A DNA stretch of 39,965 nt from Burkholderiaceae bacterium (GTDB lineage: Bacteria > Pseudomonadota > Gammaproteobacteria > Burkholderiales > Burkholderiaceae_C): contig JAEUOY010000041.1 in NCBI GenBank assembly GCA_016790515.1, forward strand, positions 1-39,965, written 5' to 3'. This document shows, piece after piece, positions 1 to 39,965 of the stretch (positions are counted from its first letter, which is position 1; each line of letters opens with the position of its first letter). Made by a program: the position numbers and the translations under genes. A model generated the notes under the pieces. The model was given only the letters and a program-made list of their open reading frames with translations, was not told where the DNA came from and ran no database searches.

Positions 1-1661
1 GCCACCAGCTCGGTGTGGCTGACGAGCGCCGACTCGATTTCCATCGTGCCCATGCGGTGGCCCGAGACGTTGAGCACGTCGTCGATGCGCCCGGTGATGG
101 TGAAGTAGCCGGTGTCCTTGTTGCGGATGGCACCGTCGCCGGCGAGGTAGTAGCCCTTCAGCTCCGGCGGGTAGTAGCTCTTCTTGAAGCGCTCGGGATC
201 GCCATAGATCGTGCGGATCATGCTCGGCCAGGGCTTCTTGATGACGAGGATGCCGCCCGAGCCGTTGGGCACGTCGGCGCCGGTCTCGTCGACGATGGCC
301 GCGGTGATGCCCGGGAAGGGCAGCGTGCACGAGCCCGGCACCATCGGCGTGGCGCCCGGCAGCGGCGTGATGACGTGGCCGCCGGTCTCCGTCTGCCAGA
401 ACGTGTCGACGATGGGGCAGCGGCCGCCACCCACGTGCTTGTGGTACCACTCCCAGGCCGCCGGGTTGATGGGCTCGCCCACCGTGCCGAGGATGCGCAG
501 GCTCGTGAGGTCGCTCTTCTTCGGGTGCACGGCCTCGTTGCCCTCGGCCGCCTTGATGAGCGAGCGGATGGCCGTCGGCGCGGTGTAGAAGATGGTGACC
601 TTGTGCTTCTCGATCGTCTTCCAGAAGCGGGCCGCGTCGGGGAAGGTGGGGATGCCCTCGAAGACGATCTCGGTGCCGCCGAGCGCCAGCGGACCGTAGG
701 TGATGTAGCTGTGGCCCGTGACCCAGCCGATATCGGCCGTGCACCAGAAGACGTCGTTGTCCTTGAGGTCGAAGGTCCACGCCGTCGTCAACGCCGCGTG
801 CAGCAGGTAGCCGCCGGTGCTGTGCTGCACGCCCTTGGGCTTGCCCGTGCTGCCGCTCGTGTAGAGCAGGAAGAGCGGGTGCTCGGCGCCCACGTACTCG
901 GGCTCGCAGGTGGCGGGCTTACCGGCCAGCTCTTCGTGCAGCCAGCGGTCTCGCGCCGCGTTCCAGGCGATCTTGCCGCCGGTACGCTTGTAGACGATGA
1001 CATTGGCGATGGTGTCGCAGCCGCCCAGCGAAAGCGCCTCGTCGACGATGCTCTTCAGCGCCAGGTGCTTGCCGCCGCGCGCCTGCTCGTCGGCGGTGAT
1101 GACCATCACCGCGCCGGCGTCCTCGATGCGGTCGCGCAGGCTCTGCGCCGAGAAGCCGCCGAACACCACCGAGTGCGTGGCGCCGATGCGGGCGCAGGCC
1201 TGCATGGCGGCCACGCCTTCCACACTCATCGGCATGTAGATGACGACGCGGTCGCCCTTCTTGACACCGCGCGCCTTCAGCGCATTGGCGAACTGGCTCA
1301 CCTTGGCCAGCAGTTCCTTGTAGGTGACCTTGGTGACGGCGCCATCGTCGGCCTCGAAGATGATGGCGACCTTGTCGCCGAGGCCGCGCTCGACGTTGCG
1401 GTCGAGGCAGTTGTACGAGACGTTGAGCGTGCCGTCCTCGAACCACTTGAAGAACGGCGCATTGCTGGCGTCGAGCACCCGGGTGAACGGCTTCTTCCAG
1501 GTCACGAACTCCTTGGCCAGGCGGGCCCAGTAACCCTCGTAGTCGCGCTCGGCCTCGGCGACCAGCGCCTGGTAGGCCGCCATGCCCGACACTCGCGCAC
1601 CCGCCACGAGCGAGGCGGGCGGCTGGTAGGTCTTGAGTTCGGACGCTTGTTCGGTGCTCAT
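1..1661 (-). CDS. acs: Acetyl-CoA synthetase, 3' end outside window
   Basis: This gene makes acetyl-CoA from acetate, ATP and CoA through an acetyl-adenylate, in the cytoplasm. The visible part is about 553 residues of a family usually near 650, so the C-terminal domain with the acetylatable lysine lies off the left edge. The adenylate-forming motif reads [11 protein letters not shown], followed by the typical [14 protein letters not shown] and the FWQTETGGH signature. The start is the ATG at 1661 ([10 protein letters not shown]), preceded by an AGGAGA ribosome-binding site. The gene is divergent from the UPF0114 gene and the shared spacer holds two inverted repeats. The identification is very secure; ACS versus propionyl-CoA synthetase was judged from the overall ACS-like sequence only. 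Confidence 0.95.
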
Positions 1662-1728
1662 GCCTCGTGTCTCCTGGGTACGTGGGTTGGCTGGCTGCAC
1701 GCCGGTGCACCCGGCGTTGCATTGCGCT

Positions 1729-1774
1729 AGCTTGGTGCCAAGCTCTGACAGACCCCTTACGCGGGTAAGGTCTG
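1729..1774. promoter_or_regulatory. Inverted repeats in the acs / UPF0114 divergent spacer
   Basis: Two inverted repeats lie side by side upstream of acs. The first, at 1729-1744, is AGCTTGG-TG-CCAAGCT with perfect 7-bp arms. The second, at 1749-1774, pairs CAGACC and TTAC with GTAA and GGTCTG around GCGG, with two unpaired C residues. They could be operators or a hairpin in the leader of either gene. No regulator is encoded nearby, so the role is unknown. Confidence 0.35.
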
Positions 1775-1865
1775 ACGGCGCCGCCGGACCGTCATGGTGG
1801 CACCACTAGAATTTCCTGCAATCACTTCCTGCAGGCGGGGGCCTTCCCCGATAAACCGCGAACCC

Positions 1866-2471
1866 ATGGCCGCCGACCCCACCATCGTCGAAAAAAATCG
1901 CATGCGCGCCCTGCCTGCGTTCATCTTCGCCAGCCGCTGGCTGCAGCTGCCGCTGTACCTGGGCCTGATCGTCGCGCAGTGCGTCTACGTCTTCCACTTC
2001 TGGGTCGAGCTGGTGCACCTGGTCGAGGCCGTCTTCGGCAACGCCGATGCGCTGGCCAAGCTGGTCACCAGCATCGGCTACAAGAGCGATGCGGCAGTGA
2101 CCTCGCTCAACGAGACCATCATCATGCTGGTGGTGCTCGCCCTCATCGACGTGGTGATGATCAGCAACCTGCTCATCATGGTCATCGTCGGCGGCTACGA
2201 GACGTTCGTGTCGCGCCTCAACCTCGAGGGGCACCCCGACCAGCCGGAGTGGCTCAGCCACGTCAACGCCTCGGTGCTGAAGGTGAAGCTGGCCACCGCG
2301 ATCATCGGCATCAGCTCGATCCACCTGCTGAAGACCTTCATCAACGCCGCCAACTACACCGACAAGGTGCTGCTGTGGCAGACGGTGATCCACATCGCCT
2401 TCCTGTTCTCGGCGCTGTCCATTGCGCTGGCCGACCGGCTCATGGCGAACAGCGGCAAGGCCGCGCACTGA
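1866..2471 (+). CDS. UPF0114 / YqhA-like inner-membrane protein
   Basis: This is a small integral membrane protein of 201 residues of the TIGR00645/UPF0114 (YqhA) family, whose function is unknown. The pattern FIFASRWLQLPLYLGLIVAQ near the N-terminus and the later MVIVGGYETFVSRL segment are typical of the family. About four hydrophobic helices are visible, at roughly residues 20-45, 75-100, 135-155 and 165-190. The reading frame is open back to 1794, but the family N-terminus fits the ATG at 1866 (MAADPTIVEK); no strong ribosome-binding site is seen there. It stands alone between acs (divergent) and the cation exchanger gene. Confidence 0.85.
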   Translation: MAADPTIVEKNRMRALPAFIFASRWLQLPLYLGLIVAQCVYVFHFWVELVHLVEAVFGNADALAKLVTSIGYKSDAAVTSLNETIIMLVVLALIDVVMISNLLIMVIVGGYETFVSRLNLEGHPDQPEWLSHVNASVLKVKLATAIIGISSIHLLKTFINAANYTDKVLLWQTVIHIAFLFSALSIALADRLMANSGKAAH

Positions 2472-2600
2472 CGCGGGCGCTGACCCTGCGCACGCAGGGG
2501 CCGTCGCCCCCGATGCGCGGCCGATGACCCCAGGGCCGGCGGGCCCGGCGGGAGGGCCGCAGGCCCGCGATTCGGCAGGCGCCAGTAGAGTCGCGGCCCC

Positions 2601-3677
2601 ATGAATCTGCTGCTCTTCCTGGCCGGCCTGGCCGCGCTCGTCGTCGGCGCCAACCTGCTCGTGCGCGGTGCCGGCCAACTGGCGCTGTCGTTCGGCATCT
2701 CGCCGCTCGTCGTCGGCCTCACGATCGTCGCCTTCGGCACCAGCGCACCCGAGGTGGCGGTCTCGGTCGGCGCCGTGCTTGAAGGGCAGACCGACATCGC
2801 CACCGGCAATGTCGTCGGCAGCAACATCTTCAACGTGCTGTTCATCCTCGGCGCCAGCGCGCTGATCACGCCGCTGGTGGTGAACGTCCAGCTCATCCGC
2901 CAGGAGGTGCCGATCATGATCGGCGCCTCGGTGCTGCTGCTCGCCCTCGGCCTGGATGACCGCATCGCGATGCTCGAGGGGGCGCTGCTGTTCTCGCTGC
3001 TGCTGGCCTACACGGCCTTCCTGATCGTGCAGTCGCGCCGCGCGTCGCGCGCCGCCAACGACGAATTCGCCGCCGAGAACCGGCCCGCCGCGCCCGGCGC
3101 CTGGGACGCGAAGCTGCCGGTGCAGCTGGCCCTCATCGCCGCCGGTCTCGCGGCACTGGTCCTCGGCTCGGACTGGCTCGTCACCGCGGCCGTGCAGATC
3201 GCCAAGTCGATGGGCGTCAGCGACCTCGTGATCGGCCTCACGATCGTCGCCGCGGGCACCTCGATGCCCGAGGTCGCCACCTCGATCACCGCGGCCCTCA
3301 AGGGCGAGCGCGACATCGCGGTCGGCAACGTCGTCGGCAGCAACACATTCAACATCCTGGGCTGCGTCGGGCTGTCGGGGCTGGCCGCGGGCACCGGCGG
3401 GTTGGGTGTCGCGCCTTCGCTGCTCACCTTCGACATCTGGGTCATGCTGGCCGTGGCGCTGGCCTGCCTGCCGGTCTTCGTCACCGGGCGCGAGATCGCC
3501 CGCTGGGAGGGCGGCGTGTTCCTGGCCTACTACGCCGCCTACGTGGCCTACCTCATCCTCGCCGCCCAGCAGCACGATGCACTGCCGGCGTTCTCGACGG
3601 CGATGCTCAGCTTCGTGCTGCCGATCACCATCGTCACCCTCGTCGTCGTGCTGCTGCGTCGCAAGGCGCCTGCATGA
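2601..3677 (+). CDS. Calcium/sodium antiporter, CaxA/YrbG family
   Basis: This gene encodes a 358-residue inner-membrane cation exchanger of the CaCA superfamily, expected to expel Ca2+ in exchange for Na+ or H+. The two alpha repeats that define the family are plain: GLTIVAFGTSAPEV with NVVGSNIFNV near residues 40-85, and GLTIVAAGTSMPEV with NVVGSNTFNI near residues 210-255. These carry the acidic and asparagine ion ligands. About ten hydrophobic segments are present and the length is normal for the family. It is followed after 24 bases by the Mrp antiporter operon on the same strand, so the two may be co-transcribed in sodium and calcium homeostasis. The 130-base spacer before it (2472-2600) shows only GC-rich sequence. 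Confidence 0.92.
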   Translation: MNLLLFLAGLAALVVGANLLVRGAGQLALSFGISPLVVGLTIVAFGTSAPEVAVSVGAVLEGQTDIATGNVVGSNIFNVLFILGASALITPLVVNVQLIRQEVPIMIGASVLLLALGLDDRIAMLEGALLFSLLLAYTAFLIVQSRRASRAANDEFAAENRPAAPGAWDAKLPVQLALIAAGLAALVLGSDWLVTAAVQIAKSMGVSDLVIGLTIVAAGTSMPEVATSITAALKGERDIAVGNVVGSNTFNILGCVGLSGLAAGTGGLGVAPSLLTFDIWVMLAVALACLPVFVTGREIARWEGGVFLAYYAAYVAYLILAAQQHDALPAFSTAMLSFVLPITIVTLVVVLLRRKAPA

Positions 3678-3701
3678 CCGCTGCGGCATGATCGCGCATC
3701 G

Positions 3702-6638
3702 ATGAACGAGCTCGCGCTGCCGCTGCTGGCACTGCTGCCTTGGCTCGGTGCCTGCCTGGTGGCGGCACTGCCAGCCGGCGCGCGGCGCGCCGTCGCGCTC
3801 GCGGCCGGCGCCACGGCCTTGCTGGCGCTGATGGCGGTGCTGCATGCGGCGCCGGCGGTCTTCGCGGGCACCGTGCCGCGCTGGAGCGTGGGCTGGCTGC
3901 CAGCCCTCGGCCTGGACTTCGGCCTGCGCATGGACGGGCTGGCCTGGCTCTTCACGCTGCTCGTCACCGGCATCGGCGCGCTCGTCGTGCTCTACGCCGC
4001 CTGGTACCTCGACCCGACCGACGCCGAGAGCCCGGCGCGGCGGTTCTACGTCTTCCTGCTGCTCTTCATGGGCGCCATGCTGGGCGTGGTGCTGGCCGAC
4101 AACCTGGTCCTGCTGGTGGTGTTCTGGGAGCTGACGAGCCTGTCGTCGCTCCTGCTCATCGGCTACTGGCACCGGCGCGACGACGCGCGCCAGGGCGCCC
4201 GCATGGCGCTCACGATCACGGGCGCGGGCGGGCTGGCGCTGCTGGCCGGCGTGCTGCTGCTCGGCCACATCGCCGGCAGCTTCAAGCTCGATGTCGTGCT
4301 CGCCGCCGGCGCCACCATCCGCGCCCATCCGCTGTACGAGGTGGCTCTGGTGCTCGTGCTGCTGGGCGCGTTCACCAAGAGCGCACAGTTCCCGTTCCAC
4401 TTCTGGCTGCCGCACGCCATGGCCGCGCCGACGCCGGTGTCGGCCTACCTGCACTCGGCGACGATGGTGAAGGCCGGCGTCTTCCTGCTCGCGCGGCTGT
4501 ACCCGGCGCTGGGCGGCAGCGAGCCCTGGTTCTGGATCGTCACGCTGACGGGCCTGGCAACCCTGCTGCTCGGCGCCTACATCGCCATCTTCAAGCACGA
4601 CCTGAAGGGCCTGCTCGCCTACTCGACGATCAGCCACCTCGGGCTCATCACGCTGCTGCTCGGCCTCGACGAGCCGCTCGCCGTCGTCGCCGGCGTCTTC
4701 CACATCATCAACCACGCGACCTTCAAGGCCGGCCTCTTCATGAGCGCCGGCATCATCGACCACGAATGCGGCACGCGCGACATGCGCCGCATCAACGGGC
4801 TCATGAAGGTCATGCCCTTCACGGCGACGCTGGGCATCGTCGCCGCAGGGGCGATGGCCGGCGTGCCGCTGCTCAACGGCTTCCTCTCCAAGGAGATGTT
4901 CTTCGCCGAAGCGCTGGCCAAGGAGGCTCATGGCGCCATGCAGTGGCTGCTGCCCGCCGGCGCCACGCTCGCCGGCGTGCTGAGCGTGGCCTACTCGCTG
5001 CGCTTCATGCACGACACGTTCTTCAACGGCGAGCCGGTCGGGCTGCCGAAGACGCCGCACGAAGCGCCCTTCTTCATGCGCCTGCCGGTGCTGCTGCTGG
5101 TGGGCCTGTGCGTCGCCGTCGGGCTGGCGCCGGCCTGGGTGGTGGGGCCGACCCTGGCCGTCGCCGCGCAGGCCGCGCTGCACGGTGCGCCGGGGGCTCC
5201 GCTGCCCGCCTACGAGCTCGCGGTATGGCATGGCCTGAACCTGCCGCTGGCCATGAGCGCCGTGGCGGTGCTGGGTGGCGTGGCGCTGTATGTCGGCCTG
5301 CATCGATTCGTCAACCTGCACCTCGTCGTGCGCCTGCCGGGCTGGGTGACCAGTGGCGGCCGCGAGGCCTTCACGCTCGCCCTCGAAGCCGGGCTGGCCG
5401 CCGCCGGCGCCTTGACGCGCGCGCTGCAGAACGGCCGCCTGCAGCACTACCTACTGCTGCTGGTGCTGATGGCGCTGGCCGCCGGGCTGGCGCCCTTCGT
5501 GGGCGCGCTGTCGCCGCCCGCCCCTTCGACCGGTGTCGCATCCTGGCATGCCGAGGGCTTGAACGCCGGCGTGGCAGTGATCGGGGGCATCGGCATCGCC
5601 GCCGCCATCGGCACCGTGCTCGCACACCGGCAACGCCTGCTCGCGTTGTTGCTCATGGGGGCCGCCGGGCTCGTCGTCTGCCTGACCTTCGCGTGGTTCT
5701 CGGCACCCGACCTGGCCCTCACGCAGCTGCTGGTGGAAGTGGTGACCGTGGTGCTGATGATGCTGGCGCTGCACTGGCTGCCGGCGCACGGGGCCAGCGG
5801 GCCCGCGGCTGGCGCCGGACGTCCTGCATCGTTCGGGCGGGCCGGGTGGGCCCTGCGCGAGTCGCTCGCGGCCCTGGCGGCAGTCGCGGTGGGCATCGGC
5901 TTCGCGGCGCTGGCGTGGGCGGTGCTGACGCGCCCCCCGGCCGCCTCGATCTCTGAGTACTTCTTGCAGACGGCGCGCAGCCTCGGCGGCGGCGGCAACG
6001 TGGTCAACGTCGTCATCGTCGACTACCGGGGTTTCGACACACTCGGCGAGATCACGGTCATGGTGATCGCCGCGCTGACGGTGCACGCGCTGCTGGCGGG
6101 CTACACGCCCCCGTGGACCCCCGCGTCGCGCGCCTTCGGCCCCAGCGTGGGCAACCCTCCCGGCGGAGGCCCAGAGGCCAGCGGCCAGCGCCCGCTGATG
6201 CTGCAGCTCGCTTCGCGCCTGGTGCTGCCGTTCGCGCTGCTGGTCTCGCTGCACCTCTTCCTGCGCGGGCACAACCAGCCTGGCGGCGGCTTCATCGCCG
6301 GCCTGGTGCTGGCCATCGCCCTCTTGCTGCAGCAGGTGGCGCATGGACAGCGCTGGGTGGCCGAGCGTGCCGGCCTGGACCACCGGCCGTGGATGGCGGG
6401 AGGGCTGCTCGTTGCCGTCGCCACGGGGATGGCCGCCTGGCTGTTCGCCGCGCCGTTCCTGACCAGCACCTACGACTACCCGTGGCTGCCCGGCATTGGC
6501 GGTGTGCCGCTCGCCAGTGCCAGCGCCTTCGACCTCGGCGTCTATGCGGTCGTCGTCGGCGCGACACTCGTCATGCTCGGGGCCATCGCACGGTTGTCGC
6601 GTGACCCCTTCGGCAAGCCGGCCCTCGAGAGGCCCTGA
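3702..6638 (+). CDS. mrpA: Fused MrpA-MrpB subunit of Na+(K+)/H+ antiporter
   Basis: This is the largest subunit (978 residues) of the multi-subunit Mrp/Mnh/Pha monovalent cation/proton antiporter, related to complex I subunit NuoL. The proton-channel core spans about residues 60-430. It contains FWELTSL with Glu143 and FTKSAQFPFHFWLP with Lys226, close to the essential Glu140 and Lys223 of Bacillus MrpA. A DUF4040 segment follows near residues 620-700 (FSAPDLALTQLLVE). From about residue 830 there is an MrpB domain (LFLRGHNQPGGGF), a fusion common in proteobacteria. It is first in a tight operon with C, D, E, F and G, and its stop is one base from the mrpC start. The system should support alkaline pH, sodium or potassium tolerance. 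Confidence 0.95.
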   Translation: MNELALPLLALLPWLGACLVAALPAGARRAVALAAGATALLALMAVLHAAPAVFAGTVPRWSVGWLPALGLDFGLRMDGLAWLFTLLVTGIGALVVLYAAWYLDPTDAESPARRFYVFLLLFMGAMLGVVLADNLVLLVVFWELTSLSSLLLIGYWHRRDDARQGARMALTITGAGGLALLAGVLLLGHIAGSFKLDVVLAAGATIRAHPLYEVALVLVLLGAFTKSAQFPFHFWLPHAMAAPTPVSAYLHSATMVKAGVFLLARLYPALGGSEPWFWIVTLTGLATLLLGAYIAIFKHDLKGLLAYSTISHLGLITLLLGLDEPLAVVAGVFHIINHATFKAGLFMSAGIIDHECGTRDMRRINGLMKVMPFTATLGIVAAGAMAGVPLLNGFLSKEMFFAEALAKEAHGAMQWLLPAGATLAGVLSVAYSLRFMHDTFFNGEPVGLPKTPHEAPFFMRLPVLLLVGLCVAVGLAPAWVVGPTLAVAAQAALHGAPGAPLPAYELAVWHGLNLPLAMSAVAVLGGVALYVGLHRFVNLHLVVRLPGWVTSGGREAFTLALEAGLAAAGALTRALQNGRLQHYLLLLVLMALAAGLAPFVGALSPPAPSTGVASWHAEGLNAGVAVIGGIGIAAAIGTVLAHRQRLLALLLMGAAGLVVCLTFAWFSAPDLALTQLLVEVVTVVLMMLALHWLPAHGASGPAAGAGRPASFGRAGWALRESLAALAAVAVGIGFAALAWAVLTRPPAASISEYFLQTARSLGGGGNVVNVVIVDYRGFDTLGEITVMVIAALTVHALLAGYTPPWTPASRAFGPSVGNPPGGGPEASGQRPLMLQLASRLVLPFALLVSLHLFLRGHNQPGGGFIAGLVLAIALLLQQVAHGQRWVAERAGLDHRPWMAGGLLVAVATGMAAWLFAAPFLTSTYDYPWLPGIGGVPLASASAFDLGVYAVVVGATLVMLGAIARLSRDPFGKPALERP

Positions 6639-6639
6639 G

Positions 6640-6981
6640 ATGCTGGCCCTGCTCGCCCTCTTCATCGGCACGCTCGCCGGCTGCGGCACGTGGCTGATGC
6701 TGCGCCCGCGCACGTTCGACGTCATCCTCGGGCTGACGCTGCTGTCCTACGCCGTCAACCTGTTCCTGTTCGCGATGGGGCGCGTCAAGGTCGGTGCCTT
6801 GCCCATCCTCGGCGGCGGCACGGCGCCGACGCTGGCGCAGGTGGCCGATCCCCTGCCGCAGGCGCTGGTGCTCACGGCCATCGTCATCAGCTTCGCGATG
6901 ACGGCGCTGCTGCTGGCGCTGGCGCTGCGCGCACATGGCGAGGCGGCCTCGGACCATGTCGACGGCGAGGAGCCTCGTTGA
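6640..6981 (+). CDS. mrpC: Mrp antiporter subunit C (NuoK-like)
   Basis: This 113-residue membrane protein is the MrpC/MnhC/PhaC subunit, homologous to complex I subunit NuoK. Three hydrophobic helices are visible, and the signatures ILGLTLLSYAVNLFLFAMG and DPLPQALVLTAIVISFA are characteristic. The frame is open further upstream, but the ATG at 6640 is right because it follows the mrpA stop by one base and gives the family's N-terminus (MLALLALFIG). The stop overlaps the mrpD start as TGATG. Confidence 0.95.
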   Translation: MLALLALFIGTLAGCGTWLMLRPRTFDVILGLTLLSYAVNLFLFAMGRVKVGALPILGGGTAPTLAQVADPLPQALVLTAIVISFAMTALLLALALRAHGEAASDHVDGEEPR

Positions 6982-8642
6982 TGGGGCCGGGCGCGCTGTC
7001 GCTGCTCGGCGGGCACGAAATCGTGCTGCCCATCGTGCTGCCGCTGGTGGCCGGGGCACTGATCCTGCTGCTCGAGTCGGCGCGCTCCCACTGGGTGCCG
7101 GCCTTCTCGCTTGGCGCCACCCTGCTCGGCGCGCTGCTCGCGGCGGCGCTGGTGGCGCAGGCCTCGCAGGGCGAGGTGCAGGCCTACCTGCTCGGCAATT
7201 GGCGCGCGCCCTGGGGCATCGCGCTCGCGCTCGACCGCCTGGCCGCCCTCATGCTGACGCTCACCTCGGCGGTGGCGCTGGCGGCGCTGGCCTACGCCCT
7301 CGGCAGCGAGCGCACGGCCGCGAGCGCGACCTCACCCGTGGGCTCGCACTTCCACTCGCTCTTCCAGTTCCAGTTGATGGGGCTGAACGGCGCCTTCCTC
7401 ACTGCCGACCTTTTCAACCTCTTCGTCTTCTTCGAGGTGCTGCTGGCCGCCAGCTACGGCCTGCTGCTGCACGATGCGACGCGCGAGCGACTGCGCGCCG
7501 CCGTGCACTACGTCGTCTTCAACCTCGCCGGCTCGGCGCTCTTCCTCGTCGCGCTCGGGTTGCTCTATGGAGTGGCCGGCACGCTCAACATGGCCGACCT
7601 GGCGCAGAAGCTGGCGCAGTTGCCGGCCACGGACGTGCGCCTCGCGCAGGCGGCGGCGCTGTTGCTGCTGGTGGTGTTCGCCGTGAAGGCGGCGCTGCTG
7701 CCGCTGTACTTCTGGCTGCCCGAGACCTACGCCAGCGCCGCGGCGCCGGTGGCGGCGCTGTTCGCCATCATGACCAAGGTCGGCGTGTATGCCATCGCAC
7801 GCACGACCACGCTCACCTTCGGCGGCGGCGCGCTCGCCGGGCTCGCCCAGCCGGCGTTGCCCATCCTGGCGATGGCCACGCTCGTGCTCGCGGCGCAGGG
7901 GGCGCTGGCGGCGACGCGGTTGCGCACGCTGGCGGCCTATCTCGTCGTCGCGTCGGCAGGCACGCTGCTGCTCGCGGTGGGGCTCGGCGGCGCCGACGCG
8001 CTCGCGGCCGGCCTCGTCTACCTCGTCAACAGCACGCTGGCGGCGGCGCTGTGGTTCCTGCTCGCCGACCGCATCGGCGCGGCGCGGGCCGGCAGCGACC
8101 GGCTCGAGGCCGCGGCCTGGCTCCGCGCCTCCTGGGCGCCGCTGGGCATCGGCTTCTTCCTCGCCGCGGTCGCGGCCGCTGGCCTGCCGCCCTTGGCAGG
8201 CTTCTTCGGCAAGGCGATGCTGCTGCGCGCCGCCTTGCCCACGCCGCTCGCCCCGTGGGTGATGCTGCTGGTGCTGGGCTCGAGCCTGGCCCTGCTGGTG
8301 GCACTGGCACGCGCCGGCTCGACGCTGTTCTGGAAGCCTGCGGCCGGTCCGGCGGCAGCCTCGGTGCGCGGCCCGGGCGCCTCGCCGGCCCTGGCCCTGG
8401 GCCCGGCCGGCCGGCACGCCGCGTCTCCTGCGCAGCGGTGGGCGCTCGTGGGCCTGGCGACGGCGGTGCTCGCCACGGCCGCGGGCGCGGGCCCGCTCGC
8501 GGCCTATGCCGCTGCCACCGCCGCGCAACTGACCGAGCGCCGCGGCTACATCGAGGCCGTGCTCGGCGCGCAACCGGCGCCGCCGGCGCCGCCGGCGCAC
8601 GACGTGCGCCGCGAAATGCGCGAGCGAGGCGAGCTGGAATGA
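6981..8642 (+). CDS. mrpD: Mrp antiporter subunit D (NuoM/NuoN-like)
   Basis: MrpD is the second channel-type subunit of the antiporter and resembles NuoM/NuoN of complex I. The protein has 553 residues and many transmembrane helices. Glu152 in FVFFEVLLAASYG and Lys236 in VFAVKAALLPLYFWLPETY match the conserved helix-5 glutamate and helix-7 lysine needed for ion movement. The start at 6981 overlaps the mrpC stop by one base, and the stop overlaps the mrpE start (ATGA). A stretch near residues 450-485 is rich in Ala, Gly and Pro (AGPAAASVRGPGASP) and looks like a variable loop before the last helix. The reading frame is open far upstream of the true start. Confidence 0.95.
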   Translation: MGPGALSLLGGHEIVLPIVLPLVAGALILLLESARSHWVPAFSLGATLLGALLAAALVAQASQGEVQAYLLGNWRAPWGIALALDRLAALMLTLTSAVALAALAYALGSERTAASATSPVGSHFHSLFQFQLMGLNGAFLTADLFNLFVFFEVLLAASYGLLLHDATRERLRAAVHYVVFNLAGSALFLVALGLLYGVAGTLNMADLAQKLAQLPATDVRLAQAAALLLLVVFAVKAALLPLYFWLPETYASAAAPVAALFAIMTKVGVYAIARTTTLTFGGGALAGLAQPALPILAMATLVLAAQGALAATRLRTLAAYLVVASAGTLLLAVGLGGADALAAGLVYLVNSTLAAALWFLLADRIGAARAGSDRLEAAAWLRASWAPLGIGFFLAAVAAAGLPPLAGFFGKAMLLRAALPTPLAPWVMLLVLGSSLALLVALARAGSTLFWKPAAGPAAASVRGPGASPALALGPAGRHAASPAQRWALVGLATAVLATAAGAGPLAAYAAATAAQLTERRGYIEAVLGAQPAPPAPPAHDVRREMRERGELE

Positions 8643-9175
8643 CGAAGCGCCGCCCGCCCGACCCGAAGAGCGCCCGGCCGGGGTTCCGGCTGTGGCCCTC
8701 ACCCCTGCTGTCGGCGATGCTCTTCGCCGCCTGGCCGATGTTGAACGCCTCGTGGTCGGCCGGCCACCTGGCCATCGCGGCGCTGCTCGCGTGGGCGATC
8801 CCGATGTTCACCGCGCGCTTCCAGCCCGAGCGGCCCCGCCTCGCGGCCTGGGGCACGGCGGCGCGGTTGGTGGGCCGCGTGCTGCTCGACATCGTCGTCT
8901 CCAATGTCGAAGTGGCGCGGCGCGTGCTCGGGCCCGAGGCGGCGATCCGTTCGCGCTTCGTCTGGGTACCGCTCGCCATCCGCGACCCGCATGGCATCGT
9001 CGCGCTCGCCGGCATCATCACGCTCACGCCGGGCACGCTTTCGAGCGAGCTCACTGACGACCGGCGCTTCCTGCTCGTGCACGCGCTGCACTGCCCCGAC
9101 GATGCGGCCGAGGCGGTCTTGGTGGCCACCATCCAGGCCCGCTACGAGGCGCCGCTGAGGGAGATCTTCGAGTGA
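8639..9175 (+). CDS. mrpE: Mrp antiporter subunit E
   Basis: MrpE is a small accessory subunit that has no complex I counterpart; it is needed for stability and activity of the antiporter. The 178-residue protein has two N-terminal hydrophobic stretches and the family signature ITLTPGTLSSEL followed by LLVHALHC. The ATG at 8639 overlaps the mrpD stop (ATGA) and the stop overlaps the GTG start of mrpF, showing translational coupling through the operon. Confidence 0.93.
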   Translation: MTKRRPPDPKSARPGFRLWPSPLLSAMLFAAWPMLNASWSAGHLAIAALLAWAIPMFTARFQPERPRLAAWGTAARLVGRVLLDIVVSNVEVARRVLGPEAAIRSRFVWVPLAIRDPHGIVALAGIITLTPGTLSSELTDDRRFLLVHALHCPDDAAEAVLVATIQARYEAPLREIFE

Positions 9176-9447
9176 GCCTCGTCGACGCCGTGCTGCCTTG
9201 GGTGATGGGCGCGCTCGCGCTGGCACTGGCGCTGAATGCGTGGCGCCTGTTCATCGGCCCGAGCCTGCCCGACCGCATCCTGGCGCTGGACACCCTCTAC
9301 ATCAACGCACTGGCGCTGCTGGTGGTGCTGGGCGTGCAGTGGGCCGACAAGGTGTTCTTCGAGGTGGCGCTGCTGATCGGGCTGCTCGGCTTCGTCGGCA
9401 CCGTTGCACTGGCCAAGTACCTCCTGCGCGGCGACATCGTCGAGTGA
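9172..9447 (+). CDS. mrpF: Mrp antiporter subunit F
   Basis: This is the 91-residue MrpF/MnhF/PhaF membrane subunit with three helices. The motif GPSLPDRILALDTL near residues 28-42 is diagnostic, and the segment VALLIGLLGFVGTVALAKYL closes the protein. It uses a GTG start at 9172 that overlaps the mrpE stop. After it comes a 75-base spacer made largely of a short tandem repeat before mrpG, unlike the overlapping junctions elsewhere in the operon. Confidence 0.94.
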   Translation: MSLVDAVLPWVMGALALALALNAWRLFIGPSLPDRILALDTLYINALALLVVLGVQWADKVFFEVALLIGLLGFVGTVALAKYLLRGDIVE

Positions 9448-9473
9448 CGGCCAGGCCCATGAGCTCCGTGCTT

Positions 9474-9517
9474 CCCCTGAGCGCCCCCTGAGCCGCCCCT
9501 GAACCGCCCCTGAACCG
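9474..9517. repeat. Short tandem repeat between mrpF and mrpG
   Basis: Four head-to-tail units fill most of the mrpF-mrpG spacer: CCCCTGAGCG (9474-9483), CCCCCTGAGCCG (9484-9495), then CCCCTGAACCG twice exactly (9496-9506 and 9507-9517). Each unit contains TGA. The tract probably arose by slippage and could vary in copy number, changing the distance to the mrpG start. Confidence 0.75.
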
Positions 9518-9522
9518 CTCCC

Positions 9523-9867
9523 ATGAATGCCTCCCTGCTGACCCTCGTCGACGCTGCCGTGGCCGCCCTGCTGGTCGTCGGCGCCGCCTTCGCGCTCGTG
9601 GGCTCCTGGGGCCTGGCGCGCCTGCACGACTTCCTCAAGCGCCTGCACGGCCCCAGCAAGGCCACGACGCTGGGTGTCGGCTGCGTGCTTCTGGCCTCGG
9701 CGCTTTGGTTCGCGGCGCGCGGGCAAGGGAGCTGGCAGGAAGGGCTGATCGCGCTCTTCCTGTTCATCACGGCGCCGGTGTCGGCGCACCTGCTGGTGAA
9801 GGCGGCGTTGAAGCTCGACCCATCGCTGCGGCCGGCGCCGCCACCGGCAGGGTCTGCACCCGACTGA
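9523..9867 (+). CDS. mrpG: Mrp antiporter subunit G
   Basis: This 114-residue protein is MrpG/MnhG/PhaG, the last subunit of the antiporter. It has three helices and the typical motif FALVGSWGLARLHDFLKRLHGPSKATTLG around residues 24-52 (family: GxxGLLRLPDxYxRLHAxTKAxTLG). The C-terminus LKLDPSLRPAPPPAGSAPD is a proline-rich tail. It begins 5 bases after the tandem repeat; a weak purine stretch only is seen upstream of the ATG. The 129 bases after it up to the fumarase start show no further gene. Confidence 0.93.
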   Translation: MNASLLTLVDAAVAALLVVGAAFALVGSWGLARLHDFLKRLHGPSKATTLGVGCVLLASALWFAARGQGSWQEGLIALFLFITAPVSAHLLVKAALKLDPSLRPAPPPAGSAPD

Positions 9868-9996
9868 CCCGCGCGGCTTGCGCCCGAGGGCCGGGCGGCC
9901 ACCCGGCGCGACGCTGCCCGCGGGCACCTTCGAGGGGGGCCCTTGAGTAAACTGCGGCGCACCCGCTCACCCCCCAGGGCGCCTGTCGAGAACCGC

Positions 9997-11520
9997 ATGA
10001 CCACCATCCAGAAGGCCGACCTCGTCGAGAGCGTCGCCGCGGCGCTGCAGTACATCAGCTACTACCACCCGGCCGACTACATCGCCCACCTGGCGCGTGC
10101 CTACGAGCGCGAGCAGGGCCCCGCGGCCAAGGACGCCATCGCGCAGATCCTCACCAACAGCCGCATGTGCGCCGAGGGCAAGCGCCCCATCTGCCAGGAC
10201 ACCGGCATCGTCAACGTGTTCCTCAAGATCGGCATGGACGTGCGCTTCGCGGGCTTCACGGGCTCGGTGGAAGACGCCGTCAACGAAGGCGTGCGCCGTG
10301 CCTACCTCGACCCCGACAACAAGCTGCGCGGCTCGGTGCTCGCCGACCCGCTTTTCGAGCGCAAGAACACGAAAGACAACACGCCCGCCGTCGTGCACAT
10401 GAGCGTGGTGCCCGGCCACACGGTGGACGTGACCGTCGCTGCCAAGGGCGGCGGCAGCGAGAACAAGAGCAAGTTCATCATGATGAACCCGAGCGACAGC
10501 CTCGTCGACTGGGTGATGAAGACGGTGCCGACGATGGGCGCCGGCTGGTGCCCGCCCGGCATGCTCGGCATCGGCGTCGGCGGCACGGCCGAGAAGGCCA
10601 TGCTGATGGCCAAGGAAGTGCTGATGGAGCCGATCGACATGTTCGAGCTGCTCGCGCGCGGCCCGAAGAGCAAGCTCGAGGAGCTGCGCATCGAGCTCTA
10701 CGAGAAGGTCAACGCGCTCGGCATCGGCGCGCAGGGCCTGGGTGGCCTCACCACCGTGCTCGACGTGAAGATCGCCACCTGGCCCACGCACGCGGCCAGC
10801 AAGCCGGTGGCGATGATCCCCAACTGCGCCGCCACGCGCCACGCGCACGTGGTGCTCGACGGCTCCGGCCCCGCCTACATGGAGCCGCCGAGCCTGGACC
10901 TGTGGCCCAAGGTGAACTGGGCGCCCGACGAGAAGAAGAGCAAGCGCGTCGACCTCAACACGCTCACCCCGGCCGAGGTGGCGAGCTGGAAGCCGGGCGA
11001 CACGCTCTTGCTCAACGGCAAGATGCTTACCGGGCGCGATGCCGCGCACAAGCGCATCCAGGACATGCTCGCCAAGGGCGAGAAGCTGCCGGTGGACTTC
11101 ACCAACCGCGTCATCTACTACGTCGGCCCGGTGGACCCGGTGCGCGACGAGGTCGTCGGCCCCGCCGGCCCCACCACCGCCACGCGCATGGACAAGTTCA
11201 CCGAGATGATGCTGGCGCAAACCGGCCTCATCGCCATGATCGGCAAGGCCGAGCGCGGCCCCGTCGCCATCGAGGCGATCAAGAAGCACAAGAGCGCTTA
11301 CCTGATGGCCGTGGGCGGCGCCGCCTACCTCGTGGCCAAGGCCATCAAGGGCGCCAAGGTGCTGGGCTTCGCCGACCTCGGCATGGAAGCCATCTACGAG
11401 TTCGACGTCAAGGACATGCCGGTGACGGTGGCGGTGGACGCCAGTGGCACGAGCGTGCACAACACCGGGCCGCGCGAGTGGCAGGCGCGCATCGGGAAGA
11501 TACCGGTGGCGGTGGCCTGA
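9997..11520 (+). CDS. fumA: Fumarate hydratase, class I ([4Fe-4S], single chain)
   Basis: This enzyme interconverts fumarate and L-malate in the TCA cycle. The 507-residue protein joins the alpha (N-terminal) and beta (C-terminal) domains of iron-sulfur fumarases in one chain. Cluster-ligand candidates are the cysteines in RPICQDTG, GWCPPGMLG and IPNCAATRH. The C-terminal domain has GPTTATRMDKF and a swivelling-domain glycine pattern. The open frame begins at 9943, but the ATG at 9997 (MTTIQKADLV) matches the family start. The gene stands alone; the repeat-rich patch at 11545-11608 follows its stop. Being oxygen-sensitive, class I fumarase usually serves low-oxygen or iron-replete growth. Confidence 0.95.
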   Translation: MTTIQKADLVESVAAALQYISYYHPADYIAHLARAYEREQGPAAKDAIAQILTNSRMCAEGKRPICQDTGIVNVFLKIGMDVRFAGFTGSVEDAVNEGVRRAYLDPDNKLRGSVLADPLFERKNTKDNTPAVVHMSVVPGHTVDVTVAAKGGGSENKSKFIMMNPSDSLVDWVMKTVPTMGAGWCPPGMLGIGVGGTAEKAMLMAKEVLMEPIDMFELLARGPKSKLEELRIELYEKVNALGIGAQGLGGLTTVLDVKIATWPTHAASKPVAMIPNCAATRHAHVVLDGSGPAYMEPPSLDLWPKVNWAPDEKKSKRVDLNTLTPAEVASWKPGDTLLLNGKMLTGRDAAHKRIQDMLAKGEKLPVDFTNRVIYYVGPVDPVRDEVVGPAGPTTATRMDKFTEMMLAQTGLIAMIGKAERGPVAIEAIKKHKSAYLMAVGGAAYLVAKAIKGAKVLGFADLGMEAIYEFDVKDMPVTVAVDASGTSVHNTGPREWQARIGKIPVAVA

Positions 11521-11544
11521 GCCGCGCCGCCGGCTGGGCGGGGT

Positions 11545-11608
11545 GGCTCAGTACGCCGACTGGTCCGCCGAGTCAGTACGCCAACCTGGTGCGCCAACTT
11601 AGTGAGCC
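11545..11608. repeat. Imperfect 25-bp tandem repeat with short terminal inverted repeats
   Basis: Two related units stand in tandem: AGTACGCCGACTGGTCCGCC and five more bases (11550-11574), and AGTACGCCAACCTGGTGCGCC plus five (11575-11600). The pair is bounded by GGCTCA at 11545 and its inverse TGAGCC at 11603. The stop codon of the downstream minus-strand gene (11599-11601) falls inside unit 2. The arrangement recalls transposase-binding repeats at an insertion-sequence end, but no transposase is present. Confidence 0.5.
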
Positions 11609-12120
11609 GCCCCCAGGCGCGGCACGCTGAGGAACCCGCCTCTCCGATAGGGCAGTTGCACGCGCCGCACGCCCGAGATGCGGCGCGCCAAGTGGCGCAC
11701 CTGGTTCACCAGTTGCAGCGCGAGGTCCGTCTTGGCGTGCTGGCCGCCCTGCTCGTACATGGGGTGCACGGCCAAGTGCAGGATGTGCAGCACCTCGGCG
11801 CTGGTGCGCAGGTAGAGCACCACCCCGATGGGGAAGCCCGGGCGCCGTTCGCGGTGGCAGGCAAAGAGGCACTGAGCGCCGTTTTTCGGAATGCCGATGT
11901 GGATGCGGTTGCCATCCCGCAGGATCTCGGGGGCGCCGAACTCTTCCACGCACGCCTTGATCGAGTCGATCAGCGAGGGCTGGCGCGGATGGAAGTAGAA
12001 GAGCGCCTCGACGTCCTTCCACAAACTCGCGTCGACGCTGGACATGAAGGCGATCGGTCCCGCGTCCGGATCGACGGCCGGGCGGGCAACGAGGGCAGCG
12101 TGGTGGGCAGCGGACATCAT
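11599..12120 (-). CDS. Unrecognised protein of about 173 residues
   Basis: I do not recognise this gene. From the ATG at 12120 (or 12117) it gives about 173 residues with a mixed alpha/beta composition. The middle segment RIHIGIPKNGAQCLFACHRE, the strand-like GVVLYLRTSAEVLHILHLAVHP and the helix LALQLVNQVRHLARRISG are reminiscent of a small acetyltransferase-like (GNAT) fold, but no acetyl-CoA loop can be shown. The frame is open further to 12354, but the extra part is low-complexity and Arg/Ala rich. It follows coxG on the same strand after a 196-base spacer without visible genes (12121-12316). Its stop lies in the tandem repeat at 11545-11608, suggesting acquisition together with a mobile remnant. 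Confidence 0.65.
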   Translation of the reverse strand: MMSAAHHAALVARPAVDPDAGPIAFMSSVDASLWKDVEALFYFHPRQPSLIDSIKACVEEFGAPEILRDGNRIHIGIPKNGAQCLFACHRERRPGFPIGVVLYLRTSAEVLHILHLAVHPMYEQGGQHAKTDLALQLVNQVRHLARRISGVRRVQLPYRRGGFLSVPRLGAAH

Positions 12121-12316
12121 CACTGGCGAGTCTCGCCTCTGGGGCGACCAGGGGAACCGAGGAGAAGCATGTTGTTCCCCGGCTTCCGCGGCCGGCAAGG
12201 CCGGAATCGGCAGGCCTGGCACCTCGCGTGAAGTCTTGCGGCCGCCCGACCGCGGGGTGGTCCGCCAGACTCGCCCGCAAGTGGTGCGCAGAGTGGCCTG
12301 GCAGGCGGTGGGGAAC

Positions 12317-12868
12317 TCAGCGCACGCGGTCCGCCCCGCCGCCGAAGAGCCCACGCAGCCACGCCAGGAGGCGAGCCAGCAGCCCGGGGGGTGCGGCAGG
12401 AACGGCGGGCGCCGCCACGCCGTAGCGCTCGACCAGCCTGGCGCCGAATGCCTCGAAGAACTCGCCAGCCATCTTCTGCGCCGCCATGTCCACGAGGCGC
12501 GAGCCCACCTGCGCCAGGCGGCCGCCGACCGAGGCGTGTGCCGTGTAGTGCAGCAGCGTCTCGGCCGGCCCCTTCGGCTCGAGACGGATGGCCGCCTGGC
12601 CCTTGCCGTGGCCCGCCGCCCCTCCCTGCCCTTCGAAGTGCAGCGTGTACGACACCGGCGGCACGATGTCGGCCAGGCGCAACTTGCCCTTGAAGCGCGC
12701 CTTGACCGGGCCCACGGCGGCGGTCACATGCACCTCGTACTCGTTCTCGCCGGTGGCGGTGATGGTCTCGCAGCCCGGGATGGCCGAGCGCAGCAGCTCG
12801 ATGTCGTTGAGGGCGGCCCAGGCCTTGGCCTGGTCGACGGGCAGGCTTTGCGTGCTGTTCAGTTCCAT
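12317..12868 (-). CDS. coxG: CoxG / SRPBCC-type carbon monoxide dehydrogenase accessory protein
   Basis: CoxG-like proteins belong to the SRPBCC (START-like) fold and act in maturation or membrane attachment of CO-dehydrogenase-type molybdenum hydroxylases. The 183-residue protein has the family pattern: WAALNDIELLRSAIPGCETI near residues 17-36, VTAAVGPVKARFKGKL near 49-64, and LHYTAHASVGGRLAQVGSRLVDMAA near 106-130. A hydrophobic C-terminal stretch, LLARLLAWLRGLFGGGADRVR, could anchor it to the membrane, as described for CoxG. It lies 19 bases beyond the stop of coxE on the same strand and is very likely in one operon with it. Confidence 0.9.
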   Translation of the reverse strand: MELNSTQSLPVDQAKAWAALNDIELLRSAIPGCETITATGENEYEVHVTAAVGPVKARFKGKLRLADIVPPVSYTLHFEGQGGAAGHGKGQAAIRLEPKGPAETLLHYTAHASVGGRLAQVGSRLVDMAAQKMAGEFFEAFGARLVERYGVAAPAVPAAPPGLLARLLAWLRGLFGGGADRVR

Positions 12869-12887
12869 GGGGTGCGGGAGAGTGGGT

Positions 12888-14186
12888 TCACGAAGCCAGG
12901 GAGGGGCGGCCGATGGTCGGGGCGTCGAAAGGCGCGCCGGTTCGACCGCGTCGGGTAGGGCCGGGGGCGGCCGGCCGCGCCAGCGCCTGCACCAGCTGCG
13001 ACAGCGCCTGCAGGTTGTGCACGGGCAGGCTCTGGCTCACATGCGGCAGCATGGCGCGCACGCCCGCCGCGCGCGGCTCGAAGCCGGCGTAGCGCAACAA
13101 GGGGTTCAGCCAGATGACGCGGCGCGCGCTCTTGGCCAGGCGCTCCATCTGGAAGGCGAGCTCGGGCGCGTCGTCGCCGTGCTCCAGGCCGTCGCTCACC
13201 AGCAGCACCGTGGCGCGGCTGCCGAGCACGCGCCGCGCCCAGCGCTGGTTGAACTCGCGCAGGCAGGCCGCGATGCGCGTGCCGCCGGCCCAGTCGTGCA
13301 CGCCGGCCATGGCGCGTGCCACCGCGAGGTCGGGGTCGCGGCCGCGCAGCCAGGGCGTGAGCCGCGTGAGGCGCGTGCCGAAGACGAAGCTCTCGACACG
13401 CGGGTGCGCCGAGGCCAGCAGGTGCGCAAAGTGCAGCAGCACGCGCGAATAGCGCGACATCGAGCCCGAGATGTCGGCCAGCACCACGAGCGGTGGCGGC
13501 ACGTCCAGCGTGGCGCGGTAGCGCAGCGCCGCGAAGTCGCCGCCGTGCCGGCCCGCCTCGCGCAGCGTGGCACGCATGTCCACGCGCCCGCGGTGCGAGG
13601 GCCGCTGCCGCCGCGTAGGCAGCGGCGGGAAGGCGACGTGCAGGTTCGCCAGCTCGCGCAGCGCGCTGCGGTACTCGTCGGCGCTCATGGTCTCGAAATC
13701 GGCCTGGCGCAGGTGCTCGCTCGCGCTGGCCGTGAGCGTGGCCTCCAGTTCCAGCTCCTCGGGCGGCGGTGGCGGCGGCGGCGCATGCGGCGAGGCCGGG
13801 AAAAGCGCATCGCCCAGCCGCCGGTTCTCGCGCACGGGCGGCGGTGCCTGGCTGCGCACCTTGGGCAGCAGCAGCGCCCGCATGCGGCCGGTGAGATCCG
13901 GGTCGCGCCAGTAGAGCCCGAAAGCCTGGTCGAACAGGTCCTGGTGCGCGTGCCGCTCGACGAAGCAGGCGCTCAGCACGGCATGGAAGTCGGCGCGGCT
14001 CTCGAGGCCGGCCAGCGGCAGCGCCTGCAGCGCGAGCTGGATGCGGTCGCTGCCCACCGGCAGGCCCGCCGCGCGCAGCACGCGGGCGAAGTGCATGACG
14101 TTGGCGGCCAGGTGACCGGGCCGCCCGGCCAGCACGCCGCCGCTCACGCTGCTGCCCGGCGTGCTGCCCGTCGCACCCGCGTTCAC
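12888..14186 (-). CDS. coxE: CoxE-type von Willebrand factor A protein
   Basis: CoxE works with the AAA+ protein CoxD in maturing the molybdenum-copper site of CO dehydrogenase and in related hydroxylase systems. The 432-residue protein has the C-terminal vWA-like domain, with the metal-ion motif DISGSMSRYSR (DxSGS) and VLLVSDGLEHGD further on. An N-terminal helical domain and a Pro-rich linker (PHAPPPPPPPEE) precede it. I chose the GTG at 14186, which overlaps the coxD stop (GTGTGA), although the frame is open to 14348. Neighbours are coxD upstream and coxG downstream, giving the usual D-E-G order. Confidence 0.9.
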   Translation of the reverse strand: MNAGATGSTPGSSVSGGVLAGRPGHLAANVMHFARVLRAAGLPVGSDRIQLALQALPLAGLESRADFHAVLSACFVERHAHQDLFDQAFGLYWRDPDLTGRMRALLLPKVRSQAPPPVRENRRLGDALFPASPHAPPPPPPPEELELEATLTASASEHLRQADFETMSADEYRSALRELANLHVAFPPLPTRRQRPSHRGRVDMRATLREAGRHGGDFAALRYRATLDVPPPLVVLADISGSMSRYSRVLLHFAHLLASAHPRVESFVFGTRLTRLTPWLRGRDPDLAVARAMAGVHDWAGGTRIAACLREFNQRWARRVLGSRATVLLVSDGLEHGDDAPELAFQMERLAKSARRVIWLNPLLRYAGFEPRAAGVRAMLPHVSQSLPVHNLQALSQLVQALARPAAPGPTRRGRTGAPFDAPTIGRPSLAS

Positions 14187-15121
14187 ACCGCAGCCGCCTG
14201 CTGCCGCACCTGGTCGAGCAGCCGCTGCACCTCGTCGACGTTGACGCGCGCGATGTCGTCCTGGTACTTGAGCAGCAGGCCGAGCGTGCTCTGCACGATC
14301 TCGGGGTCGAGCTGGATCGCGTCGAGCTCGCGCAGCGCGCGCGCCCACTCGATGGTCTCCGCCACGCCGGGCAGCTTGTAGAGGTCGAGCGTGCGCAGCC
14401 GCTGCACGAAGGCGACGATCTCACCGGCCAGCCGCTGGCCGGCCCCGGGCACGCGCCGACGCAGGATCTCGGCCTCGCGCGCCGCGTCCGGGAAACCCAC
14501 CCAGTGGTAGAGGCAGCGGCGCTTCACAGCGTCGTGGATCTCGCGTGTGCGGTTGCTCGTGAGCACGACGATGGGCGGGTGCAGCGCGCGCACGGGGCCG
14601 AGCTCGGGAATGGTGATCTGCCACTCCGACAGCACCTCGAGCAGGAAGGCCTCGAAGGGCTCGTCGGCGCGGTCGAGCTCGTCGATCAGCAGCACCGGCG
14701 CGACCGGGTTGGCCGGGTCGATCGCCTGCAGCAAGGCCCGCTTGGTGAGGAAGCGCTCACTGAACAGCTCGGCGGCGAGGGCCTCGCGGCCCTGCTTCGC
14801 ACCGGCGCCGGTGGCCTCGGCGAGGCGGATCTCCATCATCTGCCGGCCGTAGTTCCACTCGTAGGCGGCGCCCGACAGGTCCAGCCCCTCGTAGCACTGC
14901 AGCCGGATCAGCGGCCGGCCCAGCATCGCGCTGAGCGTGCGCGCGATCTCGGTCTTGCCGGTGCCGGGCTCGCCCTCCAGGAACAGCGGGCGCTGCAGCT
15001 TCAGCGCCAGGTAGACGCAGGTGGCCAGCCGGCGGTCGGCGATGTAGTCCAGCGTCGCCAGGCGGGCCAGGGTGTCGTCGATGCTGGTGGGCAGGGCTTG
15101 ATCGGACACGGGAGGCTCCAA
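14183..15121 (-). CDS. coxD: CoxD-type MoxR-family AAA+ ATPase
   Basis: This is a MoxR-type AAA+ ATPase, a chaperone-like factor that with CoxE helps build the active site of CO-dehydrogenase-like enzymes. The protein is up to 312 residues. Walker A is GEPGTGKTE near residue 53, Walker B VLLIDELDRAD near 145, sensor 1 VLTSNRTRE near 185, and the MoxR feature LEVLSEWQITIPE lies between. The ATG at 15121 or the in-frame GTG at 15109 (VSDQALPTS) could be the start. A strong hairpin with a T-run lies between coxM and this gene. Overlap with coxE implies coupled translation. Confidence 0.92.
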   Translation of the reverse strand: MEPPVSDQALPTSIDDTLARLATLDYIADRRLATCVYLALKLQRPLFLEGEPGTGKTEIARTLSAMLGRPLIRLQCYEGLDLSGAAYEWNYGRQMMEIRLAEATGAGAKQGREALAAELFSERFLTKRALLQAIDPANPVAPVLLIDELDRADEPFEAFLLEVLSEWQITIPELGPVRALHPPIVVLTSNRTREIHDAVKRRCLYHWVGFPDAAREAEILRRRVPGAGQRLAGEIVAFVQRLRTLDLYKLPGVAETIEWARALRELDAIQLDPEIVQSTLGLLLKYQDDIARVNVDEVQRLLDQVRQQAAAV

Positions 15122-15124
15122 AAG

Positions 15125-15151
15125 AAACGCCGCACCCGGTGCGGCGTTTCC
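15125..15151 (-). terminator. Hairpin terminator or attenuator between coxM and coxD
   Basis: A perfect 13-bp stem, GAAACGCCGCACC and its complement, with a one-base centre, lies 19 bases after the coxM stop on the minus strand. It is followed directly by TTTT, as in intrinsic terminators. It should stop or reduce transcription from coxM into coxD-coxE-coxG, and overlaps the start region of coxD. Confidence 0.75.
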
Positions 15152-15169
15152 CGGGGTCGAGGGAAGGCT

Positions 15170-15964
15170 TCAGCCGACGGCGCGGCCCGCCAGCACCGGG
15201 ATCAGCGCGGCGCGGTACTCGGCCGAGCCGTGCAGGTCGCTGTTCAGCCCGTCGGCACTGACCGTGGCGCCGGCCAGCGCGGCGGCCGACCAGTTGGCCG
15301 CCAGCCTGGCTTCCAGTTCCTTGGCGCGGAACACGCCCGGCCCGGCGCCGGTGACCGCCACGCGAACGCCCTGCGGGCCCTTGCTGACGAACACGCCGAC
15401 GATCGAGAAACGCGACGCCGGCTGCTTGAACTTCTGCCAGCCGGCTTTCTCGGGCACCGGGAAGCTGACCGCAGTGATCACCTCGCCCTCGGCCAGCGCG
15501 GTCTCGAACATGCCCTTGAAGAAATCGTCGGCGGCGATGTTGCGGCTGCCTGTTCCCGATTGGGTGTGCACCGTGGCGCCCAGCCCCAGCACCGCTGCGG
15601 GATAGCAGGCGGCCGGGTCGTTGTTGGCCAGGCTGCCGCCGATCGTGCCTCGGTTTCGCACCTGGCGGTCGCCGATCTTGCCGGCCAGGTCGGCCAGCGC
15701 GGGGATGGCCTTCTGGACCTCGGCACTGGCGCCGACGGCGGCATGGGTGGTCATCGCACCGATCCTGACGACGCCGCCGCTGACGGTGATGCCCCTCAGC
15801 TCGGCGATCGCCCCCAGGTCGACCAGCGCCTCGGGGGCGGCCAGGCCGAGCTTCATCGACGACAGCAGGGTCTGGCCACCGGCGATCAGCTTGGCGCCGT
15901 CGGCTGCGGCGGCACGGGCGGCCTCGGCCACCGAGGCGGGGTTGGCGTAGGTGAAGGCTTGCAT
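15170..15964 (-). CDS. coxM: FAD-binding medium subunit of a molybdenum hydroxylase (CoxM-like)
   Basis: This 264-residue protein is the flavoprotein subunit of xanthine-oxidase-family enzymes and passes electrons from the 2Fe-2S subunit to the quinone or other acceptor. FAD motifs are present: IAGGQTLLSSMK near residues 27-38 and TIGGSLANNDPAACYP near 111-126. The ATG at 15964 (MQAFTYANP) has an AGGAGA ribosome-binding site. No large (CoxL) or small (CoxS) subunit gene lies on either side, which is unusual because the three subunits are normally adjacent. It is divergent from the XdhC-type gene and separated from coxD by a terminator-like hairpin. Confidence 0.92.
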   Translation of the reverse strand: MQAFTYANPASVAEAARAAAADGAKLIAGGQTLLSSMKLGLAAPEALVDLGAIAELRGITVSGGVVRIGAMTTHAAVGASAEVQKAIPALADLAGKIGDRQVRNRGTIGGSLANNDPAACYPAAVLGLGATVHTQSGTGSRNIAADDFFKGMFETALAEGEVITAVSFPVPEKAGWQKFKQPASRFSIVGVFVSKGPQGVRVAVTGAGPGVFRAKELEARLAANWSAAALAGATVSADGLNSDLHGSAEYRAALIPVLAGRAVG

Positions 15965-16073
15965 GCGGGTTGTCTCCTGGCGGATCGGCGGAACGCGAGA
16001 CCTTGCTGCCGTCTCGACGCAACAGATCCGAGTGTAGGCCGACGCCGGTTCCGGTACCGGCATCCGGCCAATC

Positions 16074-16114
16074 GGGGGATGGGGGGGTGGGGGTGGCCCG
16101 AAGGGCGGGTCGGG
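16074..16114 (+). promoter_or_regulatory. G-run tract (possible G-quadruplex) in coxM/xdhC divergent spacer
   Basis: Within the 242-base spacer between coxM and the xdhC-type gene, the plus strand has six G-runs: five G at 16074, seven at 16081, five at 16089, then three each at 16103, 16107 and 16112. This satisfies the usual four-run rule for an intramolecular quadruplex. A 10-bp palindrome, CCGGTACCGG, sits at 16051-16060. No clear sigma-70 promoter was found. Confidence 0.5.
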
Positions 16115-16206
16115 CGTCCCTATGAACCCCCGGAAGTCCACTGCGCCTTATGCTTCCGGCTTTGACTGCGGCGGCAGCGGCGCGCCGCGCGCCGCGACAC
16201 ACGACC

Positions 16207-17211
16207 ATGGACAACGTCGACCTCAACGTGCTGCGCCAGATCACCCAGTGGCTGGCATCCGGCCACCGCGTGGTGCTGGGCACCATCACCCGCACCTGGG
16301 GCTCGGCGCCGCGGCCGCCGGGCTCGTCGGTGGCGATCCGCGACGACGGGCTGGTCGCCGGCAGCGTCTCGGGCGGCTGCATCGAGGACGACCTGGTCGA
16401 CAAGGCGCGCGCCGGCGCGCTGGCCACCGGCCTGCCGCAGGTGGTGCGCTACGGCATCGACGCCGACACCGCGCAGCGCTTCGGCCTGCCCTGCGGCGGG
16501 CTGATCGAGCTGGTGCTCGAACCGGTGCAGCCGCGCACCCGGCTCGATGAACTGCTGGCGCGGCTGGCGCGCGGCGAGCGGGTGCGGCGGGTGCTGACGA
16601 TCGCCAGCGGCGAGGTCGAGCTGCAGCCGGCCAACGACACCGACGAGCTCGAACTCACCGACACCACCCTCACCACCCACCACGGCCCGCGCTGGCGGCT
16701 GCTGCTGATCGGCGCCGGCCAGATGACGCAGTACCTGGCGCAGATGGCCAGCGCGCTGGACTACCAGGTGATCGTCTGCGACCCGCGCGAGGAATACGCC
16801 ACCGGCTTCGAGGTGCCCGGCGCGACGCTGCTGCGAACGATGCCCGACGACTGCGTGGTCGAGCTGAAGCCCGATGGCCACACCGCGATCATCGCGCTGA
16901 CCCACGACCCGAAGATGGACGACCTGGCGCTGATGGAGGCGGTGGCCAGCGAGGCCTTCTACATCGGCGCGATCGGCTCGCGGCTGAACCAGGCCAAGCG
17001 CAAGGCGCGGCTGAAGGAGCACTTCGGCATCGGCGACGAGCAGCTGGCGCGCATCCACGGCCCGGTGGGCATCAAGAACGGCGCGCGCACGCCGCCCGAG
17101 ATCGCGATCAGCATCCTCGCCGAGCTGACCGCGGTGCGCTACGGCTTGCGCATTCCCGAGCCGCTGGTGGTCAGGGCGCAGGCGGCGGTGGCGGCGGGCT
17201 GCAGCACCTGA
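16207..17211 (+). CDS. XdhC/CoxF-family molybdenum cofactor protein
   Basis: XdhC/CoxF proteins bind molybdenum cofactor and help sulfurate and insert it into xanthine-dehydrogenase or CO-dehydrogenase-type enzymes. The 334-residue protein has the N-terminal XdhC/CoxI domain, with RTWGSAPRPPGSS near residue 31 and VSGGCIEDDL near 57, and the motif GLPCGG near 96. The C-terminal part is a Rossmann-like XdhC_C domain starting at LLLIGAGQM. The ATG at 16207 (MDNVDLNVLR) fits the family, while the open frame reaches back to 16150. It is divergent from coxM, and points at a Mo hydroxylase made elsewhere or lost here. Its stop faces the binding-protein gene across only 30 bases. Confidence 0.9.
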   Translation: MDNVDLNVLRQITQWLASGHRVVLGTITRTWGSAPRPPGSSVAIRDDGLVAGSVSGGCIEDDLVDKARAGALATGLPQVVRYGIDADTAQRFGLPCGGLIELVLEPVQPRTRLDELLARLARGERVRRVLTIASGEVELQPANDTDELELTDTTLTTHHGPRWRLLLIGAGQMTQYLAQMASALDYQVIVCDPREEYATGFEVPGATLLRTMPDDCVVELKPDGHTAIIALTHDPKMDDLALMEAVASEAFYIGAIGSRLNQAKRKARLKEHFGIGDEQLARIHGPVGIKNGARTPPEIAISILAELTAVRYGLRIPEPLVVRAQAAVAAGCST

Positions 17212-17241
17212 GCGCGCGCGCCGGCGCGGGGGTCGCTGCGG

Positions 17242-18267
17242 TCACTGCGCGATGGTCTCGGCGCCGATCAGCTCGGCGTAGCCCATCATCGACAGCGGCG
17301 GCGGCAGCTTCAGCTCGCGTGCGGCCGGCATGCGGATCTGGTAGCTGAAGCGCTTGAGCGCCTCGACCGGCAGCGACGAGGCTGGTTGCTTGCCGAACAG
17401 GATGCGCTCGGCCTTGTGCGCGGTGAACTGGCCGACGTTGTAGTAACGGCTGACCAGGCCCGACAGCGCGCCGGCCTGCATCAGCTGCTCGGTCGACGCA
17501 AAGGTCGGCAGCCCCACGGCCATCGCCGCGGGAATGATGATGCCTTCGGCCAGCGTGCCCAGGAAGCTGTCGGGCGGCAGGTACAGCCACTGCGCCCCGG
17601 CGTCCTTGAGTTCGCGCACCAGGTCGGCGGCGCCTTCGGCGCTGGGCTTGCGCTGGGCATCGAGCCGGAACGTGCGCTCGACCGTGTGGAAACCGCGCTC
17701 CTTGCCCAGCTTGCGGATCTCGTCGAGCACCACCACCGAGTTGCGCTCGGTCGGCGTGTACAGCACGCCCAGCGTGTCGAACGGCCGATAGGTGGCGATC
17801 GCGCGGATCTGCGCGTCGGTCGGCACCACGTGGGTGACGCCGGTGATGTTGCGCTTGTGGTTGGCCAGGTCGGGCACGATCTTGGCCTGCACCGGCGCGG
17901 CCACCAGCGTGAACACCGTCGGGATGTCGGTGATGTGCTGGCCGCGCACGACGCCGTCGAACGGCCCGACCACCCCCAGCGTGACCGAGGTGCCCCAGGT
18001 GTAGATCAGGTCGGGCTTGGCGCTGCGGATCTCGTCCAGGATCGCCGGCATCCGGGTCGCGTCGCGGTTGATGTCGCGGTAGGTGATCTCCACCGGCAGC
18101 TTGCGCGAGGTGAAGTACTCCTCGAAGCCCTTCTCCACGTCGGTCATGCCGCGAAAGGTGACCGCGTGGATGCGCAAGGGCTTGTCGGCACGGGCGGCGT
18201 GGCCCAGCACCGGCAGGCTGGCGGCGGCGGCGGCCAGCAATTGCCGGCGGTTGAGGGTCGGGTTCAT
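17242..18267 (-). CDS. Periplasmic substrate-binding protein, ABC_sub_bind family, Tat-type signal
   Basis: This 341-residue protein belongs to the ABC_sub_bind (TrpX-like) family of periplasmic binding proteins. The N-terminus MNPTLNRRQLLAAAAASLPV with later HAARA resembles a twin-arginine signal peptide (NRRQLL, hydrophobic run, AxA cleavage site). The body has IYTWGTSVTLGVVGPFDG, NITGVTHVVPTD and LPTFASTEQLMQAGALSGL, typical of the family. No ABC permease or ATPase gene lies nearby, so it is likely a ligand sensor partner rather than a transporter part. It is the last of three minus-strand genes following the MFS-sensor fusion after 44 bases. The ligand is unknown. Confidence 0.85.
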   Translation of the reverse strand: MNPTLNRRQLLAAAAASLPVLGHAARADKPLRIHAVTFRGMTDVEKGFEEYFTSRKLPVEITYRDINRDATRMPAILDEIRSAKPDLIYTWGTSVTLGVVGPFDGVVRGQHITDIPTVFTLVAAPVQAKIVPDLANHKRNITGVTHVVPTDAQIRAIATYRPFDTLGVLYTPTERNSVVVLDEIRKLGKERGFHTVERTFRLDAQRKPSAEGAADLVRELKDAGAQWLYLPPDSFLGTLAEGIIIPAAMAVGLPTFASTEQLMQAGALSGLVSRYYNVGQFTAHKAERILFGKQPASSLPVEALKRFSYQIRMPAARELKLPPPLSMMGYAELIGAETIAQ

Positions 18268-18311
18268 CGTGGTCGTGCTTTCGATTGGAGTGGGGGACGC
18301 TGCAGAGGTGA

Positions 18312-20411
18312 TCAGGCCGGGGCCAGCGCCGGCTGTGTGCTGCGCCGCGTGGCCAGCAGGAAGGCGATGCCGCAGACCGCCACCAGGCCGCCGAGGGCGA
18401 CGAAGCTCAGGCGGTAGTCCAGCCAGCGCAGCAGCACGGCGGCCAGCAGCGGGCCCATCGCGTTGCCCAGCCGCTCGAGCAGGCGGTACACGCCGTAGAC
18501 CGTGCCCTCGCCCAGGCGCTCGATCTCGGGGCCGCAGTGCTCGCTGACCAGCGCGCTCTGTGCCGAGATCGACATCGACTGGCCCAGGCCGACCAGCACC
18601 ACCGCCAGGAACATCCAGCCGACCCCGGCGCCGGCCAGCATCAGCACGCCGCCCAGGCCCGAGACCACCAGGCCACCGCCGACCAGCCAGTGCATGCGCT
18701 CGGTGCTGGTGGCCCAGCCGGCGGTCAGCGGGGCCAGCACGACCATCGCCACCGCGTAGGTCATCAGCACGCGGCCGGCCATCGACTGGGTGTCGCCGAT
18801 CGCGCTGACGTACAGCGGCATCAGGTAGAAGCACAGGCCGGTCAGCAGGATCTTCGCCGGCATCGCCGCCAGCCCGGTGACGGCCATGAAGCGGCCGTTG
18901 CCGACCAGCGCGACGATCTCCGACAGCCGCGGCAGGCGCGCCGCGACGCGGCCGCCCCCCGCGCTGGCGGCGGGCAGCTGGCGGATCGCCAGGATCGAAC
19001 CGGCCGCCAGCAGCGCGGCGATCGCGAAGGTCGGGCGCACGCCGATGTTGTCGGCCAGGATGCCGCCGATCGACGGGCCGCACACGGTGGCGGCCATGAT
19101 CGCGCCAACGAACAGCGCGAAGCTGCGCGCCCGGGTGGCCGGTGTCGCATGGTCGAGCACGAAGGCCTGCCCGGCGACGAAGACCATCGCATAGCCCACC
19201 GCGCACAGCGAGCGCCACAGCAGCAGGTCCAGCACGTTGTGGGCCAGCGCGGTGGCCACGAAACCGACGGCGGCCACCGCGGCGCCGGTCAGCATCGTGC
19301 GGCGGTGGCCGACACGCTCGCACCACACGCCGATGATCGGCTGGCCCAGTGCGACGATGAACATGAACAGCGCGATCGGCAGCCCGACCACCAGCTCGGG
19401 CGTCAGCCAGGGCAGCGGCACCTGCAGTTCCTTGACATAGCCGGGCAGGAACGAACGGGTCAGCTCCTCGGCCAGGATGAACACGAACAGCGGCGTTCGC
19501 ACCTTGGCCAGCTCGGTCTCGTTGCCGCGGGCGGCCGCGGGCTCGGCGCCGAAGCGGAAGCGCTGGGCCAGGCGCACCAGCCCCGCCTGGGCGGCGGTCT
19601 GGCCCGGCGGGCGCTCGTGGGCCGGCAGGCGGCGGCCGTTCTCGACCTCGCGGGCCAGGACCTCGAAATGGGCGTTGACGCGGGCCAGCGCTGCCTCCAG
19701 GTGGCCGACCAGGCCGCCGAAGGCCAGGTCGCCGCGCGGCCGGCTGCGCGCGGTGAAGTCACCGCCGGCGCCACGGTCGAAGACATCGCCCAGCGCGCGC
19801 AGCCCGGCGTCGAGCTTGGCGCCGGCCATGTAGTGCAGCAGCTCCAGCGTGAAGAACAGCGACACCACCAGCACCACCAGCACGTCGTACAGCATGTCCA
19901 GCACGATCGCGTCGACGAAGCTCACGTCGATGCCGATGTGCAGGATGCCCAACGGCCGGGTGCCGGCGGCGATCGGCAGCGACACCACGTACTGGTTGCC
20001 CACCCGCACCGCCGGCGACACCGCGTCGGGCGTCTTCAGCAGCGCCAGCACCGCGGGGCTGCGCAGGTAGGACTCGGCGCCGGAGGGCGCGCTGAAGCGC
20101 TGGTGCAGTGCCTTGCCCTGGGCATCGGTCAGCGCGATGTAGGAGACCTCGGGCATCTCCTTGCGCACCTCGTCGAAGCGCTGCTCGACCCCGGTGAGTT
20201 CGCCGAACGCCACGCCGGCCGCCTCGGCCCTGATCACCAGCGCGCGCACCGACGCACCGGCGCTGGCCACCTTCTTGGCCATCTCGGGTGCCAGCGCGGC
20301 CTCGAAGGCGCGGTGCGACATCGCCGCATTGGCCACCAGCGCCAGCAGCACCACCAGCGTCAGCACGCCGGCCAGGCGCAGGTAGACCCCGCGCAGGTAT
20401 CCGTTGTTCAT
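18312..20411 (-). CDS. Periplasmic sensor plus HAMP-like segment fused to an MFS transporter
   Basis: This 699-residue protein combines two modules. Residues 1-220 look like a chemoreceptor-type input: a helix at about 8-30, a periplasmic single-cache-like domain at 31-165 (SYIALTDAQGKALHQRF, then GNQYVVSLPIAAGTRPLGILHIGID), a helix at about 168-195, and a HAMP-like segment after it. Residues 305-690 form a 12-helix major facilitator with the loop-2/3 motif GVWCERVGHRRTM. The start is the ATG at 20411, which overlaps the stop of the upstream sensor gene (TGATG) and has a GAGGGGC purine stretch upstream. The frame is open back to 21206 and that part is a shadow. The fusion suggests transport controlled by a periplasmic signal, or a transporter acting as a sensor. 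Its substrate is unknown. Confidence 0.85.
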   Translation of the reverse strand: MNNGYLRGVYLRLAGVLTLVVLLALVANAAMSHRAFEAALAPEMAKKVASAGASVRALVIRAEAAGVAFGELTGVEQRFDEVRKEMPEVSYIALTDAQGKALHQRFSAPSGAESYLRSPAVLALLKTPDAVSPAVRVGNQYVVSLPIAAGTRPLGILHIGIDVSFVDAIVLDMLYDVLVVLVVSLFFTLELLHYMAGAKLDAGLRALGDVFDRGAGGDFTARSRPRGDLAFGGLVGHLEAALARVNAHFEVLAREVENGRRLPAHERPPGQTAAQAGLVRLAQRFRFGAEPAAARGNETELAKVRTPLFVFILAEELTRSFLPGYVKELQVPLPWLTPELVVGLPIALFMFIVALGQPIIGVWCERVGHRRTMLTGAAVAAVGFVATALAHNVLDLLLWRSLCAVGYAMVFVAGQAFVLDHATPATRARSFALFVGAIMAATVCGPSIGGILADNIGVRPTFAIAALLAAGSILAIRQLPAASAGGGRVAARLPRLSEIVALVGNGRFMAVTGLAAMPAKILLTGLCFYLMPLYVSAIGDTQSMAGRVLMTYAVAMVVLAPLTAGWATSTERMHWLVGGGLVVSGLGGVLMLAGAGVGWMFLAVVLVGLGQSMSISAQSALVSEHCGPEIERLGEGTVYGVYRLLERLGNAMGPLLAAVLLRWLDYRLSFVALGGLVAVCGIAFLLATRRSTQPALAPA

Positions 20412-21181
20412 CACTTTGCCCCTCGGTGCTGTGCACGCAGATCGGTGACCTGGCTGTCGGCCAGCCGCACCGTCTCGACGAACTGGCGCAGCGCCGGGCC
20501 GAACGGCCCGCGCGCGGTGCTGGCCAGGCTGCCGGTGACGCCGCCGACCCGCAGCGCCTGCTCGGCCGCGCTGACGTCGCGGTCGAGCCGGCTCATCACC
20601 CGCAGCAGCGCCAGCGACGACAGGCCGGCCGACAGCACGAACATCAGCGCCGTGCCCAGCGCCAGCTGGCGGCCGACGTTGTGGATCGAGTCCTGCACGC
20701 GCTCGTTCGAGTAACGCAGCACCGCGTGGCCGACGGTGAGGCCGAAGTTGTTCTCGATCGACATCCCGGCGGCCGATTCGTCGTCGTGCTCGGTGAACCA
20801 GCCCTCCTCGCTGCTGGCCGCCGCCTTGCGCGCCGTCTCGATCCAGTGCACGGGCACCGGGCGCGACATGCGCAGGCTGTCGGTGCTGTAGAGCATGCGG
20901 CCCTCGGGGTCGAAGATGTCGATGCTCAGGATCAGGTCGTCGGTGGCGCGCTCGCGCTGCAGGGTGCCCGGCAGCGTGACGATGTCGGCGAACTGCAGCC
21001 CCAGCGACAGCGAGGACTGGATGCTGTTCTCGATCGAGCGGCCGGTCACCAGCAGCCGCTCCTTGACGATGCTGGTGGCGGTGCTGCGGTACTTGAAATA
21101 GTTCAGCAGGCCGGCCATGCCGACCGCGAAACCGCAGACGATCACCGCCACGCCGACCATGCGGCGCTTCGTCGATTCCAT
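20411..21181 (-). CDS. Two-helix periplasmic sensor protein without output domain
   Basis: This 256-residue protein has a helix at about residues 8-28, a periplasmic cache-like domain (LILSIDIFDPEGRMLYSTDSLRM, then WFTEHDDESAAGMSIENNFGLTVG) and a second helix near 185-205 (LGTALMFVLSAGLSSLALL), followed by a short cytoplasmic tail without kinase, GGDEF or methyl-accepting domains. The start at 21181 has a good AGGAG site (GAGGAGTGAATCCCATG). The stop overlaps the next gene's start by one base, so the two membrane proteins are translationally coupled and probably form a complex. The function is not known. Confidence 0.8.
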   Translation of the reverse strand: MESTKRRMVGVAVIVCGFAVGMAGLLNYFKYRSTATSIVKERLLVTGRSIENSIQSSLSLGLQFADIVTLPGTLQRERATDDLILSIDIFDPEGRMLYSTDSLRMSRPVPVHWIETARKAAASSEEGWFTEHDDESAAGMSIENNFGLTVGHAVLRYSNERVQDSIHNVGRQLALGTALMFVLSAGLSSLALLRVMSRLDRDVSAAEQALRVGGVTGSLASTARGPFGPALRQFVETVRLADSQVTDLRAQHRGAK

Positions 21182-21440
21182 GGGATTCACTCCTCGAACC
21201 CGGCAACAGGCCCGGTCCTGGGACTTGTTATCGGGCGCCATCGGCGCAGCTTGAGCCCCGGCCGGACGTTCGACCGCGTCGGCAGCGGCCAAAAAGTTCC
21301 TCAACTGGGTCCGCTGCGTTGCCGATAGCCCGATGGAACGCCCGGGCTGCCGCCAGGCGACGCAACGACGGGGCAGCCGACACCTGGACGCGCCCGCCGG
21401 CATCGGCGGCACGACCCGCCACAAGGCCGAAAGGAGAGGA

Positions 21441-21521
21441 ATGAACGAGTCGACTGTCTGCACGACCGCTGGGCGTGCAAGTTCGCTGCTGACGACCGTC
21501 GCCGGAGGGCCGGCGCGATGA
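21441..21521 (+). CDS. Leader ORF of 26 codons coupled to the hydrolase gene
   Basis: An ATG at 21441 is preceded immediately by AAGGAGAGGA, the best ribosome-binding site in this region. It opens a 26-codon frame (MNESTVCTTAGRASSLLTTV plus six) whose TGA overlaps the ATG of the alpha/beta hydrolase as ATGA. It could be a leader peptide that couples translation, or simply the true ribosome entry point for the operon. The rest of the 336-base divergent spacer (21182-21517) shows no other gene. Confidence 0.5.
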   Translation: MNESTVCTTAGRASSLLTTVAGGPAR

Positions 21522-22669
21522 AGTCGCCCCTGGCCGTCGTCCCGCGCGACGACTTCGCCGGCGACACCGTGCCCGGCGAGCTGGTCGACATCGCCTGGGA
21601 ACCGCCGCTGCGCGGCCCGCGCCGGCCGCTGACCACCTGGCGCGACTACATGGCCCAGGCCAGCCGCATCGTCGGCCGTTTCCACGGCCAGTTCGCGCTG
21701 CAGCGCTTCGACTACGAGCACCCGGTGCGGCTGCAGTCGGGCACGCCGCTGCGCATGAAGAAGCCCTACACGGTCAGCGTGGCCTACACCGAATGGGGCC
21801 CGGCCGACGCGCCGGTGCTGGTGTGCTGCGGCGGCGTGGCCAACGTGGCGATGCGCTTCAGCTACCTGGCCTCCGACCTGAGTGACCGCTTTCGCGTGAT
21901 CTGCATGGACTGGCTGGGCCGCGGCCGCTCGGGCTGGCTGGCGGCCGAGGGTGACTATTCGCTGGCCACCTACGCCGAACAGCTGCGCCAGATGATCTTG
22001 CACCTGGGCCGCAGGCCGGTCACGGTGCTCGGCTCGTCGATGGGCGGCAGCGCCGCGATCGAGCTGCTGGCGCGCCACCCGAAGATGATCGACCGGCTGA
22101 TCCTGAACGACGTCGGCCCGCACATCCCGGCGCGGCGCCGCAAGCGCCGTGCCGACACGATCGCGCGGCACTACGTGTTCCGCGAACCGTCGGACCTGCT
22201 GCGCAAGATCGGCGCGTCGCAGAAGAACGACGGCCCGGTCGGCGACGACATCCGCTTCAACCTGACCTTCCACCAGACCCGCTGGTGCGACGAGGAGGGC
22301 GGGCGCATCTACCGCCACGACGTTCGCGCGATGCAGGCCTACCGCCGCGACGCGCAGCGCAGCCTGCTGCAGTGGGCGCAATGGCAGCATGTGAACTGCC
22401 CGATGCTGCTGATCCACGGCCTGCAGTCCGATGCGCTGTTCGAGCCGACGATCCGCCGCATGATGCGCGGCAAGCCGGTGTCGCTGATGCGCATCCCCGA
22501 CACCGGGCACGCCCCGCTGCTGGCCGACCGCAACCACATCTGGTTCATCCGCCAGTGGCTGACCGGCGAGCAATGCCCCGACGGCGAATGGTCGGTGCTG
22601 CATGCGCCGGCGCGCGACCCGTATCCCGGCAACCCGATCCCGTTCGCACCGGCCAGCGCGCTGCGCTGA
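21518..22669 (+). CDS. Alpha/beta hydrolase
   Basis: This cytoplasmic protein of 383 residues is an alpha/beta hydrolase. The nucleophile elbow GSSMGG puts the serine at 174, the likely acid is Asp305 (LQSDALFEP) and the histidine His331 (DTGHAPLL). The oxyanion region is likely CCGGVANV near residues 105-112, in place of the common HGxxG. An N-terminal extension of about 70 residues precedes the core. No signal peptide is seen. It opens the operon with the phosphatase-like protein, hybrid kinase and GGDEF-EAL regulator, and its start overlaps the 26-codon leader. The substrate (ester, lactone or other) is unknown; the context suggests it processes the signal sensed by the system. Confidence 0.85.
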   Translation: MKSPLAVVPRDDFAGDTVPGELVDIAWEPPLRGPRRPLTTWRDYMAQASRIVGRFHGQFALQRFDYEHPVRLQSGTPLRMKKPYTVSVAYTEWGPADAPVLVCCGGVANVAMRFSYLASDLSDRFRVICMDWLGRGRSGWLAAEGDYSLATYAEQLRQMILHLGRRPVTVLGSSMGGSAAIELLARHPKMIDRLILNDVGPHIPARRRKRRADTIARHYVFREPSDLLRKIGASQKNDGPVGDDIRFNLTFHQTRWCDEEGGRIYRHDVRAMQAYRRDAQRSLLQWAQWQHVNCPMLLIHGLQSDALFEPTIRRMMRGKPVSLMRIPDTGHAPLLADRNHIWFIRQWLTGEQCPDGEWSVLHAPARDPYPGNPIPFAPASALR

Positions 22670-22685
22670 TGCGAGCCCCGCGAAG

Positions 22686-23272
22686 ATGTTCGAGCCCTTT
22701 CCCCGCGGCACCGTGCTGCATTTCGTCCGTCACGGTGCCACTGCGGCCAACCTGGTCGGGCTGCGCTGCGGCGGCGACCTCGACCTGCCGCTGACCGACA
22801 TCGGCCGCCGCCAGGCCCATAGCGTGGGCCAGGCGCTGCGCGCGGCGAACCCGCCGATCGTGCGGATCGTCACCAGCAACCTGCAGCGCACCCGCGACAC
22901 CGCGGCGATCATCGCGCTGGAGCTGGGCGCCGCCGCCGCGCCGCCGGAGCTGGTGATCGAGCCCGGTTTCGCCGAGCGCCATCTCGGCGACTGGAACCTG
23001 GCGCCGACCGCCGACACCGAGATCGCGCTGCGATCGGGCCTGGCGCCGCCCGGCGGCGAGGCCGCCGACGTGTTCCACGCCCGCATCGTCGCCGCGCTCG
23101 AGCGCATCCGCCCGCTGCTGGCGCAGCCGCTGCTGCTGGTGGGCAGCAAGGGCGTGGCCCGGGTGCTGGGCGAGTTGAGCGGCCTGCCCGGCCGGCTGGC
23201 GCTGGACAACGGCGTGCTGTGCCGTTTCGAGCTGGGACCGCGTTTCGAAGAACTGGCTGACCTGGAGACCTC

Positions 23273-23276
<4 letters not shown>
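22686..23276 (+). CDS. Histidine-phosphatase-family protein with altered second histidine
   Basis: This 196-residue protein has the phosphoglycerate-mutase-like fold: FVRHGAT with His16, [22 protein letters not shown] and the acidic [11 protein letters not shown]. In active family members a second catalytic histidine lies in a late VSHGG-like segment; here the equivalent reads [10 protein letters not shown] with Lys155. The protein may therefore be inactive or bind phospho-ligands only. The ATG at 22686 follows the hydrolase stop by 16 bases, while the open frame begins earlier at 22602. Its stop overlaps the kinase start (ATGA), so its amount is tied to the kinase. A role such as a phospho-histidine regulator of the relay is speculation. 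Confidence 0.8.
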
Positions 23277-26278
<3,002 letters not shown>

Positions 26279-26327
26279 GCCCCGCACGAGCGCCCGAAGG
26301 GGCGAATTCCCTCCTCGAGGGACAGGC

Positions 26328-26414
26328 GCGCAGCGCCAAGGGTGCGCCAGTGAGCACGCCGGGCCGCGCCCAGGCGCCAATCCCGGAGCACGCAATACGG
26401 AGGGTTGTCCCATG
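26328..26414 (+). repeat. Dispersed repeat copy A, carrying RBS and start codon
   Basis: The 87 bases ending at the ATG of the GGDEF-EAL regulator match the 87 bases ending at the GTG of tupC (minus strand, 37913-37999). Over the last 65 bases I count 53 identical without gaps. Shared blocks include CGCCGGGCC, AATCCCGGAGC and CGGAGGGT. The last block acts as the ribosome-binding site, 10 bases before the start. Just upstream are hairpins TCCCTC-CTC-GAGGGA (26308-26322) and GGCGC-GCA-GCGCC (26325-26337). Confidence 0.75.
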
Positions 26415-28655
26415 AGTGCCCGCCCAGCCTTCGCCCTCGGCGACGCGGCGCAGCCGGCCCCCGTTGCGGAGTCGGTGCTGACGCGCGCCCGCATCCTGGT
26501 GGTCGACGACGACGCCGGCGCCCGGCGCCTGACCCGCGCGACGCTGAACAAGTCCGGCTTCACGGTGATCGAGGCCGCCAACGGCCAGCTGGCGCTGGAC
26601 GCCATGATGCAGGCGCTGCCCGACCTGGTGCTGATGGACGTCAGCATGCCGGTGATGGACGGCTTCACCGCCTGCGAGACGCTGCGCCGGCTGCCCGGGG
26701 GCAGCCGCATCCCGGTGGCGATGATCACCGGCCTGGACGACACGCCGTCGATCGACCGCGCCTTCGAGGTCGGCGCCACCGACTTCATCACCAAGCCGAT
26801 CAACTGGTCGGTGCTGCCGCACCGCGTCCGTTACATGCTGCGTGCCAGCAGCGCGATCCACAACCTGGAACAGAACGAGCGCCGGTTGTCCAACGCCCAG
26901 CGCATCGGCGAGATGGGCGACTGGGAATGGCGGGTCGACCAGGGCTTCATCGCGCCGTCGGCGCAGGCCTGGCGCCTGTTCGGCCACGCCGAGGCGGACG
27001 TCGCGGCGGCGGCCGCCCCGCCGCAGTTCTTCGCCACGGTGCATCCCGACGACCGCGACCGCCTGCATCGGGCCTGCGAACAGGCCGTGGCCAACGGCGA
27101 GGGCTTCGCGATCGACCACCGGATCCTGCTCGCCGACGGCACGGTGCGCCACATGCAGCAGCAGGTGGAGGTGATCGAACGCGATCCGGTGGGCCGGGCG
27201 CTGCGCCTGGCCGGCGCGGTGCACGACATCACCCGGCGCAAGGACGCCGAGGAGCAGATCCGCCGGCTGGCCTACTACGATCCGCTGACCGATCTGCCCA
27301 ACCGGCTGCTGTTCACCGAACAGCTGGGCCTGGCGCTGGCCCAGGCCGAACGCCACCAGCGCCAGCTGGCGGTGATGTTCGTCGACCTGGACAACTTCAA
27401 GCGCGTCAACGACACGCTGGGCCACAAGGCCGGCGACGAGCTGCTGCGGGTGACCAGCGCCCGGCTGGCAGCCGTGCTGCGCCGCAACGACGCGCTGGCG
27501 CGCAGCAGCGAGCCGCATGGCCACAGCATCGCCCGGCTGGGCGGCGACGAGTTCATCGTCCTGCTGACCGACCTGCAGCGCAGCGAGGACGCCGCCAACG
27601 TCGCGCAGCGGTTGGTCGACACGCTGGCCGAGCCGGTGTTCGTGCAGGGCACCGAGATCTACGTCGGCGGCAGCCTGGGCGTGGCGATGTACCCGGCCGA
27701 CGGCAGCGACATCGACACGCTGATGATGAATGCCGACACCGCGATGTACCGCGCCAAGGAGGCCGGGCGCAGCGGCTTCCAGCTCTACGACCGCTCGATG
27801 AACGCGCGCGCGCTGGACCGGCTGCACATGGAGACCCAGCTGCGCCGCGCGCTCGAGCGCAACGAGTTCGTGCTGCACTACCAGCCGCGCATCGACGTGC
27901 TGTCGGGCCGCATCGTCGGCGCCGAGGCGCTGATCCGCTGGCAGCACCCGGAGCGCGGCCTGCTGATGCCGGGCGACTTCATCACGCTGGTGGAGGACGC
28001 CGGGCTGGTGATCCCGATCGGCGAATGGGTCATCGGCGAGGCCTGCCGGCAGAACGCGGCCTGGTGCGCCGACGGCCTGCCGCTGGTGCCGGTGGCGGTG
28101 AACCTGGCCTCGACCCATCTGCGCGAGCGCGGCCTGCCGTCGTTGGTGGCCCGGACCCTGGCCCGGCACCAGCTGCCGGCCAGCGGCCTGGAGATCGAGG
28201 TCACCGAATCGATCCTGCTGGCAGAGCCCGAACTGAGCATCCGCATCGCGCAGGAGCTGGCGACGATGGGGGTGCAGCTGTCGATCGACGACTTCGGCAC
28301 CGGCTACTCGTCGATGAGCTACCTGAAGCGGTTGCCGATCTCGGCGCTGAAGATCGACCGTTCGTTCGTGCGCGACCTCGAGACCGACCCCGACGACGAG
28401 GCCATCATCAGCGCGATCATCGCGCTGGCGCACAGCCTGAAGCTCAAGGTGGTGGCCGAAGGCGTCGAGACCCAGGCCCAGCTGGCCTTCCTGCAGGCCC
28501 ACCACTGCGACGAGTACCAGGGCTTCCTGACCAGCCGCGCGATCACCCCCGATGCCTTCGCGCGGCTGCATCGGCAGGCCGGTGCCGCCGGCGCCCCGGG
28601 CAGCGCAGCGGCATCGGGTACAACCGGGCCATGCCCGACGACGACCAGATCCTGA
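26412..28655 (+). CDS. REC-PAS-GGDEF-EAL response regulator
   Basis: This 747-residue cytoplasmic protein is a two-component response regulator for cyclic-di-GMP. The receiver (residues about 30-145) has VVDDDAG and the acceptor Asp76 ([11 protein letters not shown]). A PAS-like domain covers about 160-280 and ends with a typical [20 protein letters not shown] linker. The cyclase domain carries an intact GGDEF at 377-381, and I see no RxxD inhibitory site before it. The phosphodiesterase domain has EAL at 505-507. Both activities look preserved. Copy A of the dispersed repeat supplies the ribosome-binding site. It is the probable target of the preceding hybrid kinase. Its end overlaps the next small gene. 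Confidence 0.95.
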
Positions 28656-28975
28656 TCCCGCCCTCGTTCGAGGCCGTCTACCGCGATGCGCGCGGCCGGC
28701 TGGGCGTGCCGCGCGACGAATTCCGTGCGCGGTATGAACTGTGCGAGGACATGGCGCAGATGCTGGTCGAGCGCTGCCAGGCGGTGCACCACGACCAGGG
28801 CGTCGACGAGGGCGAGATCCTGGCGCGCACGCTGGCCGGGCTGGCCAGCGCCGGATCGGGATTCAGCGCCGCCGAGGCGAGCTGGGTGGTGACGCGGCTG
28901 GCCGAGTTGCTGGGCTGGTCCTGGGCAGGACTGGCGGACGCGATCGCCATCGGGTGCGGCCGGCCCCGCCACTAA
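28631..28975 (+). CDS. Small conserved hypothetical protein, 114 residues
   Basis: This soluble, mostly helical protein has 114 residues from the ATG at 28631, which lies 25 bases inside the end of the GGDEF-EAL gene. Segments such as [31 protein letters not shown] and ASWVVTRLAELLGWSW recall small proteobacterial proteins sometimes labelled as chaperone-type ATPases, but no nucleotide-binding motif is visible. I cannot give it a function. Its TAA overlaps head-on with the TAG of the minus-strand endonuclease gene (28972-28975). Confidence 0.7.
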   Translation: MPDDDQILIPPSFEAVYRDARGRLGVPRDEFRARYELCEDMAQMLVERCQAVHHDQGVDEGEILARTLAGLASAGSGFSAAEASWVVTRLAELLGWSWAGLADAIAIGCGRPRH

Positions 28976-29805
28976 CCCGGCAGCTCCGGGTCATCTGCCT
29001 CGAGGGGATCGGCTTCGCCACCGGACCACTCGAAATCGGCGGCATTGCGCTCGAGGTAGGCGCGGTGCACCTCGACAATGAACTCGGCGTAGCTCATCGC
29101 GCGACGCGGCGGCTCGCGGCGCCCGGCCGGGCCGAAGAATGCGCCTTCGCGCGACGGTCGACCGTTCTTCGGCGGCGCGGTGCGGATGTCGAACAGCGCG
29201 AAGTCGCTGCCGTCCGGCTCGTAGAGCGCGACGAAGAGACGCTCGAACCGATCGAGTTCGTCGTGCGGCGAGGGACGCGAGGCGTAGGGCCTCAGGTGGC
29301 GGACGAAGCTGCCGAAGGACGAAGGCGTGCGCTCCGAGCGGGCGTCGGTGCAACTGTCGAACGGCAGGAACAGAACACCCACCATCACGGCATAGGGCTG
29401 CCGCTTGTGGTACCCGGCGGCCTCGATGCGCAGTTCCTCCTCGTTTCGCTTCATGTTGTGCGTGTAGCGTTTGCCGCCCGTCGTCTCACGGAGGTGGACG
29501 GACTTCAGCGAAATGCCGAGCGCCAGTCCGAGCTGCGGTGTCGAGAAGTTGACGTCGAGCTGCTTGTGGCCACGAACTCCAACGGCAGTTCGCTTCGAGC
29601 TCGCTTCGATGCCCTTCAGATGTCGCGACAAGTCGCGAGCGAGAGCCGTGGCCATCGCGTCGGCGAAACGCACCGCATAGGCGTTCTTGACCGATTGCGG
29701 CGCGGTTGGATCCGGCCGGGGACGGGCAGACTCGAGCACCCGACGCAGCACCGACTCACCTTCTGGTTCGGTGATCGCAGGCTTGGCGGAACCTGTGTCT
29801 TTCAT
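28972..29805 (-). CDS. Probable restriction endonuclease of a Dcm/Vsr-type cassette
   Basis: I do not recognise the family. The 277-residue protein follows the Vsr gene by 10 bases in a methyltransferase-Vsr operon, where the restriction enzyme is expected. It contains KQLDVNFSTPQLGLALGISLKSVH near residues 82-105, an Asp followed later by a SLK element, which fits the loose PD-(D/E)XK nuclease pattern. Further on lies LFVALYEPDGSDFALFDIRTAP. The start is the ATG at 29805 (MKDTGSAKPA); the frame is open to 30003 in the shadow of vsr. Base composition here looks less GC-rich than in neighbours, fitting transfer. The recognition sequence is unknown. Confidence 0.65.
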   Translation of the reverse strand: MKDTGSAKPAITEPEGESVLRRVLESARPRPDPTAPQSVKNAYAVRFADAMATALARDLSRHLKGIEASSKRTAVGVRGHKQLDVNFSTPQLGLALGISLKSVHLRETTGGKRYTHNMKRNEEELRIEAAGYHKRQPYAVMVGVLFLPFDSCTDARSERTPSSFGSFVRHLRPYASRPSPHDELDRFERLFVALYEPDGSDFALFDIRTAPPKNGRPSREGAFFGPAGRREPPRRAMSYAEFIVEVHRAYLERNAADFEWSGGEADPLEADDPELPG

Positions 29806-29815
29806 GGCCAAGAGG

Positions 29816-30226
29816 TCAGCGGCGCAGCAGTCGCTGGGCGAGCCGCCGCAAGACCTGCAAATCTTCGGTCTGGCACTCCCAGATCGTCTCGACGAACCAG
29901 CCGAGTCGCTCGAGTTCCGTCTTCTTGCGCTGGTCCCGGACCTTGTTGGCCGCAATCTTCGCCTGCCAGAACTCGGCATTCGTCTTGGCCCGCACACGGC
30001 CATGGTCGCAGTCGTGTCCGTGCCAGAAGCAGCCGTGCACGAAGACTGCCGTCTTTCGGCGCGGGAGCACGATGTCCGGGCGCCCCGGGAGCTTTCTCGG
30101 GTGCAGGATGAAACGCAAGCCTCGAGAGTGCAGGTAGCGCCGGACAGCCAGTTCGGGCTCGGTATTGCGCTGACGGATGCGCCGCATGCGCGAGGGGCCG
30201 GTGCCTTCGGCAGCGCTCGATGCCAT
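29816..30226 (-). CDS. vsr: Very short patch repair endonuclease
   Basis: Vsr nicks DNA next to T:G mismatches formed by deamination of methylated cytosine, protecting the methyltransferase site from mutation. The 136-residue protein carries PGRPDIVLP with Asp51, the same number as the catalytic Asp of the Escherichia coli enzyme, and the zinc-site pattern HGCFWHGHDC with Cys66, His71 and Cys73. KTNAEFW and GWFVETIWEC complete the family pattern. The start at 30226 is 29 bases after the methyltransferase stop. The presence of vsr implies that the partner methylates C5 of cytosine in a site that becomes T:G on deamination. Confidence 0.93.
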   Translation of the reverse strand: MASSAAEGTGPSRMRRIRQRNTEPELAVRRYLHSRGLRFILHPRKLPGRPDIVLPRRKTAVFVHGCFWHGHDCDHGRVRAKTNAEFWQAKIAANKVRDQRKKTELERLGWFVETIWECQTEDLQVLRRLAQRLLRR

Positions 30227-30255
30227 CGTGTCTTGCCGGGCGGGCGACGGAAATC

Positions 30256-31440
30256 TCAGGCGGCCAGCAGTTCGAGTTGCCGCGAGGGCTCGCTCGCCGA
30301 CGGCGTACTGCCCACCACGGCAAGATGACGCTCGACTGCCGCGATGAAGCCCGGCTCGAAGCGCAGCTTCGCGCGGCGCGTGCGCCCGAGGAAACCCGTG
30401 GTGGCCTTCAGCGACAGCAACTGCTGGCCCTCGGTGTGCCGAAGGAAATCGGCCAGCGGCGGCGGACCGATGCCCAAGGGATCGGCGCTGATGTTCACTG
30501 CGCTGCGCTGCCTTCCGTCGAAGCGGGCGGCGCGGGGCGCCTTGCCCGCGATCGGAAACGGGGCGTCACGTCGCGAGTCGTACTTTGCAGGCTTCGCCAA
30601 GCGATCACCGACCCAACGCGCCACCGGCACGCTGACCGCGCTGCCGACCAGGCTCCAGCGCGCTGCCGGCTTGGCCACTCGCTCGGCAGGGGCCGTCCAC
30701 CCCCCCTCGAAGCCCTGGAGTCGTTCGGCGTCTTCGATGCCCGGCTTGATGATGCGGCCGTCCGGCATCAGCACGGCCGGCGGCGACGGGATGCCGATCG
30801 TGCTGCCGTTCTTCAATGTCGGCACGGCATCGACCGCCCAGCCCAGCCCGCCGAGCCCTTCGGTCCAGTAGAACCCGTGCGGCCGCCGGCCGATGGCCGT
30901 GGCCGGGCGTTCGATCGGTGCGTCGTCGGCCAGCAGCACCTCGGACGGGTCGAGCACCCGCGACGCCACCAGATAGACCCGCTCGCGGCGCTGGGCCAGG
31001 CCGAAAGACCAGCTGTCGACGACACGGTAGGCCCAGCGATAGCCGAGCTGCTCGAAGGCGTCGATGATCGCCCGCATCGCATTGCCGCCGCTGAGCTGCA
31101 GCATGAAAGGGACGTTCTCGACGACCACGGTCGGCACCCGACGATGGCGCAGCAGCCGAAACACCTCGGCGATCAGGCCGGACCGCTCGCCGTCCAGGCC
31201 GGCGGTGCGGCCCGCCTGGCTCAGGTCCTGGCAGGGGAACCCGGCGCAGACCAGATCGACGGACGACGGCAGCGAGCGCAGGCTCGTCACGTCGTGCCGA
31301 TACTCGACGCCGGGAAACCGTGCCTCCAGCACCGCACGCGAGGTATCGAGCACGTCGCAGAACAGCTCGGCATGGTGGCCGGCGCGCCCGAGCCCCAGTT
31401 CGAAGCCTCCGATGCCTGCGAAGAGTCCGGCGACATTCAT
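30256..31440 (-). CDS. DNA (cytosine-5) methyltransferase
   Basis: This 394-residue enzyme transfers a methyl group from S-adenosylmethionine to C5 of cytosine. Motif I is LFAGIGGFELGL at the N-terminus, motif IV GFPCQDLS with catalytic Cys70, motif VI VVVENV near 108, motif VIII AQRRERVYLV near 155, and motif X GSAVSVPVARWVG near 275. About 100 further residues follow motif X. The start at 31440 (MNVAGLFAGIGG) gives the usual short N-terminus; the frame is open to 31509. It leads the operon with vsr and the probable endonuclease. On the minus strand a TATGAT box at 31473-31468, 28 bases before the start, is a plausible -10 element. The target site cannot be read from sequence. Confidence 0.93.
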   Translation of the reverse strand: MNVAGLFAGIGGFELGLGRAGHHAELFCDVLDTSRAVLEARFPGVEYRHDVTSLRSLPSSVDLVCAGFPCQDLSQAGRTAGLDGERSGLIAEVFRLLRHRRVPTVVVENVPFMLQLSGGNAMRAIIDAFEQLGYRWAYRVVDSWSFGLAQRRERVYLVASRVLDPSEVLLADDAPIERPATAIGRRPHGFYWTEGLGGLGWAVDAVPTLKNGSTIGIPSPPAVLMPDGRIIKPGIEDAERLQGFEGGWTAPAERVAKPAARWSLVGSAVSVPVARWVGDRLAKPAKYDSRRDAPFPIAGKAPRAARFDGRQRSAVNISADPLGIGPPPLADFLRHTEGQQLLSLKATTGFLGRTRRAKLRFEPGFIAAVERHLAVVGSTPSASEPSRQLELLAA

Positions 31441-31577
31441 ATGGATGTCCGTACAGTTGTTCGCGGGATCATAGCCCAGCCCGGCACTCGATGCGATGCC
31501 CGCGCCCACGCTGGGCCGGCCACATCGCGGGCCGCTTCACCCGGACCCGCAGCGCGGGCTGAATCGGCCGCGCGACA

Positions 31578-31880
31578 TCAACCCCCGCCGCGCTGCATGT
31601 ACAGGTCGAAGTGCTTCATGAACGCCTGCCGCTCGTCATCGACGACGCCGTCGAAGTGGTAGTGCACGGCCAGACGCACGAAGCGCACCAGGCCGATCTG
31701 GCGCGGCGGCAGCACCTGCCAGCACAGCGTCAGCGTGCCCTCGCGGAGCGCCACACGGGCCTGGCCGGGCGACGTCAGGTCGATCGGCGCGCCGCGCACC
31801 GCGCCGGGCAGGCAGCGCAGCCAGTCGGCTTCGCTGAAACCCTGCTCGCGGTCGAACTCGGCGGGGTAGTTCGATTGCAT
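31578..31880 (-). CDS. Unknown 100-residue protein at end of aldehyde oxidoreductase operon
   Basis: I do not recognise this gene. It encodes 100 residues, starting at the ATG at 31880, and ends with Gly-Gly-Gly. Segments GQARVALREGTLTLCWQVLPPRQIG and FVRLAVHYHFDGVVDDER suggest a compact beta-rich fold. It is the last minus-strand gene behind the MoaD-like gene, 87 bases away, so a role with the tungsten enzyme (maturation or assembly) is a reasonable inference from position only. The 137-base spacer to the methyltransferase start (31441-31577) holds that operon's promoter region. Confidence 0.7.
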   Translation of the reverse strand: MQSNYPAEFDREQGFSEADWLRCLPGAVRGAPIDLTSPGQARVALREGTLTLCWQVLPPRQIGLVRFVRLAVHYHFDGVVDDERQAFMKHFDLYMQRGGG

Positions 31881-31967
31881 CAGTGTCCGGCCCCTTCCAC
31901 GGCCTCGCAGAGCTCGGCCGGTTCGGCAGGCGCGCGCCCGTCCGCAGGGACGGTCGCACGTCCGGCC

Positions 31968-32219
31968 TCACCCACCGGCGATCGGCGGCCAGATCGCAAG
32001 CACGTCGCCTTCGGCCAGGGTGTGCGTGGCGCGCTGCTCGGGCGGGATGAACACGCCGTTGACCAGCACCAGGTGCACCAGCTTGGGCGGCATGCCGTAG
32101 GGCTCGATGATCTGGGCCACCGTCGCTTCGGGCGGCACGTCGAGCGGGATCCGGTTCTGCCGCGCTTCGGGCGGCAGGTAGTCGGCGAGGCTCGCGTAGA
32201 GCTTGAAGATGATCTTCAT
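31968..32219 (-). CDS. MoaD/ThiS-family sulfur carrier-like protein
   Basis: This 83-residue protein has the ubiquitin-like fold of MoaD and ends in the Gly-Gly tail (AIWPPIAGG) that is thiocarboxylated during pterin cofactor synthesis. The N-terminal strand MKIIFKLYASLADYLPPEAR and the central HLVLVNGVFI are typical. It sits 20 bases after the FAD subunit gene in the aldehyde oxidoreductase operon. This matches the described Aromatoleum aor clusters, which contain a MoaD-like gene, so it likely serves sulfur transfer to the tungsten-bis-pterin cofactor. Confidence 0.88.
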   Translation of the reverse strand: MKIIFKLYASLADYLPPEARQNRIPLDVPPEATVAQIIEPYGMPPKLVHLVLVNGVFIPPEQRATHTLAEGDVLAIWPPIAGG

Positions 32220-32239
32220 GCCAAAGTGTGCCCTCGGCC

Positions 32240-33643
32240 TCAGGCCTTCAGGTGCGCCATGTCCTGCTGCGCCTGGGCGTTGGCCAGGTAGGCCTCCATC
32301 AGCAGCGTCGGATCCTGCATCAGGCGCTGCTTCCAGTCGGGCGTGAGCCTGACCTCGCCCTCGACCAGGCCGCGCATCACGCCGACATGCTCGGTCCAGC
32401 CGATCGCGTTGCAGCCGATCAGCCGGTCGCCGCTGAACTGCAGGCTCAGCAGCTTGCCGGCCCCGCGGTCGGTCAGCTCGACCTGCTCGCCGCCGGGCAC
32501 GCCCTGCCAGTTGCCGAAGCTGGCCGAGATCATTCCCAGCGTGTCGAGCACGTTGATCTGGGTGACGCCCTTCAGCGCAGTGGTCTTGCCGACCATGTTC
32601 AGCGCCGCCACCCGGGCCTGCTCGGCCGCGTTGGGCTGGATCGCGCTGACGATGGTCTTGCCGCTGACCTTGTCGAAGGCCTCGGCGCAGTCGCCGGCGG
32701 CGTAGATGCCGGGCACGCTGGTCTGCAGGTGCTCGTCGGTCAGCACGCCGACCAGGCAGGTGATGCCCGAATTCTCCAGGAAGCCGATGTTCGGCCGCAC
32801 GCCGGTCGCGCTGATGACCAGGTCGGCCTCCAGCGTCTGGCCGCTGGACAGGCGCACCGACATCGGCGCGGCGGCGGTCGACGCCGCGGCCGGCGGCGCC
32901 GGCTGTGGCGCGGCCGGCAGGTGCGTGACACCGATCAGGCTGCCGATCCTCTGCATCAGCGTGGGCGCCGGCGCCGGCGCGGCCACGGGCGTGGCTGGGA
33001 CCGGCGCGGGCCGATCGATCGCCACGACCCGGGCGCCGGTGTAGACGGTGACGCCCTTCTTCTCGCACCAGTCCTTGATCATGCCGCCCGCCGTGGGACC
33101 CATCATCCGCGGCACCATGCGGTCGCCCATCTCGACCACGCTGAGCCCGACGCCGCGCATCGCCAGCGCTTCCATGATGATGCAGCCGATGAAGCCGGCG
33201 CCCATCTGCACCACCCTGGCGCCGGGCCGGGCGATGGCCATGATCGAGCGCGCGTCGGCCAGCGTCCAGCAGGCGTGAACGCCGGGCCCCTGGATGCCCG
33301 GGATCGGCGGCGAGGCCGGCGACGACCCGGTGGCGATCAGCAGGGTGTCGAACGAGAGGATGCTGCCATCGGACAGGCTGAGCGTGCGCCGCTGCGGGTC
33401 CACCGCCGTACAGCGCGCGCGCCTGAGCTCGATGCGCTGCAGCGCGAAGTGATGCGCACCGTGGCGCAGGTGGGTGCCCTCCTCGCCCACCTTGCCCATC
33501 AGCAGATAGGGGATCGCCATGCGCGAATAGGGCGCTTCTGGCTCGTCACCGACGATCAGGATCTGGTCGTAGGGGGCATGCTTGCGAATGGTTTCGGCGG
33601 CGATCACGCCGGCAGGGCCGGCGCCCAGGATCACGTGCTTCAT
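32240..33643 (-). CDS. aorC: FAD/NAD(P)H-dependent oxidoreductase subunit (AorC-like)
   Basis: This 467-residue flavoprotein links the aldehyde oxidoreductase to NAD(H) in the multi-subunit enzyme type known from Aromatoleum. The FAD fingerprint is VILGAGPAGVIAAE at the N-terminus, the central NAD motif is VVQMGAGFIGCIIMEAL near residues 143-159, and the late FAD motif is IYAAGDCAEAF near 325. A Pro/Ala-rich insertion (about residues 209-259) interrupts the NAD domain. The ATG at 33643 (MKHVILGAGP) gives the usual start right at the first strand. It follows the catalytic subunit after 74 bases that contain a hairpin. The symbol is by analogy with the described aorABC genes. Confidence 0.85.
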   Translation of the reverse strand: MKHVILGAGPAGVIAAETIRKHAPYDQILIVGDEPEAPYSRMAIPYLLMGKVGEEGTHLRHGAHHFALQRIELRRARCTAVDPQRRTLSLSDGSILSFDTLLIATGSSPASPPIPGIQGPGVHACWTLADARSIMAIARPGARVVQMGAGFIGCIIMEALAMRGVGLSVVEMGDRMVPRMMGPTAGGMIKDWCEKKGVTVYTGARVVAIDRPAPVPATPVAAPAPAPTLMQRIGSLIGVTHLPAAPQPAPPAAASTAAAPMSVRLSSGQTLEADLVISATGVRPNIGFLENSGITCLVGVLTDEHLQTSVPGIYAAGDCAEAFDKVSGKTIVSAIQPNAAEQARVAALNMVGKTTALKGVTQINVLDTLGMISASFGNWQGVPGGEQVELTDRGAGKLLSLQFSGDRLIGCNAIGWTEHVGVMRGLVEGEVRLTPDWKQRLMQDPTLLMEAYLANAQAQQDMAHLKA

Positions 33644-33670
33644 GGCGCTTCTTTCGAATGTCACAAACGA

Positions 33671-33694
33671 CAAGGCGGTCCTAGAACCGCCTTG
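33671..33694 (-). terminator. Hairpin between aorB and aorC
   Basis: A perfect 9-bp inverted repeat, CAAGGCGGT and ACCGCCTTG around a six-base loop, lies in the spacer after the catalytic subunit stop. On the minus strand only a short T-rich stretch (TCGTTTG) follows, so it may be a weak terminator or an mRNA-stabilising stem that lowers aorC relative to aorB. Confidence 0.55.
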
Positions 33695-33717
33695 CGTGCT
33701 TCAGCGGCGGGCCGCGG

Positions 33718-35565
33718 TCACAAGCCGAGCTTGGCCCGCGTCTCGGGCTTGAGCTGGCCGCCGGCATCCCAGCCCCGCACCTCGTAGTACTTCGGCAGCA
33801 TCTCGGGCAGCTTGCTGACCAGGCCCTTGGCCGGGCCGGTCTTGACGCCCTCGTTCAGCAGCCGCGGCGGCAGCGTGTCGTCGGCGGCGGTGAAGCCGGC
33901 GCGGTTGTTGAAGTCGCGCTCCATGTTCCAGACCCGCTCGCCGATCAGCGCCAGGTTCTCCAGCGTGAACTCGTCGCCGCAGGCCGCGGCCACCTGCGGC
34001 TGCAGGTCGGGCAGGCCCCAGGCGAAGGTGGTGAAGACGCAGACGCCGGCCGAGTCGAACGCCGCGGTGGCGTCCTGGAAGGCCATCACCAGCTCGGGCT
34101 TGCCGTCGGCGACCAGCGGGTCGGTCTTGACCGGGATGCCCATCACCTCGGAGGCCACGGTGTAGCTGCGCAGGTGGCAGGCGCCGCGGTTGCTGGTGGC
34201 GTAGGTCAGGCCCATGCCCTGGATGCCGCGCGCGTCGTAGGCCGGGAACTCCTGGCCCTTGACGCTCATGCTCAGCTCGGGGTGGCCGTACTTGGCGGTC
34301 AGCCGCTTGCTGCCCAGGCCGATCTCCTTGCCGAAGCCCTCGCCCTTGGCCGTCATGTCGGCCAGCTCGCACAGCGCGCGCGCCGAGCCGAACGGGCTCT
34401 CGATGCCGACCTGCTCCTTGGTCAGCACACCCATCTCGTAGAGCTCCATCACCGCGCCGATCGTCGCGCCGAAGGAGATCGGGTCCATGCCCTGCTCGTT
34501 GCAGATGGTGTTGGCGTATTGCAGCGCCTCGAGGTCGTTGACGCCGTTGGCAGCGCCCAGCGCCCAGGCGGCCTCGTATTCGAGGCCGCCGGTGGCGCCC
34601 CAGTACTGCGGCTTGTTGACGACCGAGAAGTGGGTCGGATCGATCTTGCTGATGCGCCCGCAGGCGATGGTGCAGCCGAAGCAGGCCTGGTTGGTCACCA
34701 GCTGCTTCTTGCCGTCGCTCTCGCGCGGCGTGGCCATCGCCTCGGCGCCGATGTCCTTGGCGCCTTCGAACTGGCTGTCGCGGTGGTTGCGGGTGGGCAG
34801 CGCGCCGACCTCGTTGATCACGCTCATCAGCACCTGGGTGCCGTAGGCCGGCAGGCCCTGGCCGGTGACCGGGTTCTCGGCGAGGATCTTCTTCTTCTCG
34901 AAGGTGGCCTTCATGAACTCCTTCGGGTTCACGATGTTGCCGACGCCCTTGGTGCCGCGCACCGCGATGGCCTTCAGGTTCTTGCTGCCCATCACCGCGC
35001 CGACACCCGAGCGGCCGGCCGCTCGGTGCAGGTCGTTGACGACCGCGGCGTACAGCACCTGGTTCTCGCCGGCCACCCCGATCGAGCTGACGCGCACCTG
35101 CGGGTCCTGCGCCTGCTTCTTCAGGATCTCCTCGGTCTGCCAGACGCTCTTGCCCCAGAGGTCGGCCGCGTCCTTCAGCTCGGCGACGTCGTCGTTGATC
35201 GACAGGTAGACCGGCTTCGGGCTCCTGCCCTCGAAGATCACCATGTCCCAGCCGGCCATCTTCAGCTCGGCGCCCCAGTAGCCGCCCGAATTGCTGCAGG
35301 CGATCGCGCCGGTCAGCGGGCCCTTGGTGACGACGGTGTAGCGGCCGCCGGTGGAGGCCATCGTGCCGGTCAGCGGGCCGGTGGCCCAGATGATCTTGTT
35401 GTCGGCCGACAGCGGGTCGACCTTGGCGTCGATCTCCTCGACCAGGTACTTGGTGGCCAGACCGCGCGAGCCGAGGTACTGCTTGGCCCAGGTCATGTTC
35501 AGCGGCTCGGACGCGACGGTGCCGGCCGAAAGATTCACACGGAGGATTTTTCCTGCCCAGGACAT
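33718..35565 (-). CDS. aorB: Tungsten-dependent aldehyde:ferredoxin oxidoreductase, catalytic subunit
   Basis: This 615-residue protein belongs to the AOR family of tungsten-bis-pterin enzymes that oxidise aldehydes to carboxylic acids. The N-terminal domain starts with the classic MSWAGKILRVNLSAGTV, followed by YLGSRGLATKYL and GPLTGAIACSNSGGYWG. The 4Fe-4S ligands are Cys295, Cys298, Cys302 (ACFGCTIACG) and Cys509 (AGVCVFTTF). The ATG at 35565 has a strong AAGGAG site. The gene follows the ferredoxin-like subunit by 10 bases. The tungstate transporter genes upstream support tungsten rather than molybdenum as metal. Physiological aldehyde unknown; aromatic or aliphatic aldehydes are possible. 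Confidence 0.95.
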   Translation of the reverse strand: MSWAGKILRVNLSAGTVASEPLNMTWAKQYLGSRGLATKYLVEEIDAKVDPLSADNKIIWATGPLTGTMASTGGRYTVVTKGPLTGAIACSNSGGYWGAELKMAGWDMVIFEGRSPKPVYLSINDDVAELKDAADLWGKSVWQTEEILKKQAQDPQVRVSSIGVAGENQVLYAAVVNDLHRAAGRSGVGAVMGSKNLKAIAVRGTKGVGNIVNPKEFMKATFEKKKILAENPVTGQGLPAYGTQVLMSVINEVGALPTRNHRDSQFEGAKDIGAEAMATPRESDGKKQLVTNQACFGCTIACGRISKIDPTHFSVVNKPQYWGATGGLEYEAAWALGAANGVNDLEALQYANTICNEQGMDPISFGATIGAVMELYEMGVLTKEQVGIESPFGSARALCELADMTAKGEGFGKEIGLGSKRLTAKYGHPELSMSVKGQEFPAYDARGIQGMGLTYATSNRGACHLRSYTVASEVMGIPVKTDPLVADGKPELVMAFQDATAAFDSAGVCVFTTFAWGLPDLQPQVAAACGDEFTLENLALIGERVWNMERDFNNRAGFTAADDTLPPRLLNEGVKTGPAKGLVSKLPEMLPKYYEVRGWDAGGQLKPETRAKLGL

Positions 35566-35575
35566 GCTGTGCTCC

Positions 35576-36049
35576 TTAAGCCGAGGGTTGGTTGCCGAGC
35601 TTGTCGGCCCAGGCCTGCATCTTGTTCAGCCCGGTCCAGTTGGCATCGATGTAGGTGATCGCGCCGGTCGGGCAGGCTTCGGCGCAGGCGGGCTCGCCGC
35701 CGCACAGGTCGCACTTCTGCACCTTGCCGGTTTCCTGCACGTAGTTCACCGTGCCGAACGGGCAGGCGATGGTGCAGACCTTGCACCCGACGCAGGTGGA
35801 TTCGGCCACCACCTTGGCGCCGGTGGCCTTGTCGACGGTGATCGCTTCCACCGGGCAGGCGTGCAGGCACCAGGCCTCGTCGCACTGGGTGCAGGTGTAG
35901 GGCACCTTGCGGCCGGTGTGGTGGAAGTCGAACACCTTGATGCGCGATCTGGCCGGCGCATAGACGCCGTAGTTCTCGTACGAACAGGCCATTTCGCATT
36001 GCAGGCACCCGGTGCATTTCTCCGGGTTGATGTGCAGGCTCTTCTGCAT
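35576..36049 (-). CDS. aorA: Four-cluster ferredoxin-like subunit of the aldehyde oxidoreductase
   Basis: This 157-residue electron-transfer subunit carries four 4Fe-4S binding patterns: CTGCLQCEMAC, CTQCDEAWCLHACP, CVGCKVCTIACP and CDLCGGEPACAEACP. It resembles HycB/DMSO-reductase-B type proteins and the AorA subunit that forms polymers in Aromatoleum. The ATG at 36049 (MQKSLHINPEKC) has GGAGAA 9 bases upstream; the frame is open to 36148 but that part is unlikely. It is the first gene of the enzyme operon, behind a 223-base spacer containing two inverted repeats and a Fur-like box. Confidence 0.92.
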   Translation of the reverse strand: MQKSLHINPEKCTGCLQCEMACSYENYGVYAPARSRIKVFDFHHTGRKVPYTCTQCDEAWCLHACPVEAITVDKATGAKVVAESTCVGCKVCTIACPFGTVNYVQETGKVQKCDLCGGEPACAEACPTGAITYIDANWTGLNKMQAWADKLGNQPSA

Positions 36050-36108
36050 GGCGTTCTTCTCCGCGGGGCTGATGGGGGTTGTGACCCCGCCCACGCGCCG
36101 TGCGTGGT

Positions 36109-36174
36109 GCCTGGGGCCTATGCAATCATCTGCATAGCCCCAGGCCACGGGAACCTAGGCCATACCCTAGGTTC
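36109..36174. promoter_or_regulatory. Two inverted repeats upstream of aorA
   Basis: The first repeat pairs GCCTGGGGCCTATGCA (36109-36124) with TGCATAGCCCCAGGC (36131-36145), differing by one extra C. The second pairs GAACCTAGG (36151-36159) with CCTAGGTTC (36166-36174), a perfect 9-bp match around six bases. They may be an operator pair for aor, or terminators for tupA, though no T-run follows on the minus strand. Confidence 0.55.
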
Positions 36175-36226
36175 AGCAGGGACATCGGCAAGGATGTTCC
36201 AGCCTGGGACGCGAGGCACCCCTGGC

Positions 36227-36243
36227 TGAGAATCATTTGCATC
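36227..36243. promoter_or_regulatory. Fur-like box between tupA and aorA
   Basis: TGAGAATCATTTGCATC lies in the spacer before aorA and resembles the proteobacterial iron-box half GAGAATCATT with flanking TGCA. The core AATCATTTGCAT also recurs as AATCATCTGCAT at 36124-36135, within the first inverted repeat. It may link expression of this iron-rich enzyme to iron, but the match is by eye. Confidence 0.4.
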
Positions 36244-36272
36244 GGGACGGCCGTGCGCCGGCTGCCCGGCCA

Positions 36273-37142
36273 CTATTGGCCGGCGTTCGGGAAGAACAGT
36301 TGCTCGCCGCGGATCCTGTAGCCGGCGATCGCCGCCTGGCCAGCCGGCGACACCACCCAGTCGGCGAAGCCCTGGGCCAGCGCCAGCTTGACATGCGGGT
36401 GCCTGGCCGGGTTGACGACGATCACGCCGTACTGGTTGAACAGCCGCGTGTCGCCTTCGACGAGGACGCCCAAATCGGCGCGGTTCCTGAAGTTCAGCCA
36501 GGTGCCGCGGTCGGCCAGCAGGTAGGCGCCGGTCGAGGCGGCGATGTTCAGCGCCGGGCCCATGCCGCAGCCGCATTCCCTGTAGCCGGCCGGTCGGCCG
36601 GCGGTCGGCGTGCGACCCGCGGGCCCGGCGGCGCCGATGTCGGTACCGGCGGCCTTCCAGTAGCGCAGTTCGGCGGCATGGGTGCCGCTCTTGTCGCCGC
36701 GCGAGACGAAGGCCGCACCCGCCGCGCCGATCTTCTGCAGCGCCGCGACGATGTCCTTGCCCTTGACCCTGGCCGGGTCGGCGGTCGGGCCGACCAGCAC
36801 GAAATCGTTGTACATCACCGGCTGGCGCTTCAGCCCCCATCCCTCGGCGACGAACGTCTCCTCGGCGGCCTGGTCGTGCACGAAGACGACGTCGGCGTCG
36901 CCGCGCCGGCCCATGTCCAGCGCCTGGCCGGTGCCCACCGCGACGACCTTGACCTCGGTGCCGGTGGCCGCCTTGAAGGCCGGGATCAGGTGGCCGAACA
37001 GGCCCGACTGCTCGGTCGAGGTGGTCGAGGCCATCACGATCGCCTTGTCCTGCGCCGTTGCGGCGCCGGCCAGCACCAGCGCGGCGGCGGCCAGCAGGGC
37101 CGACAGCGAACGGCGCATCGGGCCACGGGGGGTCAGGTCCAT
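36273..37142 (-). CDS. tupA: Periplasmic tungstate-binding protein
   Basis: TupA binds tungstate with high affinity and delivers it to the TupB-TupC transporter. The 289-residue precursor has a signal peptide (MRRSLSALLAAAALVLAGAATAQ, cleavage near ATA-QD) and the family's oxyanion motif, ASTTSTEQSGL, followed by VVAVGTGQALDMGRRGDADV and VSRGDKSGTH. The region GYRECGCGMGPALNIA, with two cysteines, replaces the more usual TGQGMG segment. The ATG at 37142 has a GGGAG site; an in-frame ATG at 37118 right at the signal peptide is the alternative. Its start overlaps the tupC stop. The order B-C-A differs from the usual A-B-C. Confidence 0.9.
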   Translation of the reverse strand: MDLTPRGPMRRSLSALLAAAALVLAGAATAQDKAIVMASTTSTEQSGLFGHLIPAFKAATGTEVKVVAVGTGQALDMGRRGDADVVFVHDQAAEETFVAEGWGLKRQPVMYNDFVLVGPTADPARVKGKDIVAALQKIGAAGAAFVSRGDKSGTHAAELRYWKAAGTDIGAAGPAGRTPTAGRPAGYRECGCGMGPALNIAASTGAYLLADRGTWLNFRNRADLGVLVEGDTRLFNQYGVIVVNPARHPHVKLALAQGFADWVVSPAGQAAIAGYRIRGEQLFFPNAGQ

Positions 37143-37915
37143 GGAAGTTCTCCCTTGAGGAACTGCAGCGCCTCGGCGGGCAGGTCGGCGCGGTGGAAGA
37201 AATCGTCGGCCGGCAGGTCGGCGGCCAGCCGGCCGGCGTCGAGGAACAGCACCCGGCCGGCCAGCCGCTTGGCCTGGCCCAGGTTGTGGGTGCTCATCAC
37301 CAGCGCCATGCCGGCGTGGCCGAATTCGTCGATCAGGGTCTCGACCTCGCGCTTGGCCGACGGGTCGAGGCTGGCGGTGGGTTCGTCGAGGAACAGGATG
37401 TCGGGCCGCACGGCCCAGGCCCGGGCCAGCGCCAGCCGCTGCTGCTGGCCGCCCGACAGCGACCGCGCCGGCCGCGCCGCCAGCGCCTGCAGGCCGACGC
37501 GCTGCAGCGCGTCCAGCGCGCGCTCGCGGCGCTCGGCCGCCGGCACGCCGGCCAGCCACAGCGCCAGCAGCAGGTTGCGCTGCACGCTGAAGTTCAGCAG
37601 GAAGGGGCGCTGGAACAGCATCGCCACCACCGGCGACCGGCCGTCCGCGGCGGCGAACAGCTCGCGCCGGCCGTGGCTGGGCGCCAGCAGGCCGTTGAGC
37701 AGCCGCAGCAGCGTGGTCTTGCCCGAGCCGTTGGCGCCGACCAGCGCGATGCGGTCGCCGCGGTGGATCTGCAGCGTGACCTGGCGCAGCGCTGCGTGGC
37801 TGCCGAAATGCACCGACGCCTGGTGCAGCCCGATCAACGGTGCGCCGCCGTCCGCCGGCCACGATGGCGCCGCGTCGACCGCCAGGCCCGGCAGCACGGG
37901 CAGGCGCGCGGTCAC
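37133..37915 (-). CDS. tupC: Tungstate ABC transporter ATP-binding protein
   Basis: This 260-residue ATPase drives tungstate import. Walker A is VGANGSGKTT near residue 57, the Q-loop lies at MLFQRPFLL, the signature is LSGGQQQRLALARA, and Walker B ILFLDEPTASLD. The switch histidine is in MSTHNLGQA. It uses a GTG start at 37915; copy B of the dispersed repeat supplies GGAGGG as the ribosome-binding site and covers the whole spacer to tupB. Assignment as tungstate-specific rests on the neighbouring tupA. Confidence 0.9.
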   Translation of the reverse strand: MTARLPVLPGLAVDAAPSWPADGGAPLIGLHQASVHFGSHAALRQVTLQIHRGDRIALVGANGSGKTTLLRLLNGLLAPSHGRRELFAAADGRSPVVAMLFQRPFLLNFSVQRNLLLALWLAGVPAAERRERALDALQRVGLQALAARPARSLSGGQQQRLALARAWAVRPDILFLDEPTASLDPSAKREVETLIDEFGHAGMALVMSTHNLGQAKRLAGRVLFLDAGRLAADLPADDFFHRADLPAEALQFLKGELPWT

Positions 37916-37999
37916 TGGACGACCCTCCGCGCTGCGCGCTCCGGGATTCGCGCTTGGGAGTGGCCCGGCGCGCTCACACTGCCGCCCCGCGGGCTGCGC
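37913..37999 (-). repeat. Dispersed repeat copy B, between tupB and tupC
   Basis: This 87-base stretch runs from the last codons of tupB through its TGA to the GTG start of tupC. It matches copy A (26328-26414), with 53 of the last 65 bases the same. As in copy A, CGGAGGGT supplies the ribosome-binding site and the repeat ends exactly at the start codon of the downstream gene. Confidence 0.75.
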
Positions 38000-38711
38000 C
38001 CAGCGCCGCCACGCCGCCGGCGGCCGCGCGCCGCTGCGCCATGGCCAGCGTCAGGTTGAGCAGCCCGACCACGCCCAGCAGCACCAGGCCCAGCGCCAGC
38101 GCCAGCGGCAGGTCGCCCTTGCTGGTCTCGAGCGCGATCGAGGTCGTCATCACCCGGGTGAAGCCGTCGATGTTGCCGCCGACGATCATCACCGCGCCGA
38201 CCTCGGCGACCGCGCGGCCGAAGGCCGTCAGCAGCACGGTCAGCACCGCGATGCGCTGGTGCGCCAGCAGCAGCAGCGCCGACAGCAGGCGGCCGGCACC
38301 CATCGCCTGCAGTTCGTCGCCGCCCTCGCGCAGCGCGTCGACGACCAGCTGGCGCGCCAGCGCGGCGATCAGCGGCACGACCAGGATGCTCTGCGCGATG
38401 ACCATCGCGGTCGGCGTGAACAGGATGCCCAGCGACCCCAGCGGGCCCGAGCGCGACAGCAGCAGGTAGACGACCAGCCCGACGACCACCGAGGGCAGCG
38501 CCAGCAGCGTGGTCAGCGCGCCGACGACCAGGCCCTGGCCGGCGAAGCGCGCGACCGCCAGCCAGCCGCCCAGCAGCAGGCCCAGCGCCGCACCCAGCAG
38601 CACCGCGGTGCCGCTGACGCGCAGCGACAGCGCGACGATCTGCCACAGCGCGGCGTCGCCGTCGGCGACGAGGCTCAGCGCGACGCTGATGGTCTGGGAG
38701 AACGCATTCAT
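37974..38711 (-). CDS. tupB: Tungstate ABC transporter permease
   Basis: This 245-residue inner-membrane protein has about five to six helices and the binding-protein-dependent permease loop [21 protein letters not shown] near residues 175-195, which contacts the ATPase. The pattern [24 protein letters not shown] is typical of TupB. The ATG at 38711 ([12 protein letters not shown]) lacks a strong ribosome-binding site. It is first in the tungsten transport operon, with an inverted repeat 64 bases upstream, and its 3' end is overlapped by copy B of the dispersed repeat. Confidence 0.9.
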
Positions 38712-38774
38712 CGGGGAGCGGGGAACGGTGGTGGGCGCTGGCGCGCGATTCTTGCCGCTGCCTGGATTCGGCGC

Positions 38775-38796
38775 GATATGCATTCCACGACATATC
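38775..38796. promoter_or_regulatory. Inverted repeat upstream of the tungstate transporter
   Basis: GATATG and CATATC face each other across 10 bases in the spacer between tupB and the divergent glutathione transferase gene. The AT-rich arms stand out in GC-rich DNA and resemble the ATAT arms of molybdate/tungstate (ModE-type) operators. No ModE gene is in the window. Confidence 0.45.
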
Positions 38797-38884
38797 TGGC
38801 TCGGCGCCGGCACCGGGAACCCGGGCTGCAGGCATGATCGGGCTCCCGGCCTGCCCCTCCCGCTCGCCCGAACGCCCGACATCG

Positions 38885-39544
38885 ATGATCGACCTGTACT
38901 ACCACCCCGGCAACGCCAGCATGGCGCCGCACATCGTGCTGCACGAGCTGGCGCTGCCGTTCGAGCTGACGCGGGTCGACCGCGCGAACGACGCCCACAA
39001 GTCGCCGGCCTACCTGGCGCTGAACCCCAATGGCCGGATCCCGGTGCTGGTCGACGGCGACCTGGTGCTGTACGAGGCGGCGGCGATCTGCCTGCACCTG
39101 GCCGACCAGCGGCCGGCCGCCGCCCTGCTGCCGCCTTTGGGCACGGCCGCGCGCGCGCAGGCCTACAAGTGGCTGGTGTGGATGACCAACACGCTGCAGG
39201 CCCGGCTGATGCACTACTTCTACCCCGAGCGCCTGGTCGACGCCGGCAACGGCGCCGGCGCGGCCCAGGTCAAGGCGCATGCCCAGGCCGACATCGGCGC
39301 GATGCTCGACCAGCTCGACGCCCAGCTCGCCGGCCATGGCGGGCCCTGGCTGCTGGGCGACGACTACGGCCTGGCCGACCTCTACGGTTTCATGCTGTGC
39401 CGCTGGACCCGCGGCTTCAGTGGAGCGGCCAGCGCGCCGGCGCGCGACCGGCCGGCGATCGGCCCCTGGCTGAACCGCCTGCTGCAGCGGCCGGCGGTGC
39501 AGCGCGTGCTGGCCGACGAAGGCCTGGCGGCGCCCTGGGTCTGA
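38885..39544 (+). CDS. Glutathione S-transferase family protein
   Basis: This 219-residue cytosolic protein has the thioredoxin-like N-terminal domain, with [17 protein letters not shown], the cis-proline region [13 protein letters not shown] near residues 50-62 and the glutathione-binding [12 protein letters not shown] near 66-77. A helical C-terminal domain contains [15 protein letters not shown]. It probably conjugates or reduces substrates with glutathione; the substrate is unknown. The ATG at 38885 ([10 protein letters not shown]) is the natural start; the frame is open to 38834. It is divergent from tupB and followed by an AAA+ ATPase gene after 11 bases. Confidence 0.92.
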
Positions 39545-39555
39545 CGCCCGTGACA

Positions 39556-39965
39556 ATGCCCGGCATGGCGCGCAACAAGGACACCGACGCAGGCACCGCG
39601 CTGACCGCGCTGCGCGAGCGACTGCCCGACCACCTGCGAACGCTGGAGCAGGGCCTGCTGGAACGCGACACCGCCGCCCGGCTGCTGCTGCTGGCGGCGC
39701 TGGCCGGCGAGCATGTGCTGCTGCTGGGCCCGCCCGGCACCGCGAAGAGCGAGCTGGCGCGGCGGCTGCACCGCGCCTTCGCCGGTGCGCGCTACTTCGA
39801 GCGCCTGCTGACGCGCTTCTCGACCCCCGAGGAGCTGTTCGGCCCGCTGTCGCTGAAGGCGCTGGAGGACGACCGCTACGAGCGCCTGATCGACGGCTAC
39901 CTGCCGACCGCCGGCATCGCCTTCCTCGACGAGGTGTTCAAGGCCAATTCGGCGATCCTCAACGC
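39556..39965 (+). CDS. RavA/MoxR-type AAA+ ATPase, 3' end outside window
   Basis: Only about 136 residues are visible. Walker A is [17 protein letters not shown] near residues 55-71 and Walker [11 protein letters not shown] near 123-132; the segment [19 protein letters not shown] is characteristic of the RavA branch of MoxR ATPases. These proteins act as chaperones, often with a von Willebrand A partner (ViaA) encoded next; whether that partner follows cannot be seen. The start is the ATG at 39556 or 39565 ([10 protein letters not shown]). Confidence 0.88.

What the first reader, a model, noticed from the sequence alone, without database searches (positions are those of the whole stretch)
17242..28975. 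A two-operon sensory module that I cannot match to a described system
Seen: two divergent operons. Minus strand: coupled two-helix periplasmic sensor, sensor-MFS fusion, Tat-type binding protein. Plus strand: alpha/beta hydrolase, histidine-phosphatase-like protein, hybrid kinase with REC-REC-HPt, REC-PAS-GGDEF-EAL. Established: each domain is common. Inference: the binding protein and two periplasmic sensors detect a ligand, the transporter exports or imports it, the hydrolase modifies it, and the phosphorelay turns it into cyclic-di-GMP. A transporter, an enzyme and a phosphorelay in one divergent locus suggest a metabolite or signal recycling circuit.
Basis: partly seen in the sequence, partly recalled or inferred. 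Interest (0 to 1): 0.8.

Follow-up and report, generated by a model that had tools for sequence, protein, structure and literature searches.

The report
Motility-linked sensor–transporter with binding protein
Bacteria related to Rubrivivax and Ideonella carry a conserved membrane unit in which an export-type transporter is built together with two outside-facing sensor domains and a free binding protein, apparently switched on with the swimming machinery; I found no description of this combination.

Summary
In detail: all seven genes are present. The real novelty is the minus-strand trio: sensor (SENS), sensor-MFS (FUS), PF04392 binding protein (SBP). In 80 loci analysed (of 176 relatives found; beta-, gamma-, alphaproteobacteria), SENS is directly upstream of FUS in 66, fused into it in 11, cut by a contig edge in 3; SBP is directly downstream in 70. 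No TrpY-type ABC permease was found there. AlphaFold predicts a natural SENS-FUS fusion with high confidence (pTM 0.89): two Cache-like modules plus a DHA1-type MFS. The second operon is a looser partner: hydrolase in 25 of 80 loci, with kinase and GGDEF-EAL in 12; elsewhere the trio sits beside other signalling genes. New: flagellar sigma-28-type promoter sites point both ways from the divergent intergenic region (9 of 15 regions, ≤2 mismatches; shuffles 0; 5 of 15 lack a site). Best reading: a transporter-sensor whose loaded binding protein docks on paired Cache domains, wired in this lineage to a phosphorelay and c-di-GMP.

The parts
17242..18267 (-). SBP: periplasmic solute-binding protein, PF04392, divergent clade, Tat-like signal
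   Evidence: Pfam; clade; RR-x-phi-phi near the N-terminus in 43 of 77 relatives
18312..20411 (-). FUS: N-terminal TM-Cache-like-TM sensor fused to a DHA1-type MFS transporter
   Evidence: Pfam; AF2 pLDDT 88.4, pTM 0.81; Foldseek MdfA, VMAT, NorA
20411..21181 (-). SENS: stand-alone TM-Cache-like-TM sensor overlapping the FUS start; fused to FUS in other genomes
21229..21254 (-). sigma-28 (FliA)-type promoter-like site toward SENS, TCAAGC-N13-CCCGATA (2 mismatches)
21301..21327 (+). sigma-28 (FliA)-type promoter-like site toward ABH, TCAACT-N14-GCCGATA (1 mismatch)
21518..22669 (+). ABH: alpha/beta hydrolase with Ser174, Asp305, His331
   Evidence: Pfam; these residues in at least 95% of 26 aligned rows
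22686..23276 (+). HPP: histidine-phosphatase-like protein, SKG in place of the second-His HGG motif
   Evidence: Pfam
23273..26278 (+). HYB: membrane-anchored hybrid histidine kinase, PAS-HisKA-HATPase-REC-REC-HPt
   Evidence: Pfam; motifs; hydropathy
26412..28655 (+). GGEAL: REC-PAS-GGDEF-EAL response regulator for c-di-GMP
   Evidence: Pfam; motifs
28631..28975 (+). small ORF at the operon end, unassigned

Best explanation
SENS, FUS and SBP form a sensing transporter ('transceptor'). Shown by sequence: two similar periplasmic modules, one on SENS and one on FUS, belong to one unit with a DHA1-type MFS, and a distinct SBP clade goes with it. Inferred: ligand-loaded SBP docks on the paired Cache-like modules, couples the periplasmic ligand level to the MFS cycle (more likely export than import), and the state of the unit is passed to whatever signalling enzymes the lineage keeps beside it. 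In the window's lineage these are the hybrid phosphorelay HYB and the REC-PAS-GGDEF-EAL protein; both operons are probably transcribed with the flagellar class (sigma-28) and so would adjust c-di-GMP and motility. ABH would process or sense the small molecule inside the cell; HPP is probably not a conventional phosphatase.
For: Trio: SENS within 250 nt upstream in 66, fused in 11, contig edge 3; SBP within 300 nt downstream in 70, elsewhere in the locus 7, edge 2, absent 1, of 80 loci (80 of 176 kept). FUS and this SBP type are in the same 9 of 100 genomes, all 10 SBP places beside FUS. A natural SENS-FUS fusion is predicted at pLDDT 92.3, pTM 0.89. 39 trio SBPs form one side of a branch (93/95; 92% of bootstrap trees), the ABC-linked ones another. 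The window genome's own PF04392-type permease hits none of the 80 loci. Four SENS-profile hits outside the trio are Cache-domain proteins next to an SBP gene; three of them read by Pfam carry histidine kinase domains, so SBP plus Cache already serves as a sensing pair. Neighbours vary: ABH+HYB+GGEAL 12, ABH with Ser/Thr kinase 10, SpoIIE 21, GNAT-like 31 of 80. Sigma-28-type sites both ways in 9 of 15 regions, control maximum 0; the motif also precedes flagellin, FliD and CheY genes in G016 and cheY-cheZ in the window genome.
Against: No interaction, transport, ligand or c-di-GMP data. ABH+HYB+GGEAL is not seen in 68 of 80 loci (some contigs too short), so coupling to this kinase is lineage-specific and may be only co-regulation. 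HYB has PAS domains of its own. ABH occurs without FUS in 3 of 7 genomes. Lack of an ABC permease is not special to the trio: of 30 PF04392 loci checked with 1.5-kb flanks only 7, the highest-scoring ones and including the query's own locus, had it. Five of 15 divergent regions (L023, L025, L030, L032, L038) have no sigma-28 site at 2 mismatches, the promoter pattern was first noticed in these same regions, and of the 5 exact sites in the window genome only one other precedes a chemotaxis gene. L091 has no SBP in the stretch held. Cache identity and export direction rest on indirect evidence.
Confidence: 0.5

Rival explanations
1. The trio is a binding-protein-dependent MFS importer: SBP delivers a ligand to the MFS, the Cache-like domains serve as docking platforms, and the signalling genes next door are incidental.
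For: SBPs normally serve uptake (PMC9602780, passages); SBP, SENS and FUS stay together while the signalling neighbours change.
Against: MFS nearest to DHA1 exporters by fold and to drug-efflux models by profile, all far below the profiles' cut-offs; conserved G445-P446..G449-G450 resembles the antiporter motif C (recalled); two sensor modules are more than docking needs.
Confidence: 0.2
2. The MFS no longer transports; the unit is a pure receptor like UhpC, with SBP as ligand binder.
For: UhpC precedent (PMC8871633, passages); the MFS is combined with sensor domains and lies beside signalling enzymes.
Against: Charged residues of the MFS part are nearly invariant in 59 sequences (R400 59, K520 57, R643 58, E646 57, R647 58), as expected of a working transporter; a related MFS without SENS or SBP nearby sits beside ABH and HPP relatives in Azospirillum ramasamyi.
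Confidence: 0.15
3. Two unrelated operons merely share a divergent flagellar-class promoter region; the trio and the kinase do not talk to each other.
For: ABH+HYB+GGEAL not seen in 68 of 80 trio loci (some contigs too short); ABH without FUS in 3 of 7 genomes.
Against: The 4 of 100 genomes with the orthologous kinase are the same 4 that have a close FUS; 12 loci keep the divergent arrangement; ABH stays near the trio in 25 loci although the kinase type changes.
Confidence: 0.15

Closest known systems
UhpC-UhpB-UhpA (MFS sensor with kinase)
   Same: An MFS protein informs a phosphorelay (PMC8871633, passages)
   Different: UhpC has no Cache domains or SBP partner (recalled); the regulator here is GGDEF-EAL, not DNA-binding
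CbrA / SLC5-STAC histidine kinases
   Same: Transporter fold coupled to signalling
   Different: Transporter fused to the kinase itself and of the SLC5 kind (PMC8871633, passages)
SBP-stimulated receptors such as BctC-BctE (PMC9602780, passages) or LuxPQ (recalled)
   Same: SBP loads a periplasmic receptor domain
   Different: Here the receptor-like domains are on an MFS transporter and a stand-alone partner, not on the kinase
TRAP and TTT transporters
   Same: SBP with a secondary transporter (PMC5812351, passages)
   Different: MFS instead of their membrane subunits; PF04392 SBP
TrpXYZ-type ABC importer with PF04392 SBP
   Same: Same Pfam family of SBP
   Different: No homologue of the TrpY-type permease in the 80 loci; SBP in a separate clade

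Membership tests
ABC importer of the TrpXYZ kind | TrpX-type SBP | tested here: not met
   PF04392 met (78 bits, cut-off 25.9), but TrpX equivalog model only 86 of 390 bits
ABC importer of the TrpXYZ kind | Cognate permease encoded alongside | tested here: not met
   own-genome permease hits 0 of 80 trio loci; found in 7 of 30 other PF04392 loci, the seven highest-scoring, one being the query's own
TRAP/TTT SBP-dependent secondary transporter | Their own membrane subunits | tested here: not met
   membrane partner is MFS_1
DHA1-type MFS transporter | MFS_1 domain with DHA1-like fold | tested here: met
DHA1-type MFS transporter | Drug/proton antiport activity | not testable with these tools
   needs a transport assay
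UhpABC-type MFS sensor system | Output through a DNA-binding response regulator | tested here: not met
   the regulator in the locus is REC-PAS-GGDEF-EAL
SBP-dependent sensor kinase (LuxPQ-like) | SBP-docking periplasmic domain on the kinase | tested here: not met
   HYB shows only a short hydrophobic anchor before its PAS domains
Cache sensor family | Cache fold between two TM helices | tested here: inconclusive
   secondary structure of both models fits; dCache_1 in 22 and sCache_3_2 in 17 of 76 SENS members at E<=1, none for the window member
Flagellar class III (sigma-28) regulon | FliA-type promoter-like site upstream | tested here: met
   window 1 mismatch toward ABH, 2 toward SENS; both directions in 9 of 15 regions at <=2 mismatches; motif also before flagellin, FliD, CheY; consensus recalled
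Flagellar class III (sigma-28) regulon | FliA-dependent transcription | not testable with these tools
   needs a fliA mutant
Histidine phosphatase branch 1, catalytic | RHG motif plus second catalytic His | tested here: not met
   window has RHG; SKG replaces HGG in 21 of 21 aligned rows, compared by eye with CobC

The most novel reading that the evidence does not exclude
The trio is a new family of binding-protein-coupled transporter built on the MFS fold: the SBP docks on a pair of Cache modules that are part of the transporter, making one machine that transports and reports the same molecule, with plug-in outputs (phosphorelay/c-di-GMP, Ser/Thr kinase, cyclase, SpoIIE partner switch) swapped between lineages.
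Probability: 0.35. Interest if true: 0.88.

Novelty: new variant of a known kind. Interest (0 to 1): 0.7.

Why it matters
SBP-dependent secondary transport is described for TRAP and TTT (PMC5812351, PMC9602780, passages read), and transport-coupled sensing for a few systems such as CbrA and UhpC (PMC8871633, passages). A widespread unit that joins an SBP, two sensor modules and an export-type MFS, with changing signalling partners and, in one lineage, flagellar-class promoter sites, would give a tractable model for how cells measure what they move across the membrane and turn it into c-di-GMP and motility decisions.

Tried and rejected
Ordinary ABC tryptophan importer: rejected. Chance neighbourhood of SENS, FUS and SBP: rejected. 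RsbQ-like receptor idea for ABH: RsbQ is not named among the 10 PDB matches at E<=1e-8; left open. SixA-like phosphohistidine phosphatase for HPP: only a weak SixA match (E=2e-4, 21 of 74.5 bits) and an altered motif. SENS profile against PDB sequences: best CitA sensor, E=0.098, not significant. Small ORF after GGEAL: no hit. Literature: ten searches gave no paper on an SBP-Cache-MFS unit among the listings I saw; the library is open-access only. Of papers I saw passages of PMC9602780, PMC8871633 and PMC5812351; the rest only as listings with the start of the abstract.
Full report
What is there. Minus strand: SENS (21181-20411), FUS (20411-18312), SBP (18267-17242); SENS and FUS overlap as TGATG. 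Plus strand: ABH, HPP, HYB, GGEAL and a small ORF. The searched motifs of HYB (His, two REC Asp sites, HPt His, ATP-binding boxes) and GGEAL (GGDEF, EAL and partners) are present, and ABH has S174, D305 and H331 in at least 95% of 26 aligned rows. HPP of the window has RHG, but SKG stands where CobC has HGG, in 21 of 21 aligned rows, compared by eye, so normal phosphatase chemistry is doubtful.

The trio is a real unit. In 100 genomes (own one counted) FUS was found in 9 at E<=1e-20 and this SBP type in the same 9 at E<=1e-30; all 10 SBP places lie beside FUS. A scan of genome contigs gave 176 relatives of FUS by two MFS peptide patterns, of which the best 80 loci were kept and analysed. Of these 80, SENS is within 250 nt upstream in 66, fused to the N-terminus of FUS in 11, and unobservable at a contig edge in 3. 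SBP is within 300 nt downstream in 70, elsewhere in the locus in 7 (L044, L069, L077, L081, L082, L083, L097; in L097 my gene caller split FUS), at an edge in 2, and absent from the stretch held in 1, L091. By record titles the hosts are beta-, gamma- and alphaproteobacteria. A profile of SENS rang in 14 of 398 Pseudomonadota genomes: in 10 beside or inside a FUS-like gene, in 4 as part of another protein.

It is not the ABC importer of its SBP family. The window genome has one canonical PF04392 system with permease and ATPase. That permease matches none of the 80 trio loci at E<=1e-3. As a check, among 30 other PF04392 loci with 1.5-kb flanks it was found in 7, the seven highest-scoring, one of them the query's own locus; 23 others lacked it, so lack of a permease alone does not mark the trio. 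In a tree of 66 SBPs (39 of the 78 trio SBPs at hand, 7 ABC-linked, 6 orphan, 14 near sensor-like genes) the trio SBPs are one side of a branch (93/95; 92% of bootstrap trees) and the ABC-linked ones another (100/99). The labels come from the neighbourhood, and several 'sensor' rows are very long branches.

Structure. FUS is predicted with pLDDT 88.4 and pTM 0.81, and a natural fusion (L048, Azonexus) with pLDDT 92.3 and pTM 0.89: long helix, Cache-like strands, helix, the same again, then the MFS. I had no coordinates. The MFS is nearest to MdfA, VMAT and NorA (window model; L048 model). The Cache identity rests on secondary structure and weak profile hits (22 of 76 members to dCache_1, 17 to sCache_3_2; none for the window protein). 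Nearly invariant in 59 aligned sequences are E190 of the sensor part (59), R400 (59), K520 (57), R643 (58), E646 (57), R647 (58). With the conserved G445-P446..G449-G450, which resembles antiporter motif C (recalled), I read this as a working, probably exporting, MFS.

SBP plus Cache as a portable sensing pair. Four places hit by the SENS profile (L164, L165, L166, L168) are long proteins next to an SBP gene. Pfam, run on three of these proteins (L164, L165, L168), found sCache_3_2, HAMP and histidine kinase domains; the SBP is Pfam-confirmed for L164 and L166, and by tblastn only for L165 and L168. SBPs are known to stimulate kinases, chemoreceptors, c-di-GMP enzymes and Ser/Thr kinases (PMC9602780, passages). 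In the trio the same kind of pair is attached to a transporter.

How far the second operon belongs. ABH is within the fetched locus in 25 of 80, HPP in 20, ABH with HYB and GGEAL in 12. Several contigs are too short to show it (for example L022, L025, L034). Ten further ABH loci carry a Ser/Thr kinase (three such kinases from trio loci were read by Pfam: L031, L050, L059, all with dCache and HAMP), and L039 a dCache-HAMP cyclase. SpoIIE (21 loci by blast, 22 by clustering), STAS (11), RsbW-like (9) and GNAT-like (31) genes mark other loci and do not overlap the ABH loci. The GNAT label is weak: Pfam matched two of four members tested. An orthologous HYB (66% identity or more) is in 4 of 100 genomes (G000, G012, G016, partial in G020), exactly those with a close FUS (68% or more); hits at 43-46% in G059, G074 and G081 are other kinases. 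ABH is in 7 of 100: 4 with FUS and 3 (G003, G015, G018) without, next to a kinase of the same kind (Pfam on one of the three, the others by similar sequence); G020 has FUS at a contig end and no ABH was found. An Azospirillum ramasamyi plasmid has MFS, ABH, HPP and a chemoreceptor in a row with no SBP or SENS hit.

Flagellar promoter sites (new). Shared k-mers in the divergent regions led to the pattern TCAAGT-N13/14-GCCGA(T/A)A, which matches the FliA-type consensus (recalled). In 15 regions with the SENS-ABH divergent arrangement (window, G012, 13 loci) it points, at up to 1 mismatch, to ABH in 9 and to SENS in 8, both in 7; at up to 2 mismatches 10, 9 and both in 9, including the window. 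First-order shuffles gave at most 1, 1 and 0, but the pattern was noticed in these same regions. Five regions (L023, L025, L030, L032, L038) have no site at 2 mismatches and L024 only one toward ABH. Upstream of the trio in 72 usable loci of the 80, 7 have at most 1 mismatch and 13 at most 2 (control 0 and mean 0.83, maximum 2); the extra ones include five Rhodocyclaceae with TAAAGA-N13-GCCGAAA. In G000, G012 and G016 together the exact pattern occurs 38 times against 2 for the backwards control. Downstream genes in G016 include flagellin and FliD (Pfam), a CheY-like receiver and an HD-domain protein with DUF3391; in the window genome cheY-cheZ and an Hpt-receiver pair; others are unrelated, for example subtilases, an M48 peptidase and DUF1631 proteins. 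The likely consequence is expression together with flagella, which fits a c-di-GMP output.

Mechanism and limits. I infer that ligand-loaded SBP docks on the SENS-FUS sensor pair and couples ligand level to the MFS and to the local signalling enzymes. Shown: gene unit, natural fusion, distinct SBP clade, promoter-like sites. Inferred: docking, export, coupling to HYB, effects on c-di-GMP and motility, roles of ABH and HPP. Relatives also lie beside T6SS genes (8 Azospirillum loci; Vibrio plasmid L104; a ClpB-like gene by L162) and, in Massilia and others, beside a C39-peptidase ABC exporter (Pfam on L041; others by clustering). This hints at a role around export of bioactive products, but is only association.

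Noticed in passing
window 28972-31509 (-): Vsr endonuclease (29816-30226) and C5 cytosine methyltransferase (30256-31509) beside an unassigned 343-aa ORF (28972-30003) that may be the matching restriction enzyme.
   Followed up: partly
window 32240-37106 (-): Aldehyde ferredoxin oxidoreductase with a pyridine-nucleotide oxidoreductase and a TupA-like tungstate-binding protein (below the TupA cut-off): a likely tungsten enzyme cluster.
   Followed up: partly
window 12888-17211: CoxE, an AAA ATPase (MoxR-like by reading), an FAD-binding molybdopterin dehydrogenase subunit and XdhC; relatives of all four lie next to SBP also in G020.
   Followed up: partly
L063 14030-16280 and other Azospirillum loci: A second SENS followed by a shortened FUS-like protein (471 aa in L063, no Pfam match, sensor plus a few hydrophobic stretches) between the trio and the SpoIIE gene.
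   Followed up: partly
L061, L063, L066, L070, L074, L080, L086, L099; L104; L162: Trio beside type VI secretion genes and, at L162, a ClpB-like gene.
   Followed up: partly
L041, L042, L052, L057, L062, L076, L098: Trio near peptidase-type ABC exporters with HlyD- and TolC-like genes (named by reading), some with radical SAM enzymes.
   Followed up: partly
L103 6740-11830: Azospirillum ramasamyi plasmid: MFS without SENS or SBP hit, alpha/beta hydrolase, histidine phosphatase family protein and chemoreceptor in a row.
   Followed up: no
window 22686-23276 and 20 relatives: SKG replaces the usual HGG of histidine phosphatases in 21 of 21 aligned rows, suggesting a pseudo-enzyme or changed chemistry.
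   Followed up: partly
L123 5344-8591 (G015), L124 (G003), L125 (G018): ABH relative directly after a Ser/Thr kinase (dCache-HAMP in L123) in genomes without a FUS match.
   Followed up: partly
L132, L154 (G082:C8): Five neighbouring PF04392 SBP genes; no ABC permease hit in the two short loci read.
   Followed up: no
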